The notes under the pieces were generated by a model, which was not told the origin of the DNA, did not search any database, and saw nothing but the letters and a program-made list of their open reading frames with translations. The position numbers were made by a program, and so were the translations under genes. This document shows, one piece after another, positions 1-64,000 of a stretch of DNA of 64,000 nucleotides. The stretch is from Azospirillum thiophilum (lineage in GTDB: Bacteria; Pseudomonadota; Alphaproteobacteria; Azospirillales; Azospirillaceae), in the NCBI RefSeq assembly GCF_001305595.1, contig NZ_CP012401.1, positions 1,809,001 to 1,873,000 of the forward strand, read 5' to 3'. Positions within the stretch are counted from its first letter, which is position 1; each line of letters starts with the position of its first letter.

Positions 1-407
1 TGGACCCGGTCCCCGGCGCCACCATCATGCAGGCCGATTTCCTGGAGGAGGGTGCCGCCGAGGCGCTGAAGGAGGCGCTCGGCGGGCAGGCCGATCTGGT
101 GCTGAGCGACATGGCCGCTCCCACCACCGGCCACCAGCAGACCGACCATCTGCGCATCATGGGTCTGGCCGAGGCCGCCTACGACTTCGCAGAGGAGGTG
201 CTGGCGCCGGGTGGAGCCTTCGTCGCCAAGCTGTTCCAGGGCGGGGCGGAGCGGTCCCTGCTCGACCGGCTGCGGCGTGACTTCGCCGTGGTCAAGCATG
301 CCAAGCCGCCGGCCAGCCGCGCGGAATCGTCGGAGACCTATGTGGTCGCCACCGGCTTCCGCGGCGGCAACGCCGGCGACCGAGCCGACGACAGGGTCGA
401 AGACTGA
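1..407 (+). CDS. rlmE: 23S rRNA 2'-O-methyltransferase RlmE (FtsJ/RrmJ), 3' part
   Basis: The gene is open at the left window edge, so its N-terminus and the SAM-binding glycine-rich motif are missing. The visible ~135 residues match the C-terminal two thirds of RlmE, which methylates the ribose of U2552 in 23S rRNA using S-adenosylmethionine. Three parts of the family's K-D-K-E catalytic set can be seen: Asp in LSDMAAP, Lys in AKLFQGG and Glu in ESSETYVVA. The QTDH motif before the second helix also fits. The last ~15 residues (glycine/aspartate-rich) are a typical variable tail. guaB follows on the same strand after a gap of about 110 bases, probably with its own promoter. The identification rests on motifs in a partial protein. 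Confidence 0.9.
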
Positions 408-487
408 CGCATTTCGCGCCTGCACACAGGCTTGCATAACAGATGCTGTGTGCGCACGGGTTCACAAGCCCATGGTCTTGTGTATAA

Positions 488-1999
<1,512 letters not shown>

Positions 2000-2030
2000 G
2001 GGCGTTTGGGGGGAATCATCGGCTTCGATT

Positions 2031-2149
2031 GCCCCCTCCCTGACCCTCCCCCTCTTCGAGGGAGAGGGGACTGCCGCTCCTCCTTTGCATCACTCCGGCA
2101 AGCGTCCTGCCCCCTCTCCCGCGAAGCGGGGGAGGGATGGGGAGGGGGC
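2031..2149. repeat. Palindromic intergenic repeat element, copy A
   Basis: About 119 bases lie between two convergent genes. The ends form a ~20-base imperfect inverted repeat (GCCCCCTCCC at the left, its complement GGGAGGGGGC at the right). Two smaller hairpins lie inside, one around CCTCTTCGAGG and one around CCCGCGAAGCGGG. The same architecture, with diverged hairpin loops, recurs at 38924-39035. This looks like a REP/MITE-type element that may act as a bidirectional terminator. It has no coding potential. Confidence 0.8.
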
Positions 2150-2166
2150 ATCATCGGGTGCAGCCC

Positions 2167-5216
<3,050 letters not shown>

Positions 5217-5477
5217 GCCCTGCCCGGCCTCCGGCCTTGCCAAAATGTCGCAGCCCCGTCCGGGCAGATTGACGACAGGGGCGGCGGGGAGTGAGATCAG
5301 AAAAGGCTGATACTCGAAGCAAGCGATTGCACGCCCCGGATCGATGTCAGGCGGGCGGCCCGGCCTTCGCGAGGAGGACGGTGCCATAGGGGGGAGACAA
5401 CGACGGGCCGACAATGCCTGCACCCCTCCGCCCGGCGCCCGGAAGCGGGGCCAACAAAGGGGGAGAAAGGAAACGCC

Positions 5478-5897
5478 ATGGAACCTATTCAGTGGTCGCG
5501 CTGGATGAGCGTCGGGAACGATGCGTTGGACGAGGATCATCGTGTCCTGATCGCCATCGTCAACAAGCTGTATGACGAAGCCGGCCGTCGGGATCCCGCC
5601 CTGATCGAAGCCATCCTGGATGAACTGATCGCCTACACCCGCCATCACTTCGCCGAGGAGGAGGCGGAGATGCAGCGGTTGAACTATCCGACCTTCGCAG
5701 CGCACAAGGCCTTGCACGACAAGCTGACCGGCCAGGTCGAAAGCTATCTCCGCGAGTTCCGCACCAACCGCGGCGGGATTTCCGGAGAGGAGGTGTTCCT
5801 GTTCTGCTCCGACTGGCTCGGCAAGCATATCCTGCGGGAGGACACCCGCTTCGGCGAATATGCCGACAACGAAGCGGAACTTGTCGTTGCCGAGTAG
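5478..5897 (+). CDS. Bacteriohemerythrin (O2-binding diiron protein)
   Basis: The 139-residue single-domain hemerythrin matches the family length. All seven expected iron ligands can be placed: His21 (DEDHR), His57 and Glu61 (HHFAEEE), His76 and His80 (AAHKALH), His117 and Asp122 (KHILREDTRF). Bacterial hemerythrins bind O2 reversibly and are thought to store, sense or deliver oxygen in microaerobic bacteria. No sensor or signalling domain is attached. The start has a strong GGGAGAAAGG ribosome-binding site. A clear intrinsic terminator follows at 6005-6039, so the gene is probably monocistronic. Confidence 0.95.
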   Translation: MEPIQWSRWMSVGNDALDEDHRVLIAIVNKLYDEAGRRDPALIEAILDELIAYTRHHFAEEEAEMQRLNYPTFAAHKALHDKLTGQVESYLREFRTNRGGISGEEVFLFCSDWLGKHILREDTRFGEYADNEAELVVAE

Positions 5898-6004
5898 GGG
5901 ATCGTGTTGGTTCCGTGAATCCTCTGCCTGAAGAAGATCTACTAAAATACTGGAATAATTCAAAATTATGAATATCGCGCATCCAATGTGCGCATTCTTT
6001 CAGA

Positions 6005-6039
6005 GCGCCCGACCCGAAAGGGGAGGGCGCTTTTCTTTT
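6005..6039 (+). terminator. Intrinsic terminator of the bacteriohemerythrin gene
   Basis: A GCGCCC...GGGCGC stem with an inner CCC-GAAA-GGG stem is followed by TTTTCTTTT on the plus strand, about 110 bases after the stop codon. Confidence 0.85.
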
Positions 6040-6081
6040 GGAGGATGCGGCGATCGGCGAGAGGGGAGGGGAGCCGGGCAA

Positions 6082-6110
6082 AGAAAAAGCCCTCCCCGGA
6101 AGGGGAGGGC
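6082..6110 (-). terminator. Intrinsic terminator of lpxC
   Basis: Read on the minus strand, GCCCTCCCC-TTCC-GGGGAGGGC is followed by TTTTTCTT. It lies ~35 bases beyond the lpxC stop and marks the end of the dcw/lpxC transcription unit. Confidence 0.85.
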
Positions 6111-6142
6111 AGGGCAGAGGCATGGAGGCGATGGTGTGCCGA

Positions 6143-7078
6143 TCAGGCGACCGCGAGCTGCTCCAGATGGCGGTGGACGGACGGCAGCGCCATCGTCGTC
6201 TCGTACCGCCAGGCGCTGCGGTCGGCGAACAGCGCGCGCAGCAGTTGGTTGTTCAGCGCGTGGCCGGACCGCACGCCGTGGAAATGCCCGATGATCGGGG
6301 CGCCGGCCAGATACAGGTCGCCGACGGCGTCAAGGATCTTGTGGCGCACGAACTCGTCGCTGAAGCGCAGGCCCTCGGCATTCATCACCGTGTCGCCGGA
6401 GATGACCACTGCATTGTCCAGCGAGCCGCCGCGGGCGAGGCCCATCTTGCGCAGCCCCTCGACCTCGTGCAGGAAGCCGAAGGTGCGGGCGCGGCTGATC
6501 TCGTCCTTGAAGCTGTCGGCATCCATCTCCACCGCGCGGGACTGGCGGGAGATGGCGGCGCTGTCGAAATCGATCTCGAAGCTGTAGGTGGTGGCGTCGT
6601 CCGGCGTGAAGGATGCGCTCTTGATGCCGTCGCCGATGGCAACCGGCTTCAGGATGCGGATGATCCGCCGCGGAGCCTTCTGAACAGCGATGCCGGCATG
6701 CTCGATGGCTGCGACGAAGGGGGCGGCGCTGCCATCCATGATCGGCACCTCGATGCCGTCCAGCGACACGGTGGCGTTGTCGATGCCGCAGCCGGCCAGT
6801 GCCGACATCAGGTGCTCGATCGTGCCGACGGTGGTGCCGTGCTCGTTACCGATCACGGTGCAGAGCCGCGTGTCCACCACCGTATCCCAGCGCGCCGGGA
6901 TGATGGCGGCGGCACCCTGGCGGTCGGTGCGGATGAAGGTGATGCCGGAATTCGCATCGGCCGGCGAAATCGTCAGCGTGACGATGACGCCCGAATGCAG
7001 CCCGACGCCGGCGATGGTGACCGCCTTCTTCAAGGTCTGCTGGAACATGCCATCCGCGTTGCTGCGATTGTTGGCCAC
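6143..7078 (-). CDS. lpxC: UDP-3-O-acyl-N-acetylglucosamine deacetylase LpxC
   Basis: LpxC is the zinc-dependent deacetylase that commits UDP-GlcNAc to lipid A synthesis in the cytoplasm. The protein shows [11 protein letters not shown] with the first zinc His, [13 protein letters not shown] with the second His and the Asp ligand, and [13 protein letters not shown] with the catalytic His. The N-terminal part starts [19 protein letters not shown]. Length (~311 aa) is normal. The GTG at 7078 is preferred because GGAAAAG precedes it at good spacing. The ATG at 7048 is the alternative and starts right at MFQQTLKK. As in many proteobacteria the gene follows ftsZ, but here a strong terminator separates the two, so lpxC needs its own promoter. 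Confidence 0.95.
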
Positions 7079-7297
7079 GATGTCTTTTCCATCTTGGTCT
7101 GAACGAAATGGTTCTCGGCGATGCCGTGCCGGATGATCTTGGAAGATCATCGCGCCGGCGGCTTTCGCTTTCGACCATGCTGATAGGTAACACCGGAGCT
7201 CGGAAATCGGCAAATCACTCATTGTTACCGTTTGTTGCAGGGCAAAAGAGGCAGGAATCCCAAATAATCCGCCGTACATCTATTTGGACGCCGCAAC

Positions 7298-7332
7298 AAA
7301 AAAGCCCCGGAGACACGGAGGGTGTCCCGGGG
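7298..7332 (-). terminator. Intrinsic terminator of ftsZ (dcw operon end)
   Basis: On the minus strand CCCCGGGACAC-CCTC-GTGTCTCCGGGG is followed by CTTTTTTG. It lies in the 386-base gap between ftsZ and lpxC, about 130 bases beyond the ftsZ stop. The rest of that gap (7079-7297) presumably holds the lpxC promoter, but I cannot assign -35/-10 elements. Confidence 0.85.
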
Positions 7333-7464
7333 TTCCGAAGGTTCGGTCAGGTTGTGGAGCCGCCGTCGCCGCGATTGGGAGGCTGCGGCGACGGCGGTTA
7401 TCTCCGGCTTTCGCCGGGATCGGTCGACCGCCACGCCGTGGCGGCGGTCAGGATCGGTCGGTCC

Positions 7465-9375
7465 TCAGTTGGCCTGCCGGCGCAGGAAGGCCGGAATGTC
7501 CAGCTCCTCCTGCTCACCCGGCTTGGCATCGGCCCGCGGAGCGGGAGCCATCGGCTGCGGGGCGGCCGGGTAGCTCTGCTGGTGGACGGCCGGGGCCTGC
7601 TGCGGCTGCTGTTGCGGCTGCTGCGGAGCGGCGGGATAGCCCTGCGGCGCCTGCTGGTACCCCTGCGGCGCCTGTTGCGGATAGGCGGGCTGCTGCTGCG
7701 GGTAGCCTTGCGGCGCCGGCTGATAGGCCTGCTGCGGCGCCGGCTGGTGGTGCTGCGGGGCATGCTGGTAGGTCTGCGGGGCGGGTTGCGGGGCCTGCTG
7801 CGGCGGCACCGGATCCGACTTGCGGCCGAGACCGGTGACCAGACCGAACAGGAAATTGCCCTTGCGGGCCGGAGCCGGTTCCGGCGCGGGCGCCGGAGCC
7901 GGGCCGACCGACAGGCCGCCCGGATGCTGCGGCTGCTGATGTTGCGGCTGGTGCTGCGGGGCATGTTGGTGCTGCGGGGCGGCCAGCGGGGCCTGCGGCT
8001 GCATCGGGGCCTGCTGCTGCGGCATCGGCTGCTGCTGCGGGGCCGTCATCGGGGCGGCGCCGACGGTCATCGGCTGGCGCGGGCCGGCATCGGCGGGCTT
8101 CGGCGCGAAGAAGTGGCCGCCCTGGTTCTCACCGTGCAGCGGACCGGCGGCCGGCTTCTGGGCTTCGGCGGCGGCATGCTGCGCGGCGTTGTGCTGGGCC
8201 GCGGCATGTGCCGGGTCATGCTGGATCGCGGCGGCGCCGGCGGTCACCGGCTGCGGGGTGCGCAGGCCGGCCGCGGCGCTGGGGATCGCCGAGGCCGGGG
8301 CGGCGGCCGGGGCGCCGGTCAGGTTGCCGGGAGCCGCCGGCTTCTTGGCGCGGTCGCCGCCGATCAGCGACAGGTTGACCGGGTGGAGGGTGCGCGGGTT
8401 GGCCATCGCCGCGGCGTCGATGCCGGTGGCGACGACCGAGACGCGCATCACCCCATCCAGCGAACTGTCGAAGGTCGAGCCGAAGATGATGTTGGCGTCG
8501 GGATCGACCTCGTCGCGGACGCGGTTGGCCGCCTCGTCGACCTCGAACAGGGTCATGTCGTAGCCGCCGGTGATGTTGATCAGGACGCCGCGGGCACCCT
8601 TCATCGACACGTCGTCCAGCAGCGGGTTGGAGATGGCGGCCTCGGCGGCCTCGATGGCGCGGCGTTCGCCGTTGGCTTCGCCGGTGCCCATCATCGCCTT
8701 GCCCATTTCGGTCATGACGGACCGGATGTCGGCGAAATCCAGGTTGATCAGGCCGGGCATCACCATCAGGTCGGTGACGCCGCGCACGCCCGAATGCAGA
8801 ACGTCGTCGGCCATCTTGAAGGCGTCCGCGAAGGTCGTCTTCTCGTTGGCGATGCGGAACAGGTTCTGGTTCGGGATGATGATCAGGGTGTCGACATACT
8901 GCTGCAGCTCGGCGATGCCGCCCTCGGCCAGCCGCATGCGGTGGCCGCCCTCGAAATGGAAGGGCTTGGTGACGACGCCGACGGTCAGGATGCCGCGTTC
9001 TCGGGCCGCGCGCGCGATGACCGGCGCCGCACCGGTACCGGTGCCGCCGCCCATGCCGGCGGTGATGAACACCATGTTGGAGCCTTCGAGATACTGGACG
9101 ATCTCGTCGATCTGCTCCTCGGCCGAGGCGCGGCCGACATCCGGCTTGGAGCCGGCGCCGAGGCCGCGGGTGGTTCCGGTGCCGAGCTGGATGCGCTTCT
9201 CGCACAAGGAACCCTTGAGCGCCTGCGCGTCGGTGTTGCCGACGACGAAGTCCACGCCTTCCAGGTTCGACTTGATCATGTTGTTGACGGCGTTGCCGCC
9301 GGCGCCGCCGACGCCGAAGACTGTGATGCGCGGCTTCAGCTCGGGCTCGATTTGGGGAATTGTCACGTTGATCAT
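7465..9375 (-). CDS. ftsZ: Cell division GTPase FtsZ with long P/Q-rich linker
   Basis: FtsZ is the tubulin-like GTPase that polymerises into the cytokinetic ring. The GTPase fold covers residues ~15-330, with [10 protein letters not shown] and the tubulin signature GGGTGTG at 109-115. NADFADV-like T7 residues appear as [11 protein letters not shown]. The intrinsically disordered linker (~residues 335-615) is extremely rich in Pro, Gln and Ala with many short imperfect repeats. A C-terminal peptide [12 protein letters not shown] is the binding site for FtsA and other partners. At 636 aa it is far longer than E. coli FtsZ (383), nearly all through the linker. Long linkers are known in alphaproteobacteria. 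ftsA is 121 bases upstream. Confidence 0.97.
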
Positions 9376-9496
9376 CGTATTCAGGCCTCCACAACCTGTT
9401 TTCGTTGGGTTTGATGTTTGATATGCCGCGACCGGCGCCCGGTTGTGTCCGGTGTCTGTCCGATCGGGAATCGGTGGATCGCCATGGGGAGACTCA

Positions 9497-10780
9497 TCAG
9501 AGATTCTCCCGCAGCCACAGGCCGACGCGGCCCAGGAGCCCGCTGGATGCGACCGCCTCCTGGCCGGTCACCATCAGCTCCGTCGGGTTGCGGACGGCGT
9601 GCAGAAGCAGGCCCGCGACCGTCGCGAAGGCAGGACCGCCATGCGCCTCCTCGAGACCGGCGATCCGGGTCGGACGGGCGATGCGGACCTGTTTGTCCAG
9701 GATCGGCGAGGCGAGGTCGCGCGTGTTGGGCAGCTGGCTGGCGCCGCCGGTCAGCACGACGCGGCGGCCGACCAGCCGGGAATGGCCCGACTGCTCGATG
9801 GCGCTGCGCACCTCCTCGAAGATTTCCTCCATCCTGGCCTGGATGATGCTGACCAGGAAGGAGCGCGGATGGCTGGCGGTGCCGCTGCCGCTGCGCTCGT
9901 CCTCGCCGATCTGCGGCACCTCGATCATCTCGCGCTCGTCGGCCGGGTTCACCCGGGCGCTGCCGGACAGCACCTTCAGCCGTTCGGCATGGACCAGCGG
10001 CGTGGTCAGGCCATGGGCGATGTCGTTGGTGACGTGCCGCCCGCCGAGCGGCACGAAGCCGGTCCATATCAGGTTGCCCTCGGCGAAGATCGAGATTGTG
10101 GTGCCGCCGCCGCCGATGTCGACGCAGGCGGCGCCCATCTCCATCTCGTCCTCGACCAGACAGGCGAGGCCGGAGGCGAAGGGGCTGACCACGATGGACT
10201 CGATGTTCAGGTGGCAGCGTGCGATGCAGGCGTGCAGCGTGCGGATGGCGCCGGCCGCCGCGGTGACGACATGCAGCTGGGCGCCCAGCGCGTGGCCGCT
10301 CATCCCCTTGGGATCGCGGATGCCGCGGCTGCTGTCCAGGGTGAAGCCCAGGGGTATGGTGTGGATCAGCGCCTGGTCGGGGCCGGCCTGGAGGGTGCGG
10401 GCATGGGCCATGGCGCGGCGGATGTCGCCCTCCGTCACCTCCTGGCCGGAAACGGGAACGCTGGCGGTGAAGGCGTGGGAGCGCGGATGGCCCATCGACA
10501 GGTTGACCACAACGTCATGCACCGTCTCGCCTGCCATCTGCTCGGCCGCATGCACGGCGGCGCCGATCGAGGTTTCCGCCGCTTCCATGTCGATGATGGT
10601 CCCGGCGCGGATGCCCGTGGCGATCTGGTGGCCGACGCCGATCACGCGGAGCGAGCCGGGCTCGTCCATCCGCGCGATGACGCAGCACACCTTCGTCGAG
10701 CCGACGTCCAGCGCCGTGACGATTCCGCCACGTGCTGGCCGCTTCGGCTTCTTGGCGCCGTTAAGTCCCATACCGAACAT
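9497..10780 (-). CDS. ftsA: Cell division protein FtsA
   Basis: FtsA is the actin-like ATPase that tethers FtsZ filaments to the membrane and recruits later divisome proteins. It has the phosphate-1 motif [11 protein letters not shown], the [10 protein letters not shown]/1C-domain region, phosphate-2 [15 protein letters not shown] and the adenosine motif [13 protein letters not shown]-terminal amphipathic tail ([11 protein letters not shown]) matches the membrane-targeting helix. The 427-residue length is normal. ATG 10780 gives [11 protein letters not shown] and follows a G-rich Shine-Dalgarno-like stretch. An ATG at 10771 is the alternative. The gene lies 76 bases after ftsQ on the minus strand. 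Confidence 0.96.
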
Positions 10781-10856
10781 GCCCCCCAAGTCTTTCCTCA
10801 CTCCTGTCTTCACACAGCAATCGGTGCTTCCCCACAAGCACCCGCCGCTGGGCGGC

Positions 10857-11819
10857 TTACGATTTCTTGCCGTTCTTCTTCTTGGTATCGTCCTCCCAGC
10901 CCGGAAGCTGGGCGGTGGCCGAGGTCTGGATCGCCGCGCGCTCGGGCTGGCGCAGGTCGATGGCGACGATGTCGCGGTCGAGCACATGGCTGGCCGTGTG
11001 CATCTGCTCCAGCTGGCGCAGGGCCCGGCGCATCTCGGTCGTGCCTTCCGGCAGCTTCACCGTCACGCCATTGCTCAGCTGCAGGTTCCAGCGGCGGTCG
11101 CTGATCCAGCTGGCCGACGACAGCATCGGGGCGATGGTGGGGGCGTTGTCCAGCGCCGTCAGCAGGGTGTGGACCTGCTGCGGCGCGTTGGCGCCGATCA
11201 CCTGGGGCAGGGTCTCGATGCGCTGGTTGCCGCGGCGCGCCAGCTCCGCCGCATCGGCCAGCGGCCGGCCGGCGCGGTCGATGACGGTGAACTGCCGCTC
11301 GTGCTGCCAGATCGCCATCGGCTGGCGTTCCGACAGGCGGATGTAGAGGAAGCCAGGCAGCCGCCGCTCGATGGAGGCCGACGACACCCAGGGCAGTTCC
11401 TCCAGCCGCTGCTTGGCCTCGGCGAGGTCGATCGACAGGATCGGTTCGCCCCGGCGCACGCCCAGCGCGTCGAGCACGGCGTCGCGCTCGGTCTCGCTGC
11501 GGCCGACCACCAGGATTTCCGACAGGCGGAAGCCCATGTCGCCGGTGGTCTGGATGACGCTGTCCCGCACCGCATCCAGCGTGTCGGCCAGGTTGCCGCG
11601 CTTCCAGGTCGATCCGGCCGTAGCGGTCAGCGCCAGCACCGGGGTCAGGATCAGCGCCGTCTTGACGGCCGAGCGGGTCCAGCGCGGCCAGGCGCGGCGC
11701 CGCTTGCCTTTCTCCGCCGACGCGGCCATGGCGCGCGGCGGGGTCGGCATCTCGTCCCGGGCCCGCGCGCCGGCGGCGGCGGCGCGGAAGTCCGGGTTGG
11801 CCATCAGGCGAGCTGACAT
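10857..11819 (-). CDS. ftsQ: Cell division protein FtsQ
   Basis: FtsQ is a bitopic inner-membrane protein that links early cytoplasmic and late periplasmic divisome proteins through FtsB/FtsL. A basic cytoplasmic N-terminus (residues 1-50, KGKRRRAWPRW) precedes one transmembrane helix (~52-70). A POTRA domain follows (~97-165, including LSEILVVGRSETERDAVL), then the FtsQ/DivIB domain ending near residue 300. The last ~20 residues form a lysine-rich tail (KKKNGKKS). Length 320 is normal for alphaproteobacteria. The start overlaps the end of ddl by 16 bases, implying translational coupling. Confidence 0.95.
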   Translation of the reverse strand: MSARLMANPDFRAAAAGARARDEMPTPPRAMAASAEKGKRRRAWPRWTRSAVKTALILTPVLALTATAGSTWKRGNLADTLDAVRDSVIQTTGDMGFRLSEILVVGRSETERDAVLDALGVRRGEPILSIDLAEAKQRLEELPWVSSASIERRLPGFLYIRLSERQPMAIWQHERQFTVIDRAGRPLADAAELARRGNQRIETLPQVIGANAPQQVHTLLTALDNAPTIAPMLSSASWISDRRWNLQLSNGVTVKLPEGTTEMRRALRQLEQMHTASHVLDRDIVAIDLRQPERAAIQTSATAQLPGWEDDTKKKNGKKS

Positions 11820-12751
11820 GCGGCATTCTCCACCAGCCAGCCGACCAGCGCGCCGTAGGTGATCCCCACATGCGCGGCCTGTTCGGGCACCAGCGACAGG
11901 GGCGTCATCCCCGGCTGGTTGTTGATCTCCAGGAAATACAGACCGTCGGTTCCCGGCCGGCTGTCGTCCCAGCGGAAGTCGCTGCGCGACACGCCCCGGC
12001 AGCCCAGGGTGTGGTGCGCCAGCACCGCCAGCCGTTTCGCCTCCTCCGCAACGACCTCGGGGATCGCGGCGGGGATGGTGTGGACGGCATGGCCGGCACT
12101 GTATTTCGCGGTATAGTCGTAGACCTGTGCCTGGAAGGCGATCTCGGTAACCGCCAGTGCGCGGTCACCCATGACACCCACGGTCAGCTCACGACCAGGA
12201 ATGAACTCTTCGACCAGCGCGCGTTCCCCGAAGGTCCACGCATCGCCGACCGGGCTGTTCTGCCCTTCGCGGACCAGGGTTACGCCAACGGTCGAGCCTT
12301 CGTCCACAGGCTTGACGATATAGGGCGCCGGCATGGGGTGGGTACCGCCGGTGATCTCCCCACGTGACAGAACCATGCCTTTGGGGGAGCGCACGCCGGC
12401 CGTCTCCAGCACCCGCTTGGTCATCGCCTTGTCCATGGCGATGGCCGACGCCTGGACGCCGGAATGGGTGTAGGGCAAACCCAGGAATTCCAGGATGCCC
12501 TGAATCGTCCCGTCCTCGCCGCCGCGGCCGTGCAGGGCGTTGAACACCACGTCGGGGCGCGGGTGGGTCAGCGCCTGCATCAGCCCGCCCAGGTCGCGCT
12601 GCACGTCGATGGCGGTGACGCGGTAGCCTTCCTCTTCCAGCGCCTTGGCGACGCCGGCGCCGCTGACCAGCGACACCTCGCGCTCGGCCGACCAGCCGCC
12701 CATCAGGACGGCGACATGCTTCTTGTGGGCGTGCAGCAGGGCTTCGGTCAT
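11804..12751 (-). CDS. ddl: D-alanine--D-alanine ligase
   Basis: This 315-residue ATP-grasp enzyme joins two D-alanines for the peptidoglycan stem. Typical features are [17 protein letters not shown] (N-terminal substrate domain), [15 protein letters not shown], the ATP-grasp segment [14 protein letters not shown], and the metal/ATP-binding [17 protein letters not shown]. The ATG at 12751 overlaps the murB stop as ATGA, and its 3' end overlaps ftsQ. The position inside the dcw cluster is that of DdlB. Confidence 0.97.
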
Positions 12752-13710
12752 TGGGCGGTGCTTTCTTCGGCGGCCGGGACGCCGATTCGCTTGATTTCCC
12801 ATTCCAGCGTCACGCCGCTGGTCTCGAACACGCGGCGGCGGACCTCCTCGCCCAGCGCTTCCAGCTGGGCGGCGGTGGCAGCGCCGTTGTTGATCAGAAA
12901 GTTGCAGTGCATTTCCGACACCTGGGCGCCGCCGATGGCCAGGCCGCGGCAACCGGCCTTGTCGATCAGTTCCCAGGCTTTGTAACCGTCGGGATTCTTG
13001 AAGGTCGAGCCGCCGGTGCGCGAGCGGACCGGCTGGCTGTCGGCGCGCTTGGAGGATATCTCCGCCATGCGTCGCGCGATCTCCAGCGGGTTGCCGGGCT
13101 CGCCGCGCAGGACGGCGCCGGTGAAGATGCAATCCTCCGGGACGCCGCTGTGGCGGTAGGTGAAGCCCATGGCGGCATGGTTGAACTCCAGCCGCCGGCC
13201 GTCGCGCGCCACCGCAGTGGCGGAGACAAGCACATCGGCCAGCTCGCGGCCATAAGCGCCGCCGTTCATGCGCAGCGCGCCGCCGACGGTGCCGGGAATC
13301 CCCGACAGGAACTCCAGCCCCCCGATCCCGGCGTCGCGGGCGACCATGGCGACGTTGAGGTCGAGCGCCGCGGCCCCCGCCGTCAGCGTCATGCCGTCCC
13401 CGGTCCCATCCGCCACGATATCGGTGAAGCCGCGGCCGAGCCGGATGGTGACGCCCGGCACGCCGCCGTCCCGCACCAGCAGGTTGGAGGCGACGCCGAT
13501 CACCGTCACCGGCACCTCGGCCGGCAGAGCGGCCAGGAACCCAGCCAGATCGTCGGCGTCGGCCGGGCGGAACATCACCTCGGCCGGGCCGCCGACGCGG
13601 AACCATGTCACCGACGCCAGCGGGGCGTCGGCGGTCAGCCGGCCGCGCACCGCGGGCATACGTCCGATCAGATGGCCGTCTGGGGCGTTCATGCGCGGGG
13701 CCGCCTTCAT
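12748..13710 (-). CDS. murB: UDP-N-acetylenolpyruvoylglucosamine reductase MurB
   Basis: This FAD-dependent enzyme reduces UDP-GlcNAc-enolpyruvate to UDP-MurNAc. Motifs are [13 protein letters not shown], the FAD-binding [36 protein letters not shown], and [20 protein letters not shown] with the catalytic serine. [14 protein letters not shown] near the C-terminus has the catalytic glutamate. At 320 aa it is a type II MurB. ATG 13710 overlaps the murC stop (ATGA). A farther in-frame ATG would run into murC. Confidence 0.96.
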
Positions 13711-15125
13711 CGCGCCGCGCCATAGAGGGCGGACAACTCGCCCGGCAGTGCATTGGCCCATTGGGTGATGTTGCCGGCGCCCAGGCAGACGACGAAGTCG
13801 CCGGTCTTGGCCATCTCGCGCACCACCTGGGCCAGCTCCTGCGGGGTGTGCAGGGCCACGACATGGCGATGGCCGTGCATGCGCAGTCCCTCGACCAGGC
13901 TGTCGCGGCTGACGCCCTCGATCGGTGCCTCGCCGGCGGCATAGACGTCGGCGACGATCACGGCGTCGGCGTCGTTGAAGCAGGTGCAGAATTCCTCGAA
14001 CAGGGCGGCGAGGCGCGAGTAGCGGTGCGGCTGGACCACCGCGATGGTGCGGCCGGTGCCGGCGGTGCGCGCGGCCTTCAGCACGGCGGCGATCTCCACC
14101 GGATGGTGGCCGTAATCGTCGATGACGGTGATGCCGTTGGTCTCGCCGGTCTTTGTGAAGCGGCGCTTCACGCCCTGGAACTTGGCCATACTGTCGCGCA
14201 TCACCACGTCGGGCAGCCCCATCTCGTTGCCGACGGCGAAGCAGGCGAGGGAGTTCTGGACGTTGTGCGGCCCGTACATCGGCAGGCGCACGCCCGCGAT
14301 GGCGCGGCTCTCGCCGGTGTGGCGGTCGTAGATCAGCACGTCGTACTTTGCGCCGTCGGTGCCCAGCTCGACGTTGACCGCGCGGATATCGGCCTGCGGC
14401 GAGAAGCCGTAGGTGACGATGCGGCGGTCGGACACGCGCGGGATCATCGCCTGCACTTCGGGGTGGTCGATGCAGAGCGCGGCGAAGCCGTAGAAGGGAA
14501 TGTTCTGGACGAAGCTGTCGAAGGCGGCCCGCGCATTGTCGAAGGTGCCGTAGAAGTCCAGATGCTCCGGGTCCATGTTGGTGACGACGGCGATGCAGGC
14601 CGGCAGCTTGACGAAGGTGCCGTCGCTCTCGTCAGCCTCGACCACCATCCAGTCGCCGGTGCCGAGCCGGGTGTTGGAGCCGTAGGCGTTGATGATGCCG
14701 CCGTTGATGACGGTCGGGTCGAGGTTCGCGTGCTCCAGCATATGGCCGACCATCGAGGTCGTCGTGGTCTTGCCGTGGGTGCCGCCGATGGCGATCGCCC
14801 ATTTCAGCCGCATCAGCTCGCCCAGCATCTCGGCGCGGCGGACCACCGGCACCAATGCTGCGCGGGCGGCCACCACCTCCGGGTTGTCGCGCTTGACGGC
14901 GGAGGAGACGACGATCACGGCGGCGCCGGCGATGTTCTCGCCGCGATGGCCGACGAACACCGTGATGCCCAGCTCGCGCAGGCGCTTGACGTTGGCGTTC
15001 TCGGCGAGGTCGGAGCCCTGGACGGTATAGCCCAGGTTCCGCAGCACCTCGGCGATGCCGCTCATGCCGATGCCGCCGATGCCGACGAAGTGGATGGTGC
15101 CGATCGAGAGGGGGAGGGCGCGCAT
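13707..15125 (-). CDS. murC: UDP-N-acetylmuramate--L-alanine ligase MurC
   Basis: MurC adds L-Ala to UDP-MurNAc, the first amino acid of the stem peptide. The N-terminal Rossmann segment is [18 protein letters not shown]. The ATP-binding P-loop is [12 protein letters not shown], followed by [10 protein letters not shown]. The central domain has [12 protein letters not shown], and the C-terminal domain starts near [12 protein letters not shown]. Length 472 is standard. It begins three bases after the stop of a small unknown gene and ends in an ATGA overlap with murB. Confidence 0.97.
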
Positions 15126-15128
15126 GTC

Positions 15129-15380
15129 TTACTTTCCGCGGCGAAGCATCAGGCGAAGGGTGGCGTCGACCGCCCCGTCGGAGAGGTCGGGGGGAAGGGG
15201 TTGCGATCCGTGGATCATCGACAGGCGGTCGCGCAGGAAACCGCCTTCGGCGAGGAATCGCGGAACCAGCGGACAGCCCGGACGGTTGTACCAGCCGCCC
15301 TCGGTCCGCGTCATGTCCGCCGGCCAGTCCTGCAGGGGACGCGGTGTCCGCCGGGTGAGATTCCGCATGGTCTTGATCAT
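15129..15380 (-). CDS. Small hypothetical protein (83 aa) inside the dcw cluster
   Basis: A short gene is fitted exactly between murG and murC. Its ATG at 15380 overlaps the murG TGA as ATGA, and its TAA lies three bases before the murC start. The protein is basic at the N-terminus (KTMRNLTRRTPRPL), has a Trp/Gly/Pro-rich middle (DWPADMTRTEGGWYNRPGC) and a helical C-terminus (DGAVDATLRLMLRRGK). It has no membrane segment or signal peptide. I do not recognise a family. Tight coupling on both sides argues that it is translated and may matter for MurG/MurC function or regulation, but that is inference. Confidence 0.75.
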   Translation of the reverse strand: MIKTMRNLTRRTPRPLQDWPADMTRTEGGWYNRPGCPLVPRFLAEGGFLRDRLSMIHGSQPLPPDLSDGAVDATLRLMLRRGK

Positions 15381-16642
15381 TCCGCGGCCCCCTTGGCGCT
15401 GGACCCGGCGGCGGACGGCCGGGCGTGGGATTGGTCGTGGGATTGGTCGTGGGTCTGGTCGTGATCGGCCCGGCTCACGCCGGCGCCATGAACACCCGTG
15501 CTGTTGGCGGCGCTCCCGCCGGCTCCCAGCATCGCCAGGACGGCGTCGGCCAGCGCGGTGGCGGCGTCGGCGGTGCCCCAGCCGTGGGCGGCGCCGGCGG
15601 CGTCGGCCAGTGCCTGCGGATCGGCCAGCAGTCCGGCCAGCCGGTCGGCCAGGGCCTGCGCGGTGAAGGCAGGCTGCGGGATCGGCCAGGCGGCGCCGGC
15701 CTCGGCCAGATGGCGGGCGTTGGCGGCCTGATGGTCGTCGGTGGCGAAGGGGTAGGGCACCAGGATCGCCGGGCGGCCGATGCAGGTCAGCTCGGCGATG
15801 GTCGAGGCGCCGGCGCGGGTGATGGCGAGGTGGCAGGCGGCAAGCCGGTCCGGCACGTCGCGGAAGAAGGTCTGCAACTCCAGCCGCGCGAGGCCCAGCG
15901 GCTCCAGCGCGTCGCGAGCGGCCTCCAGGTCTTCCGGCCGGCACTGCTGCGCCAGATGGATGCGGGCGCGCAACTCCTCCGGCAGCAGGGCGAGGGCGGC
16001 CGGGACGATCTCGGAGAAGACGCGGGCGCCCTGGCTGCCGCCCATCACCAGCAGACGGACCGGGCCGCCGGCTTCGGGTGCGGCATAGGGGGCGAGCCGG
16101 CGGGCGGACACCGCCGGACGCACCGGATTGCCGGTACGGACGATCTTGGCGCGCTGCTCCTCGCCCAGCTTCTCGATGCCGGGGAAGGCGACGGCCAGCC
16201 TGCGGGCTCCGGCGATCAGCATCCGGTTGGCGCGGCCCAGCACGGCGTTCTGTTCGTGCAGCAGGGCCGGCACGCGCGACTGGACCGCGGCATAGACGGT
16301 GGGGACGGACGGGTAGCCGCCGAAGCCGACCACCGCGGCGGGGTCGAGCTGGCGCATCAGCGACCGCGCCTCCAGCAGGCCGAGCCCCATCTGCAGCGCG
16401 GCCTTCAGCTTGCCGATCAGGCCGGCGCCGGGGGAGGCGGCGCGGATGCGGTGCACCGGCACCTCGGGCAGGGTGTCGCCGAAGGCCTGGCCGCGCTTGT
16501 CGGTGACCAGCGTCACGGCGCGGCCGCGGGCCAGCAGCTCGCGCGCCAGCGCCTCGGCCGGGAACATGTGCCCGCCGGTGCCGCCTGCGGCCAGCACGAT
16601 CACCTTGTGCGCGGTGGGATCCAAGTCCGTCGGCCTCCTCAT
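15377..16642 (-). CDS. murG: MurG glycosyltransferase (lipid II synthase) with His/Asp/Gln-rich tail
   Basis: MurG transfers GlcNAc from UDP-GlcNAc to lipid I at the inner face of the cytoplasmic membrane, making lipid II. Motifs are AAGGTGGHMFPAEALA (first G loop), GFGGYPSVPTVYAA, LHEQNAVLGRANR, VMGGSQGARVF and ITRAGASTIAELTCIGRPAI with VPYPFATDDHQAANA. The catalytic part ends near residue 380. An extra ~40 residues follow, containing near-perfect repeats of HDQS/HDQT, encoded by three tandem 12-base repeats. Total length 421 is longer than the usual ~360. ATG 16642 overlaps the ftsW stop (ATGA). Confidence 0.96.
   Translation of the reverse strand: MRRPTDLDPTAHKVIVLAAGGTGGHMFPAEALARELLARGRAVTLVTDKRGQAFGDTLPEVPVHRIRAASPGAGLIGKLKAALQMGLGLLEARSLMRQLDPAAVVGFGGYPSVPTVYAAVQSRVPALLHEQNAVLGRANRMLIAGARRLAVAFPGIEKLGEEQRAKIVRTGNPVRPAVSARRLAPYAAPEAGGPVRLLVMGGSQGARVFSEIVPAALALLPEELRARIHLAQQCRPEDLEAARDALEPLGLARLELQTFFRDVPDRLAACHLAITRAGASTIAELTCIGRPAILVPYPFATDDHQAANARHLAEAGAAWPIPQPAFTAQALADRLAGLLADPQALADAAGAAHGWGTADAATALADAVLAMLGAGGSAANSTGVHGAGVSRADHDQTHDQSHDQSHARPSAAGSSAKGAAE
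15425..15460. repeat. Tandem 12-base repeat in the 3' end of murG
   Basis: Three consecutive units (GTGGGATTGGTC twice, GTGGGTCTGGTC once) keep the frame of murG and encode the His-Asp-Gln-Ser/Thr units of its C-terminal tail. Such in-frame repeats can vary in copy number between strains. Confidence 0.85.
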
Positions 16643-17760
16643 TCCAGCGGGCCGAAGCGCTTGCGTGTCAAAGCCAGAACCATGCCCATACCGAAGCCGA
16701 GTGCCAGCAGCGAGGAGCCGCCGTAGGAAATGAAAGGCAGGGTCATGCCCTTCGTCGGCATGAGATGCAAGGACGATCCCATGTTGATCGCCGCCTGAAG
16801 CCCGAACTGGATCAGCAGGCCGGCGGCCGCCAGCAGGACGAAGTAATTGTTGTCGTTGAAGACCCGTGCGAACCCGCGCAACACGACGAAGGCGAACAGC
16901 ACCACCAACCCGAGGCAGAAGATCAGGCCCAGCTCTTCCCCGGCGACCGCGAAGATGAAATCGGCATGGCTGTCGGGCAGGTAGAACTTCACCGTGCCCT
17001 GGCCGGGGCCGGTGCCCATCAGCCCGCCGTTGGCGAATGCCTCCAGCGAGCGGTTGACCTGATAGTTGTCGCCGGCATGGGGGTCGAGGAAACGGTCGAT
17101 GCGGCTGGTGACGTGCGGCAGCGTGTAATAGGCGCCGATCAGCCCGACCACGCCCAGCCCGCCGAGCCCCATCACCAGGACGAGGTTCAGCCCGGCCAGG
17201 AAGAACTGGGTGAACCACACCGCGGAGACGACGAAGGTCATGCCGAGGTCGGGCTGCAGGATCAGGCCGGCCATGGTGACGCCGTAGAGCACGATCGACA
17301 CCAGCGCGCCCGGGAAGCCCGGATTGGTGCGCGAGAGCGAGAACAGCCAGGCCGCCACTACCGCGAAGGCCGGCTTGACGAACTCGGACGGCTGGATCGA
17401 CAGGCCGGGCACATGGATCCAGCGCCGGGCGCCCTTGATCTCGACGCCCACCACCAGCGTGGCGTAGACCAGCAGGACCGACAGCAGGAACACGCCCAGC
17501 GCCACCCGCCGCACGCCGCGCGGGCTGAGCAGCGAGACGCCGATCATGATGATGATCGCGGGGATCAGCATCATCAGGTGGCGTTCGACGAAATAGAAGG
17601 TGTCCTGGATGCCGATGCGTTCGGCCACCGGCGGGCTGGCCGCGGTGATCAGCACGGTGCCGAGAAACATCAGCAGGGCGACGGCGCCCAGCTGCCAGCG
17701 GTCGACCGTCCACCACCAGCGGCCGAAGATAGATTGGTCGGTGCGGTCGAAGGTGATCAT
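16639..17760 (-). CDS. ftsW: SEDS glycosyltransferase FtsW
   Basis: FtsW is a polytopic membrane protein of the SEDS family that polymerises lipid II at the septum together with the transpeptidase FtsI. The 373-residue protein has about ten hydrophobic segments and the SEDS hallmarks ARRWIHVPGLSIQPSEFVKP, LQPDLGMTFVV, and the C-terminal PTKGMTLPFISYGGSSLL. The ATG at 17760 overlaps the murD stop (ATGA), and the stop overlaps the start of murG. The order murD-ftsW-murG matches classical dcw clusters. Confidence 0.96.
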   Translation of the reverse strand: MITFDRTDQSIFGRWWWTVDRWQLGAVALLMFLGTVLITAASPPVAERIGIQDTFYFVERHLMMLIPAIIIMIGVSLLSPRGVRRVALGVFLLSVLLVYATLVVGVEIKGARRWIHVPGLSIQPSEFVKPAFAVVAAWLFSLSRTNPGFPGALVSIVLYGVTMAGLILQPDLGMTFVVSAVWFTQFFLAGLNLVLVMGLGGLGVVGLIGAYYTLPHVTSRIDRFLDPHAGDNYQVNRSLEAFANGGLMGTGPGQGTVKFYLPDSHADFIFAVAGEELGLIFCLGLVVLFAFVVLRGFARVFNDNNYFVLLAAAGLLIQFGLQAAINMGSSLHLMPTKGMTLPFISYGGSSLLALGFGMGMVLALTRKRFGPLE

Positions 17761-19178
17761 GCACTGCCCCCGCTGGTCCCGCCGCCGCTGTTCGCATGCG
17801 CGCCGATGATGCCCGCGACATAGGCCGAGAAGGCTTCGCCGCGCTTCTCGAAATTGGCAAACTGGTCCCACGACGCGCAAGCTGGGGACAACAGCACGCA
17901 GGCGCCCTCCAGCCGCTCCGCCAGCGCCATGCCGGCCGCCTTCGCGGTGGCGACGTCCAGCGTGCCGCACCGTGTATAGGCAATGCCCTGCGCGTCGAGC
18001 CATGCGGCGAATTGATCCTGGGCCTCGCCGATCAGGAAGGCGTGGCGGACGCGGCCCCCGTAGCCCTCGAGCCCGTTCAGTCCGGTGTCCTTGGCCTGTC
18101 CGCCGAGGATCCAGTAGATCGGGTCGAAGGTGGCGAGCGCCTTTTCGGTCGCGTCGGCGTTGGTCGCCTTGCTGTCGTTGACGAAGCGCACGCCCTCCAG
18201 GCTGCCGACCAGCTGCTGTCGGTGGGCGAGGCCGGGGAAATTCGCCATTGCCGCAACGATTGCCGGGGCCGGCAGGCCGGCGGCCTTGCAGGCGGCGAAG
18301 GCCGCGGCGGCATTCTGCCAATTGTGGGCGCCCAGCAGGGTCGGCAGCGTTGACAGCTCCACCACCCGCGCGGCCGCGCCGTCGGTGTCGTCGACCAGCC
18401 AGCCCTCGGCGGCATAGACGCCGCCCGCCACCGGCCCTTGCGCCGAGACCGGCCAGATGCGCTGGTCGCCGGCCGCCACGAGATCGGCATGGATTTTCCG
18501 GCAATGCTCGTCATCCACGCCGATCACCGCGGTGCGCGGCCGGGTCTGGCGGTGGAAGATCAGCGTCTTGGCGGCGATGTAGCCGTCCATCCCGCCATGG
18601 CGGGCGAGATGGTCGGGGGTGATGTTCAGCAGGACGGCGATGTCGAAGGTGATGGAGTGGGTCAGCTCCAGCTGGTAGCTCGACATTTCCAGGATGCAGG
18701 TGCCGCCCGATCCCAGCGGGTCGAAGCTCAGCACCGGCGTGCCGAGATTGCCGCCCACCGCGATCCGGCGGCCGGCCGCCGCCATGATGTGGCCGATCAG
18801 CGTGGTGGTGGTCGACTTGCCGTTGGTGCCGGTGATGCCGATGAAGGCGCAGTCGCGCTCGGCCCGGCCCAGCAACTCGATGTCGCAGATCAGTTCGATC
18901 CCCAGCGCGCGGGCGCGCTCGGCCACCGGGTGCGGCTTGGGGTGGGTGTGGGGGATGCCGGGCGACCAGACGATGGTGGTCAGGTCCGACAGGTCGGCGG
19001 TGGCGAGATCGGCGACGGCGAAGCCTTCGGCCTCCGCCGCGGCGCGCGAGGCGGGGTTGTCGTCCCACACCCGCACCTCGGCCCCGCTGTCGCGCAGCGC
19101 CCGGGCTGTGGCGAGGCCGGACTTGCCCAGCCCCATCACCGCCACCGGCAGCTCCTGCATGTAGAACAGGTCGATCAT
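17757..19178 (-). CDS. murD: UDP-N-acetylmuramoyl-L-alanine--D-glutamate ligase MurD
   Basis: MurD adds D-Glu to UDP-MurNAc-L-Ala in the cytoplasm. The N-terminal domain has VMGLGKSGLATARAL. The ATP loop is GITGTNGKSTTTTLIGH. ILEMSSYQLELT and LNITPDHLARHGGMDGYIAAK follow, and the C-terminal domain has NDSKATNADATEKAL and LLSPACASWDQF. Length is 473 aa. The gene starts 13 bases after mraY and ends in an ATGA overlap with ftsW. Confidence 0.97.
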   Translation of the reverse strand: MIDLFYMQELPVAVMGLGKSGLATARALRDSGAEVRVWDDNPASRAAAEAEGFAVADLATADLSDLTTIVWSPGIPHTHPKPHPVAERARALGIELICDIELLGRAERDCAFIGITGTNGKSTTTTLIGHIMAAAGRRIAVGGNLGTPVLSFDPLGSGGTCILEMSSYQLELTHSITFDIAVLLNITPDHLARHGGMDGYIAAKTLIFHRQTRPRTAVIGVDDEHCRKIHADLVAAGDQRIWPVSAQGPVAGGVYAAEGWLVDDTDGAAARVVELSTLPTLLGAHNWQNAAAAFAACKAAGLPAPAIVAAMANFPGLAHRQQLVGSLEGVRFVNDSKATNADATEKALATFDPIYWILGGQAKDTGLNGLEGYGGRVRHAFLIGEAQDQFAAWLDAQGIAYTRCGTLDVATAKAAGMALAERLEGACVLLSPACASWDQFANFEKRGEAFSAYVAGIIGAHANSGGGTSGGSA

Positions 19179-19191
19179 CGCCGGTCCCCCC

Positions 19192-20276
19192 TCAGCGCAG
19201 CTTCAGCGTGGACAGGCCGACCAGCGCCAGGATCGAGGCGATGATCCAGAAGCGGATCACCACCGTCGGTTCGGCCCAGCCCTTCTTCTCGAAATGATGA
19301 TGCAGCGGCGCCATGCGGAAGACCCGCTTGCCGGTCAGCTTGAAGGAGGCGACCTGGACGATGACCGACACCGTCTCCAGCACGAACAGGCCGCCGATGA
19401 TGGCGAGCACGATCTCGTGCTTGGTCACCACGCTGACGGCGCCCAGCGCGCCGCCCAGCGACAGCGACCCGGTGTCGCCCATGAAGACCATGGCCGGCGG
19501 GGCGTTGTACCACAGGAAGCCCAACCCGGCGCCGACCAGCGCGCCGCAGAAGATCGTCAGCTCGCCCGATCCCGGCACATGGTGGATTTGCAGGTAGTTG
19601 GCGAAGATCGCGTTGCCCGACAGGTAGGAGATCAGGCCGAAGCAGCCGGCGGCGATCATCGTCGGCACGATGGCGAGCCCGTCCAGCCCGTCGGTCAGGT
19701 TCACCGAGTTCGACGCGCCGACCATGATGAAGGCGCCGAAGGGGACGAAGAACCAGGACAGCTGGATCAGGAAATCCTTGACGAAGGGAACCGCCACGCC
19801 GCCCGACAGCGGCGGGGCCGACACCCACATGATCAGCGCCGAGGCGACCAGCCCGATGGCGATCTCCCAGCCCAGGCGGAAGCGGCCCGACAGTCCCTTG
19901 GTGTTGCGCTTGGTCAGCTTCAGATAGTCGTCGCCGAAGCCGATCAGGCCGTAGCCGATGGTGACCAGCAGCACGATCCAGATGTAGGCGTTGGTCAGGT
20001 CGGCCCACAGCAGGGTGCTGACCGTCATGGCGATCAGGATCATCAGGCCGCCCATGGGGGCGTGCCCTTCTTCTTGAAGTGGGACTCCGGGCCGTCGGCG
20101 CGGATGGGCTGTCCTTCGCCCTGCTTGTGCTTCAGCCAGGCGATCAGGCGCGGAAAGAACACGAAGCTGATGACCAGCGACGTGATCACGGCGCCGCCGG
20201 TCCGGAAGGTCAGGTACCGGAACAGGTTGAACGGCGTGAAGACGTCGGCCAGACCGAAGAGGAGATTGTAGAGCAT
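19192..20276 (-). CDS. mraY: MraY translocase (lipid I synthase), apparent frameshift
   Basis: MraY transfers phospho-MurNAc-pentapeptide to undecaprenyl phosphate, making lipid I. Translation from ATG 20276 gives the normal N-terminus ([39 protein letters not shown]), then leaves frame at a run of five G on the plus strand (20056-20060) and stops early. The next frame continues the protein without a gap from [12 protein letters not shown] to [19 protein letters not shown]. It includes the conserved [22 protein letters not shown] and [13 protein letters not shown] motifs. Adding one C to the tract restores a complete protein of ~361 aa. Because MraY is essential and no second copy is seen, a homopolymer sequencing error is the most likely cause. 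Confidence 0.92.
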
Positions 20277-20285
20277 TTGGGTCCG

Positions 20286-21785
20286 TCAGCCTCGCGGTGC
20301 ATGCGCGGAGTGCGCGACCGCCGGCGGCTGGTTGGTGGTTCGGGAGGCGGCTTTGTCCTCGCTTTCGCGGCCTCTGTCGAGTGCCGCGAGCGCATCGACG
20401 ACCAGACCTGTGCGACTGCCAAGCGACCCCTTGACCATCACCACGTCGCCGCCCTTCACCGACGCGGTCACGATGGGGGCCAAATCGACGCTGGACTCGG
20501 TCCAGGCGCCGCGCATCGTCTCGGGCAGGCGGTCGAACAATGCCCGCATGTGCGGGCCGCAGGCATAGACCGCATCGACCTGGGCGGCGCGCAGCGGCTC
20601 GGCCAGGGCGGCATGCAGGGCGTCGGCCCGGTCGCCGAGCTCGCGCATGTCGCCCAGCACGGCGATGCGGCGTCCGCCGGCGCCGGGATCGATCTTGCCC
20701 AGCACCTCCAGCGTCGCGGCCATCGCCGCCGGGCTGGCGTTGTAGCTTTCGTCGATCAGGGTGAAGGCGCCCTGGGGCGCCTGGATGCGCTTGCGGGTGC
20801 CGCGGCCCTTGACCGGCTGCAGGCTGGACAGCGACCGGGCGGCAGCGGCGACGTCGGCGCCCAGCGCCTTGACCGCCAGCAGGACGGCGAGGCTGTTCAT
20901 CACCCAGTGCCTGCCGGGAAGCGACAGGCAATATTGCAGCCGCTCGCCGCGGACGACCGCGGTCACGGCGCTGCACGTCGCGTGCAGCGAGCAGTCGAGC
21001 AGGTGGGCGTCGGCCCGGTCGTCGCTGCCGAAGCCCCAGATATGGGACAGGCCATGGCTTGCGGCCGCCGCGGCCAGACGGGCGAACTGCCCGTTGTCGC
21101 GGTTCAGCACGGCGACGCCGTTGGGGCCCAGCCCCTCGAAGATCTCGGCCTTGGCGTCGGCGATGGCCTCGACGCCGGAGAAGAACTCCAGATGCACGGC
21201 CTCGACGGTGGTGACGATGGCGACGTCCGGCCTGACCTGTCTGGACAGCGGGCCGAGTTCGCCGGCATGGTTCATGCCCAGCTCGAACACGCCATAGGCG
21301 CTCGATGCCGGCAGGCGGGCCAGCGACAGCGGCACGCCCCAATGGTTGTTCAGGCTGCCTTCGGTGGCATAGGTCGGGCCCTGCGCCGACAGGACGTGGC
21401 GCAGCGTCTCCTTGGTGCCGGTCTTGCCGACCGAGCCGGTGACGCCGACGAACCGCGCCCCACAGCGCGCCCGCGCGGCGGCGCCCAGGGCGGCCATCGA
21501 CTGGAGCGTGTCGGCCGGCACCAGCAGCAGCGGCGCGTCGGCCGACAGCCCGTCGGGCACATGGTCGACCATCGCCGCGGCGGCCCCGGCGGCGAGCGCC
21601 GCGCCGACGAAGGCATGCCCGTCGAAGTTCGGGCCGCGGATGGCGACGAACAGGTCGCCCGGTGCCACCTTGCGGCTGTCGATGGTGACGCCGGTGGCGG
21701 TCCAGCCGGCCGGCGGGCCGGTCAGATGCCCGCCGGTGGCCGCCGCGGCGTCCTGCGACGTCCACAGGACCGTCTTGTCGCTCAT
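20286..21785 (-). CDS. murF: UDP-N-acetylmuramoyl-tripeptide--D-Ala-D-Ala ligase MurF
   Basis: MurF adds D-Ala-D-Ala to the UDP-MurNAc-tripeptide, finishing the cytoplasmic precursor. The protein (499 aa) shows [20 protein letters not shown] at the N-terminus, the P-loop [39 protein letters not shown] and VLGDMRELG. The C-terminal ~30 residues are a variable, charged tail. ATG 21785 overlaps the murE stop (ATGA). The gap to mraY is nine bases. Confidence 0.96.
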
Positions 21786-23275
21786 GCTCCAACCTCCGCT
21801 ACGGCTTTCCGGGCCTCGTCCGCATCGTCGAACGGACGCACCTCGGTGCCGATAGTTTGTCCTTGTTCGTGCCCCTTGCCGGCGATGACCAGGACGTCGC
21901 CGGGCTGGAGCTGTTGCACCGCGGTGCGGATCGCCTCGGCCCGGTCGCCGATCTCCTCCAGCCGGCCCGCCAATTCGCCGGCGGCCCCCGCCAGCACCTC
22001 GCTCCGCACGAAGGCGGGGTTCTCGGTGCGCGGGTTGTCGTCGGTGACGATGGCGCGGTCGGCCAGCCGGGCGGCCAGCGCCCCCATCACCGGCCGCTTG
22101 GTCCGGTCGCGGTCGCCGCCGCAGCCGAACACCGTCACCAGATGGCGCGAGGCGTGCGACCGCAGCGCCAGCAGCACCGTTTCCAGCGCGTCCGGCGTGT
22201 GGGCGAAATCGACATAGACCGCTGCCCCGTTGGGGTGGGTCGCGACATGCTGAAGCCGGCCCGGCACGCCTTCCAGCGTGGGAAGGGCGGCCAGGGCCTG
22301 CTCGACGTCGCCGCCGGAGCCGATGACCAATCCCAGCGCGCAGAGCACGTTCCAGGCCTGGAAGCGCCCAGCCAGCGGCAGGTCCACCGTCACCTCGTGG
22401 CCGAGCACGGACAGGCAAAGCCGCTGGCCATGGGCCAAGGCTTCCACCCCCGTCACCCGCAGCCCGGTGCCGGCGAGACCATAGGACAGGACGCGGTGGC
22501 CACGTTCGTTACAAATTGCGGCAAAAAAGTGGAAGTCGTCACTGTCCGCGTTCAGGACCGCGGTGCATCCTGTCGGTAGTATACGCTGGAAGAGCATCGC
22601 CTTCGCGTCGCGATAGGCGTCCATCGTACCGTGGTAGTCCAGATGGTCCAGCGTCAGGTTGGTGAAGCCGGCCGCCTTGATCGCCACGCCGTCGAGCCGG
22701 AACTGCTCCAGCCCGTGGCTCGACGCCTCCATCGCCAGATGGTCGATGCCGGCCTCCTTGGCCGCGGCGAGGTCGCGGTGCAGCGATACCGGGTCGGGCG
22801 TCGTCATCCCGCCATAGCCCTTCAGGCCGGGGCCGATCAGCCCCAGCGTGCCCATGCTGCCGGCGGCCAGTCCCATGTGCGTCCAGATCTGGGCGGCGAA
22901 CTGGACGGTGGAGGTCTTGCCGTTGGTCCCGGTCACCGCCACCACCGTCCCGGGCTGGCGCCCGCCATGGAAGGCGGCGGCCATGCGGGCGAAGGCGAGA
23001 CGGGGCTGCGGATCGGTCAGCAGGACGGCAGTGGTGGAATGCGTGGTGGCCGAGTCGGCGGGCAGCACCGTGCCCTCGGGCGCCAGCACCGCGACGGCGC
23101 CCTTGGCCAGCGCGTCGGCGATGAAGGCGCGTCCGTCGGTCTTGACGCCCGACAGGGCGGCAAAGACAAAGCCGGGCCTGACCGCGCGGCTGTCGGCGGT
23201 CAGCCCGGCAATGTCGGGGTCGCTGCCGGCCGGACCGGCGTCAGCGGGGCTTGGTCTGAGTTGGGAAAGACGCAA
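21782..23275 (-). CDS. murE: UDP-MurNAc-L-Ala-D-Glu:meso-diaminopimelate ligase MurE
   Basis: MurE adds the third stem residue. The ATP loop is [13 protein letters not shown]. The motif DNPR (in [12 protein letters not shown]) is the known signature for meso-diaminopimelate specificity, so the wall is expected to be of the mDAP type. [15 protein letters not shown] and [15 protein letters not shown] are also present. The only good start is TTG 23275, preceded by AAGGGAAG. It places the first 35 bases inside the end of ftsI, a longer overlap than elsewhere in the cluster. The 497-residue length is normal. Confidence 0.95.
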
Positions 23276-25106
23276 CGGTGCTTCCCTTCGGCGGGGGTGG
23301 GGCGGTGACGGGGGGCATGGCCTGCTGCCAGTTGGTGGAGCCGGCGGCGTTCAGGTAGGTGGAGGTCAGGATCTCCGGCGCGCTTTCGTCCACCGTCGGC
23401 ACGTTCAGCAGCGGGCCGATCTGCTTGACGATGCGGCCGACCGCCGGCGCGGCGACCCAGCCACCGGTGGCGTAGCCGTAGGTCTTGGCCGTCGCCTTCG
23501 GTTCGTCGACCAGCACATAGACGACGTAGCGCGGATCCTGCATGGGAAAGGCGCCCAGGAAGGACGACATGCGCGAGTTCTTCTGGTAGTGCCGCCCCTT
23601 CTGCTTGTCGGCGGTGCCGGTCTTGCCACCGACGACATAGCCCTTCACTTCGGCCGACTTGCCGGTGCCATCGGCGACGACGAAGCGGAACATGCGCCGC
23701 ATCATGTCGGAGGTCTGGCGCGACACCACCTGTTCGGTCGGAATCTCCGCGTCCGGCTGGCGCTTCAGCAGCGTCGGCTTGTGGAAGAATCCGCCATTGA
23801 TGACGGAGGCGGCGGCCGCCACCGTGTGCATCGGGCTGACGGAGATGCCGTGGCCGAAGGAGATCGTGTAGCTGTTGACCTCGCGCCATGGGTTGGGCAC
23901 CAGCGGCCAGCCGTTTTCCGGCAACTCCAGCCCGGTGGGCTTGGTGAAGCCCATCTTGGTCATGAAGGCCTTCTGCGCCGCGATCCCCACCTGCTGGACC
24001 ATGCGGACCGACCCGAGGTTGGAGGAGTGCTGGAACACCTCCGCCACCGTCAGGGCACGGTGCAGGCTGTGGTAGTCGTTGATGGTGAAGCGGCCGATCT
24101 TCACCGGATGCGCGGCGTCGAACAGATCCGATGCGCGGATCTTGCCGGTGTCGAATGCCAACGCCGAGTTGAAGATCTTGAAGGTGGAGCCCATCTCGTA
24201 CACGCCGAGCGTCGCCCGGTTGAACAGCGTGTCGGGATCGAGGCCGGTCGGGTCCTGCGGATCGAAATCGGGCAGCGAGACCATCGCCAGCACTTCGCCG
24301 TTGCGCACGTCGAAGACGATGCCGGCGGCGCCGATGGCGCTGAATTCCTGCACCGTGGCGGCAAGTTCCTTTTTCAGGACATGCTGCAGCCGGAGGTCGA
24401 TGGACAATTGCAGCGGCGTACCGGGGTCTTCGGTCAGGCGCTTGTTGAAGCCCTGTTCCATCCCGGCGAGGCCGTTGTTGTCGATGCCGGTGAATCCCAC
24501 CACATGCGAGGCCAGCGGGCCGGCCGGGTAGAAACGGCGCTCCTCGCGCTCGAAGGCGACGCCGGGGATGCCCAGGCGGTGGACGGATGCCTGCTGCTTC
24601 GGCGTCAGGTTGCGCTTCAGCCAGACGAAGCGGCGGTCGCCGGACAGCTTGGCGACCAGATCCTTGTAATCCAGCTCCGGCAGGACGCCGGCCAGCTTCT
24701 GCGCGGCCTCCTCCGGGCGCGACACCAGCTTGGGGTCGGCGTAGAGCGACTGGGTGACCAGCGAGGTCGCCAGCAGGTTGCCGTTGCGGTCGAGGATGTC
24801 GGCCCGGTTCGTGGTGGTGTTGTCAACCTCGAGCGCGACGTGCTGGCGCGGCTCGCCGCCGCCGCCGAACAGGGTGGCCATTGCCAGCTTGACGCTGATC
24901 GCGGTGAAGACGGTGGTGACCACGGCGGCCGTCACCAGCAGGCGGTAGCGGCTTTGGTCGAGCGCGACGGCCAGCGATGTCCGGGGTTTGGACGCCGATT
25001 GCTGCGCCTGATGGTTCGGCGTCGGCGCCGGGGGCGGGACATAGGTGCTGCCGGGGCTGTGCGGCACCCCGCCGCCGGGTTGGCCGCCTTGGTCGTAGCC
25101 GGTCAT
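23241..25106 (-). CDS. ftsI: Septal transpeptidase FtsI (PBP3)
   Basis: FtsI is the class B penicillin-binding protein that crosslinks septal peptidoglycan, partnered with FtsW. A proline-rich cytoplasmic N-terminus (residues 1-50) precedes one membrane helix (~54-79). The pedestal domain follows, with RADILDRNGNLLA. The transpeptidase domain has the nucleophile Ser307 in STFK, SSN at 361-363 and KTGT at 495-498. The last ~40 residues are a Pro/Thr-rich tail. Length (621) is somewhat above E. coli PBP3 (588). Its ATG overlaps the end of ftsL (ATGA). Confidence 0.97.
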   Translation of the reverse strand: MTGYDQGGQPGGGVPHSPGSTYVPPPAPTPNHQAQQSASKPRTSLAVALDQSRYRLLVTAAVVTTVFTAISVKLAMATLFGGGGEPRQHVALEVDNTTTNRADILDRNGNLLATSLVTQSLYADPKLVSRPEEAAQKLAGVLPELDYKDLVAKLSGDRRFVWLKRNLTPKQQASVHRLGIPGVAFEREERRFYPAGPLASHVVGFTGIDNNGLAGMEQGFNKRLTEDPGTPLQLSIDLRLQHVLKKELAATVQEFSAIGAAGIVFDVRNGEVLAMVSLPDFDPQDPTGLDPDTLFNRATLGVYEMGSTFKIFNSALAFDTGKIRASDLFDAAHPVKIGRFTINDYHSLHRALTVAEVFQHSSNLGSVRMVQQVGIAAQKAFMTKMGFTKPTGLELPENGWPLVPNPWREVNSYTISFGHGISVSPMHTVAAAASVINGGFFHKPTLLKRQPDAEIPTEQVVSRQTSDMMRRMFRFVVADGTGKSAEVKGYVVGGKTGTADKQKGRHYQKNSRMSSFLGAFPMQDPRYVVYVLVDEPKATAKTYGYATGGWVAAPAVGRIVKQIGPLLNVPTVDESAPEILTSTYLNAAGSTNWQQAMPPVTAPPPPKGSTVASFPTQTKPR

Positions 25107-25878
25107 CGATTGGCACCCAGACGGGCGACCAGCAGACCCAGGCTGTCCGTCGGCTTCGGCTGGTAGGGCTGCTGCGGCTGGGCGGAGGCCTTGCCGGCTG
25201 CCGGCGCAGCTGCGGGGACAGGGGCCGGCGGCATCGGCCGGGCGGCCAGTTCGGTCGACCGGGGCGCGGTCGGGGCGCCGGGCGCCAGCTTGCCGGTGGA
25301 GGCGCGGTCGGCGGCGGGCTTCTCCGGGGCCTTCTCGACCGGCGCGCGGGCGTTGCCCGGCACCAGCGCCGACGGCTTGATCCGGTTGACGCGGCTCGGG
25401 TCGGCAATGCTGCCGGAGGAGGGCAGGGCGGCGGGGACCGCCACCGGGGCGCTGACCGGGACGATGCCGGAGGCCGCGGCGGTCGGCAGGCCAGCCGGCG
25501 CACGGACGACGGCGACCTGCGGCGCGCCGCTGTCAGGCGCACGGACCATCGGCGGCAGCGGTGCCGCGCCGGGCAGGGGGGGGGCGGCTGAACGGCATCG
25601 CCCGGCCGCATCGGGATCGCGTCCATCGCCATGAACTGGCGCGGTTCGGTCGGCTGCATCGCCAGATAGGCGTGCGCCATCTGCTCCAGCTTGGTGGGGT
25701 CGTTCAGATAGCTCCACTCGGCCTTCAGGACCTGGATGGACTCCTGTTCCTGGATGATCTTGCGGTTCAGCCCGGCGAGCTTCTCCTCGAGATCCTGAAC
25801 GTCATAGCTGGTCTGGAACAGCACGCCGCCGGCGGCGGCGATCAGGCCTCCCCAGAAAAGCCAGGTCTTGCCTTTCAT
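25103..25878 (-). CDS. ftsL: Cell division protein FtsL, apparent frameshift, long C-terminal extension
   Basis: FtsL is a small bitopic protein that forms a coiled coil with FtsB and binds FtsQ and FtsW/FtsI. Starting at ATG 25878 (overlapping the rsmH stop), the protein shows a membrane helix ([16 protein letters not shown]), a coiled coil with heptads ([20 protein letters not shown]) and the conserved [18 protein letters not shown]. The frame then breaks at a run of nine G on the plus strand (25576-25584). One extra C there joins it to a Pro/Ala-rich region ending [13 protein letters not shown], whose TGA overlaps the ftsI ATG. The extension of ~150 residues after the coiled coil is unusual compared with ~120-aa FtsL proteins. 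Confidence 0.88.
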
Positions 25879-26864
25879 GCTGCCTCCTTGCCGGGCGCCG
25901 GGAACGCGGCCGCCTCGGTACGTTCAGCCGCGCGCAGCCGGGCAGACCGGGCGCGAGGGTTGTTGCGGGCTTCGGCGTCGCTCGGGTCCACGGGTTTCCG
26001 GGAGAGCAGTCGGAAGGATGAGTGGTGCGCCGCGACCGCGGTCACGGGCGTATGGCGGGACGGGGAGGCGGGCGGCGAGGAGCGGTCCCGCAGGAACGCC
26101 TTGACCTCGCGGTCCTCCAGCGAATGGAAGGAGACGACGGCCAGACGCCCGCCGGGCGCCAGCAGCGACTCGGCGGCGGACAGGCCGCGCCGCAGTTCGC
26201 CCAGCTCGTCGTTCACATGGATGCGCAGGGCCTGGAAGGTCCGGGTGGCCGGATCGATCGCGTCGCCCTTCCCCTTCGGCACCACCGAGCGGACGATGTC
26301 GGCCAGCCGCGCCGTGCGCTCGATCGGCGAGTCGCGGCGGGCGGCCACGATGGCCCGGGCGACGCGCCGCGCCATCCGTTCCTCGCCCAGGTGATAGACG
26401 ATGTCGGCCAGCTCGGCCTCGCCGGCCGTGTTGACCACGTCGGCGGCGGTCGGCCCATCCCGTCCCATCCGCATGTCGAGCGGGCCGTCGAAGCGGAAGG
26501 AGAAGCCGCGTTCCGGCTCGTCGATCTGGGGGGAGGAGACGCCGACGTCGAGCGCCACGCCGTCGACCTTCGCGACGCCATGTTCCGCCAGCAGCCGGTC
26601 CGCCACCAGCCGGTCCATGTCGCCGAACCGGCCCTCGATCACCTCCAGCCGGCCGGGGAAGGCCTGGGCCAGGGCGCGGCCGCGCTCGATCGCCGCGGGG
26701 TCGCGGTCGATGCCGATGACACGGCAGGAGGCCGATTCGAGAAGGGCGCGGCTGTAGCCGCCGGCACCGAAGGTGCCGTCGACATAGATGCCGCCGTCGC
26801 GCGGGGCGAGCGCGGCGATCACCTCGGCCAGCATCACCGGGATATGGACCGGGGCGGCGGTCAT
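25875..26864 (-). CDS. rsmH: 16S rRNA (cytosine1402-N4)-methyltransferase RsmH (MraW)
   Basis: RsmH methylates N4 of C1402 in the decoding centre of 16S rRNA with S-adenosylmethionine. The sequence has [13 protein letters not shown], the SAM-binding [46 protein letters not shown] and [16 protein letters not shown]. The C-terminal [22 protein letters not shown] is the usual RNA-binding tail. At 329 aa it is the normal size. It is coupled to mraZ upstream and ftsL downstream by ATGA overlaps. Confidence 0.97.
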
Positions 26865-27358
26865 GCGCCCTCCCCGCTCCGGCTGGCGGCGCCGCGCGAC
26901 GCCTTGGCGACGATCTGGCTGAGCGAGATGTCCTTGCGCACGACCTGCTCGCGCAGCGCGGCTTCGTGGGCCTTCAAGGCGTTGGGTTCCCAAAGTTGGA
27001 AGGTCTTGCGGCGGCCGATGAAGGCCGCCTCTTCGCCGATGCCGGCGAACTCCGCCAGCTCCCTGGGCAGGACGATGCGGCCTTCGGCGTCGAGGGAGAC
27101 GGGGATCAGCTTGCCGAAGATGAAGGTCTCGATCATGTCGCGCTCGTCGGCATCGAGGTCGGGGGATTCGAGGCTTTCGGAGAGGACGTCGAGATAGTCC
27201 TGGTCGGCGCCTTCCAGCGCCTGGTGGTTCAGCGAGGGCCAGAGATAGACGGTGTTGGCCGCCGAGCTTTTGGCAAGCGACTGCCGGAACTGTGCCGGGA
27301 TGGACACACGCCCTTTCCTGTCAACCTTATTGACGTATGTGGACAGGAAAACGGCCAT
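26861..27358 (-). CDS. mraZ: Transcriptional regulator MraZ
   Basis: MraZ is a DNA-binding protein of the AbrB/MazE-like swapped-hairpin fold that represses its own dcw operon in E. coli through TGGGN repeats. Two MraZ domains are seen: [22 protein letters not shown] (written here as the first repeat, residues ~4-25) and [20 protein letters not shown] (~residues 95-115). The length (165 aa) is slightly above the usual ~150. ATG 27358 gives the conserved MAVFLSTY start, and upstream in-frame codons are unconserved. Arrays of TGGG at a 10-base period lie ~110 bases upstream. Confidence 0.95.
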
Positions 27359-27466
27359 CGGCCCGGTGGTCCCCCCTGTTATCCCCCGACCCCGCCATGC
27401 GCGGTCGGGTGCCCCGCGCCAGCTCCGCTTGACCCATTCGGCTCCCGCCCCAGGTGTTAACCAAAA

Positions 27467-27521
27467 TGGGTAAGAGCCCCCCTTAAATGGGCATTCTTGG
27501 GATAGCATGGGACGGCATGGG
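27467..27521. promoter_or_regulatory. Candidate MraZ operator: TGGG repeats every 10 bases
   Basis: On the plus strand TGGG occurs at 27488, 27498, 27508 and 27518, an exact 10-base period, and once more at 27467, 21 bases earlier. The E. coli MraZ site is a set of TGGGN repeats with 5-base spacers, the same period. The array lies 109-163 bases upstream of the mraZ start. The repeats read TGGG on the strand opposite to mraZ. Confidence 0.7.
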
Positions 27522-27643
27522 CGTCAACGCTCCCCCGAGTATTCAGACGGGGGTGTCAAGACTTTTGGGTGACGCTGTGGCATCCGGGCAAGTTGGTGTA
27601 CGAAATCTCAGTATCCTCGCAGTATTGTGCTGGACTCTGCCGA

Positions 27644-27830
27644 TGTGGATAAGGTTATCCACACGCGTTCCTCAAATGTTCCGACACTTTAATAAAATGC
27701 AGGCGTTCCATAGTTTCTCGGGCGCACGAATCGACCCGTGCGAACGGCATAGGTCTTTGGGTGGGGACGTGTGGTCGATCATGGGACAGCATGGGAATGC
27801 GCCCCACACTTATCCACCGGCTGTGGATTA
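27644..27830. other. Cluster of DnaA boxes (candidate replication origin or DnaA-regulated site)
   Basis: Two perfect DnaA boxes face each other in TGTGGATAAGGTTATCCACA at 27644-27663. TTATCCACC (27810-27818) and TGTGGATTA (27822-27830) form a second, near-consensus inverted pair. Further partial matches (TGTGGACG) lie near 27843 and 27943. The DNA between them includes an AT-richer stretch around 27685-27720. The region has no gene between mraZ and rnpB. TGGG repeats (27762, 27782, 27792, with TGGT at 27772) are interleaved. Confidence 0.6.
27762..27795. promoter_or_regulatory. Second TGGG array at 10-base period
   Basis: TGGG at 27762, 27782 and 27792 with a degenerate TGGT at 27772 keeps the same 10-base register seen in the first array about 240 bases nearer mraZ. 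It may be an auxiliary MraZ site, or part of the DnaA-box region around it. Confidence 0.4.
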
Positions 27831-28003
27831 GTCTGGGGAAAATGTGGACGGGACCGTGGACGGTTCGGGGATGACCGTTAAAAAGCCGGGCGGGGAGCCA
27901 AGTGTGAGGGTGGCAGGAGGCAGGCCATATCGTCGCAGGGCTGTGGACGACGCCCATTCCGTCCCATCCCCGGGCAAGGCGGGCGCATGGGCGGGTACCC
28001 CCC

Positions 28004-28027
28004 ATGGGTCGTCATGGGACGACCCAT
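28004..28027. repeat. Perfect inverted repeat downstream of rnpB
   Basis: ATGGGTCGTC and its exact complement GACGACCCAT flank a 4-base centre. It lies just beyond the 3' end of rnpB (transcribed leftward) and contains TGGG motifs. There is no T run, so it is not a classical terminator. It could be an operator or an RNA-processing hairpin. Confidence 0.55.
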
Positions 28028-28083
28028 GGATGCGGCTCGACCGGGCCCAAACGGGACGGAAGAGCCGGGAATAGGGGGGAAAA

Positions 28084-28489
<406 letters not shown>

Positions 28490-28585
28490 GGTCGTTCATA
28501 TAGGGAAGCGGCCGTGGGGGCAAATCCCAAATCCGGGGCGCCGCGTGAAATCGGGCCTGCCCGGCGCTTGCCGGGAAGACCGGCG

Positions 28586-29278
28586 TCACCGTCCGGTCAG
28601 CCGCAGCAGGGCGCGCAGGCTTCGCAGCGTTCCGGCGTCGGCGGCGCCTGTCAGCCTGCCGGGATGGAAATGGCGCTGGAAGGCCAGCAGCGCCCTCGGC
28701 TCGGCCGGGTCGTAGCCGTAGCGTCCCAGCAGGGCGGGGATCTCCGCATCCGCAACGGGACCGTCGTCTGCCTGGAACGGCGTGGGCCAGATCCCGATGC
28801 CCTGGGCGGCGAGGCCGGGCCAGTCGAACAGTTCGCCCGGATCCTCCTTGCGGTCCGGGGCGACGTCGCTGTGGCCCAGCACGTCGGCGGGGGCGATGGC
28901 GTGCCGCGCGACGATGCCGCGGCAGAGCTCCGCGACCGCCGCCATCTGGACGGGCGGAAAGGGGCGATAGCCGAACTCGTGGCCGGGATTGACGATCTCG
29001 ACGCCGATGGAACGGCCGTTGACGTCCCCGGCCCCGCGCCAGCTCGACCGGCCGGCATGCCAGGCACGGCGGTCTTCCGGGACATGGGCATAGACGGTGC
29101 CGTCCTCGTCCACCGTGTAATGGGCGCTGACCTGGGACGCCGGGTCGCACAGCCGGTCCAGCGCGTGCGCGGCGGTGGGCATGCCGGTGTAATGCAGGAT
29201 CAGAAGCTCGACCCGCGCATCCGCGGCCCGCGGGCCATGGTTGGGGGAAGGGCGGTCGATCCGGCGGAAGCTGCTCAT
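28586..29278 (-). CDS. N-acetylmuramoyl-L-alanine amidase, AmpD/Amidase_2 type with peptidoglycan-binding domain
   Basis: This zinc amidase cleaves the bond between MurNAc and L-Ala. AmpD proteins use this to recycle anhydro-muropeptides in the cytoplasm. The 230-residue protein shows the zinc ligands in ELLILHYTGM (first His) and VLGHSDVAPDRKEDPG (second His and Asp). Catalytic-site residues appear in VSAHYTVDEDGTVY and AWHAGRSSWRG. The last ~70 residues look like a PG_binding_1 helix bundle (LLGRYGYDPAEP...LLAFQRHF). No signal peptide is seen, so a cytoplasmic recycling role is favoured. It lies seven bases upstream of nothing on its own strand except rnpB and follows the EamA gene by eight bases, so it is probably co-transcribed with it. 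Confidence 0.88.
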   Translation of the reverse strand: MSSFRRIDRPSPNHGPRAADARVELLILHYTGMPTAAHALDRLCDPASQVSAHYTVDEDGTVYAHVPEDRRAWHAGRSSWRGAGDVNGRSIGVEIVNPGHEFGYRPFPPVQMAAVAELCRGIVARHAIAPADVLGHSDVAPDRKEDPGELFDWPGLAAQGIGIWPTPFQADDGPVADAEIPALLGRYGYDPAEPRALLAFQRHFHPGRLTGAADAGTLRSLRALLRLTGR

Positions 29279-29285
29279 GTCGGCA

Positions 29286-30164
29286 TCAGGTCGGGTTGGT
29301 GACCGTCTCGCTGACGGTGCGCGGGCGCCGCTTCACGATCACAGCCACGCCGCCCACGGTCAACAGCCCGCCGATGGCGAGGTTGACCGTCAGCGGATCG
29401 CCCATCAGCAGGGCGCCGGACGCGACGCCGAAGACCGGCACGGTCAGCAGATACGGCATGGTCTGGTTGACGTCGTAGCGCCCCAGCAGCGGATACCACA
29501 GCCCATAGGCGACGATGGTGACGCCGACCGCCATGTAGACGATCGAGGCCCAGCCGACCCAGGTCGAGTTGGCGAGTGCGGCCATCTGTCCCTGTTCCAT
29601 CAGCAGCGACAGGCCCAGCAGCTGCGGCATGGCGAACAGCGCCATCCAGCCGTTGACGGCGAAGCCGTTCACCGATCCGATCAGCTTCATCTGCACGCTG
29701 GCCACGGCGAAGGCGACGCTGGCCGCCAGGATCAGCAGCAGCGAATGGAGCGACTCGCCCAGCCGCGGTTCGCCCGCGATCACCGCCACGCCGGCGAAGG
29801 CGGCGGCCATGCCGATGCCGCGGCGCCAGCCCAGCCTGTCCTTGAACACCAGCGCCGCCAGCAGGGACGAGAAGGGCACCTGCGCCTGTGCCGCCAGCGA
29901 GGCGGTCGCGGCGTCGATGCCCTTCAGCCCGCTGAACATCATCGGGAAATGGATGCTGCCCAGCGTCACCGACAGCAGCACGATCTTCCACAGCTTGTCG
30001 CGGGGAATGCGGAAGAAGGGGACGATCAGCGCCGCCACCAGGGCGAAGCGGATGAACATCACGAAAAGCGGCGGGAATTCGGCCAGCGCCCATTTCGCGA
30101 CGACGAAATTCAGCCCCCACAACGCCATCACCAAGAGTGCCTGGAGGGTGTGGGCGAGGCTCAT
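29286..30164 (-). CDS. EamA/DMT-family transporter
   Basis: A 292-residue inner-membrane protein with about ten hydrophobic segments arranged as two EamA repeats. MALWGLNFVVAKWAL begins the first, and a second similar unit starts near VAFAVASVQMKLIG. This superfamily exports small metabolites or amino acids, and the substrate cannot be told from sequence. The ATG at 30164 overlaps the stop of the ABC-F gene (ATGA), so they are translated together. The C-terminus is a short basic tail (VKRRPRTVSETVTNPT). Confidence 0.88.
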   Translation of the reverse strand: MSLAHTLQALLVMALWGLNFVVAKWALAEFPPLFVMFIRFALVAALIVPFFRIPRDKLWKIVLLSVTLGSIHFPMMFSGLKGIDAATASLAAQAQVPFSSLLAALVFKDRLGWRRGIGMAAAFAGVAVIAGEPRLGESLHSLLLILAASVAFAVASVQMKLIGSVNGFAVNGWMALFAMPQLLGLSLLMEQGQMAALANSTWVGWASIVYMAVGVTIVAYGLWYPLLGRYDVNQTMPYLLTVPVFGVASGALLMGDPLTVNLAIGGLLTVGGVAVIVKRRPRTVSETVTNPT

Positions 30165-31990
30165 CCCCGGCCGCCTTCCAGATCCTCGCGCATCGCCTCC
30201 AGCTCCAGCCAGCGCTCCTCCGCCGCGGCCAGGGCGTCCTGTTTGGCGTGCAGCTGCTCGCTGGTCTTCTGGAACTTGGCGGGGTCGCGGGTGAACAGGT
30301 CGGGATCGGACATCGCCTTCTCCAGCTTGGCAATCTCGGCCCCCAGCCCGTCCATGCGGGCCGGCAACTCGTCCAGTTCGCGCTGGTCCTTGTAGCTCAG
30401 CTTGCCGCGCGGCTTGGCGGCCATGGCGGGAGCCGTGGCGGTGGGCTTCGGCTTGGCCGCGGCGATGGGGGCCGCCTTGGCCGGGCGCTGCACCAGATAG
30501 TCGGAATAGCCGCCGGCATATTCGGTGGCGGTGCCGTCGCCCTCCAGCGCGATGGTGGCGGTCACCAGCCGGTCGAGGAAGTCGCGGTCGTGGCTGACCA
30601 GCAGCAGCGTTCCTTGATAGTCGCCCAGCACGTCCTCCAGCAGGTCCAGCGTGTCCATGTCGAGGTCGTTGGTCGGCTCGTCGAGGATCATCAGGTTGCT
30701 GGGCTTGGCGAACAGGCGGGCCAGCAGCAGCCGGTTGCGCTCGCCGCCCGACAATGCCTTGACCGGGCTGTCGAGCTGCCGGGTATCGAACAGGAAATCC
30801 TTGATGTAGCCGGCGACGTGGCGTGACTGGCCGTTGACCATCACCGCGTCGCCGCCGAAGGGGCACAGCACCTTGCGAATGGTGTCCTCCGGGTCCAGCC
30901 CCTCGCGCCGCTGGTCGAAATAGGCGGTGTCGAGGTTGGTCCCCAGCTTCACCGTGCCCTCGTCGGGCGCCAGCTGTCCGGTCAGCATCTTCAGCAGGGT
31001 CGATTTGCCGGCGCCGTTCGGCCCGATCAGCCCGACCCGGTCGCCGCGCAGGATGCGGGTCGAGAAGTTCCGCACGATGGTCTTGCGGCCCTCGGGGGTG
31101 TCGAAGCCCTTGGCGATCCCGGTGGCCTCGATCACCAGCCGGCCGCCGCGCTCGGCCTCGGCAATGGCGAGCTTGGCCTGCTGGCCGCCCTTGATCTGCT
31201 CGGCCCGCACGCCGCGCAGGTCCAGCAGGTTGCGCACGCGCCCCATGTTGCGGGTGCGCCGGGCCGAGATGCCCTCGCGCAGCCACTTCATCTCGCTTTC
31301 GATCTTGCGGTCCAGCTTGTGGGCCGCGGCCTCCTCGGACTCGAACACCTCTGCCTGCCAGCTCTCGAAATCGGAGAAGCCGCGGTCGGTCGCGCGCACC
31401 GTGCCGCGGTCGAGCCACAGCGTGCGCCGGGCCAGCCGGTTCAGGAAGGCACGGTCGTGGCTGATCAGCAGCAGCCCGCCGCGGAAGGACAGCAGTTCGC
31501 CCTCCAGCCACTCGATGGTGGGGAGGTCGAGATGGTTGGTCGGCTCGTCCAGCAGCATGACGTCGGGATTTCCGACCAGCGTGCGGGCCAGCGCGGTGCG
31601 GCGCGACTCGCCGCCCGACAGGGTGCGGGGATCGCGCCCGCCATCCACCTGCAGCCGGTCCAGCACCGCCTCGACCCGGTGGGCCTCGTCCTGTTCGTCG
31701 GCAGGCAGGCCCTGCACCACATAATCGTGGACGGTGGCGCAGCCGGTGAAGTCAGGCTCCTGCGGCAGATAGGCGATGCGGGCTCCCGGCTGGACGAAGA
31801 CGGTGCCGCCGTCCGGATGGATCATCCCGGCCAGCACCTTCATCAGCGTCGACTTGCCGGAGCCGTTGCGCCCGACCAGGCAGGCGCGGTCGCCGCGGGC
31901 GATCGACAGGTCGATGCCGTCGAACAGCGGGCCGCCGCCGAAGGTGACGGTGACGCCCTGGAGCGCCGTGATGGGTGCGGGAGGAGCCAT
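30161..31990 (-). CDS. ABC-F family ATPase (Uup-like)
   Basis: The protein has two ABC cassettes without membrane domains. Walker A sequences are GRNGSGKST and GPNGAGKST, signatures LSGGESRR and LSGGERNR, and Walker B segments VMLLDEPTNHLD and LMILDEPTNDLD. The inter-domain linker (ARRTRNMGRVRNLLDLR) is of the ABC-F type. A C-terminal coiled-coil region (residues ~530-605, KYKDQRELDEL-like and LHAKQDALAAAEERW) resembles Uup, which acts on ribosomes or DNA branch structures. At 609 aa it has normal Uup length. A ribosome-associated role is inferred from the family. Confidence 0.92.
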   Translation of the reverse strand: MAPPAPITALQGVTVTFGGGPLFDGIDLSIARGDRACLVGRNGSGKSTLMKVLAGMIHPDGGTVFVQPGARIAYLPQEPDFTGCATVHDYVVQGLPADEQDEAHRVEAVLDRLQVDGGRDPRTLSGGESRRTALARTLVGNPDVMLLDEPTNHLDLPTIEWLEGELLSFRGGLLLISHDRAFLNRLARRTLWLDRGTVRATDRGFSDFESWQAEVFESEEAAAHKLDRKIESEMKWLREGISARRTRNMGRVRNLLDLRGVRAEQIKGGQQAKLAIAEAERGGRLVIEATGIAKGFDTPEGRKTIVRNFSTRILRGDRVGLIGPNGAGKSTLLKMLTGQLAPDEGTVKLGTNLDTAYFDQRREGLDPEDTIRKVLCPFGGDAVMVNGQSRHVAGYIKDFLFDTRQLDSPVKALSGGERNRLLLARLFAKPSNLMILDEPTNDLDMDTLDLLEDVLGDYQGTLLLVSHDRDFLDRLVTATIALEGDGTATEYAGGYSDYLVQRPAKAAPIAAAKPKPTATAPAMAAKPRGKLSYKDQRELDELPARMDGLGAEIAKLEKAMSDPDLFTRDPAKFQKTSEQLHAKQDALAAAEERWLELEAMREDLEGGRG

Positions 31991-32105
31991 GGACCGTTCG
32001 TGTGCCGGAAGACTGAGGGGAAGGGATGGGTTATAGCGCGCCGTCCCCCTCCGCCGCGACCCGGAAAAACGGTTGGGCGGGTTGCGTCCTGCGGGCCGGG
32101 TCCGG

Positions 32106-33287
32106 TCAGGCCGCGGACCCGGCGGGAACCGCCGCCGGTCCGGCCGCCGGTCCGGCCATTGGTCCGGTTGGAGTCGCCACCTGCTGTTCCTGCATCTTGA
32201 AGCCGAAATAGGTGCCGTTGCTGATGCCGGTCAGGGCCAGCAGGTTGGCCGACAGCTCCGGCATGCCCAGCGTGCGGGTGACCTCGTAGAGGAAGGTGAT
32301 GCCCAGCACCATGGTCCAGGCCAGCAACTGCAGCCGGTGGATGTTGTAGCCGGCGGCATCGCTCAGCAGGTCGGGCAACAGCCCTTGCGACGGCGGATAG
32401 ATCTCGTCCAGGCTGGCTGCCATCGCCGCCCGGTCGGGTGGGGTCGCCGCGGCCGCGGCCTGATAGGCGTCTGCATGCTGCCGGCGCCGGCCGTCGTCGT
32501 CGCTCGGCCGGCGGTCCTGGAAGGCGGCGAGGACGGAGGTGCCGCCGACGATTCCCATCAGTGCCATGGTGCCGGTGGTGACGGTGTCCATCGACCCGGT
32601 GATGGTCAGGATACCGACATAGGAGGACGTGACGATCCCGCTCCACCACAGCAGTTGGAAGCGGGCGAGGCTGTAGGGCGCCCGGTAGCCGGCCGGCATC
32701 GGCACGCCGGCGATCGGGGTGATGGCGTCGGTGCGCCCGAAATGGCGGAAGAAGGCGAACAGGAACAGCGATGCCACCAGGGCGAACCAGATCGCCGCCA
32801 GCCCGAGGTCGCGCTCGCTGGCGCCCTGGATCGAAACCATCCTGGGCATGGTGGCGATGCCGCCGGTTGCCGGGCCGAAGGCGACCGGCAGGGTCTTGGC
32901 GCCTGCCAGACTGAAGAAGCCGTTGAAGGCCGCCTGCCAGGCCGCCCGCCGTTGTGCGGCCTCGTCGCCGCTGCCGGCGATCGAGGTGGAGGCGGTGCCT
33001 ACCAGCTCCCCCCTGGCGTTGCAGGCGAAGCTGGCGCGGGCTCCCGGAATGGTCTGGCCGTTGGCGACCAGGACCAGCCCCTGCGCGTTCATGGCCGTCG
33101 CCTGCGCCGTGCAGTCCGTACCGGCGGTCGGCGCCCCCAGCACCAGCGTGAGCGGCTGGCCCAGCACCAGCGGGCCGTCACCGCCTGGAAGGGACGTGGT
33201 CTGTGCGCCCGCGCCGCAGGCAGCGACCGCCGTCAGGACCGTTCCCAGAACCGCACCGAAGATCGTCCGGATGACCGTGCGCCGCAT
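32106..33287 (-). CDS. Unknown membrane protein with signal peptide (393 aa)
   Basis: I do not recognise a family. The N-terminus is a signal peptide (RTVIRTIFGAVLGTVLTAVA) followed by AAC, which could be a lipobox, or by a cleavage site after AGA. A ~120-residue extracytoplasmic domain follows. About four membrane segments come next (near LAAIWFALVASLFLFAFF, LLWWSGIVTSSYVGILTI, TMALMGIVGGTSVLAAF, LLAWTMVLGITFLYEV), with a charged, Gln/Ala-rich loop between the third and fourth. The C-terminus is a Gly-Pro-Ala repeat tail (residues ~375-393) encoded by short DNA repeats. It stands alone between rightward and leftward neighbours. Confidence 0.75.
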   Translation of the reverse strand: MRRTVIRTIFGAVLGTVLTAVAACGAGAQTTSLPGGDGPLVLGQPLTLVLGAPTAGTDCTAQATAMNAQGLVLVANGQTIPGARASFACNARGELVGTASTSIAGSGDEAAQRRAAWQAAFNGFFSLAGAKTLPVAFGPATGGIATMPRMVSIQGASERDLGLAAIWFALVASLFLFAFFRHFGRTDAITPIAGVPMPAGYRAPYSLARFQLLWWSGIVTSSYVGILTITGSMDTVTTGTMALMGIVGGTSVLAAFQDRRPSDDDGRRRQHADAYQAAAAATPPDRAAMAASLDEIYPPSQGLLPDLLSDAAGYNIHRLQLLAWTMVLGITFLYEVTRTLGMPELSANLLALTGISNGTYFGFKMQEQQVATPTGPMAGPAAGPAAVPAGSAA

Positions 33288-33416
33288 CGCCGTTCCGCTT
33301 CCCGATATCCGCGGGCCTTGCGTGACCCGCCCCGCCGGAACAATAAATCACGAGGCGGGAAAGAGGCTATCGGAAATCAACCTGGAATCGACGCGCTCCG
33401 TCCTGGTGCGCGGATA

Positions 33417-34199
33417 TCAGGACAGGGCGGCGGCGCCTTCCCGTTCGCGGCGGATGCGGTCGTAGGCGGCATTGACCAGCGCGAGTTTCTGGGTCGCCAG
33501 ATCGATGAATTCCTGCGGCATGCCCTGGGCCACCAGCCGGTCGGGATGGTGTTCGCGCGCCAGGGCACGATGGGCGGCCTTGATCTCCGCGCCGTCGGCA
33601 TGGCGCGGCACGCCCAGCACCGCATACGGATCGGACCCGGTGGGGGTGCCGGCCAGATGGTGCCCGGCGACGATGCGGCGGAACTCGGCCTCGTCGAATC
33701 CGAAGATCACCGCCACGGCGCGCAGATATTCGACCTCGGTGTCGTGCAGCTCGTCGTCCGCCTCGGCGATCATCAGCAGGCTGTCGAGCAGTTCCTCGAG
33801 CACCGCGTGCCGGTCCTCGAACAGGTTGGCGATCTGGCGGGCATACTCCTCGAACCCGTGGATGTCGCGGCGGGCGAGATCGAAGACGCGGCCGACATTC
33901 GCCAGCTCGTCGGCCGGGACGCGGAACAGCCGCTTGAAGGTGTCGACCTCGACCCGCTTCACCACCCCGTCGGCACGCGCCATCTTGGCGGCCAGCGCGA
34001 TCACGCCGATGGTGAAGGCGACGGTCTGCTTGGCCTCCTCCGCCTCGGCATGGCTCATCGGCTTGCGCGGCTCGTCCTTGGCGCCGCAGGGCGACCAGAT
34101 GTCCACCGCATGGCCGGCCATCCCGCTGAGCAGGGCACCCAGCGGCCCGCCGGCGAACAGCCCGGCCGCGCTGGCGAGAATCTTGCCCCAAATGCTCAT
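33417..34199 (-). CDS. TerB-domain protein with C-terminal J domain (DjlA-like)
   Basis: The 260-residue protein begins with a Gly/Ala-rich hydrophobic stretch (GKILASAAGLFAGGPLG). An all-helical TerB/DjlA-type domain follows (residues ~60-180, with acidic Asp/Glu positions in ARADGVVKRVEVD and IAEADDELHDTE). It ends with a DnaJ domain (DPYAVLGVPRHADGAEIKAAHRALAREHHPD). The HPD tripeptide needed to stimulate Hsp70 ATPase is intact. It is probably a co-chaperone for DnaK at or near the membrane. ATG 34199 has a short 5' gap to the divergent acetyltransferase gene. Confidence 0.88.
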   Translation of the reverse strand: MSIWGKILASAAGLFAGGPLGALLSGMAGHAVDIWSPCGAKDEPRKPMSHAEAEEAKQTVAFTIGVIALAAKMARADGVVKRVEVDTFKRLFRVPADELANVGRVFDLARRDIHGFEEYARQIANLFEDRHAVLEELLDSLLMIAEADDELHDTEVEYLRAVAVIFGFDEAEFRRIVAGHHLAGTPTGSDPYAVLGVPRHADGAEIKAAHRALAREHHPDRLVAQGMPQEFIDLATQKLALVNAAYDRIRREREGAAALS

Positions 34200-34526
34200 G
34201 GTCCGTCTTCCGCTCTCGTCTTCAGGCCCTTGCCTGAATCGGCCGATACCGCGTGGCAGCATAGCGGCCGGGGGAGGGTCGGCCAACTGTGTCGTCCCGG
34301 CAACAGGCCTGCATTGTTGGTATCGCAAATTTCTAATAAGCGCTTGCGGAATCCGCCCGAGGCGCCATGTTGCAATGCAACAAAGGGTGCCGCCGAGAGT
34401 GCCCGCACCGTGATAAGCATGTGGCCGCCCGCCCGATCCGCCGGGATCGCCGGGCATGGTCCGAAGGTCTGGGGAAAACGTTCTGCGCGAATGCGTTTTC
34501 GAATTTCGAGAACCGTGAGCAGAGCC
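34200..34526. other. Intergenic gap between divergent genes
   Basis: 327 bases separate the TerB/J gene and the GNAT gene. It should contain both promoters. I see a small palindrome (TTGCAATGCAA near 34373-34383) and AT-richer stretches near 34310-34340, but no motif I can name and no coding potential. Confidence 0.5.
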
Positions 34527-35090
34527 ATGACCGTCATCCGCAAGATCATGCCGACCGAACTGCCGCAGTATCGGGCGCATCTTCTCCGCCTGGACCGCAC
34601 CGACCGCTATTCCCGTTTCATGGGCACGCTGTCCGACGAAGCGGTCGAGCGTCATTGCGCCGCCATCGACTGGGGCCGAACAATCCTGCTCGGCGCCTTC
34701 GAGGGGGGCGTGCTGCGCGGCGCCGTCGAATTGTGCGGCGACCGCATCCTGTGGCCGAACCAGGCCGAATTCGGCATCAGTATCGAGAAGGCGCTGCAGG
34801 GCAAGGGAATCGGCAGCACGCTGGTCCGCCGCACCCTGACCGCCGCGCGCAACCGCGGTATCCGCCATGTCCACATGATGTGCCTGCCGGAGAATGCTCG
34901 CATGCGGGCGCTGGCCCGCCGATTCGGCGGCCGGATCGCGCTGGACGGCGGTGAGGTCGCCGCGATGTTCGAACTGCCGCCGCCCAACCAGTTCTCTATT
35001 GCGCTGGAAGCGCTGGAGGATGGCAGCGGCGCCTTCAACAGCATCCTGTCCGGCGTGTCCGGTCTCCAGCGCGACCGTCTGGCCGCCTGA
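34527..35090 (+). CDS. GNAT-family N-acetyltransferase
   Basis: The 187-residue protein has the GNAT acetyl-CoA fold: the beta4 strand AEFGISIEKALQGKGIGSTLV carries the pyrophosphate-binding Q/K-G-x-G-I/S-G-type loop (LQGKGIG), and LPENARMRALARRFG is the typical C-terminal motif. The N-terminal part (LPQYRAHLLRLDRTDRYSRFMG) resembles acetyltransferases annotated as PatA/YfiQ-like stand-alone enzymes, but the substrate is unknown. ATG 34527 follows GAGCAGAG. The gene is monocistronic by position. Confidence 0.85.
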   Translation: MTVIRKIMPTELPQYRAHLLRLDRTDRYSRFMGTLSDEAVERHCAAIDWGRTILLGAFEGGVLRGAVELCGDRILWPNQAEFGISIEKALQGKGIGSTLVRRTLTAARNRGIRHVHMMCLPENARMRALARRFGGRIALDGGEVAAMFELPPPNQFSIALEALEDGSGAFNSILSGVSGLQRDRLAA

Positions 35091-35228
35091 TCCCCTGTGC
35101 TCTTTCCGCCGCGGCGCCGTGTCCCGTGTGCGGCCCGCCATGCTTGCGGTTGAAATTCGCTGCCGGATCGCGAAACTCCGGCCCACGCGCGGTGCGGTTG
35201 CCGCGCGCGGATTTCGGCGGGTGCGACC

Positions 35229-38912
<3,684 letters not shown>

Positions 38913-38923
38913 GGGCGGTGTGA

Positions 38924-39035
38924 TGCCCCCTCCCTAACCCTCCCCCACCTTCGGTGGGAGAGGGGACTGCCGCTGAACTCCCGCAAAGCTCCTACCCCCT
39001 CTCCCGCGTTAGCGGGGGAGGGATGGGGAGGGGGC
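38924..39035. repeat. Palindromic intergenic repeat element, copy B
   Basis: About 112 bases with the same plan as 2031-2149: outer inverted ends GCCCCCTCCC...GGGAGGGGGC, inner hairpins around CACCTTCGGTG and CCCGCGTTAGCGGG, and shared GAGAGGGGACTGCCGCT between them. It fills the gap between two convergent genes, starting 12 bases after one stop and ending 25 bases before the other. The hairpins differ from copy A by compensating loop changes. Confidence 0.8.
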
Positions 39036-39059
39036 ATGCGCCGCAACGACTCCGCCCCG

Positions 39060-41006
39060 TCACTCCACCCGGTGCGGCGCCACGATGCCGAAGCGGTGCA
39101 TCTGCCGGTGGACGGTCGAGCGGTCGACCCCCAGCACCCGCGCCGTGGCCGATACGTTCCAATGCAGCCGCCGCAAAGTTTCACGCAGCCGGGCGGCCGG
39201 ATCCTCCTCCGCCGGGATCGGCCCTGCCGTCGTCTCCTCCGGCGCCGGCCAGGCCTGGAACAGGCCGCTGTGCTGCACCGGTTCCGGAAGATCGGCCAGG
39301 TCGATCGACCCGCCGTCGCTGACCGCGCAGGCGTAATCCAGCGCATTCACCAGTTCGCGCACATTGCCGGGCCAGCCATGGCCGCGCAGCGCCGCCAGCG
39401 CCGCCGGGGTCAGGCGGTACGGCATGTCGTCGCGGTCGGCGCGCTCCGCCAGCAGCCGTTCGATCAGCCAGTCGAGGTCGCCGCGCTGGCGCAGCGGCGG
39501 CACGGTGAACACCGCGCCGTTGAGACGAAAGTACAAGTCGTCGCGGAACCTGCCGGCCTTGACCAGCTCGATGAGGTCGCGGTGGGTGGCGCCGATGACG
39601 CGGACATCGACGGACACCGCCTTGGTCCGGCCGATCGGCGTCACTTCGCGCTCGGCCAGCACGCGCAGCAGCCGGGTCTGCGACGCCAGCGGCATGTCGC
39701 CGATCTCGTCCAGGAACAGGGTGCCGCCGTCCGCCTCCAGGATCAGCCCCTTCTTGCCGCGCGCCGTCGCCCCGGTGAAGGATCCGGGTTCGTAGCCGAA
39801 CAGCTCGCTCTCGATCAGGTTCTCCGGCAATGCCGCGCAGTTGATGGCGACGAAGGGCTTGGCCCGGCGGATGCTGGCCTTGTGCAAGGCCTTGGCCAGA
39901 TGCTCCTTGCCGGTTCCGGTCTCGCCATGGATCAGCAGGCTCATGCGGGTGTTGACCAGCTTGGCCGCCCGGGTCAGCACCGCCTTCAGCGCCGGGTCGC
40001 CGCCGGACACGGCGCGCAGCGGCTCGGGCAGCGGGGCGGCGTCGGCGGCATGGTCGGCGCCGTGGCCGCGGGGCAGGGTCAGCGCCGGCGGCGGCATCGC
40101 CTGGGCGAACAGCGGCAGGCCGGTGCGGCGCAGGCGCAGCGTGCGCTGGTCGGTGGGCAGCGAGCGGACGAAGCGCACCAGATCATCGACCTCGCAATCG
40201 AACAGCTCGGCGAAGCTGCGGCCGAGCGGCGACACCCCGTTCTCGGCCAGCAGGTCATGGGCCTTGTGGTTGAAGCCGATGACCCGCCCGCCATTGTCCA
40301 GCGCCAGGACGAAGTCGGGGTCGACCTCGGCGAATTCCTGCGAGGCGGACAGCTTCACCACCCAATCGCGGCGGTAATTGTTGTAGAGGTTCGCCGTTTC
40401 GATCTTGTGGACATAGGCCTTGACCATCTGCAAGGCCAGATACTGGCTGATCTTCGGCTCCGGCGAATGCAGGGCGGAGATGTCCAGCACCGCTGCCAGT
40501 TCCCCGCCGCTGTCGAACACCGGGGCGGCGGTGCAGGTCAGCGGGATGTGGGTGGTGTCGAAATGATCGGTCTGATGGACGGTCAGCGCTTCGGCGGTGG
40601 CGATGCAGGTGCCGACCGCGCAGGTGCCGGCATGGCCCTCGTTCCAGTCGGAGCCGAGATACAGCCCGGCGCGGCGCAGGTGGTTGTCGAAGGTCGGGTC
40701 GCCGATGAAGTCCACCGTGACGCCGTTGCTGTCGGTCAGCAGCAGGACATAGCCCATGCCGGCGACCTGCCGGTACAGCGCCTCCAGCCCGAAGCGGGCC
40801 ATGCGCAGGAATTCGTCCATCGCGTCGCGGTGCTCGCGCAGCCGCTCCTGCGGCAGGATGTGCGCCTCGCGCCCGACGGTGGGGTCCAGCTTGTGGTCGG
40901 CGACGCAGCGCCGCCACGAGGTTTCGATGATCGGATCGCGGCTCGACGCCACGCCGGCGGATACACGGACGAGTTCATCGATGTGGGCCGCGCGCGCGCT
41001 GTCCAT
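39060..41006 (-). CDS. Sigma-54-dependent activator, AcoR-like (GAF, AAA+, Fis-type HTH)
   Basis: The 648-residue regulator has an N-terminal sensing region with a GAF domain (~residues 65-200, AGTCAVGTCIATAEALTV), a PAS-like segment (~residues 225-300), a sigma-54 AAA+ domain (Walker A HGETGTGKEHLAKALH, Walker B GGTLFLDEIGDM, arginine-finger region FRDDLYFRLN) and a C-terminal Fis-type helix-turn-helix (NVSATARVLGVDRSTVHRQM). The sigma-54 contact loop reads GSFTGA instead of the common GAFTGA. AcoR-type regulators control catabolic operons for acetoin, alcohols and ketones. The target here is unknown. The start ATG 41006 gives MDSARAAHIDELVRV. Confidence 0.92.
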   Translation of the reverse strand: MDSARAAHIDELVRVSAGVASSRDPIIETSWRRCVADHKLDPTVGREAHILPQERLREHRDAMDEFLRMARFGLEALYRQVAGMGYVLLLTDSNGVTVDFIGDPTFDNHLRRAGLYLGSDWNEGHAGTCAVGTCIATAEALTVHQTDHFDTTHIPLTCTAAPVFDSGGELAAVLDISALHSPEPKISQYLALQMVKAYVHKIETANLYNNYRRDWVVKLSASQEFAEVDPDFVLALDNGGRVIGFNHKAHDLLAENGVSPLGRSFAELFDCEVDDLVRFVRSLPTDQRTLRLRRTGLPLFAQAMPPPALTLPRGHGADHAADAAPLPEPLRAVSGGDPALKAVLTRAAKLVNTRMSLLIHGETGTGKEHLAKALHKASIRRAKPFVAINCAALPENLIESELFGYEPGSFTGATARGKKGLILEADGGTLFLDEIGDMPLASQTRLLRVLAEREVTPIGRTKAVSVDVRVIGATHRDLIELVKAGRFRDDLYFRLNGAVFTVPPLRQRGDLDWLIERLLAERADRDDMPYRLTPAALAALRGHGWPGNVRELVNALDYACAVSDGGSIDLADLPEPVQHSGLFQAWPAPEETTAGPIPAEEDPAARLRETLRRLHWNVSATARVLGVDRSTVHRQMHRFGIVAPHRVE

Positions 41007-41258
41007 GGTCGTGCCTCCCGCATTATCGTCCGCTTGCCCCGCGAACTGATTGCGGTCACAGTAGCAATCCGGCGCCCCGGCACGCAACGTGTGCAAAAGC
41101 ATCAGACCGGATCGCTCGCTTTTCCCTGCCGCGCAGGCGGGGCCGATGCCCTATGACCCGGCTTTTCGTTATGTTTCCGTGACCTGACGTTAAGGACATT
41201 TGCACACGTCCGGCCTCATGCTCCATAAACGGGACGGGATCGCCGGGAGCCTTCAACT

Positions 41259-42173
41259 TTGCGGATCTTGATCGTCGACGATTCACCGCGCCATCTGACC
41301 ATGATGGTGTACGAGCTGAACAAGCTCGGCTACGCCACCAGCGTGGTCGAGACCGGCGCGGCCGCCATCGAGGCGGTGGCGAGCGAACGGTTCGACGTGG
41401 TGATGGCCGACATCCGGCTGGACGACATGACCGGGCTGGAACTGTGCTGGCACCTGCGCACCGCCCAGGGGCTGCGCCATCTCTATCTGATCCTGATGAT
41501 CCCCGGCAGCATGACCGACCAGTTCCACGAGTTGGTGGAGGCCGGCGCCGACGAGTTCCTGCGCAAGCCGCTGGACTGGAAATGGACGGCGGCGCGCCTG
41601 CTGGCCGCCTCCCGCGTCGTGGCGATGCAGCGCGACCTGGAAAGGCTGGCGACCACCGACGCCCTGACCGGCGCCCTGAACCGCCGCCGCTTCCTGGAAC
41701 GGGGGGCTGAAGAGTTTACCCGCTCGCGACGATATGATCGCCCGCTGTCGGTGGTGATGTTGGACATCGACCATTTCAAGCGGGTCAACGACACCCATGG
41801 CCATGCCACCGGCGACGAGGCGATCCGCGCCACCGTGCGCGCCTGCAAGGAGACCTTGCGCGCCTGCGACATCATCGGCCGCCTGGGCGGCGAGGAATTC
41901 GCGGTGGTGATGGCCGAAACCCCGCCGGTCAACGCCTTCGCCGCGGCCCAGCGCCTGCGCCAGAAGATCGCCGCGACCGCCATCCCGCTGGAGTCCGGCG
42001 GCGAGTTGCACCTGACGGTCAGCCTGGGCCTGGGATGGCTGAATGCCAGCGACACCGGCATCGAACCCATTCTGGCCCGTGCCGATACCGCCCTCTACCG
42101 CGCCAAGAATGCCGGCCGCAATCGGGTGGATGTCGAGCCGCAGATCGGTTTGCCGAAGTCGTTGGCGGGGTAG
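41259..42173 (+). CDS. Response regulator with GGDEF (diguanylate cyclase) domain
   Basis: The receiver domain covers residues 1-120, with acidic pocket DD near residue 7-8, phosphoacceptor Asp51 (MADIRLDD) and Lys103. The GGDEF domain (~130-295) has GGEEF at 210-214 and an intact inhibitory I-site RACD five residues before it. It should make c-di-GMP from two GTP when phosphorylated and be product-inhibited. The start is TTG 41259, preceded by GGGAGC. No ATG would give the full receiver start RILIVDDSP. The cognate kinase is not in the window. The bidirectional terminator at 42276-42314 follows. Confidence 0.93.
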   Translation: MRILIVDDSPRHLTMMVYELNKLGYATSVVETGAAAIEAVASERFDVVMADIRLDDMTGLELCWHLRTAQGLRHLYLILMIPGSMTDQFHELVEAGADEFLRKPLDWKWTAARLLAASRVVAMQRDLERLATTDALTGALNRRRFLERGAEEFTRSRRYDRPLSVVMLDIDHFKRVNDTHGHATGDEAIRATVRACKETLRACDIIGRLGGEEFAVVMAETPPVNAFAAAQRLRQKIAATAIPLESGGELHLTVSLGLGWLNASDTGIEPILARADTALYRAKNAGRNRVDVEPQIGLPKSLAG

Positions 42174-42275
42174 GGGCGGGGCAAGGGGCGGTTGCAGGGT
42201 CGGCCCGGCATCATCGATGCTCCCGACGTCGGCGGAGCCGCAATCGACTGTATGCCCTCTTGAATCCGCACAAAG

Positions 42276-42314
42276 AAAAACCCCCTGACTTCCTCGCGGA
42301 AACCAGGGGGTTTT
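42276..42314. terminator. Strong bidirectional intrinsic terminator
   Basis: AAAAACCCCCTG and CAGGGGGTTTT form a perfect stem with poly-A and poly-T flanks, so it can stop transcription from both sides. It separates the core genome from the accessory region and lies just before direct repeat copy 1. Confidence 0.9.
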
Positions 42315-42319
42315 CAATG

Positions 42320-42376
42320 ATGGTAGCAGCGGAGTGCTGCCACCGTTACAGTCCTACCATTGAGATCGACTGCTGA
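42320..42376. repeat. Direct repeat bracketing the accessory module, copy 1
   Basis: A 57-base segment repeated at 46344-46400 with 46 of 57 identical positions (my manual count). Six of the differences fall at codon third positions if read in frame, and both end in IEIDC plus a TGA stop. The shared tail CGTTACAGTCCT...GAGATCGACTGCTGA is near-identical. It may be an att-like duplication at the end of a gene or two copies of a small element. Confidence 0.65.
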
Positions 42377-42401
42377 AGCTGGAGATCAGCTTTGACGGCA
42401 T

Positions 42402-43622
42402 TCAAGCCGCCTCTATCCCAGCCACTGGCGCAATAAGTGTAGCGAGCAGTTCAATGTTTCCTTCATCCGCTGCCTGCAACGCAGTATAATAAGCCGCTCC
42501 TCTGTCCAACAAGCTCATGTTGGCCACACCAAACATATCCAAGGTTTGCTGCATCAATATTGCCCTAGCCGCCCGTCCATTTCCATCCTCAAACGGATGA
42601 ATCATCAAGAACTTTGCATGGAAGTTTGCAATTGATCGGAGCTTGTCCTTCGGCTTGGCCGTCGCCAAGCGGCTGTACTGGCTACTCCACTCTTTACAAA
42701 GCTTTTCTATCAGCTCAGGAACCTGATCTGGCGAAATCGGCTCAAGGTACTGTGAATTTGGTTGTCCCACACGAGACAGATGAACTCGCCCCATCCGGAA
42801 CCGCCCAACAGCACGAGATGGCAAATCAAAGCACGTAAGCCGATGGAAGCCCATCACAAGAGAAGGGGTCAGCTTTTCGGTTAAAGGCTGCACCGTCGGT
42901 TCGGCCTGAAAATCTTCATAAGACAGATGATCAGGCGTAGGAGGTATCAAAGATACCTCAACACCCTGAGAAAACGCCACCTCCCCCAGCGTACGATTCA
43001 TATAATCCTGCCCCATAGCTAGCCTATCCAATCTAAGAGATAGGTTCCTCAACTCCCTATTATTTAGATCAAGAGCATTTTCCAGCCGGTTACTGGACTC
43101 AGAAAACCAAGCAAGCTGTTCTTCAACGGTCATCCCAATACCAAGGTACTGAATGCGGATGCCGTATCCTGACGGAGAATCCAAAATTCCCCTTATGCGC
43201 TCCAAATAAAATATCTCGCCTTCCTTGCCTACATCAGCGGCAATCTTCTTGAGCGATTCCCTCTCCCCAATAGTTAAAGACTGATTTGTAACGAAAACCA
43301 ATCCATCTCGAGCATGCCTAACAGGGCCGTCGAGGTCATGCTTAAATTTCTTCTTAACATTAGCAAAACTTACCAAACCGTTTGGGAAATAAACAGCAGC
43401 AACCCAACGCTTCCCGCCCTTTTCACACAGTATATCTTTTCGTCCATCAGGCCCTCCCAGTGGCGCCTGTGGATCTATATCTTTGAATCCAGCCAAGTCC
43501 AATACGGCGGCAGCTAATCTCTCAGTCTTGGTCGCGCCATCACGCCAGACCATCAACTTGAGTTCGGTGTCGTTTGCGGCCATCAGCCTCAAGGCCTCGT
43601 TTATTTCTAGGTGCTTCCTCAT
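42402..43622 (-). CDS. Fic-domain protein with N-terminal nuclease-like domain
   Basis: Fic enzymes transfer AMP (or related groups) onto Ser/Thr/Tyr of target proteins. The catalytic motif HPFEDGNGRAAR is complete near residues 342-353. SNRLEN, ~130 residues upstream, matches the (S/T)xxxE(G/N) inhibitory helix, which would make it a class II, self-inhibited Fic. The N-terminal ~110 residues (LAGFKDID...GGPDGRKDILCEKGGKRWVAAVYF) resemble a PD-(D/E)xK-type nuclease fold, though the ExK position is occupied by other residues. Start ATG 43622; ATG 43682 is possible, and neither has a clear ribosome-binding site. The gene is strikingly AT-rich (22 of 60 G+C in 43021-43080), a sign of recent transfer. 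Confidence 0.85.
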   Translation of the reverse strand: MRKHLEINEALRLMAANDTELKLMVWRDGATKTERLAAAVLDLAGFKDIDPQAPLGGPDGRKDILCEKGGKRWVAAVYFPNGLVSFANVKKKFKHDLDGPVRHARDGLVFVTNQSLTIGERESLKKIAADVGKEGEIFYLERIRGILDSPSGYGIRIQYLGIGMTVEEQLAWFSESSNRLENALDLNNRELRNLSLRLDRLAMGQDYMNRTLGEVAFSQGVEVSLIPPTPDHLSYEDFQAEPTVQPLTEKLTPSLVMGFHRLTCFDLPSRAVGRFRMGRVHLSRVGQPNSQYLEPISPDQVPELIEKLCKEWSSQYSRLATAKPKDKLRSIANFHAKFLMIHPFEDGNGRAARAILMQQTLDMFGVANMSLLDRGAAYYTALQAADEGNIELLATLIAPVAGIEAA

Positions 43623-43856
43623 AGTATCAAAACACACCACGATGCAACAGGCATTCACGCCGTAATCAGAATAAGAACGCATGGGAAATTACTGATACAT
43701 CTTCCCACCGGCGTAACGCTCGCTCTCATTAAAAAGGAAATCCTCGGCGAAAGACTGCCAGAAGCTCCACATATTTGAGTATGCTCAACTTTACTGGGGC
43801 CCAATCCCGTTCGGTCACCGGTGCGCCCATGGCCGCTTCCTTTCTAGCCGTCCCCG

Positions 43857-44624
43857 TCAGAACTTGACTAGAACAGTGAGTTGGTAATCGTGCCGCTCCT
43901 GGACTACCCTCTTGTAGTCTGCGGAGATCTTGACGAACTTGGGCACCTCCAGCCGCCCCACCACGCTCAACGTGCTCTGAGCCTCGCTCGACAGGTTCAC
44001 CTTGACCCTCCTGCTCTTGATCTGGTTGGCGCCATCGCGCCGCATCTCGATCAGGGACCGCATGTTGGGATCCCCCATAAGCCCCGTGCGCCGCAGCAGC
44101 CGCTCGGCCGCGGTCACGTCCGGTGGGCCCCCCGTGAACTCGTCGTGTAGGTCCATCTGGGAAAGCACCTTCGCCAAGTCCTCGGCCTTGCCCTTGACGC
44201 TGCCCTCCGCGCCGAGGCGGGAGCCCTTCATGTCGAGAGACTGCTCCCCCTTGCTCGTGCTCAGCGTGATCTGCTCGACGCTGACCTCCGTGGCCCCGAG
44301 ATGACGGCACAAGACCGAGAAGTACATGTGCTTGGCGAGCGCAAACCGCTGGGGTGCGAGGTAGGCCTCCTCGTAAGTGTCCACATTGAAGGGGCTCTGC
44401 ACCAGCATCGCACCCGGACGCAGGAGTCCGGCCTCTGAGAGGTTCCGGAGGGCCTGGGGGCTGTCTTCGCCCACGGGGAGCGGCAGGGGCAGCACGTAGG
44501 TCTCGTCGTCGACGAGCGTCCGTTCGGCGCCGGGCTCGTACTGGCAACGCTCCACCTCATGCCGTTGGAGCACCAGAATCGCCTTGCGGCTGCCCGGATC
44601 AGATGGGAAAGAACCGGTCGACAT
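43857..44624 (-). CDS. Unknown 255-aa protein, third gene of a GTPase cassette
   Basis: I do not recognise a family. It is soluble-looking, without membrane segments or signal peptide. The N-terminal third (KAILVLQRHEVERCQYEPGAERTL...YVLPLPLPVGED) looks mainly beta. The central part is helical (YLAPQRFALAKHMYFSVLCRHLGA), and the end is rich in charged strands (VKFVKISADYKR-like). The start ATG 44624 follows GGAGG at 12 bases. It lies 70 bases downstream of a tail-anchored protein gene and appears to be the last of three co-oriented genes (45925 to 43857). The base composition is typical of GC-rich genomes and unlike the AT-rich Fic gene next to it. Confidence 0.7.
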   Translation of the reverse strand: MSTGSFPSDPGSRKAILVLQRHEVERCQYEPGAERTLVDDETYVLPLPLPVGEDSPQALRNLSEAGLLRPGAMLVQSPFNVDTYEEAYLAPQRFALAKHMYFSVLCRHLGATEVSVEQITLSTSKGEQSLDMKGSRLGAEGSVKGKAEDLAKVLSQMDLHDEFTGGPPDVTAAERLLRRTGLMGDPNMRSLIEMRRDGANQIKSRRVKVNLSSEAQSTLSVVGRLEVPKFVKISADYKRVVQERHDYQLTVLVKF

Positions 44625-44694
44625 TCCAAGAACATCCTCCGGGACCGACGAGGAACCTACGGCGCACGGTCCCACCTGCCGCCGTCGGCGAGGC

Positions 44695-45243
44695 CTAAGG
44701 CCGAGGCGAGTCGCTGCTCGACACCGAAGCCGGCGTCGGGTCCGGCCGCCGTGACCAAAAGGACGTGAGGGCCACGACCAGCGCGAAGGCCAACGCTCCG
44801 AGCCACAGCACCCGACCGAATCGATGAGGCGGCGGTGCACTCGGCGCGCTCGCGATGGCTCGGCGGACGAGATCGGCCTTCGCGGGATCGATGCTCCGGC
44901 CGATGTACCTGGCGAAGGCGTCCAGCCCCTCGGTCACCCGTGCCACAAGCACCACTCGGTCGCCGGCTCCTAGTTCGCCATGGCAAAGGATTGGGGCGAT
45001 GCGCCCGGCCACGTCCCGCTCCACGGAGGGTACCAACAAAACGAACCGGTCGCCGCGAACGGTGAGCCTGACCCCGCCTTGGTCGAAGGTCCGCTGCCCT
45101 GCTTTGGTCACGCCGGACAGTTGCGAGGCCGCCTCTTGCCGCCGCGCCGCGTCGTCCGGCTCCAAATCCTGCCCGCTGACGCGGTAATGGTCCGCGGACT
45201 GATTGTCGAGCGCCTGCGCCTTGAACACCAAGTCCGGTGCCAT
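44695..45243 (-). CDS. Unknown tail-anchored membrane protein (182 aa)
   Basis: No family recognised. Residues 1-135 form a soluble domain containing alternating hydrophobic strands (VRLTVRGDRFVLLVPS, DRVVLVARVTEGLDAF). A Pro-rich linker follows, then one membrane helix (~145-163, VLWLGALAFALVVALTSFW) and a short polar tail. This is a C-tail-anchored topology with the soluble part in the cytoplasm, the same side as the neighbouring GTPase. The ATG at 45243 lies one base after the GTPase stop, so the two genes are translationally coupled. Confidence 0.72.
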   Translation of the reverse strand: MAPDLVFKAQALDNQSADHYRVSGQDLEPDDAARRQEAASQLSGVTKAGQRTFDQGGVRLTVRGDRFVLLVPSVERDVAGRIAPILCHGELGAGDRVVLVARVTEGLDAFARYIGRSIDPAKADLVRRAIASAPSAPPPHRFGRVLWLGALAFALVVALTSFWSRRPDPTPASVSSSDSPRP

Positions 45244-45244
45244 G

Positions 45245-45925
45245 CTACAGCTTCCTGAAGATATCGTAGACTAGGGCCTCACCGACCTCTCTCGTCACCA
45301 TGCTACCCAGCGAGAACTTCACGTGCTTTGCGCCTCCGCAATGGGCCACGAGTTCCGCCACCGCTGGGAGCTTTCGGAACCTGTCGTAGTAGTCGCCGAC
45401 CTTGTCGCGGGTGAGGTCCGCAAAGGCAGGATCGAGGTCGCAATGAGTACCGACCACGAAGAACTGTGGCCGTCTTGACCGTGCTCTCAGCCAGTTACCT
45501 ATGTGCCGCATGTCGTCGCGCACTCGCTCCTCCACTTGGGTGCTCCCGGCAAGCAGGAGATCCGCGCGCAGTAGGTACAGCACGAGGTCGGCCCTATCGG
45601 CGACTTCCTTCCAATCCGCGTAGTGGAATTTATCGCCCGGCACGTCTAGGGTGTCGTCGATCTTCAAGTCTAGGTCTTTAAGGCTGAACCGGCGGCCGGT
45701 CGCCCTCTCCGCACTGTTGGTCTGCTCATAAATCTCTGGGATCGACCCCGTAGACAGGATCTTGATCATGCAGGTCTTGCCGACTTGGCGCGCGCCCAGG
45801 ACTGCCACGCGCTTGCCTCTCCAGGCCGTGATGATGCCATCCCAGTTGAGCGCCACCGCGGTGGCACCACCGATCACGAGGGAGATCGCAGCCGCGATTA
45901 GAAAGGGCCAAACCATGAACGCCAC
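45245..45925 (-). CDS. Membrane-anchored small GTPase (226 aa)
   Basis: One N-terminal membrane helix (residues ~4-26) is followed by a Ras-like G domain. The G1 P-loop is GARQVGKT (44-51), switch II/G3 is DVPG (94-97), and G4 is THCD (160-163), a variant of NKxD/THxD. A switch I threonine could lie in TNSAERATG. The order and spacing fit a TRAFAC-class small GTPase rather than an ABC or AAA protein. It begins a three-gene operon with a tail-anchored protein and a soluble protein. Such a GTPase fixed at the membrane may regulate the other two. A defence or stress role is inferred from the accessory context only. Confidence 0.82.
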   Translation of the reverse strand: MAFMVWPFLIAAAISLVIGGATAVALNWDGIITAWRGKRVAVLGARQVGKTCMIKILSTGSIPEIYEQTNSAERATGRRFSLKDLDLKIDDTLDVPGDKFHYADWKEVADRADLVLYLLRADLLLAGSTQVEERVRDDMRHIGNWLRARSRRPQFFVVGTHCDLDPAFADLTRDKVGDYYDRFRKLPAVAELVAHCGGAKHVKFSLGSMVTREVGEALVYDIFRKL

Positions 45926-46018
45926 TCCGCAGCGCGCAGAAAATTGATCTCACATTTTAACCGTTGGTACGTCTTCGGGTAAAGTGAAGTCTGCTCTTTT
46001 CGCCTATTCGTTAATCAT

Positions 46019-46306
46019 GCGGGATACCTGCAACGTATCGGCTTAACCGGTCAGGCGCCGCGCCCCCTATCACGCGAAAGCCGATCCACTGGCTCAGAAG
46101 GCCTTCGCGGCCTGCTTCCGCTGGTGCTCGCAGGCGCTTCAGCGGGAAGAGCCCGCCACACCGCTGGCGTCTGGACATTGGATGAGCACCGTGTCGGGCT
46201 CAAGCCGGTGCTGCACCGAATCTGGGCACCGGGCGGCCACCACCCTGTCGCACGCGGGCACCACCGCTTCGAGTGGCTGTACATTAACGGCTATGCCACG
46301 GGATAG
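46019..46306 (+). pseudogene. IS630-family transposase remnant
   Basis: Three frames hold consecutive pieces of an IS630-type transposase: YLQRIGLTGQAPR, then PYHAKADPLAQKAF, then WTLDEHRVGLKPVLHRIWAP and FEWLYINGYATG. The DEHRVGLKP segment contains one of the DDE-type acidic residues. At least two frameshifts and missing ends make it inactive. The rest of the 694-base gap (45926-46619) holds direct repeat copy 2 and no gene I recognise. Confidence 0.75.
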
Positions 46307-46343
46307 AGTCCCTAAATTTTCCCAATGAGTTCAACACACTGAC

Positions 46344-46400
46344 TTGATAGCGGCGGAGGGCTCTCATCGTTACAGTCCTGTGATCGAGATCGACTGCTGA
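46344..46400. repeat. Direct repeat bracketing the accessory module, copy 2
   Basis: Second copy of the 57-base repeat of 42320-42376, in the same orientation, about 4.0 kb away. Read in frame it ends SHRYSPVIEIDC-stop, matching CHRYSPTIEIDC-stop in copy 1. Flanking sequence diverges immediately after the stop. Confidence 0.65.
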
Positions 46401-46619
46401 GAATTTGAGCGGTCTGCCTCGTCCACTTCCGATCGGCGTCGGGGCGATCCCGTATCTCCAGACCGGACGGTACGACGCGTCGATGAATGGGCGGGCCGAC
46501 TGCGACCGATTGGGCGGTAGGTTCAGCAGGACCGACACGCTCCCGTCTCCGTCCTTTCCATGCTTGGCACCGGAACCGCCACCGTCGGTGGTGGACGGCC
46601 GCCAACCATGGAGAGCCGC

Positions 46620-47030
46620 ATGCCCGACACCGTGATGTTCCCACAGACCGCCATCGCCAGCAACGCGGAGGATGGCGTCCTCGCCGACGCGCTGGTGCGC
46701 GAGGTCGCTGCTGGTCGCCATCCCCGCGTCACTCTCGACCGGCCTCTCCCGCCGGCCGCGCGTTTGGCGGCGGAGACCCTCGCCGACAGTCTCGACGAGT
46801 TGGACCGCGACCTCGCGCGCCTGCGCCGCCGCCACAGCGCTCCGACCAGCACGGGCGGCCGAATCCGGCTCGCCATCGCCGAGGCCGAACTGCTCGGTGG
46901 CTACGTCCGCGATGTGGCCAAGACTCTGGCGGCACTGCGTGGCGCCGACGCCGCGGTCGAGAAGGCCAGCGAGCGGGGCCAGCCGCTTTATGTGGCCGAC
47001 GAGCGCATCATCCTGCGCCTGCACTGGTAG
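46620..47030 (+). CDS. Hypothetical protein (136 aa)
   Basis: Not recognised. The protein is strongly helical, charged and Ala/Arg/Leu-rich (LAAETLADSLDELDRDLARLRRRH, IRLAIAEAELLGGYVRDVAKTLAALRG), so a coiled coil is likely. There is no signal peptide or membrane segment. The ATG at 46620 follows GGAGAG at good spacing, and third positions are GC-rich, which supports coding on this strand over the antisense frame. The following 47031-47288 holds no convincing gene. A short stretch around 47150-47290 (SAQITPAKFLDGMLRPEDT) reads like a fragment of protein, possibly cut by the IS66 element. Confidence 0.55.
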   Translation: MPDTVMFPQTAIASNAEDGVLADALVREVAAGRHPRVTLDRPLPPAARLAAETLADSLDELDRDLARLRRRHSAPTSTGGRIRLAIAEAELLGGYVRDVAKTLAALRGADAAVEKASERGQPLYVADERIILRLHW

Positions 47031-47349
47031 GCAACGGGCAGGAACGAACTCGATGTCCTCGAGGCGACGGCGCCCCATCCGGTCAGACACGGTTCACCTT
47101 GGACAGGTGAGAGGATCAGGGGATGCTCGAGGGCATCGTCAACAGGACTCGCTGCTGAGCGCACAGATCACGCCTGCGAAGTTTCTCGACGGGATGTTGA
47201 GGCCGGAGGACACCCTCCGGTGGGAACTGACCGATGAGGTCGAATGCGCAGGGTACGCCTCCGGTGAGGGCCGCCTTGGCAAAACCGGGTCTGACGTCTG
47301 AATTTTGCGTGGCGCGTCATCGCGCGGACGCAAACGAGTTGCAAACGTC

Positions 47350-47760
47350 ATGGCTTATCAGCGGGTCGAGGTTTTGACGGGCCGGGAACGGCGGCGGAGC
47401 TACACGCCGGCGGAGAAGGTGCGGATGGTGGAGGAGGCGTTCCGGCCCGGCGTGGTGGTGACGGAGGCGGCCCGTCGGTTGGGCGTGCACGAAAGCCTGC
47501 TGTATCGCTGGCGGGACCTGATGAAGGTCGGCGGGACGTCCGTGGCCGAACCGCCCAGCTTCGTCGCGGTGACCATCACGCCGGAGCCGAGCGTCACGGA
47601 ACCGCCGGTCGTGGCCCCCTCTGAGCCATTGCCGCTTTCGGCCACGCCGGCCACGTGCCCGGCGGTCGTCGAGGTCATCCTGCCCAGCGGGGCACGCCTG
47701 CGTCTGGAAGGGGCGGTCGATCCGGCCCTGGCGGCGGCCGTCGTCGGTGCCCTGGCATGA
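47350..47760 (+). CDS. IS66 TnpA accessory protein
   Basis: A 136-residue protein with an N-terminal helix-turn-helix (RRRSYTPAEKVRMVEEAF...VTEAARRLGVHESLLYRWRDLM) of the transposase IS3/IS911-like type. The C-terminal half is Pro/Val-rich. In IS66 elements TnpA is needed with TnpB and TnpC for transposition. The ATG at 47350 is preferred over an upstream GTG. Its TGA overlaps the tnpB ATG. Confidence 0.92.
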   Translation: MAYQRVEVLTGRERRRSYTPAEKVRMVEEAFRPGVVVTEAARRLGVHESLLYRWRDLMKVGGTSVAEPPSFVAVTITPEPSVTEPPVVAPSEPLPLSATPATCPAVVEVILPSGARLRLEGAVDPALAAAVVGALA

Positions 47761-48104
47761 TCCCGGTGCCGAGCGGGGTGCGGGTGTGGCTGGCCACCGG
47801 ACACACCGACATGCGCAAGGGCTGGGCGAGCTTGGCGTTGCTGGTGCAGGAACGCTTCGCCCAGGACCCGCACAGCGGCCATCTCTTCCTCTTCCGCGGA
47901 CGCCGCGGCGATCTTGTGAAGATCATCTGGTATGACGGCCAGGGCAGTTGCCTGTTCATGAAGAAGCTGGAGCGGGGGCGTTTCATCTGGCCGACGTCGG
48001 CGGACGGTGCGGTGTCGATCTCGGTTGGACAGATGGGCTATCTGCTCGAAGGCATCGACTGGCGCAACCCGCAGAAGACCTGGCGCCCCGAGGCCGCGGG
48101 GTGA
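47757..48104 (+). CDS. IS66 TnpB accessory protein (Orf2)
   Basis: The 115-residue protein is the highly conserved IS66 Orf2: VPSGVRVWLATGHTDMRKGWASLALLVQ, HLFLFRGRRGDLVKIIWYDGQG and KKLERGRFIWP. It is required for transposition, and its biochemical role is unclear. ATGA overlap with tnpA; tnpC starts 79 bases later. Confidence 0.95.
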   Translation: MIPVPSGVRVWLATGHTDMRKGWASLALLVQERFAQDPHSGHLFLFRGRRGDLVKIIWYDGQGSCLFMKKLERGRFIWPTSADGAVSISVGQMGYLLEGIDWRNPQKTWRPEAAG

Positions 48105-48183
48105 CTGCGACACGGTGAATCGACGCACCGGTTCAGGGAGGATTGCGGCGGCTCAACGGCGCGATCCCCGGTAAACTGGCCCT

Positions 48184-49827
48184 ATGACCGCTGCCCCGAC
48201 CCCTGCCGTCTTGGCCGACGATATTGCCAGCCTGCGCGCTGCCTTGGCGCAGGCCGAGGCGCGGGCGGACGCGGCCGAAGCCGAAGCGGCGCGGGCCAAG
48301 GCGATGGCGTCGAATACCGAGGCGCTGATCGCCAGCCTGAAGCTGGAAATCGAGAAGCTCCGGCGCGAACTCTACGGCACGCGTTCCGAACGCAAGGCGC
48401 GCCTGCTGGACCAGTTGGAGTTCCAGCTCGAAGAGCTGGAAGCGACAGCCAGCGAGGACGAGCTGGCGGCCGAGCAGGCCGCTGCCAAAACCACCGCGGT
48501 GGCGGCCTTCACCCGCAAGCGGCCATCGCGCCAACCCTTTCCCGACCACCTGCCGCGCGAGCGCGTCGTTGTGGCGGCCCCGGCGAGCTGCCCGTGCTGC
48601 GGCTCGGACAAGCTGTGCAAGCTGGGCGAGACGATCACCGAGACGCTGGAGGTAATCCCGCGCCAGTGGAAGGTGATCCAGACGGTGCGCGAGCGATTCT
48701 CCTGCCGGGCCTGCGAGACGATCAGCCAGCCGCCGGCGCCGTTCCACACCACCCCGCGGGGCTGGGCCGGCCCCAACCTGCTGGCCACCCTGCTGTTCGA
48801 GAAGTTCGGCCAGCATCAGCCGCTGAACCGGCAGGCCGAACGCTTCGCGCGCGAGGGCGTGCCGCTCAGCCTGTCCACTCTGGCCGATCAAGTGGGCACC
48901 GCCGCCGCGGTGCTGAAGCCGCTGCACGACCTGATCGCCGTGCATGTGCTGGCGGCCGAGCGGCTGCATGGAGACGATACACCAGTGCCCGTGCTGGCCA
49001 AGAGCAAGACCGACACCGGGCGGCTGTGGGTGTATGTGCGTGATGACCGGCCGTTCGCCGGCCAAGCCCCACCGGCAGCGCTGTTCCACTATTCGCGCGA
49101 CCGCAAGGGCGAGCATCCCGAACGGCACCTGGCCGGCTTCACGGGCTGGCTGCAGGCCGATGCGTTCGCCGGCTATAACCGGTTGTACGAACCCGACCGC
49201 CAGCCGGGACCGATCCATGCCGCGCTGTGCTGGGCGCATGCCCGGCGGGGCTTCTTCAAGCTGGCCGACATTGCCGCGAACATCAGGCGCGGCAAGGACG
49301 CCCCGCCGATCTCACCGCTGGCGCTGGAGGCCGTGAAGCGCATCGACGCCCTCTTCGAACTCGAGCGCGCCTTGAACGGCAAGCCGGCGGCCGAGCGGCT
49401 GGCGGCCCGCCAGGAGCACGGCGTCGCCCTCGTAGCCGCGCTGGAGAACTGGTTGCGGACAGAGCGCGCCCGGCTCTCCCGCCATGCCCCAGTGGCCAAG
49501 GCGATGGACTACATGCTGACCCGTTGGGACGGCTTCACCCGTTTCCTCGCCGATGGCCGGCTGTGTCTCACAAACAACGCCGCCGAACGCAGCCTGCGCG
49601 GGATTGCACTCGGGAGGAAAGCATGGCTGTTTTGCGGCTCCGATCGCGGCGGGCAGCGGGCAGCGATCATGTACGGCCTGATCAACACGGCGAAGCTCAA
49701 CGACGTCGATCCCCAGGCGTGGCTCGCCGACGTGCTGGCCCGCATCAACGACATGCCCCAAACCCGCTTGCGCGAACTCCTGCCCTGGGAGTGGAAGGCA
49801 ATCCGCGAGCAGACGAAAGCTGCCTAA
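48184..49827 (+). CDS. IS66 transposase TnpC
   Basis: The 547-residue transposase has an N-terminal coiled coil (residues ~15-90, ALIASLKLEIEKLRREL), a zinc-finger-like CPCCGSDKL...CRACE, and a DDE catalytic domain: Asp in HGDDTPVPVL, Asp in QADAFAGYNRLY, and Glu in NNAAERSLRGIALGRK. The C-terminal IS66_C-type end includes LINTAKLNDVDPQAWLADVL. Length and motifs are intact, so the element may be active. Confidence 0.95.
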   Translation: MTAAPTPAVLADDIASLRAALAQAEARADAAEAEAARAKAMASNTEALIASLKLEIEKLRRELYGTRSERKARLLDQLEFQLEELEATASEDELAAEQAAAKTTAVAAFTRKRPSRQPFPDHLPRERVVVAAPASCPCCGSDKLCKLGETITETLEVIPRQWKVIQTVRERFSCRACETISQPPAPFHTTPRGWAGPNLLATLLFEKFGQHQPLNRQAERFAREGVPLSLSTLADQVGTAAAVLKPLHDLIAVHVLAAERLHGDDTPVPVLAKSKTDTGRLWVYVRDDRPFAGQAPPAALFHYSRDRKGEHPERHLAGFTGWLQADAFAGYNRLYEPDRQPGPIHAALCWAHARRGFFKLADIAANIRRGKDAPPISPLALEAVKRIDALFELERALNGKPAAERLAARQEHGVALVAALENWLRTERARLSRHAPVAKAMDYMLTRWDGFTRFLADGRLCLTNNAAERSLRGIALGRKAWLFCGSDRGGQRAAIMYGLINTAKLNDVDPQAWLADVLARINDMPQTRLRELLPWEWKAIREQTKAA

Positions 49828-50028
49828 CCGCGGCACTCAGCGGATGCTTACTGCGCAGGCGAGGGTAGCCGAACTGGAAGGCCGAGCGGCACTCGGGAAA
49901 TGGCCGAGATCGGCTCCCCGGCTGCCCTCGACTTTGGAAGCTCGCACGCTGGAACCGGCTCCGGTGACAAGACGAACTGCCTGGCGTCTGGAGGAATCCT
50001 GCGCTCCCCGAGGAGTTGCACGTCTTGC

Positions 50029-50040
50029 TAATGCGCATTA
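50029..50040. promoter_or_regulatory. Candidate ccdAB operator palindrome
   Basis: TAATGCGCATTA is a perfect 12-base palindrome 28 bases before the ccdA start. CcdA-type antitoxins autoregulate their operon by binding palindromes in the promoter, so this is the likely operator. The 49852-50068 stretch between IS66 and ccdA has no gene I can support. Confidence 0.5.
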
Positions 50041-50068
50041 TCATACACACGATACGGCGGAGGACGAT

Positions 50069-50362
50069 ATGAGTCACATCCAGCGGACCGCAACGGGCTA
50101 CGATGTCGGGGCGTCGAAGAAGCGTGTCAACCTCACGCTCAACGAAGACCTCGTTCGCGTCGCCCAAGCCTACACCGACAACCTCTCCGGGACCATCGAG
50201 ACGCTCCTCGCCACGTGGGCGCAGACGGAACGGCGGAAGCGGGAGGACGATCAGGAACACCGTCGGAAGGTCGCCGCGGCGTGGAACGCCTTCGACGAGC
50301 GGCATGGTCGCTTCGCCGACGAGTGGAACCGGGACTTCATGCCGGACGACGAGACCCGCTGA
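50069..50362 (+). CDS. ccdA: CcdA-like antitoxin
   Basis: The 97-residue protein has the CcdA ribbon-helix-helix start (KKRVNLTLNEDLVRVAQAYTDNLSGTIE) for DNA binding. A charged C-terminal region follows, with AWNAFDERHGRFADEWNRDF, which resembles the segment that wraps CcdB. ATG 50069 follows GGCGGAGGA. The stop overlaps the ccdB ATG (TGATG), the classic toxin-antitoxin coupling. Confidence 0.9.
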   Translation: MSHIQRTATGYDVGASKKRVNLTLNEDLVRVAQAYTDNLSGTIETLLATWAQTERRKREDDQEHRRKVAAAWNAFDERHGRFADEWNRDFMPDDETR

Positions 50363-50673
50363 TGCCGCAGTTCGATGTCCACCGCAACCCGGGTCGCACC
50401 AGGGCCGCGATCCCGTTCGTCCTCGTCGTGCAGGGCGACCGCTGGAAGGACCGCGCCGATCGCGTCGTCGCACCGCTGGTTCTGGCGAGTGAAGTGGGGT
50501 ATCGCGACCCGACCTTGAACCCGGACTTCACCATCGACGGCACGGCGGTCATCCTGAACCCGCTCCAGATGGCGACCATTCCCACCCGCGTGCTCGGTCC
50601 TGCGGTGGGGAATCTCGACGGCGACCACATCCGGATCATTGCCGCGCTTGATGCCCTAATCGCACAGGGATAA
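50362..50673 (+). CDS. ccdB: CcdB-like toxin (DNA gyrase poison)
   Basis: The 103-residue protein matches CcdB: FDVHRNPGRTRAAIPFVLVVQ at the start, DRVVAPLV and GTAVILNPLQMATIPTRVLG in the centre, and a C-terminal helix (IRIIAALDALIAQG) like the gyrase-contacting end WGF in F-plasmid CcdB, though that exact ending is not present. CcdB traps gyrase-DNA cleavage complexes. Coupled to ccdA; the pair sits between IS66 and the defence-like operon and may help keep the island. Confidence 0.9.
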   Translation: MPQFDVHRNPGRTRAAIPFVLVVQGDRWKDRADRVVAPLVLASEVGYRDPTLNPDFTIDGTAVILNPLQMATIPTRVLGPAVGNLDGDHIRIIAALDALIAQG

Positions 50674-50783
50674 TGGAATTCAATCAGAAGTTCTGAATCG
50701 GCGCAGATCATGCTGACCTTACGCCGATATTCAGACTATCTTAATGGTAATTTACCTTTTCAGGCTTCTTAACACGACATGGT

Positions 50784-53700
50784 TCATTCTTCTTCGAACC
50801 CGTGGCTGGTGAATTTCAGGGTACGGCTGTTCTCGGTGATGGTGCGAACGAGATGATCCGGCACGCCGTTGGGCAGATGAGCGGCGATCTCGAGCGTTAC
50901 CGTCACCTCGGTTCCCATCAAACCGACCAGATGGGAAATGACCTCTTCCGCGATGCGTCCGGCATCTCTTCCGACACGCATGGCATCGAGTGGCACAGTA
51001 CCGTGAAAACGCCGCAGCACCCGCTCGCGCGGCGTAACTGAACCACTTACGCTATTGCCGACGAACACACCGGTGGCTTCCTGCATGGAGGTCGGTCGGC
51101 TTGCGTCTCCCTCTGGCACGGCAAAGACAACCGGAGCGGGAGCCGAGGCATCTTCGGCCTGCTGCCGAACCGCGACGTCCGGCTTCACCAGAACACCCTC
51201 GAGGCCGTCAGCCGACAGGGACGACGGCTTTCCGCATCGCAGCCCGCGGTACCTGTTTCCAGCCTCATCGAAGCTGTCGGCGTAAGCGAACGTCTCGCGC
51301 TCCCAGAGCAGGGCGCTCAATCCGTCGCCGACGGCGGCGGCGAGAACTTGTGAATCTCGCAAGCGAGGCAGGTACAGATAGCGGGCGAAGTCCTCGGCGA
51401 GTTGCTTCACCGCGACATGATTGCCGCGCCATAGCGGAACGCGGTCCAACTCCATGCGCAACCGGGTACCGGCGAGCGCTGGGATGAACAACTCTTCACT
51501 GCGCAGCTTCTTGCTCGCCCGAACGGCCAGCGCGTCCTGACCCGTCAGTTTGAACGCCTTCCATTCCATCGGCGACTGCGGAGTTTCCTGGATGGGTACG
51601 ATGAGCCACTGATAGGATTCCGGCATCCGTGCGGCGACGGTGCTGTCGGCGATCTTCATCTGATTGTCGGCTTGCTTGACCTGCTGCGGATCCAGGTTCA
51701 GCCCGTCCTTCTGGGAAACGATCGACTCCCACGCAAGGTAGCGGCGCACAGCTTCGTCGAGATCCTGAAGGCGGGTCTGGTCGACCGCCAGAAACACCAG
51801 GGCATTCTGATACAATCGGGGCGCGCTGCCCCTGGAGTCCAGGATGGCCTTGGCTGCGGCCTGCGCCCGATTGGCCGGATCCTTGCTGTAGGGGTGATCG
51901 ACGCCGAGCACCACCAGTCGGGCCTCCATGTCGTCGGACACGTCGGCGCCCGTGCGCGGCAACTCGTGGATGCGTCGGAAATCACCGCTGGTGCGGAGAT
52001 CACGCGCGAGCCGCTTGCCGATTTCCTCGGCAACGGCGTCGGGGTTGCGCTTGTACTGCTCGGCCCGATCCTCCGCCATCTTGGTGACGGTCGGCTGGGT
52101 CGAGTACCAGTATCGGGCGCCGTCCTGGTACAGGTAGGTGGCGGCGTTCGACAGACGGCGAAGCGCGTCCCCGAACAACGCCGGCGCTTCCCCCGGCATC
52201 ACGCAGCCGAGCTTGATGCGGCGATCCTCGACGCCCCGGTTCGCCGCTGTCGCAGTGGGGGCGGTTCCGAGATAGATCGTGCGCGCCACCCGGCGGCAGG
52301 CGGAGATCCGGCTGAGATTCGTGGCGCTGGCGTCGATCTGCAACGGCAGGGCGTTGGGGCCGTCCACGTCCTTCTCGATGATCGGCTTCCAGATGTCGGG
52401 CAGGTAGCGCGTCAGCTCATCGCGCACGCGTGGGTCGTCGATCTGAAGGTTGCCCGGCATGATCAGGGGATTGCGGTCTCCCCGCTCCCACAGGCTGTGG
52501 ATCACCGCCGCCATCAGGCGCAGGACGCCGCGGGTGCGCTGGAACTTCACCAGCGTGGACCATTCGGTGTAGAGCCGGTCGAAGATCTCCGGGTGGATCG
52601 GGTAGGCCGCCTTGATGCGCCGCTCATAGTCGATGTCGCGGCATTCCGGCGGGAATTCCTGACCCTGGTCGTTGTAGAGTTCGTGAAACTCACGCGCCAC
52701 CGCGTCGCGGGCGACGAACTGCGACCGATCCAGCAGCGGTTCGAACAGCCGGCGTCGGACGATTTCGAAGCCTTCCTCGGTGCTGGCCGGCGCCCACGAG
52801 GACTCCACCCGACCGATGACGTTGCGCAGCCGGTCCAGGGCCGCCCGGCCCCGCGCGCCGCCGACCTCCTCGTCGTCGGCCCGCGCGTGCGGGGACACGG
52901 CGGTGTCGGAGGCCGGAAGGCTGATGACCAGCAGGCAGTTGCGGGCGAGCTTCGCCGATTCCGTCAAAGCCTGGGCGAAGGAGAAATGCGTCTCGAAACT
53001 GCCGCCCGGCAGATCGGACTCGTCGTGAAGCTGACGGGCGTAGGCGACCCATTCGTCGATCAGGATCAGGCACGGCCCGTATTCGTTCATCAGCTCGCGC
53101 AGGGTGTCGCCGGGGCTGGTCGCCCGTTCGTCGTCGGCCCGCAGACGCTCGAAGGCGGGACGGCCGCCGAGTTGCCACGCCAGTTCACCCCACAGGGTGC
53201 GCACGGTCACGCCGTCCGGCTTCACGCTGGGGTTGCCGGGGGAAATCTTGTTGCCGACGAGTACCACCCGTTTGACCGATTTCGGCAGCGTGTTGATGCC
53301 GCTCTCGCTCAGCAGGGCATCCACCCCCAGCAATTCGCCGGGCGCCGTCCCGGAGAACAGATGGTAAAGCGCCAGCATGGAGTGGGTCTTGCCGCCGCCG
53401 AAGTTGGTCTGAAGCTGCACCACCGGGTCGCCGCCCTGGCCGCACACCCGCAAGGCGGCGCCTTTCAGGAGCTGCTTCAGGCTCTCGGTCAGGTAGGTGC
53501 GGCGGAAGAATTCGGCGGGGTCGCGGTATTCGTCGCTGCCCTCGCGCAGATGGACCTGCCACAGGTCGGCGGCGAATTCGGCCTGCTGGTAGCGGCCGCT
53601 GGCGACGTCGCGGTGCGGGTTCACCACCTCGCGCCATGGCTTCATCGTGCCGGCGGCGAGGCTTTCCACGGCGGTGCCCGTGGTCTTGCGCCGTTCGCCG

Positions 53701-54140
53701 CGCATCTGTTCCTCGAAGACCAGACGGCGCAGTTCCATCTTCATCCGGGCGACGTCGTCGGCCTGCGGCGCCGAAACGGCGGTCAGCAGGCGGGCGATGC
53801 TGTCGAGGCCACGGTCGGCGTCGTCGCTCGAAAAGGGTTCCTGATGCGCCCAGCGGTTGCGGACGCCGCGGATTTCCCCGACCAGACTGCGTTCCGCCGG
53901 CCCCAGCGTCGCGCGGAACACCTCGTTCCAGCTTTCCCACATCAGTTTCAGCAACGGGGCGACGTCCCAATCCGAAGGCGGGCGATTCTTTGTCAGCGCG
54001 TCCTCGGCGAAGCCGCGCAGGGCTGGGATCGTCACCCCCCCCTTCAGCGCGGCGGTGAGTTCCCGGTCCACATAGGGGCCGAGACCCGCCTTCAGAAGAT
54101 CGAGCGCCTTGCCGACGCGTTCTTGGTTGGTCATCGCCAT
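50784..54140 (-). CDS. DUF499-family ATPase with N-terminal HEPN-like motif
   Basis: This 1118-residue protein belongs to the predicted AAA+-like ATPases known as DUF499 (COG1483). The P-loop is NFGGGKTHS (~residues 246-254), and LILIDEW is the likely Walker B. The first ~125 residues are helical with RNRWAH at 94-99, fitting the Rx4H motif of Swt1-type HEPN RNase domains. The C-terminal part has charged repeats and ends GVPDHLVRTITENSRTLKF. DUF499 proteins have been noted next to DUF1156 methylases in defence islands, and their mechanism is unknown. ATG 54140, or the ATG two codons later. It is the last gene of the minus-strand operon. Confidence 0.88.
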   Translation of the reverse strand: MAMTNQERVGKALDLLKAGLGPYVDRELTAALKGGVTIPALRGFAEDALTKNRPPSDWDVAPLLKLMWESWNEVFRATLGPAERSLVGEIRGVRNRWAHQEPFSSDDADRGLDSIARLLTAVSAPQADDVARMKMELRRLVFEEQMRGERRKTTGTAVESLAAGTMKPWREVVNPHRDVASGRYQQAEFAADLWQVHLREGSDEYRDPAEFFRRTYLTESLKQLLKGAALRVCGQGGDPVVQLQTNFGGGKTHSMLALYHLFSGTAPGELLGVDALLSESGINTLPKSVKRVVLVGNKISPGNPSVKPDGVTVRTLWGELAWQLGGRPAFERLRADDERATSPGDTLRELMNEYGPCLILIDEWVAYARQLHDESDLPGGSFETHFSFAQALTESAKLARNCLLVISLPASDTAVSPHARADDEEVGGARGRAALDRLRNVIGRVESSWAPASTEEGFEIVRRRLFEPLLDRSQFVARDAVAREFHELYNDQGQEFPPECRDIDYERRIKAAYPIHPEIFDRLYTEWSTLVKFQRTRGVLRLMAAVIHSLWERGDRNPLIMPGNLQIDDPRVRDELTRYLPDIWKPIIEKDVDGPNALPLQIDASATNLSRISACRRVARTIYLGTAPTATAANRGVEDRRIKLGCVMPGEAPALFGDALRRLSNAATYLYQDGARYWYSTQPTVTKMAEDRAEQYKRNPDAVAEEIGKRLARDLRTSGDFRRIHELPRTGADVSDDMEARLVVLGVDHPYSKDPANRAQAAAKAILDSRGSAPRLYQNALVFLAVDQTRLQDLDEAVRRYLAWESIVSQKDGLNLDPQQVKQADNQMKIADSTVAARMPESYQWLIVPIQETPQSPMEWKAFKLTGQDALAVRASKKLRSEELFIPALAGTRLRMELDRVPLWRGNHVAVKQLAEDFARYLYLPRLRDSQVLAAAVGDGLSALLWERETFAYADSFDEAGNRYRGLRCGKPSSLSADGLEGVLVKPDVAVRQQAEDASAPAPVVFAVPEGDASRPTSMQEATGVFVGNSVSGSVTPRERVLRRFHGTVPLDAMRVGRDAGRIAEEVISHLVGLMGTEVTVTLEIAAHLPNGVPDHLVRTITENSRTLKFTSHGFEEE

Positions 54141-54171
54141 GTGCAGAAACTTTCCGGTCCGGTGGCCAGCG

Positions 54172-54819
54172 TCAGAGGAAGGCGCGGTTGATGGTGACCT
54201 TCAAGGTCTTGGGATCGACGGGATGCTCGGCGACGCGGCCGCGGCCGGAAGCGTTCTTGATGCGGATGCCCCGCCCATCGTCGCCCCAGTCGGTTTCCGC
54301 CTCGCATTCGCGCAACCACTGGATGAGGCGCGGGAAATGCCGGTTGGCCCCGACATTCATGCGCAGTTCGATGGAGGCGGACACACCAATGCGTTTCAGC
54401 GCGTTGCGCAGGAAGATGTTCATTGGAACATCGACCAACTCATCGTTGCTTGCCATTTCTGCCGCAACTTCATAGATCGCCTGCTTGACCTGATTGGGAG
54501 TCAAGTCGTCCATGTCTTGGATCCGCGCCATTTCGACATCATTCCCAGACACTTCAGCGATCAGATCTTCCGCCGAATCGGGAGTCGGAATATCGAGTTG
54601 TTCAGCGATTCCCTGGAAATCCGTTCTCGACTGAAGCTTGCTCTTGAGGAGTTCAAGAACGCTCTTGAAGCGATCGGTGGGCGTGTAGCCGGTGATCGGC
54701 ATCGGCTCGCCGAATTGCTGCTCCCAGGCGTTGGCGATCGCCGTGATGACCTTGTGATAGGTCATGGAACTGATCTTCACACCTAAGTGACTGTAGCCAC
54801 TCTCATTGAGTGAGTGCAT
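54172..54819 (-). CDS. Unrecognised 215-aa protein between methylase and DUF499 ATPase
   Basis: No family recognised. The start ATG 54819 has a good GGAGAG site, 14 bases after the methylase stop. The N-terminal part (MTYHKVITAIANAWEQQFGE) is amphipathic and helical. The middle is very acidic (DSAEDLIAEVSGNDVEMARIQD), and the C-terminal third (SIELRMNVGANRHFPRLIQWLRE) could bind a partner. The coding strand is somewhat AT-richer around 54430-54640 than its neighbours. Fixed position in the operon suggests a subunit or specificity factor for the methylase/ATPase pair. Confidence 0.75.
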   Translation of the reverse strand: MHSLNESGYSHLGVKISSMTYHKVITAIANAWEQQFGEPMPITGYTPTDRFKSVLELLKSKLQSRTDFQGIAEQLDIPTPDSAEDLIAEVSGNDVEMARIQDMDDLTPNQVKQAIYEVAAEMASNDELVDVPMNIFLRNALKRIGVSASIELRMNVGANRHFPRLIQWLRECEAETDWGDDGRGIRIKNASGRGRVAEHPVDPKTLKVTINRAFL

Positions 54820-54833
54820 TGGGCTCTCCGCGA

Positions 54834-57826
<2,993 letters not shown>

Positions 57827-57827
<1 letters not shown>

Positions 57828-58304
57828 CAGTCACAATCCTCTTCGGGCGCCCAGGGCGGCGGAGCGCCGGGCAGCGTCATCTCAGCGAAACGCTGGCTTA
57901 TCGCATGGGCGGCGTCGGAAGGCGACCGGCACGCCAACCCGCCGAGCGCCCGTAGGACGTTGCGCACCAGCTCGTCGTCGCGGACCAGCGTGGGGAACAG
58001 GCGATGGTGGACGAACCGCTCCCAGCTCTGCGCCGGATCCGACGTGGCGGGGGCGAAGAGGTCGGTCTGCGGGTCGTAGAGTTCGTCGCGGTACCGCCGG
58101 CAGAGATCCTGCCATGCCCGGCCAGAGCGGCGCGAGATCCACAGGATCGGCCTGACCCAGCGTCACCAGCGGCCCGGCACGGTCGCGTGGCTGTTCCAAC
58201 AGGTCCATCGCGCGCAGGAAACGGCGGCGGCACAGGGAGTAGAGAGCGAACAGCGCGGCCTTGCCGCCGTCCGCTTGATGGGTGGTGAGATCCTCGCGGG
58301 TCAC
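57827..58304 (-). CDS. Small unknown gene, frameshifted, between helicase and methylase
   Basis: The GTG at 58304 overlaps the helicase stop (GTGA) and starts MTREDLTTHQADGGKAALFALYSL. This frame degenerates after ~45 residues. Another frame, free of stops, runs from about 58162 (RWVRPILWISRRSGRAWQDL) through DELYDPQTDLFAPATSDPAQ to a C-terminus ending WAPEEDCD. Its TGA shares a base with the methylase ATG. Joining them needs a one-base deletion near 58160-58175. The joined protein would be ~158 aa, mostly helical, of unknown function. Coupling at both ends implies a real gene; the break may be sequencing error or true decay. Confidence 0.65.
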
Positions 58305-61300
58305 GACGGTTGTTCCGAGCGGGCGATCAGGGTGGCGAACTCATAGTTGACGCTCGCCGCCTCGAAATCCGGTTCGCGGTGGAAGGGGCGGCGCAGGTAG
58401 TGGACCCGGTGCGCGCCGTCGTCGAGAAATTCAACCATCGCGAGGATGAAGTCCTCCGGCTTGTTGAGCGAATAGAGGATTTCGTTGCGGGTTACGGTGA
58501 TCGTTGCCGCCCCGGACACCCGACCCTTCACCTCGATGAAGCGCAGGCGCCCGGTGCCGGGAACGCGGCTTTCGATGTCGTAGCCCAGCTTCTCGAACTC
58601 CCGATCGACGGGGGCGAAGCCCAGCCCACGCTCGATCTCCATGACGATGGCGCGGGCGCGGGCGCCGACGGCCTGGGTGTCCACCAGAGTGGCGGGGTTG
58701 GCCGGAAGGGCGCCGGTCATCGTCGCGAGCAGCCCGGCGGGGACCACGAGCAACCCGCCGAGGATCACCGGGGGGAGCGGCGCGATCTGGCGCTCGCGCT
58801 TGATCTCGTCGATCCGCTTTTCCAGGCGGGCCTGGAGGGTGTCGGCCCGCTTGCGCGCCTCGCCGGAATTCAGGCGGGCGTTCGGCTTTCCGGCCTTTTC
58901 CTGGTCCTTCAACTGCTCGGCCCGGAAATCCCAATAGGTGATCTCCTTCATCAGCCGTTCCTTGACCGCCGCCTCCGTCCGGTCGAGAAGCGCCAGCTTG
59001 CGGGCGCGGACCTCGCCCAGATGTTCGGGCACGACCTGGGCGATGGCGTGGGCCTGGGCGCGGGACTCCAACTCACGGGTGATCCACGCGCATTCGGGGC
59101 GGTCGAGGATGGTGGCGGCGTCCGGTTCCCCAGCCGCCATCGGGCGGTAGTCGAGATAGGGCGCATAGTGCAGGTGGCGGGTGGCGCCAGCGCCGTCGAT
59201 TTCAACGAACAGCAGCCGTTTGGAGACGATGCGGCGCTCGCCGTTGCGGGTGGTGCTGCCGTCCTGGATGGCGTGTTCGAGGAAGAAGAGGACACGGGGC
59301 GTGACGCCGGGATCGCGGTCGTCCACCAGGACGGTGCCGCGGCGCAGCAGATCGCGGTGACGTTCCAGGGTCAGGTCGATGACGGCGTCGAGAAGGGGAT
59401 GGCCCGGACAGACGAAGGCGGCGGGCGGCTGACCGGGCGGAGCCACCAGCGTCTTGTCGAAGGCGATCCGTTCGTAACGGGGCAAGACCGGCTCGCCGAT
59501 GCCGATCAGCCGGTCGCGGTTGCGGATCGGGGCCGGAACGTGAGTGACCTCATAGCGACGCGGCTCCCGCTTCTTCGCCGTTCCGCCCAGGCGATGGAAG
59601 GCTTCCAGGAAGAAGGATTCGATGTAGTGGGGTTGAAGCCGTTTCGCTTCCGCGCGCTCCATCTCCTCGCGGATGCGGTGGACCCGGCTTGCGTCCATCG
59701 CGTCGTGGGCAAGCGCGCGGTCCTCGAGAAGATCCTTGAGTTGATCGGGGTCGAAGGCGCTCTCGACGACCCTGGTCAGGCGGGCGCGGACCTCGGGCAT
59801 TTCGCCGTAGCGGATGGCTTCGATCAGGAGTTCGCGGAGCGGGCGTCCCTCGAACTGGAGCTTGCCCAGGACATCGAACACCTGCCCGCCGAGCGCCGTC
59901 CGGGCCTGCCCCAGCTTTTCCAGGAGCTTGGTGTAGACGTCGCCCTCACGGGTTTCGTGAGCGACGAGATTCCACAGGTGGCAGACCTCGGTCTGGCCAA
60001 TACGATGGATGCGGCCGAAGCGCTGTTCGAGACGGTTCGGGTTCCAGGGCAGGTCGTAGTTGACCATGAGATGGGCGCGCTGGAGGTTGATGCCCTCGCC
60101 AGCCGCGTCGGTCGCCAGAAGGACCTGGACCTCGGGGTCGTGCTTGAAGGATTCCTGAGCCTTCAGGCGATCCTCGCGCCCCATGCCGCCATGGATGGCG
60201 ACCACCGCCTCGCGGCGACCAAGCAGAGTGGCGATGCGGCTTTCCAGATAGTTCAGGGTGTCGCGGTGTTCGGTGAAGATGACCATCTTCTGATGCGGCG
60301 ACGGCGTCGGCTTGGCGATCACCGGAACACCGGCATCGTAGGGGGCCTGCTCCTCGGCGAACTGATTCCCGATGGAGGCCGGCGTGAAGATCTCTCCCAG
60401 GAGCGTTGCCAACTCCCGCCATTTCTTGTCGTCACCGCTGCGGCGGATCGCCGAGGCCATGTTCTCCAGGCGCTTCAGCGTCTCGATCTCGATGCGCAAC
60501 TCGGCGATGCTGCGGGCGGCGGTCGCCTGGTCAAGGATCTGTGCCTCGGCGGCTTCAAGCTCGTTTTCGGGCGCATCCTCGAGATCTTCGACATCCTCCT
60601 TGTCGAGGACGTGCAGTTGGGTGGCCATCGACGCGGCGAGCTGGTCGGGTCGATGGAGGATCTCCATTTCCCGGAGACGGCTTTCCAGCCGCTCGCGCCG
60701 GCGGCGAAGCGATTGATAGATCGCCTCCGGTGAGGACGCGAGCCGCCGTTGCAGAACCGTCAACGCGAAGCCGACGGTGCCTGCCCGCTTGTCATTCTCC
60801 AGCGCCTCGGCGCGGTTGAACTCCTCCCGCACATATTCGGTCACCGCCTTGTACAGGTCCTCCTCGGTGTGAGAGAGCTTGTAGGGGACTGTGTAGGCGA
60901 TACGTTCCGGGAACAGCGGGGTCGCGTCGAACTTGAGCAGGTTCTCCTTGACCATGCGGCGCATCAGATCGGACACGTCGGCGGTGTGAACGCCGTCACG
61001 AAAACGCCCCTCGAAACGATCACCGTCCAGCAACGCCATGAAAAGCTGGAAGTCCTCTTCCTTGCCGTTGTGAGGCGTGGCGGTCATCAAAAGGAAGTGA
61101 CGGGTCAGCGTCGACAGGAGTTGCGCCAGCTTGTAGCGCTTCGTGTATTTGATTTCGCCGCCGAAGAAGGTGGCCGAGAGTTTGTGCGCTTCGTCGCAGA
61201 CAACGAGATCCCAGCGGCAATCAGGAGTCTGCAGCTTTTGCTGAACGTCTTCGTTCCGTGATAGCTTGTCGAGGCGGGCAATGACCAGATTCGTTTCCAG

Positions 61301-61888
61301 AAACCAATTTCCTGTTCGAGCGGCCTCGAGCTTGTCGTTCGTCAGGATTTCAAACGGCAAGTTGAAGCGGCGGAAAAGCTCGTCCTGCCACTGTTCGGCC
61401 AAACTGCCAGGGCAGACGACGAGGCAGCGTTGAAGATCGCCGCGGGCGATCAGCTCCTTCATGAGCAGGCCGGCCATGATCGTCTTCCCCGCACCCGGAT
61501 CGTCCGCCAGAAGGAAGCGGAGCGGCTGGCGGGGAAGCATTGCCTCGTAGACCGCCGTGATCTGGTGTGGAAGCGGTTCGACCACAGACGTGTGGACTGC
61601 CAGAACGGGATCGAACAGATGGGCCAAGTGGATACGCTGTGCTTCAGACACGAGCCGGAAGGAGTGTCCGTCGCCGTCGAAGCTCCATGGGCGCCCTTGC
61701 TCGACGAGTTCGATCCGAGATTCGTCATGGCGGTAGAGCAGCTCATTGGCCACCTTACCGGTGGCGTCCTTGTAGGTCAGCTCCAGGGCTACAGAGCCAA
61801 ACCACTGAACGTTGACAACCGTGACAAGCCCGTTTGGAAGGATGCCTCGAACTGATGCACTCGTTTGCAGTTCCTCAAGACGCGCCAT
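58301..61888 (-). CDS. SNF2-type helicase with C-terminal DUF3883/nuclease-like domain
   Basis: The 1195-residue protein has a full SF2/SNF2 motor: Walker A DDPGAGKTIM (~129-138), DEAH (232-235), motif III TATPHN, and the C-terminal RecA motifs DAAGEGINLQRAH and RFGRIHRIGQ. Between the motor and the end is a long charged region with coiled-coil tendency. The last ~110 residues match DUF3883: FEKLGYDIES followed by FIEVKGR (~1118-1122), a D...ExK pattern typical of PD-(D/E)xK nucleases. It resembles the large SNF2-like helicases of defence arrays such as DrmD in class 1 DISARM. It is the first gene of the minus-strand operon. Confidence 0.9.
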   Translation of the reverse strand: MARLEELQTSASVRGILPNGLVTVVNVQWFGSVALELTYKDATGKVANELLYRHDESRIELVEQGRPWSFDGDGHSFRLVSEAQRIHLAHLFDPVLAVHTSVVEPLPHQITAVYEAMLPRQPLRFLLADDPGAGKTIMAGLLMKELIARGDLQRCLVVCPGSLAEQWQDELFRRFNLPFEILTNDKLEAARTGNWFLETNLVIARLDKLSRNEDVQQKLQTPDCRWDLVVCDEAHKLSATFFGGEIKYTKRYKLAQLLSTLTRHFLLMTATPHNGKEEDFQLFMALLDGDRFEGRFRDGVHTADVSDLMRRMVKENLLKFDATPLFPERIAYTVPYKLSHTEEDLYKAVTEYVREEFNRAEALENDKRAGTVGFALTVLQRRLASSPEAIYQSLRRRRERLESRLREMEILHRPDQLAASMATQLHVLDKEDVEDLEDAPENELEAAEAQILDQATAARSIAELRIEIETLKRLENMASAIRRSGDDKKWRELATLLGEIFTPASIGNQFAEEQAPYDAGVPVIAKPTPSPHQKMVIFTEHRDTLNYLESRIATLLGRREAVVAIHGGMGREDRLKAQESFKHDPEVQVLLATDAAGEGINLQRAHLMVNYDLPWNPNRLEQRFGRIHRIGQTEVCHLWNLVAHETREGDVYTKLLEKLGQARTALGGQVFDVLGKLQFEGRPLRELLIEAIRYGEMPEVRARLTRVVESAFDPDQLKDLLEDRALAHDAMDASRVHRIREEMERAEAKRLQPHYIESFFLEAFHRLGGTAKKREPRRYEVTHVPAPIRNRDRLIGIGEPVLPRYERIAFDKTLVAPPGQPPAAFVCPGHPLLDAVIDLTLERHRDLLRRGTVLVDDRDPGVTPRVLFFLEHAIQDGSTTRNGERRIVSKRLLFVEIDGAGATRHLHYAPYLDYRPMAAGEPDAATILDRPECAWITRELESRAQAHAIAQVVPEHLGEVRARKLALLDRTEAAVKERLMKEITYWDFRAEQLKDQEKAGKPNARLNSGEARKRADTLQARLEKRIDEIKRERQIAPLPPVILGGLLVVPAGLLATMTGALPANPATLVDTQAVGARARAIVMEIERGLGFAPVDREFEKLGYDIESRVPGTGRLRFIEVKGRVSGAATITVTRNEILYSLNKPEDFILAMVEFLDDGAHRVHYLRRPFHREPDFEAASVNYEFATLIARSEQPS

Positions 61889-62361
61889 ACTCTGTCACCC
61901 TTGATCACGTCATGGAACGCCGTGGATTCGTCATCTGGACGTGCGGCTACCGATCGGATTTTGCTCATTGCAGTTTTAGCAGAACGCATATTGCACGGCA
62001 AAGTGCGAAACGCTCTCAGCCTGCTCAACCAAAATCCAGTTTAATGTGATAGACGCGAGGGAATGAGGGCAGGAGGACGAGACATTCGGCCGAGCGCCAA
62101 TCGGGATTTTTAATGAAGAGAATCATGCTCTCTAGGTGGTGCGACGGTTGCAATCTAAAGGAAGCTTTTAGAAAATCGAACTCTCATGAAAATATGCATT
62201 TTCTGATTGCTCTAACGCCAGCGCTGAGTCGTCTCTGCTCGTCGGCATAGGATGTCCTCGGCTCAACGACCGGTCGCATCCCGGAAAGCGTGTGTGATAT
62301 GCTTTGGCCTCGCGCTAAAGAAACATCAAACGTGATCTTTCAGGCTGGGGCGGCGATTATC
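61889..62361. other. Divergent intergenic region of the defence-like operons
   Basis: 473 bases, noticeably AT-richer than the genes, lie between the helicase start and the divergent DUF4011 gene, and should contain both promoters. TGTGATATGCT near 62291-62301 resembles an extended -10 for the rightward gene. I see no clear operator, RNA gene or repeat. Confidence 0.5.
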
Positions 62362-64000
62362 ATGAGCGACAACAACGAAGCGGTGCTGGATGTCGTGGTG
62401 GATCGGGCGCCGACGGAGGCGCCTCCGCCCATCCGCATTGAGGCGACGTTGACGCCACGTCTGAACCTCGCCTTCTATCAGAACGCGGTCCCGGTACTGC
62501 GTGAGCTGGTGCTGGTCAACGACGGCGACGCTCCGCTGGAGGCGGTCGAACTGACCCTGACTTCGGACCCCGCCTTCCTGGCCCCGAAGACTTGGCACAT
62601 CGACGCCGTTCCCGCCGGACAGCGCTATCATGTGCCGAAGCTCGACCTTATGCTGGACGGCGCCATGCTCGGGCGGCTGACGGAGGCGGAGAGCGCGACC
62701 GTCACCATCACAGCCTCGAGGAGCGGGAGCGCCGACATGCCCCTGGCCCGGAGCGAACGGTCGCTCGAACTGCTGGCGCGCAACCAGTGGGGCGGCGTCG
62801 GCAACGTTCCCGAGATGATCGCTGCCTTCGTCCAGCCGAACGACCCGGCTGTCGAACGTGTGCTGAAGAAGGCCGCCGAAATCCTGCGCCAGAACGGTAA
62901 GAGCGGGTCGCTGAATGGCTATGATGGCGGGCCGAAACGGACCTGGGAACTGGCCGCCGCTGTCTGGGGCGCGGTCGGTGCACTGGGCCTTGACTACGCC
63001 CTGCCGCCGCCCAGCTTCGAGCATGCCGGGCAGAAGGTGCGTGGGCCCTCGCAGATTCTGGACGCCGGACTAGCCACCTGTCTGGATTCCACCCTTCTCT
63101 TCGCTGCGGCGCTGGAGCATTGCGGGTTGAACCCGCTGATCGTCTTCACGCGCGGCCACGCCTTCGCCGGCGTCTGGCTGCGGCGCGAGGAGTTCACCAC
63201 GCCGGTGGTCGATGATGTGACGGCGCTGCGCAAGCGGGCGAAGCTGAAGGAACTGGCGCTGTTCGAAACGACGCTGGCGACCCAGCGTCCATGCCCGTCC
63301 TTCGCCGTCGCCATCGATCATGCCTTCCGCCAGATCGAAGGGGAGGCCGCGGACGCGTTCGAACTGGCCGTGGACGTCCGCCGCGCCCGCCTGCAACGTA
63401 TCCGGCCGCTGGCCAGCGCCGAGTCCATGGTGGCGGCGGAGCACGCCGACGTGACCGCCGAGACGTCCGAGCCGCTGTTCGCGGAAGCACCGGCTGACCT
63501 TCCCGACGACCTTGATGACGTGGCGGACGGGGGGGCGGCGGATGCGGGGCCGACCTCGCCCAAGGACCGTCTGGAACGCTGGCAGCGCAAGCTGCTGGAC
63601 CTGTCGCTGCGCAACACCCTGCTGAACTTCCGCGCCGGGAAGCGTGCCTTGGTCTGCGACGCTCCGGACCCCGGCCTGCTGGAGGACCTTCTCGCGGAAG
63701 GCCGGACGCTGCGCCTGCTGCCCCGGCCGGCGCTGATGGATGGCAGCGACCCGCGCAGCCAGGCGATCCACGAGGGGCGCACCCTCGAGGATCTGCACCG
63801 CCAGCACGCGCTGGAGGCGCTCGGCCGCAACGAGGTGCTGGTCGGGTTGAAAGGGGAGGAACTCGACGCGCGGCTGACGGAGCTGTACCGCACCGCCCGC
63901 GCCGCGATGCAGGAGGGCGGGGCGAACACCCTGTTCCTGGCGCTCGGCTTCCTGTCCTGGACGCGCGACGCCAAGGACGCGAAGCGCCACCGGGCGCCGC
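62362..64000 (+). CDS. DUF4011-domain protein (large helicase-type), N-terminal part
   Basis: The frame is open from ATG 62362 to the window edge (546 codons seen, no stop). The N-terminal ~130 residues are a beta-rich domain (LNLAFYQNAVPVLRELVLVNDGDAPLEAVEL). A segment with GLATCLDSTLLFAAALEHCG and later FTRGHAFAGVWL follows, resembling the Cys-His core of a transglutaminase-like fold. RLERWQRKLLDLSLRNTLLNFR and ALEALGRNEVLVGLKGEEL mark the start of DUF4011. Known DUF4011 proteins continue with a superfamily 1 helicase and a Vsr-like nuclease, which would lie beyond the window. It is transcribed away from the helicase-methylase operon. Confidence 0.85.
   Translation, partial: MSDNNEAVLDVVVDRAPTEAPPPIRIEATLTPRLNLAFYQNAVPVLRELVLVNDGDAPLEAVELTLTSDPAFLAPKTWHIDAVPAGQRYHVPKLDLMLDGAMLGRLTEAESATVTITASRSGSADMPLARSERSLELLARNQWGGVGNVPEMIAAFVQPNDPAVERVLKKAAEILRQNGKSGSLNGYDGGPKRTWELAAAVWGAVGALGLDYALPPPSFEHAGQKVRGPSQILDAGLATCLDSTLLFAAALEHCGLNPLIVFTRGHAFAGVWLRREEFTTPVVDDVTALRKRAKLKELALFETTLATQRPCPSFAVAIDHAFRQIEGEAADAFELAVDVRRARLQRIRPLASAESMVAAEHADVTAETSEPLFAEAPADLPDDLDDVADGGAADAGPTSPKDRLERWQRKLLDLSLRNTLLNFRAGKRALVCDAPDPGLLEDLLAEGRTLRLLPRPALMDGSDPRSQAIHEGRTLEDLHRQHALEALGRNEVLVGLKGEELDARLTELYRTARAAMQEGGANTLFLALGFLSWTRDAKDAKRHRAP

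What the first reader, a model, noticed from the sequence alone, without database searches (positions are those of the whole stretch)
50784..62361. Five-gene helicase-methylase-ATPase defence-like array, with two unassigned small genes
Seen: an SNF2-like helicase ending in a D...ExK domain, a small coupled gene, a DUF1156 methylase, a 215-aa protein and a HEPN-DUF499 ATPase. All are on one strand with overlaps or short gaps, next to ccdAB, IS66 and a divergent DUF4011 gene. Known: DUF1156 (COG1743) and DUF499 (COG1483) occur together in defence islands, and SNF2 helicase plus methylase is shared with DISARM. The core DISARM genes drmA/drmB/drmC and the BREX gene pglZ are absent. Inferred: this is a restriction-modification-like anti-phage system whose two small genes may be unstudied subunits.
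Basis: partly seen in the sequence, partly recalled or inferred. Interest (0 to 1): 0.78.

Follow-up and report, generated by a model that had tools for sequence, protein, structure and literature searches.

The report
Hma defence operon with embedded cargo
This is a complete copy of an already named bacterial anti-virus gene set (Hma: helicase, methylase, ATPase), and the two extra small genes look like exchangeable cargo slipped between its genes rather than parts of the machine.

Summary
The array is real and its three large genes are a known system. They match PADLOC HmaA (1716 bits), HmaB (1491) and HmaC (1152). Hma was named in 2021 and re-described in 2026 as a Type-1 BREX-related system. 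The motifs looked for are intact. The two small genes match no family at E<=0.001 and behave as cargo. The one between hmaA and hmaB is broken by a one-base frame change (or an assembly error); unbroken 158-aa relatives were found in two other Hma loci only. The 215-aa gene was found in 0 of 107 fetched loci with an HmaB relative but in 6 plasmid records; the 3 examined lie outside Hma. Of 53 loci with the three genes in order, 45 carry at least 300 bases in one or both gaps; same-genus copies hold Septu, HEC-03B-like, TmtA-like and MNT/HepT genes there. Embedding in Hma is already in print. Verdict: a new member of a known kind with two uncatalogued embedded genes. The anti-phage reading is supported by family; the subunit reading is not.

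The parts
58301..61888 (-). hmaA: SNF2-type helicase (1195 aa) with C-terminal PD-(D/E)XK-like NOV_C domain
   Evidence: PADLOC HmaA E=0, 1716 bits, residues 1-1194; Pfam Helicase_C, SNF2-rel_dom, NOV_C; GAGKT, DEAH, QRFGRIHRIGQ and D...ExK strings
57827..58304 (-). footprint of the broken small gene (sm158 family): 5' part in the frame starting GTG at 58304, 3' part in another frame ending on the hmaB ATG; frame change near codon 60
   Evidence: continuous-frame homologues at L048:12508-12984 and L071:9446-9922
54834..57827 (-). hmaB: DUF1156 DNA-adenine methylase (997 aa)
   Evidence: PADLOC HmaB E=0, 1491 bits; DUF1156; DPFAGGG at 188 and DPPY at 601
54172..54819 (-). p215: 215-aa gene of unknown family, 14 bases after hmaB and 31 bases before hmaC
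   Evidence: no PADLOC, Pfam or NCBIfam match at E<=0.001; six plasmid records with homologues at 34-45% identity; alignment A2
50784..54140 (-). hmaC: HEPN(Swt1)-DUF499 AAA+ ATPase (1118 aa)
   Evidence: PADLOC HmaC E=0, 1152 bits over residues 165-1117; HEPN_Swt1 residues 11-123 and DUF499; RNRWAH at 94, GGGKT at 248, LILIDE at 358
49844..50673 (+). neighbouring ccdAB-like toxin-antitoxin pair (ORFs 49844-50362 and 50215-50673); context, not part of Hma
   Evidence: Pfam CcdA and CcdB
62290..64000 (+). start of the divergent DUF4011 gene, which continues past the window; context, a second defence candidate
   Evidence: DUF4011; full 2149-aa ORF (L171:791-7240) matches PADLOC PDC-S37 at 1222 bits and Hhe at 604 bits

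Best explanation
The array is a complete Hma (Type-1 BREX-related) restriction-modification-like anti-phage system carrying two embedded cargo genes. Inferred mechanism: HmaB methylates adenine in host DNA and marks it as self. HmaC, an AAA+ ATPase, assembles on DNA and helps recognise unmarked invader DNA. HmaA moves along it with its SNF2 motor and cuts with its C-terminal PD-(D/E)XK-like nuclease. The HEPN RNase on HmaC may act as a last-resort cell-suicide effector. The junctions hmaA/hmaB and hmaB/hmaC are cargo slots where other defence or toxin-antitoxin genes are inserted and lost. Here they hold a decayed sm158 gene and an apparently intact p215 gene. Family membership and the slot pattern are shown by computation; every biochemical step is inferred from domains and from published proposals.
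For: Best matches of all three large proteins to HmaA, HmaB and HmaC at E=0 over most of their lengths. Domains and the motifs looked for are intact. A Type-1 BR system with HEPN-DUF499, DUF1156 MTase and helicase-REase is described in PMC12839542 (passages), Hma in PMC8565338 (passages). Slot variability: of 53 loci with hmaA-hmaB-hmaC in order, 8 have under 300 bases at both junctions, 20 carry at least 300 only at A/B, 6 only at B/C and 19 at both. Six of 37 same-genus genomes, the own included, have an HmaA match above 1500 bits (matches at E<=0.001 alone mean little, since the helicase model rings in all 14 control genomes). The five others carry different cargo: MNT/HepT plus a 230-aa gene (L047), sm158 plus an ASCH gene (L048), PtuAB (L049), a TmtA-like gene (L050), an HEC-03B-like ATPase (L051). 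L049 also keeps a deleted remnant of the MNT/HepT cassette of L047.
Against: No phage or methylation data exist for this copy in what I saw. The 2021 paper calls HmaB an m5C methyltransferase, whereas the PADLOC model text, the 2026 paper and the DPPY string point to adenine. HmaB and HmaC score far under the cut-offs of the NCBIfam anti-phage DUF1156 and DUF499 models (118 of 1000 and 175 of 1200 bits), which therefore describe other lineages. The two cargo genes have no assigned function, so 'cargo' rests on distribution. sm158 was found only in Hma loci, which would also fit an optional Hma-specific accessory.
Confidence: 0.9

Rival explanations
1. One or both small genes are dedicated Hma subunits or specificity/regulatory factors; sm158 would be an optional, Hma-specific accessory.
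For: The sm158 footprint overlaps the hmaA stop and the hmaB start, so it looks translationally coupled. All three members found (window, L048, L071) lie in the hmaA-hmaB junction. None was found in 72,556 plasmid records, 50,697 phage records or a pattern scan of viral contigs, and among 385 class genomes only the own genome matched.
Against: sm158 is in 1 of 107 fetched loci with an HmaB relative, 1 of 5 other same-genus Hma loci and 0 of 5 plasmid Hma loci, and is broken here beside an intact core. p215 is in 0 of 107 and occurs outside Hma. In 8 of 53 ordered loci both junctions are under 300 bases, too short for either gene.
Confidence: 0.12
2. The frame change in the small gene is a sequencing or assembly error and the gene is intact in the living strain.
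For: Both halves are still conserved (66% identity over residues 1-61 and 62% over 63-157 of the L048 homologue), and the 3' part is open up to the hmaB start, as expected for an error or a very recent mutation.
Against: No second assembly of the strain was compared. Loss of another slot cassette is seen in L049, so real decay is plausible.
Confidence: 0.4
3. The array is a DISARM or BREX variant rather than Hma.
For: HmaA is related to DrmD (394 bits in PADLOC, 359 in NCBIfam) and to BrxHI/BrxHII (310 bits).
Against: The HmaA score is 1716 bits; the NCBIfam DrmD score is under its cut-off of 610. No PglZ, DrmB or DrmC match appears in the outputs (complete for the other four proteins; best 25 of 55 and 25 of 29 for HmaA), and the DrmA match of HmaA is 203 bits.
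Confidence: 0.02

Closest known systems
Hma (helicase, methylase, ATPase), Payne et al. 2021, PMC8565338 (passages read)
   Same: All three core proteins, encoded together; PADLOC models match at E=0.
   Different: Two embedded genes without any PADLOC match; HmaC here carries an N-terminal HEPN domain ahead of the part matched by the HmaC model (match starts at residue 165).
Type-1 DUF499-centred BREX-related (BR) system, 2026, PMC12839542 (passages read)
   Same: HEPN-DUF499 ATPase, DUF1156 MTase, Swi2/Snf2 helicase with C-terminal REase-like domain; no DUF3780 match.
   Different: No difference found in the core features tested; p215 and sm158 are not mentioned in the passages seen.
HEPN (Swt1-like)-DUF499 R-M operons, Ava_2192 group, 2013, PMC3710099 (passages read)
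   Same: HEPN fused to a DUF499 AAA+ ATPase in an operon with a SNF2 helicase fused to an REase (DUF3883).
   Different: A description of the class; no cargo genes treated in the passages seen.
Hma-embedded candidates (HEC), Payne et al. 2024 preprint (not read; known from citing passages, and from PADLOC model names)
   Same: Extra defence genes placed between hma genes; L051 of the same genus holds an HEC-03B-like ATPase (517 bits).
   Different: Neither p215 nor the sm158 proteins scanned match a HEC model.
DISARM and BREX
   Same: Related SNF2 helicases (DrmD, BrxH) and a methylase-plus-ATPase logic.
   Different: Core markers not met (see Membership tests).

Membership tests
Hma | HmaA helicase, HmaB methylase and HmaC ATPase encoded together | tested here: met
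   1716, 1491 and 1152 bits, E=0, on one strand within 11.1 kb
Hma | anti-phage activity | not testable with these tools
   needs phage challenge
Type-1 BR system | DUF499 ATPase (often HEPN-fused), DUF1156 MTase, helicase with C-terminal REase, no DUF3780 | tested here: met
   no DUF3780 among the Pfam matches of the five proteins nor among the NCBIfam matches shown (best 25 of 29 for HmaA)
Type-1 BR system | N-terminal TUDOR domain on the helicase and RRM at the DUF499 C-terminus | not tested
   large proteins were not folded
Hma-embedded candidate (HEC) | match of the embedded gene to a described HEC protein | tested here: not met
   P0002 and P0004, P0008 and the L071 protein have no PADLOC match; the window's 3' fragment was not scanned against PADLOC by itself
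Type-2 BR system | stand-alone DUF3780 protein and HKD-helicase | tested here: not met
   p215 has no Pfam or NCBIfam match; HmaA has NOV_C and no HKD/PLD domain in Pfam; its NCBIfam phospholipase-D anti-phage match is 160 bits in the helicase part, under the cut-off of 1100
DISARM | drmA, drmB and drmC core genes | tested here: not met
   no DrmB or DrmC match shown for the five proteins; DrmA and DrmD matches of HmaA are weaker helicase matches, DrmD under the NCBIfam cut-off; rest of the window not scanned
BREX | pglZ gene | tested here: not met
   no PglZ match shown for the five proteins; rest of the window not scanned for it

The most novel reading that the evidence does not exclude
p215 and sm158 are two undescribed embedded gene families: p215 a mobile, defence-island stand-alone anti-phage or regulatory gene, and sm158 a small, probably helical, Hma-restricted factor that modulates or guards the Hma machine.
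Probability: 0.35. Interest if true: 0.45.

Novelty: new member of a known kind. Interest (0 to 1): 0.2.

Why it matters
It removes a supposed new five-gene system and replaces it with a known system plus cargo. The leftover value is two uncatalogued gene families found by embedding, a route that has already yielded working defence genes in Hma loci according to citing papers. It also gives a same-genus series in which slot contents differ, and in one case are partly deleted, around a constant core.

Tried and rejected
Structure prediction of p215 alone (mean pLDDT 51.7) and of the L071 sm158 relative with one fragment row (47.7) was too poor to use, so no fold search was run. Predicted secondary structure is mostly helical in both, with low confidence. 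PDB sequence search gave one match for p215, at E=0.11, and none for HmaB or HmaC at E<=0.001; HmaA hits RapA-type and other SNF2 helicases. PHROGs gave three matches for p215 at E=0.08-0.12 and none for the two sm158 pieces; Pfam at a loose limit gave CobW_C at E=0.21 for the 3' piece. All were set aside as chance.

Weak hits rejected: G630 for sm158 (E=1.1e-4) falls in an open frame that overlaps other long open frames, with no Hma gene match in the 15 kb around it; I judge it spurious and do not count it. A weak L154 match (E=0.098) is not counted. G1043 (E=1.0e-4) is an N-terminal p215 piece in a 78-aa ORF, noted but not counted as a full member.

Considered and dropped: DISARM and BREX membership; p215 as DUF3780 (no match). 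A programmed frameshift in the small gene was not tested. Three of the six plasmid records with p215 were examined. Alignment A5 misplaced a fragment and was not used further.
Full report
What is there. On the minus strand, in order of transcription, lie a 1195-aa helicase (58301-61888), a small gene footprint (57827-58304), a 997-aa methylase (54834-57827), a 215-aa gene (54172-54819) and a 1118-aa ATPase (50784-54140). The large proteins carry SNF2/Helicase_C plus NOV_C, DUF1156, and HEPN_Swt1 plus DUF499. The motif strings I looked for are present in all three: GAGKT, DEAH, QRFGRIHRIGQ and YDIES...FIEVK in the helicase; DPFAGGG and DPPY in the methylase; RNRWAH, GGGKT and LILIDE in the ATPase. 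That these strings are helicase, nuclease, methylase, HEPN and Walker motifs is recalled knowledge.

What it is. PADLOC models HmaA, HmaB and HmaC match at 1716, 1491 and 1152 bits, all E=0; the HEPN part of HmaC precedes the part matched. Hma was proposed in 2021 as a three-gene candidate system frequently found with Septu type I (PMC8565338, passages). A 2026 study calls the same group Type-1 BREX-related systems, describes HEPN fusion, DUF1156 methylase and helicase-nuclease fusion, and cites an experimental study as confirming a phage-defence role of the helicase (PMC12839542, passages). A 2013 HEPN survey described the HEPN-DUF499 fusion in R-M operons (PMC3710099, passages). The NCBIfam anti-phage DUF1156 and DUF499 models match only far under their cut-offs (118 of 1000 and 175 of 1200 bits).

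The first small gene. Against the 158-aa homologue of a same-genus genome (L048:12508-12984) the window matches in two pieces: residues 1-61 at 66% identity in the frame that starts on the hmaA stop, and residues 63-157 at 62% in another frame that ends on the hmaB start. The footprint is 478 bases, and third-position GC agrees with a change of frame in the middle, though with weak contrast at both ends. The gene is therefore broken by a one-base frame change near codon 60, or the assembly has an error there. A third, unbroken member lies directly before hmaB in an Acidobacteriota MAG (L071:9446-9922; 39% identical to the L048 protein, 46% and 32% to the window's 3' and 5' pieces). Searches: 1 of 107 fetched loci with an HmaB relative, 1 of 5 other same-genus Hma loci and 0 of 5 plasmid Hma loci, 2 of 82 order genomes (own and G010), 1 of 385 class genomes (own), 2 of 297 genomes of the L071 phylum, one of them rejected, 0 of 72,556 plasmid records, 0 of 50,697 phage records, none confirmed in a pattern scan of viral contigs.

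The second small gene. p215 has no match in PADLOC, Pfam or NCBIfam at E<=0.001. tblastn found it in 6 of 72,556 plasmid records, all Agrobacterium or Rhizobium, at 34-45% identity. I examined three of the six places. One is a few kb from an AbiEii-type toxin gene (L039), one is beside a dpd cluster (L040), and one lies between PtuAB-like genes and a DUF499 ATPase in two ORFs that best match the other PADLOC DUF499 model (L041). None of the three shows an HmaA or HmaB match in the fetched stretch; L041 has a 26%-identity match to HmaC, which is that DUF499 gene. p215 was found in 0 of 107 fetched loci with an HmaB relative. It was found only in the own genome among 82 order genomes and 385 class genomes. 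Among 398 phylum genomes it was found in the own genome plus one weak partial match. It had no match in phage records, and pattern scans of genome and viral contigs confirmed none.

The slots. A scan with an HmaB alignment confirmed 555 relatives, of which the best 80 were kept. In 53 of these 80 the three genes are in order on one strand; 8 of 53 have under 300 bases at both junctions, 20 have at least 300 only between hmaA and hmaB, 6 only between hmaB and hmaC, and 19 at both. Three more have all three genes rearranged, and in 24 at least one of hmaA and hmaC was not detected, in some because the contig ends. Of 67 loci with a detected HmaC, 29 match from the HEPN end. An HmaA match above 1500 bits occurs in 6 of 37 same-genus genomes, own included. 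The five others have different cargo: MNT/HepT with a 230-aa gene (L047), sm158 with an ASCH-domain gene (L048), PtuAB (L049), a TmtA-like gene (L050) and an HEC-03B-like ATPase (L051). L049 also keeps a remnant at the hmaB-hmaC junction that aligns with the start (83%) and the tail of the L047 MNT/HepT cassette; the tail piece (98%) runs on into hmaC. Embedding of defence genes in Hma, Septu included, is already in print as stated by citing papers; the source preprint itself was not read.

Mechanism. The most likely working model is the published one: self-marking by HmaB, recognition and assembly by HmaC, destruction by HmaA, and a HEPN RNase as back-up. Nothing biochemical was tested. The small genes are best read as embedded cargo, one decaying and one apparently intact. 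Against this, sm158 was found only in Hma loci and is coupled at both ends, so an optional accessory role is not excluded.

Setting. The divergent DUF4011 neighbour is a 2149-aa ORF that matches PADLOC PDC-S37 at 1222 bits and Hhe at 604 bits, and a ccdAB pair and an IS66 element lie on the other side. The locus therefore appears to sit in a defence island.

Verdict. An ordinary, complete Hma system with two uncatalogued embedded genes; interest is modest.

Noticed in passing
window 62290-64000 and beyond (L171:791-7240): The divergent DUF4011 gene is a 2149-aa ORF matching PADLOC candidate PDC-S37 (1222 bits) and Hhe (604 bits), a second defence candidate directly beside Hma.
   Followed up: partly
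L049:9907-10079: Deleted remnant of the MNT/HepT toxin-antitoxin cassette that is whole at the same hmaB-hmaC junction in L047, a snapshot of cargo loss.
   Followed up: partly
L050:7824-12059: 1411-aa TmtA-like gene (183 bits) embedded between hmaA and hmaB in a same-genus genome.
   Followed up: no
L048:11673-12485: 270-aa ASCH-domain protein embedded after the intact sm158 gene and before hmaB; no PADLOC match.
   Followed up: no
L041:20952-24052: DUF499 ATPase in two overlapping ORFs that match consecutive halves of one PADLOC model, so probably frame-broken, about 8 kb from a p215 homologue.
   Followed up: no
L043 (Thermus oshimai plasmid) 8001-12032: hmaB relative split in two pieces around an annotated IS4-family transposase gene, with hmaA and hmaC relatives on either side.
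   Followed up: no
window 42001-44000: G+C falls to 0.524 against 0.66-0.71 in the first 40 kb, suggesting foreign DNA near the island edge.
   Followed up: no
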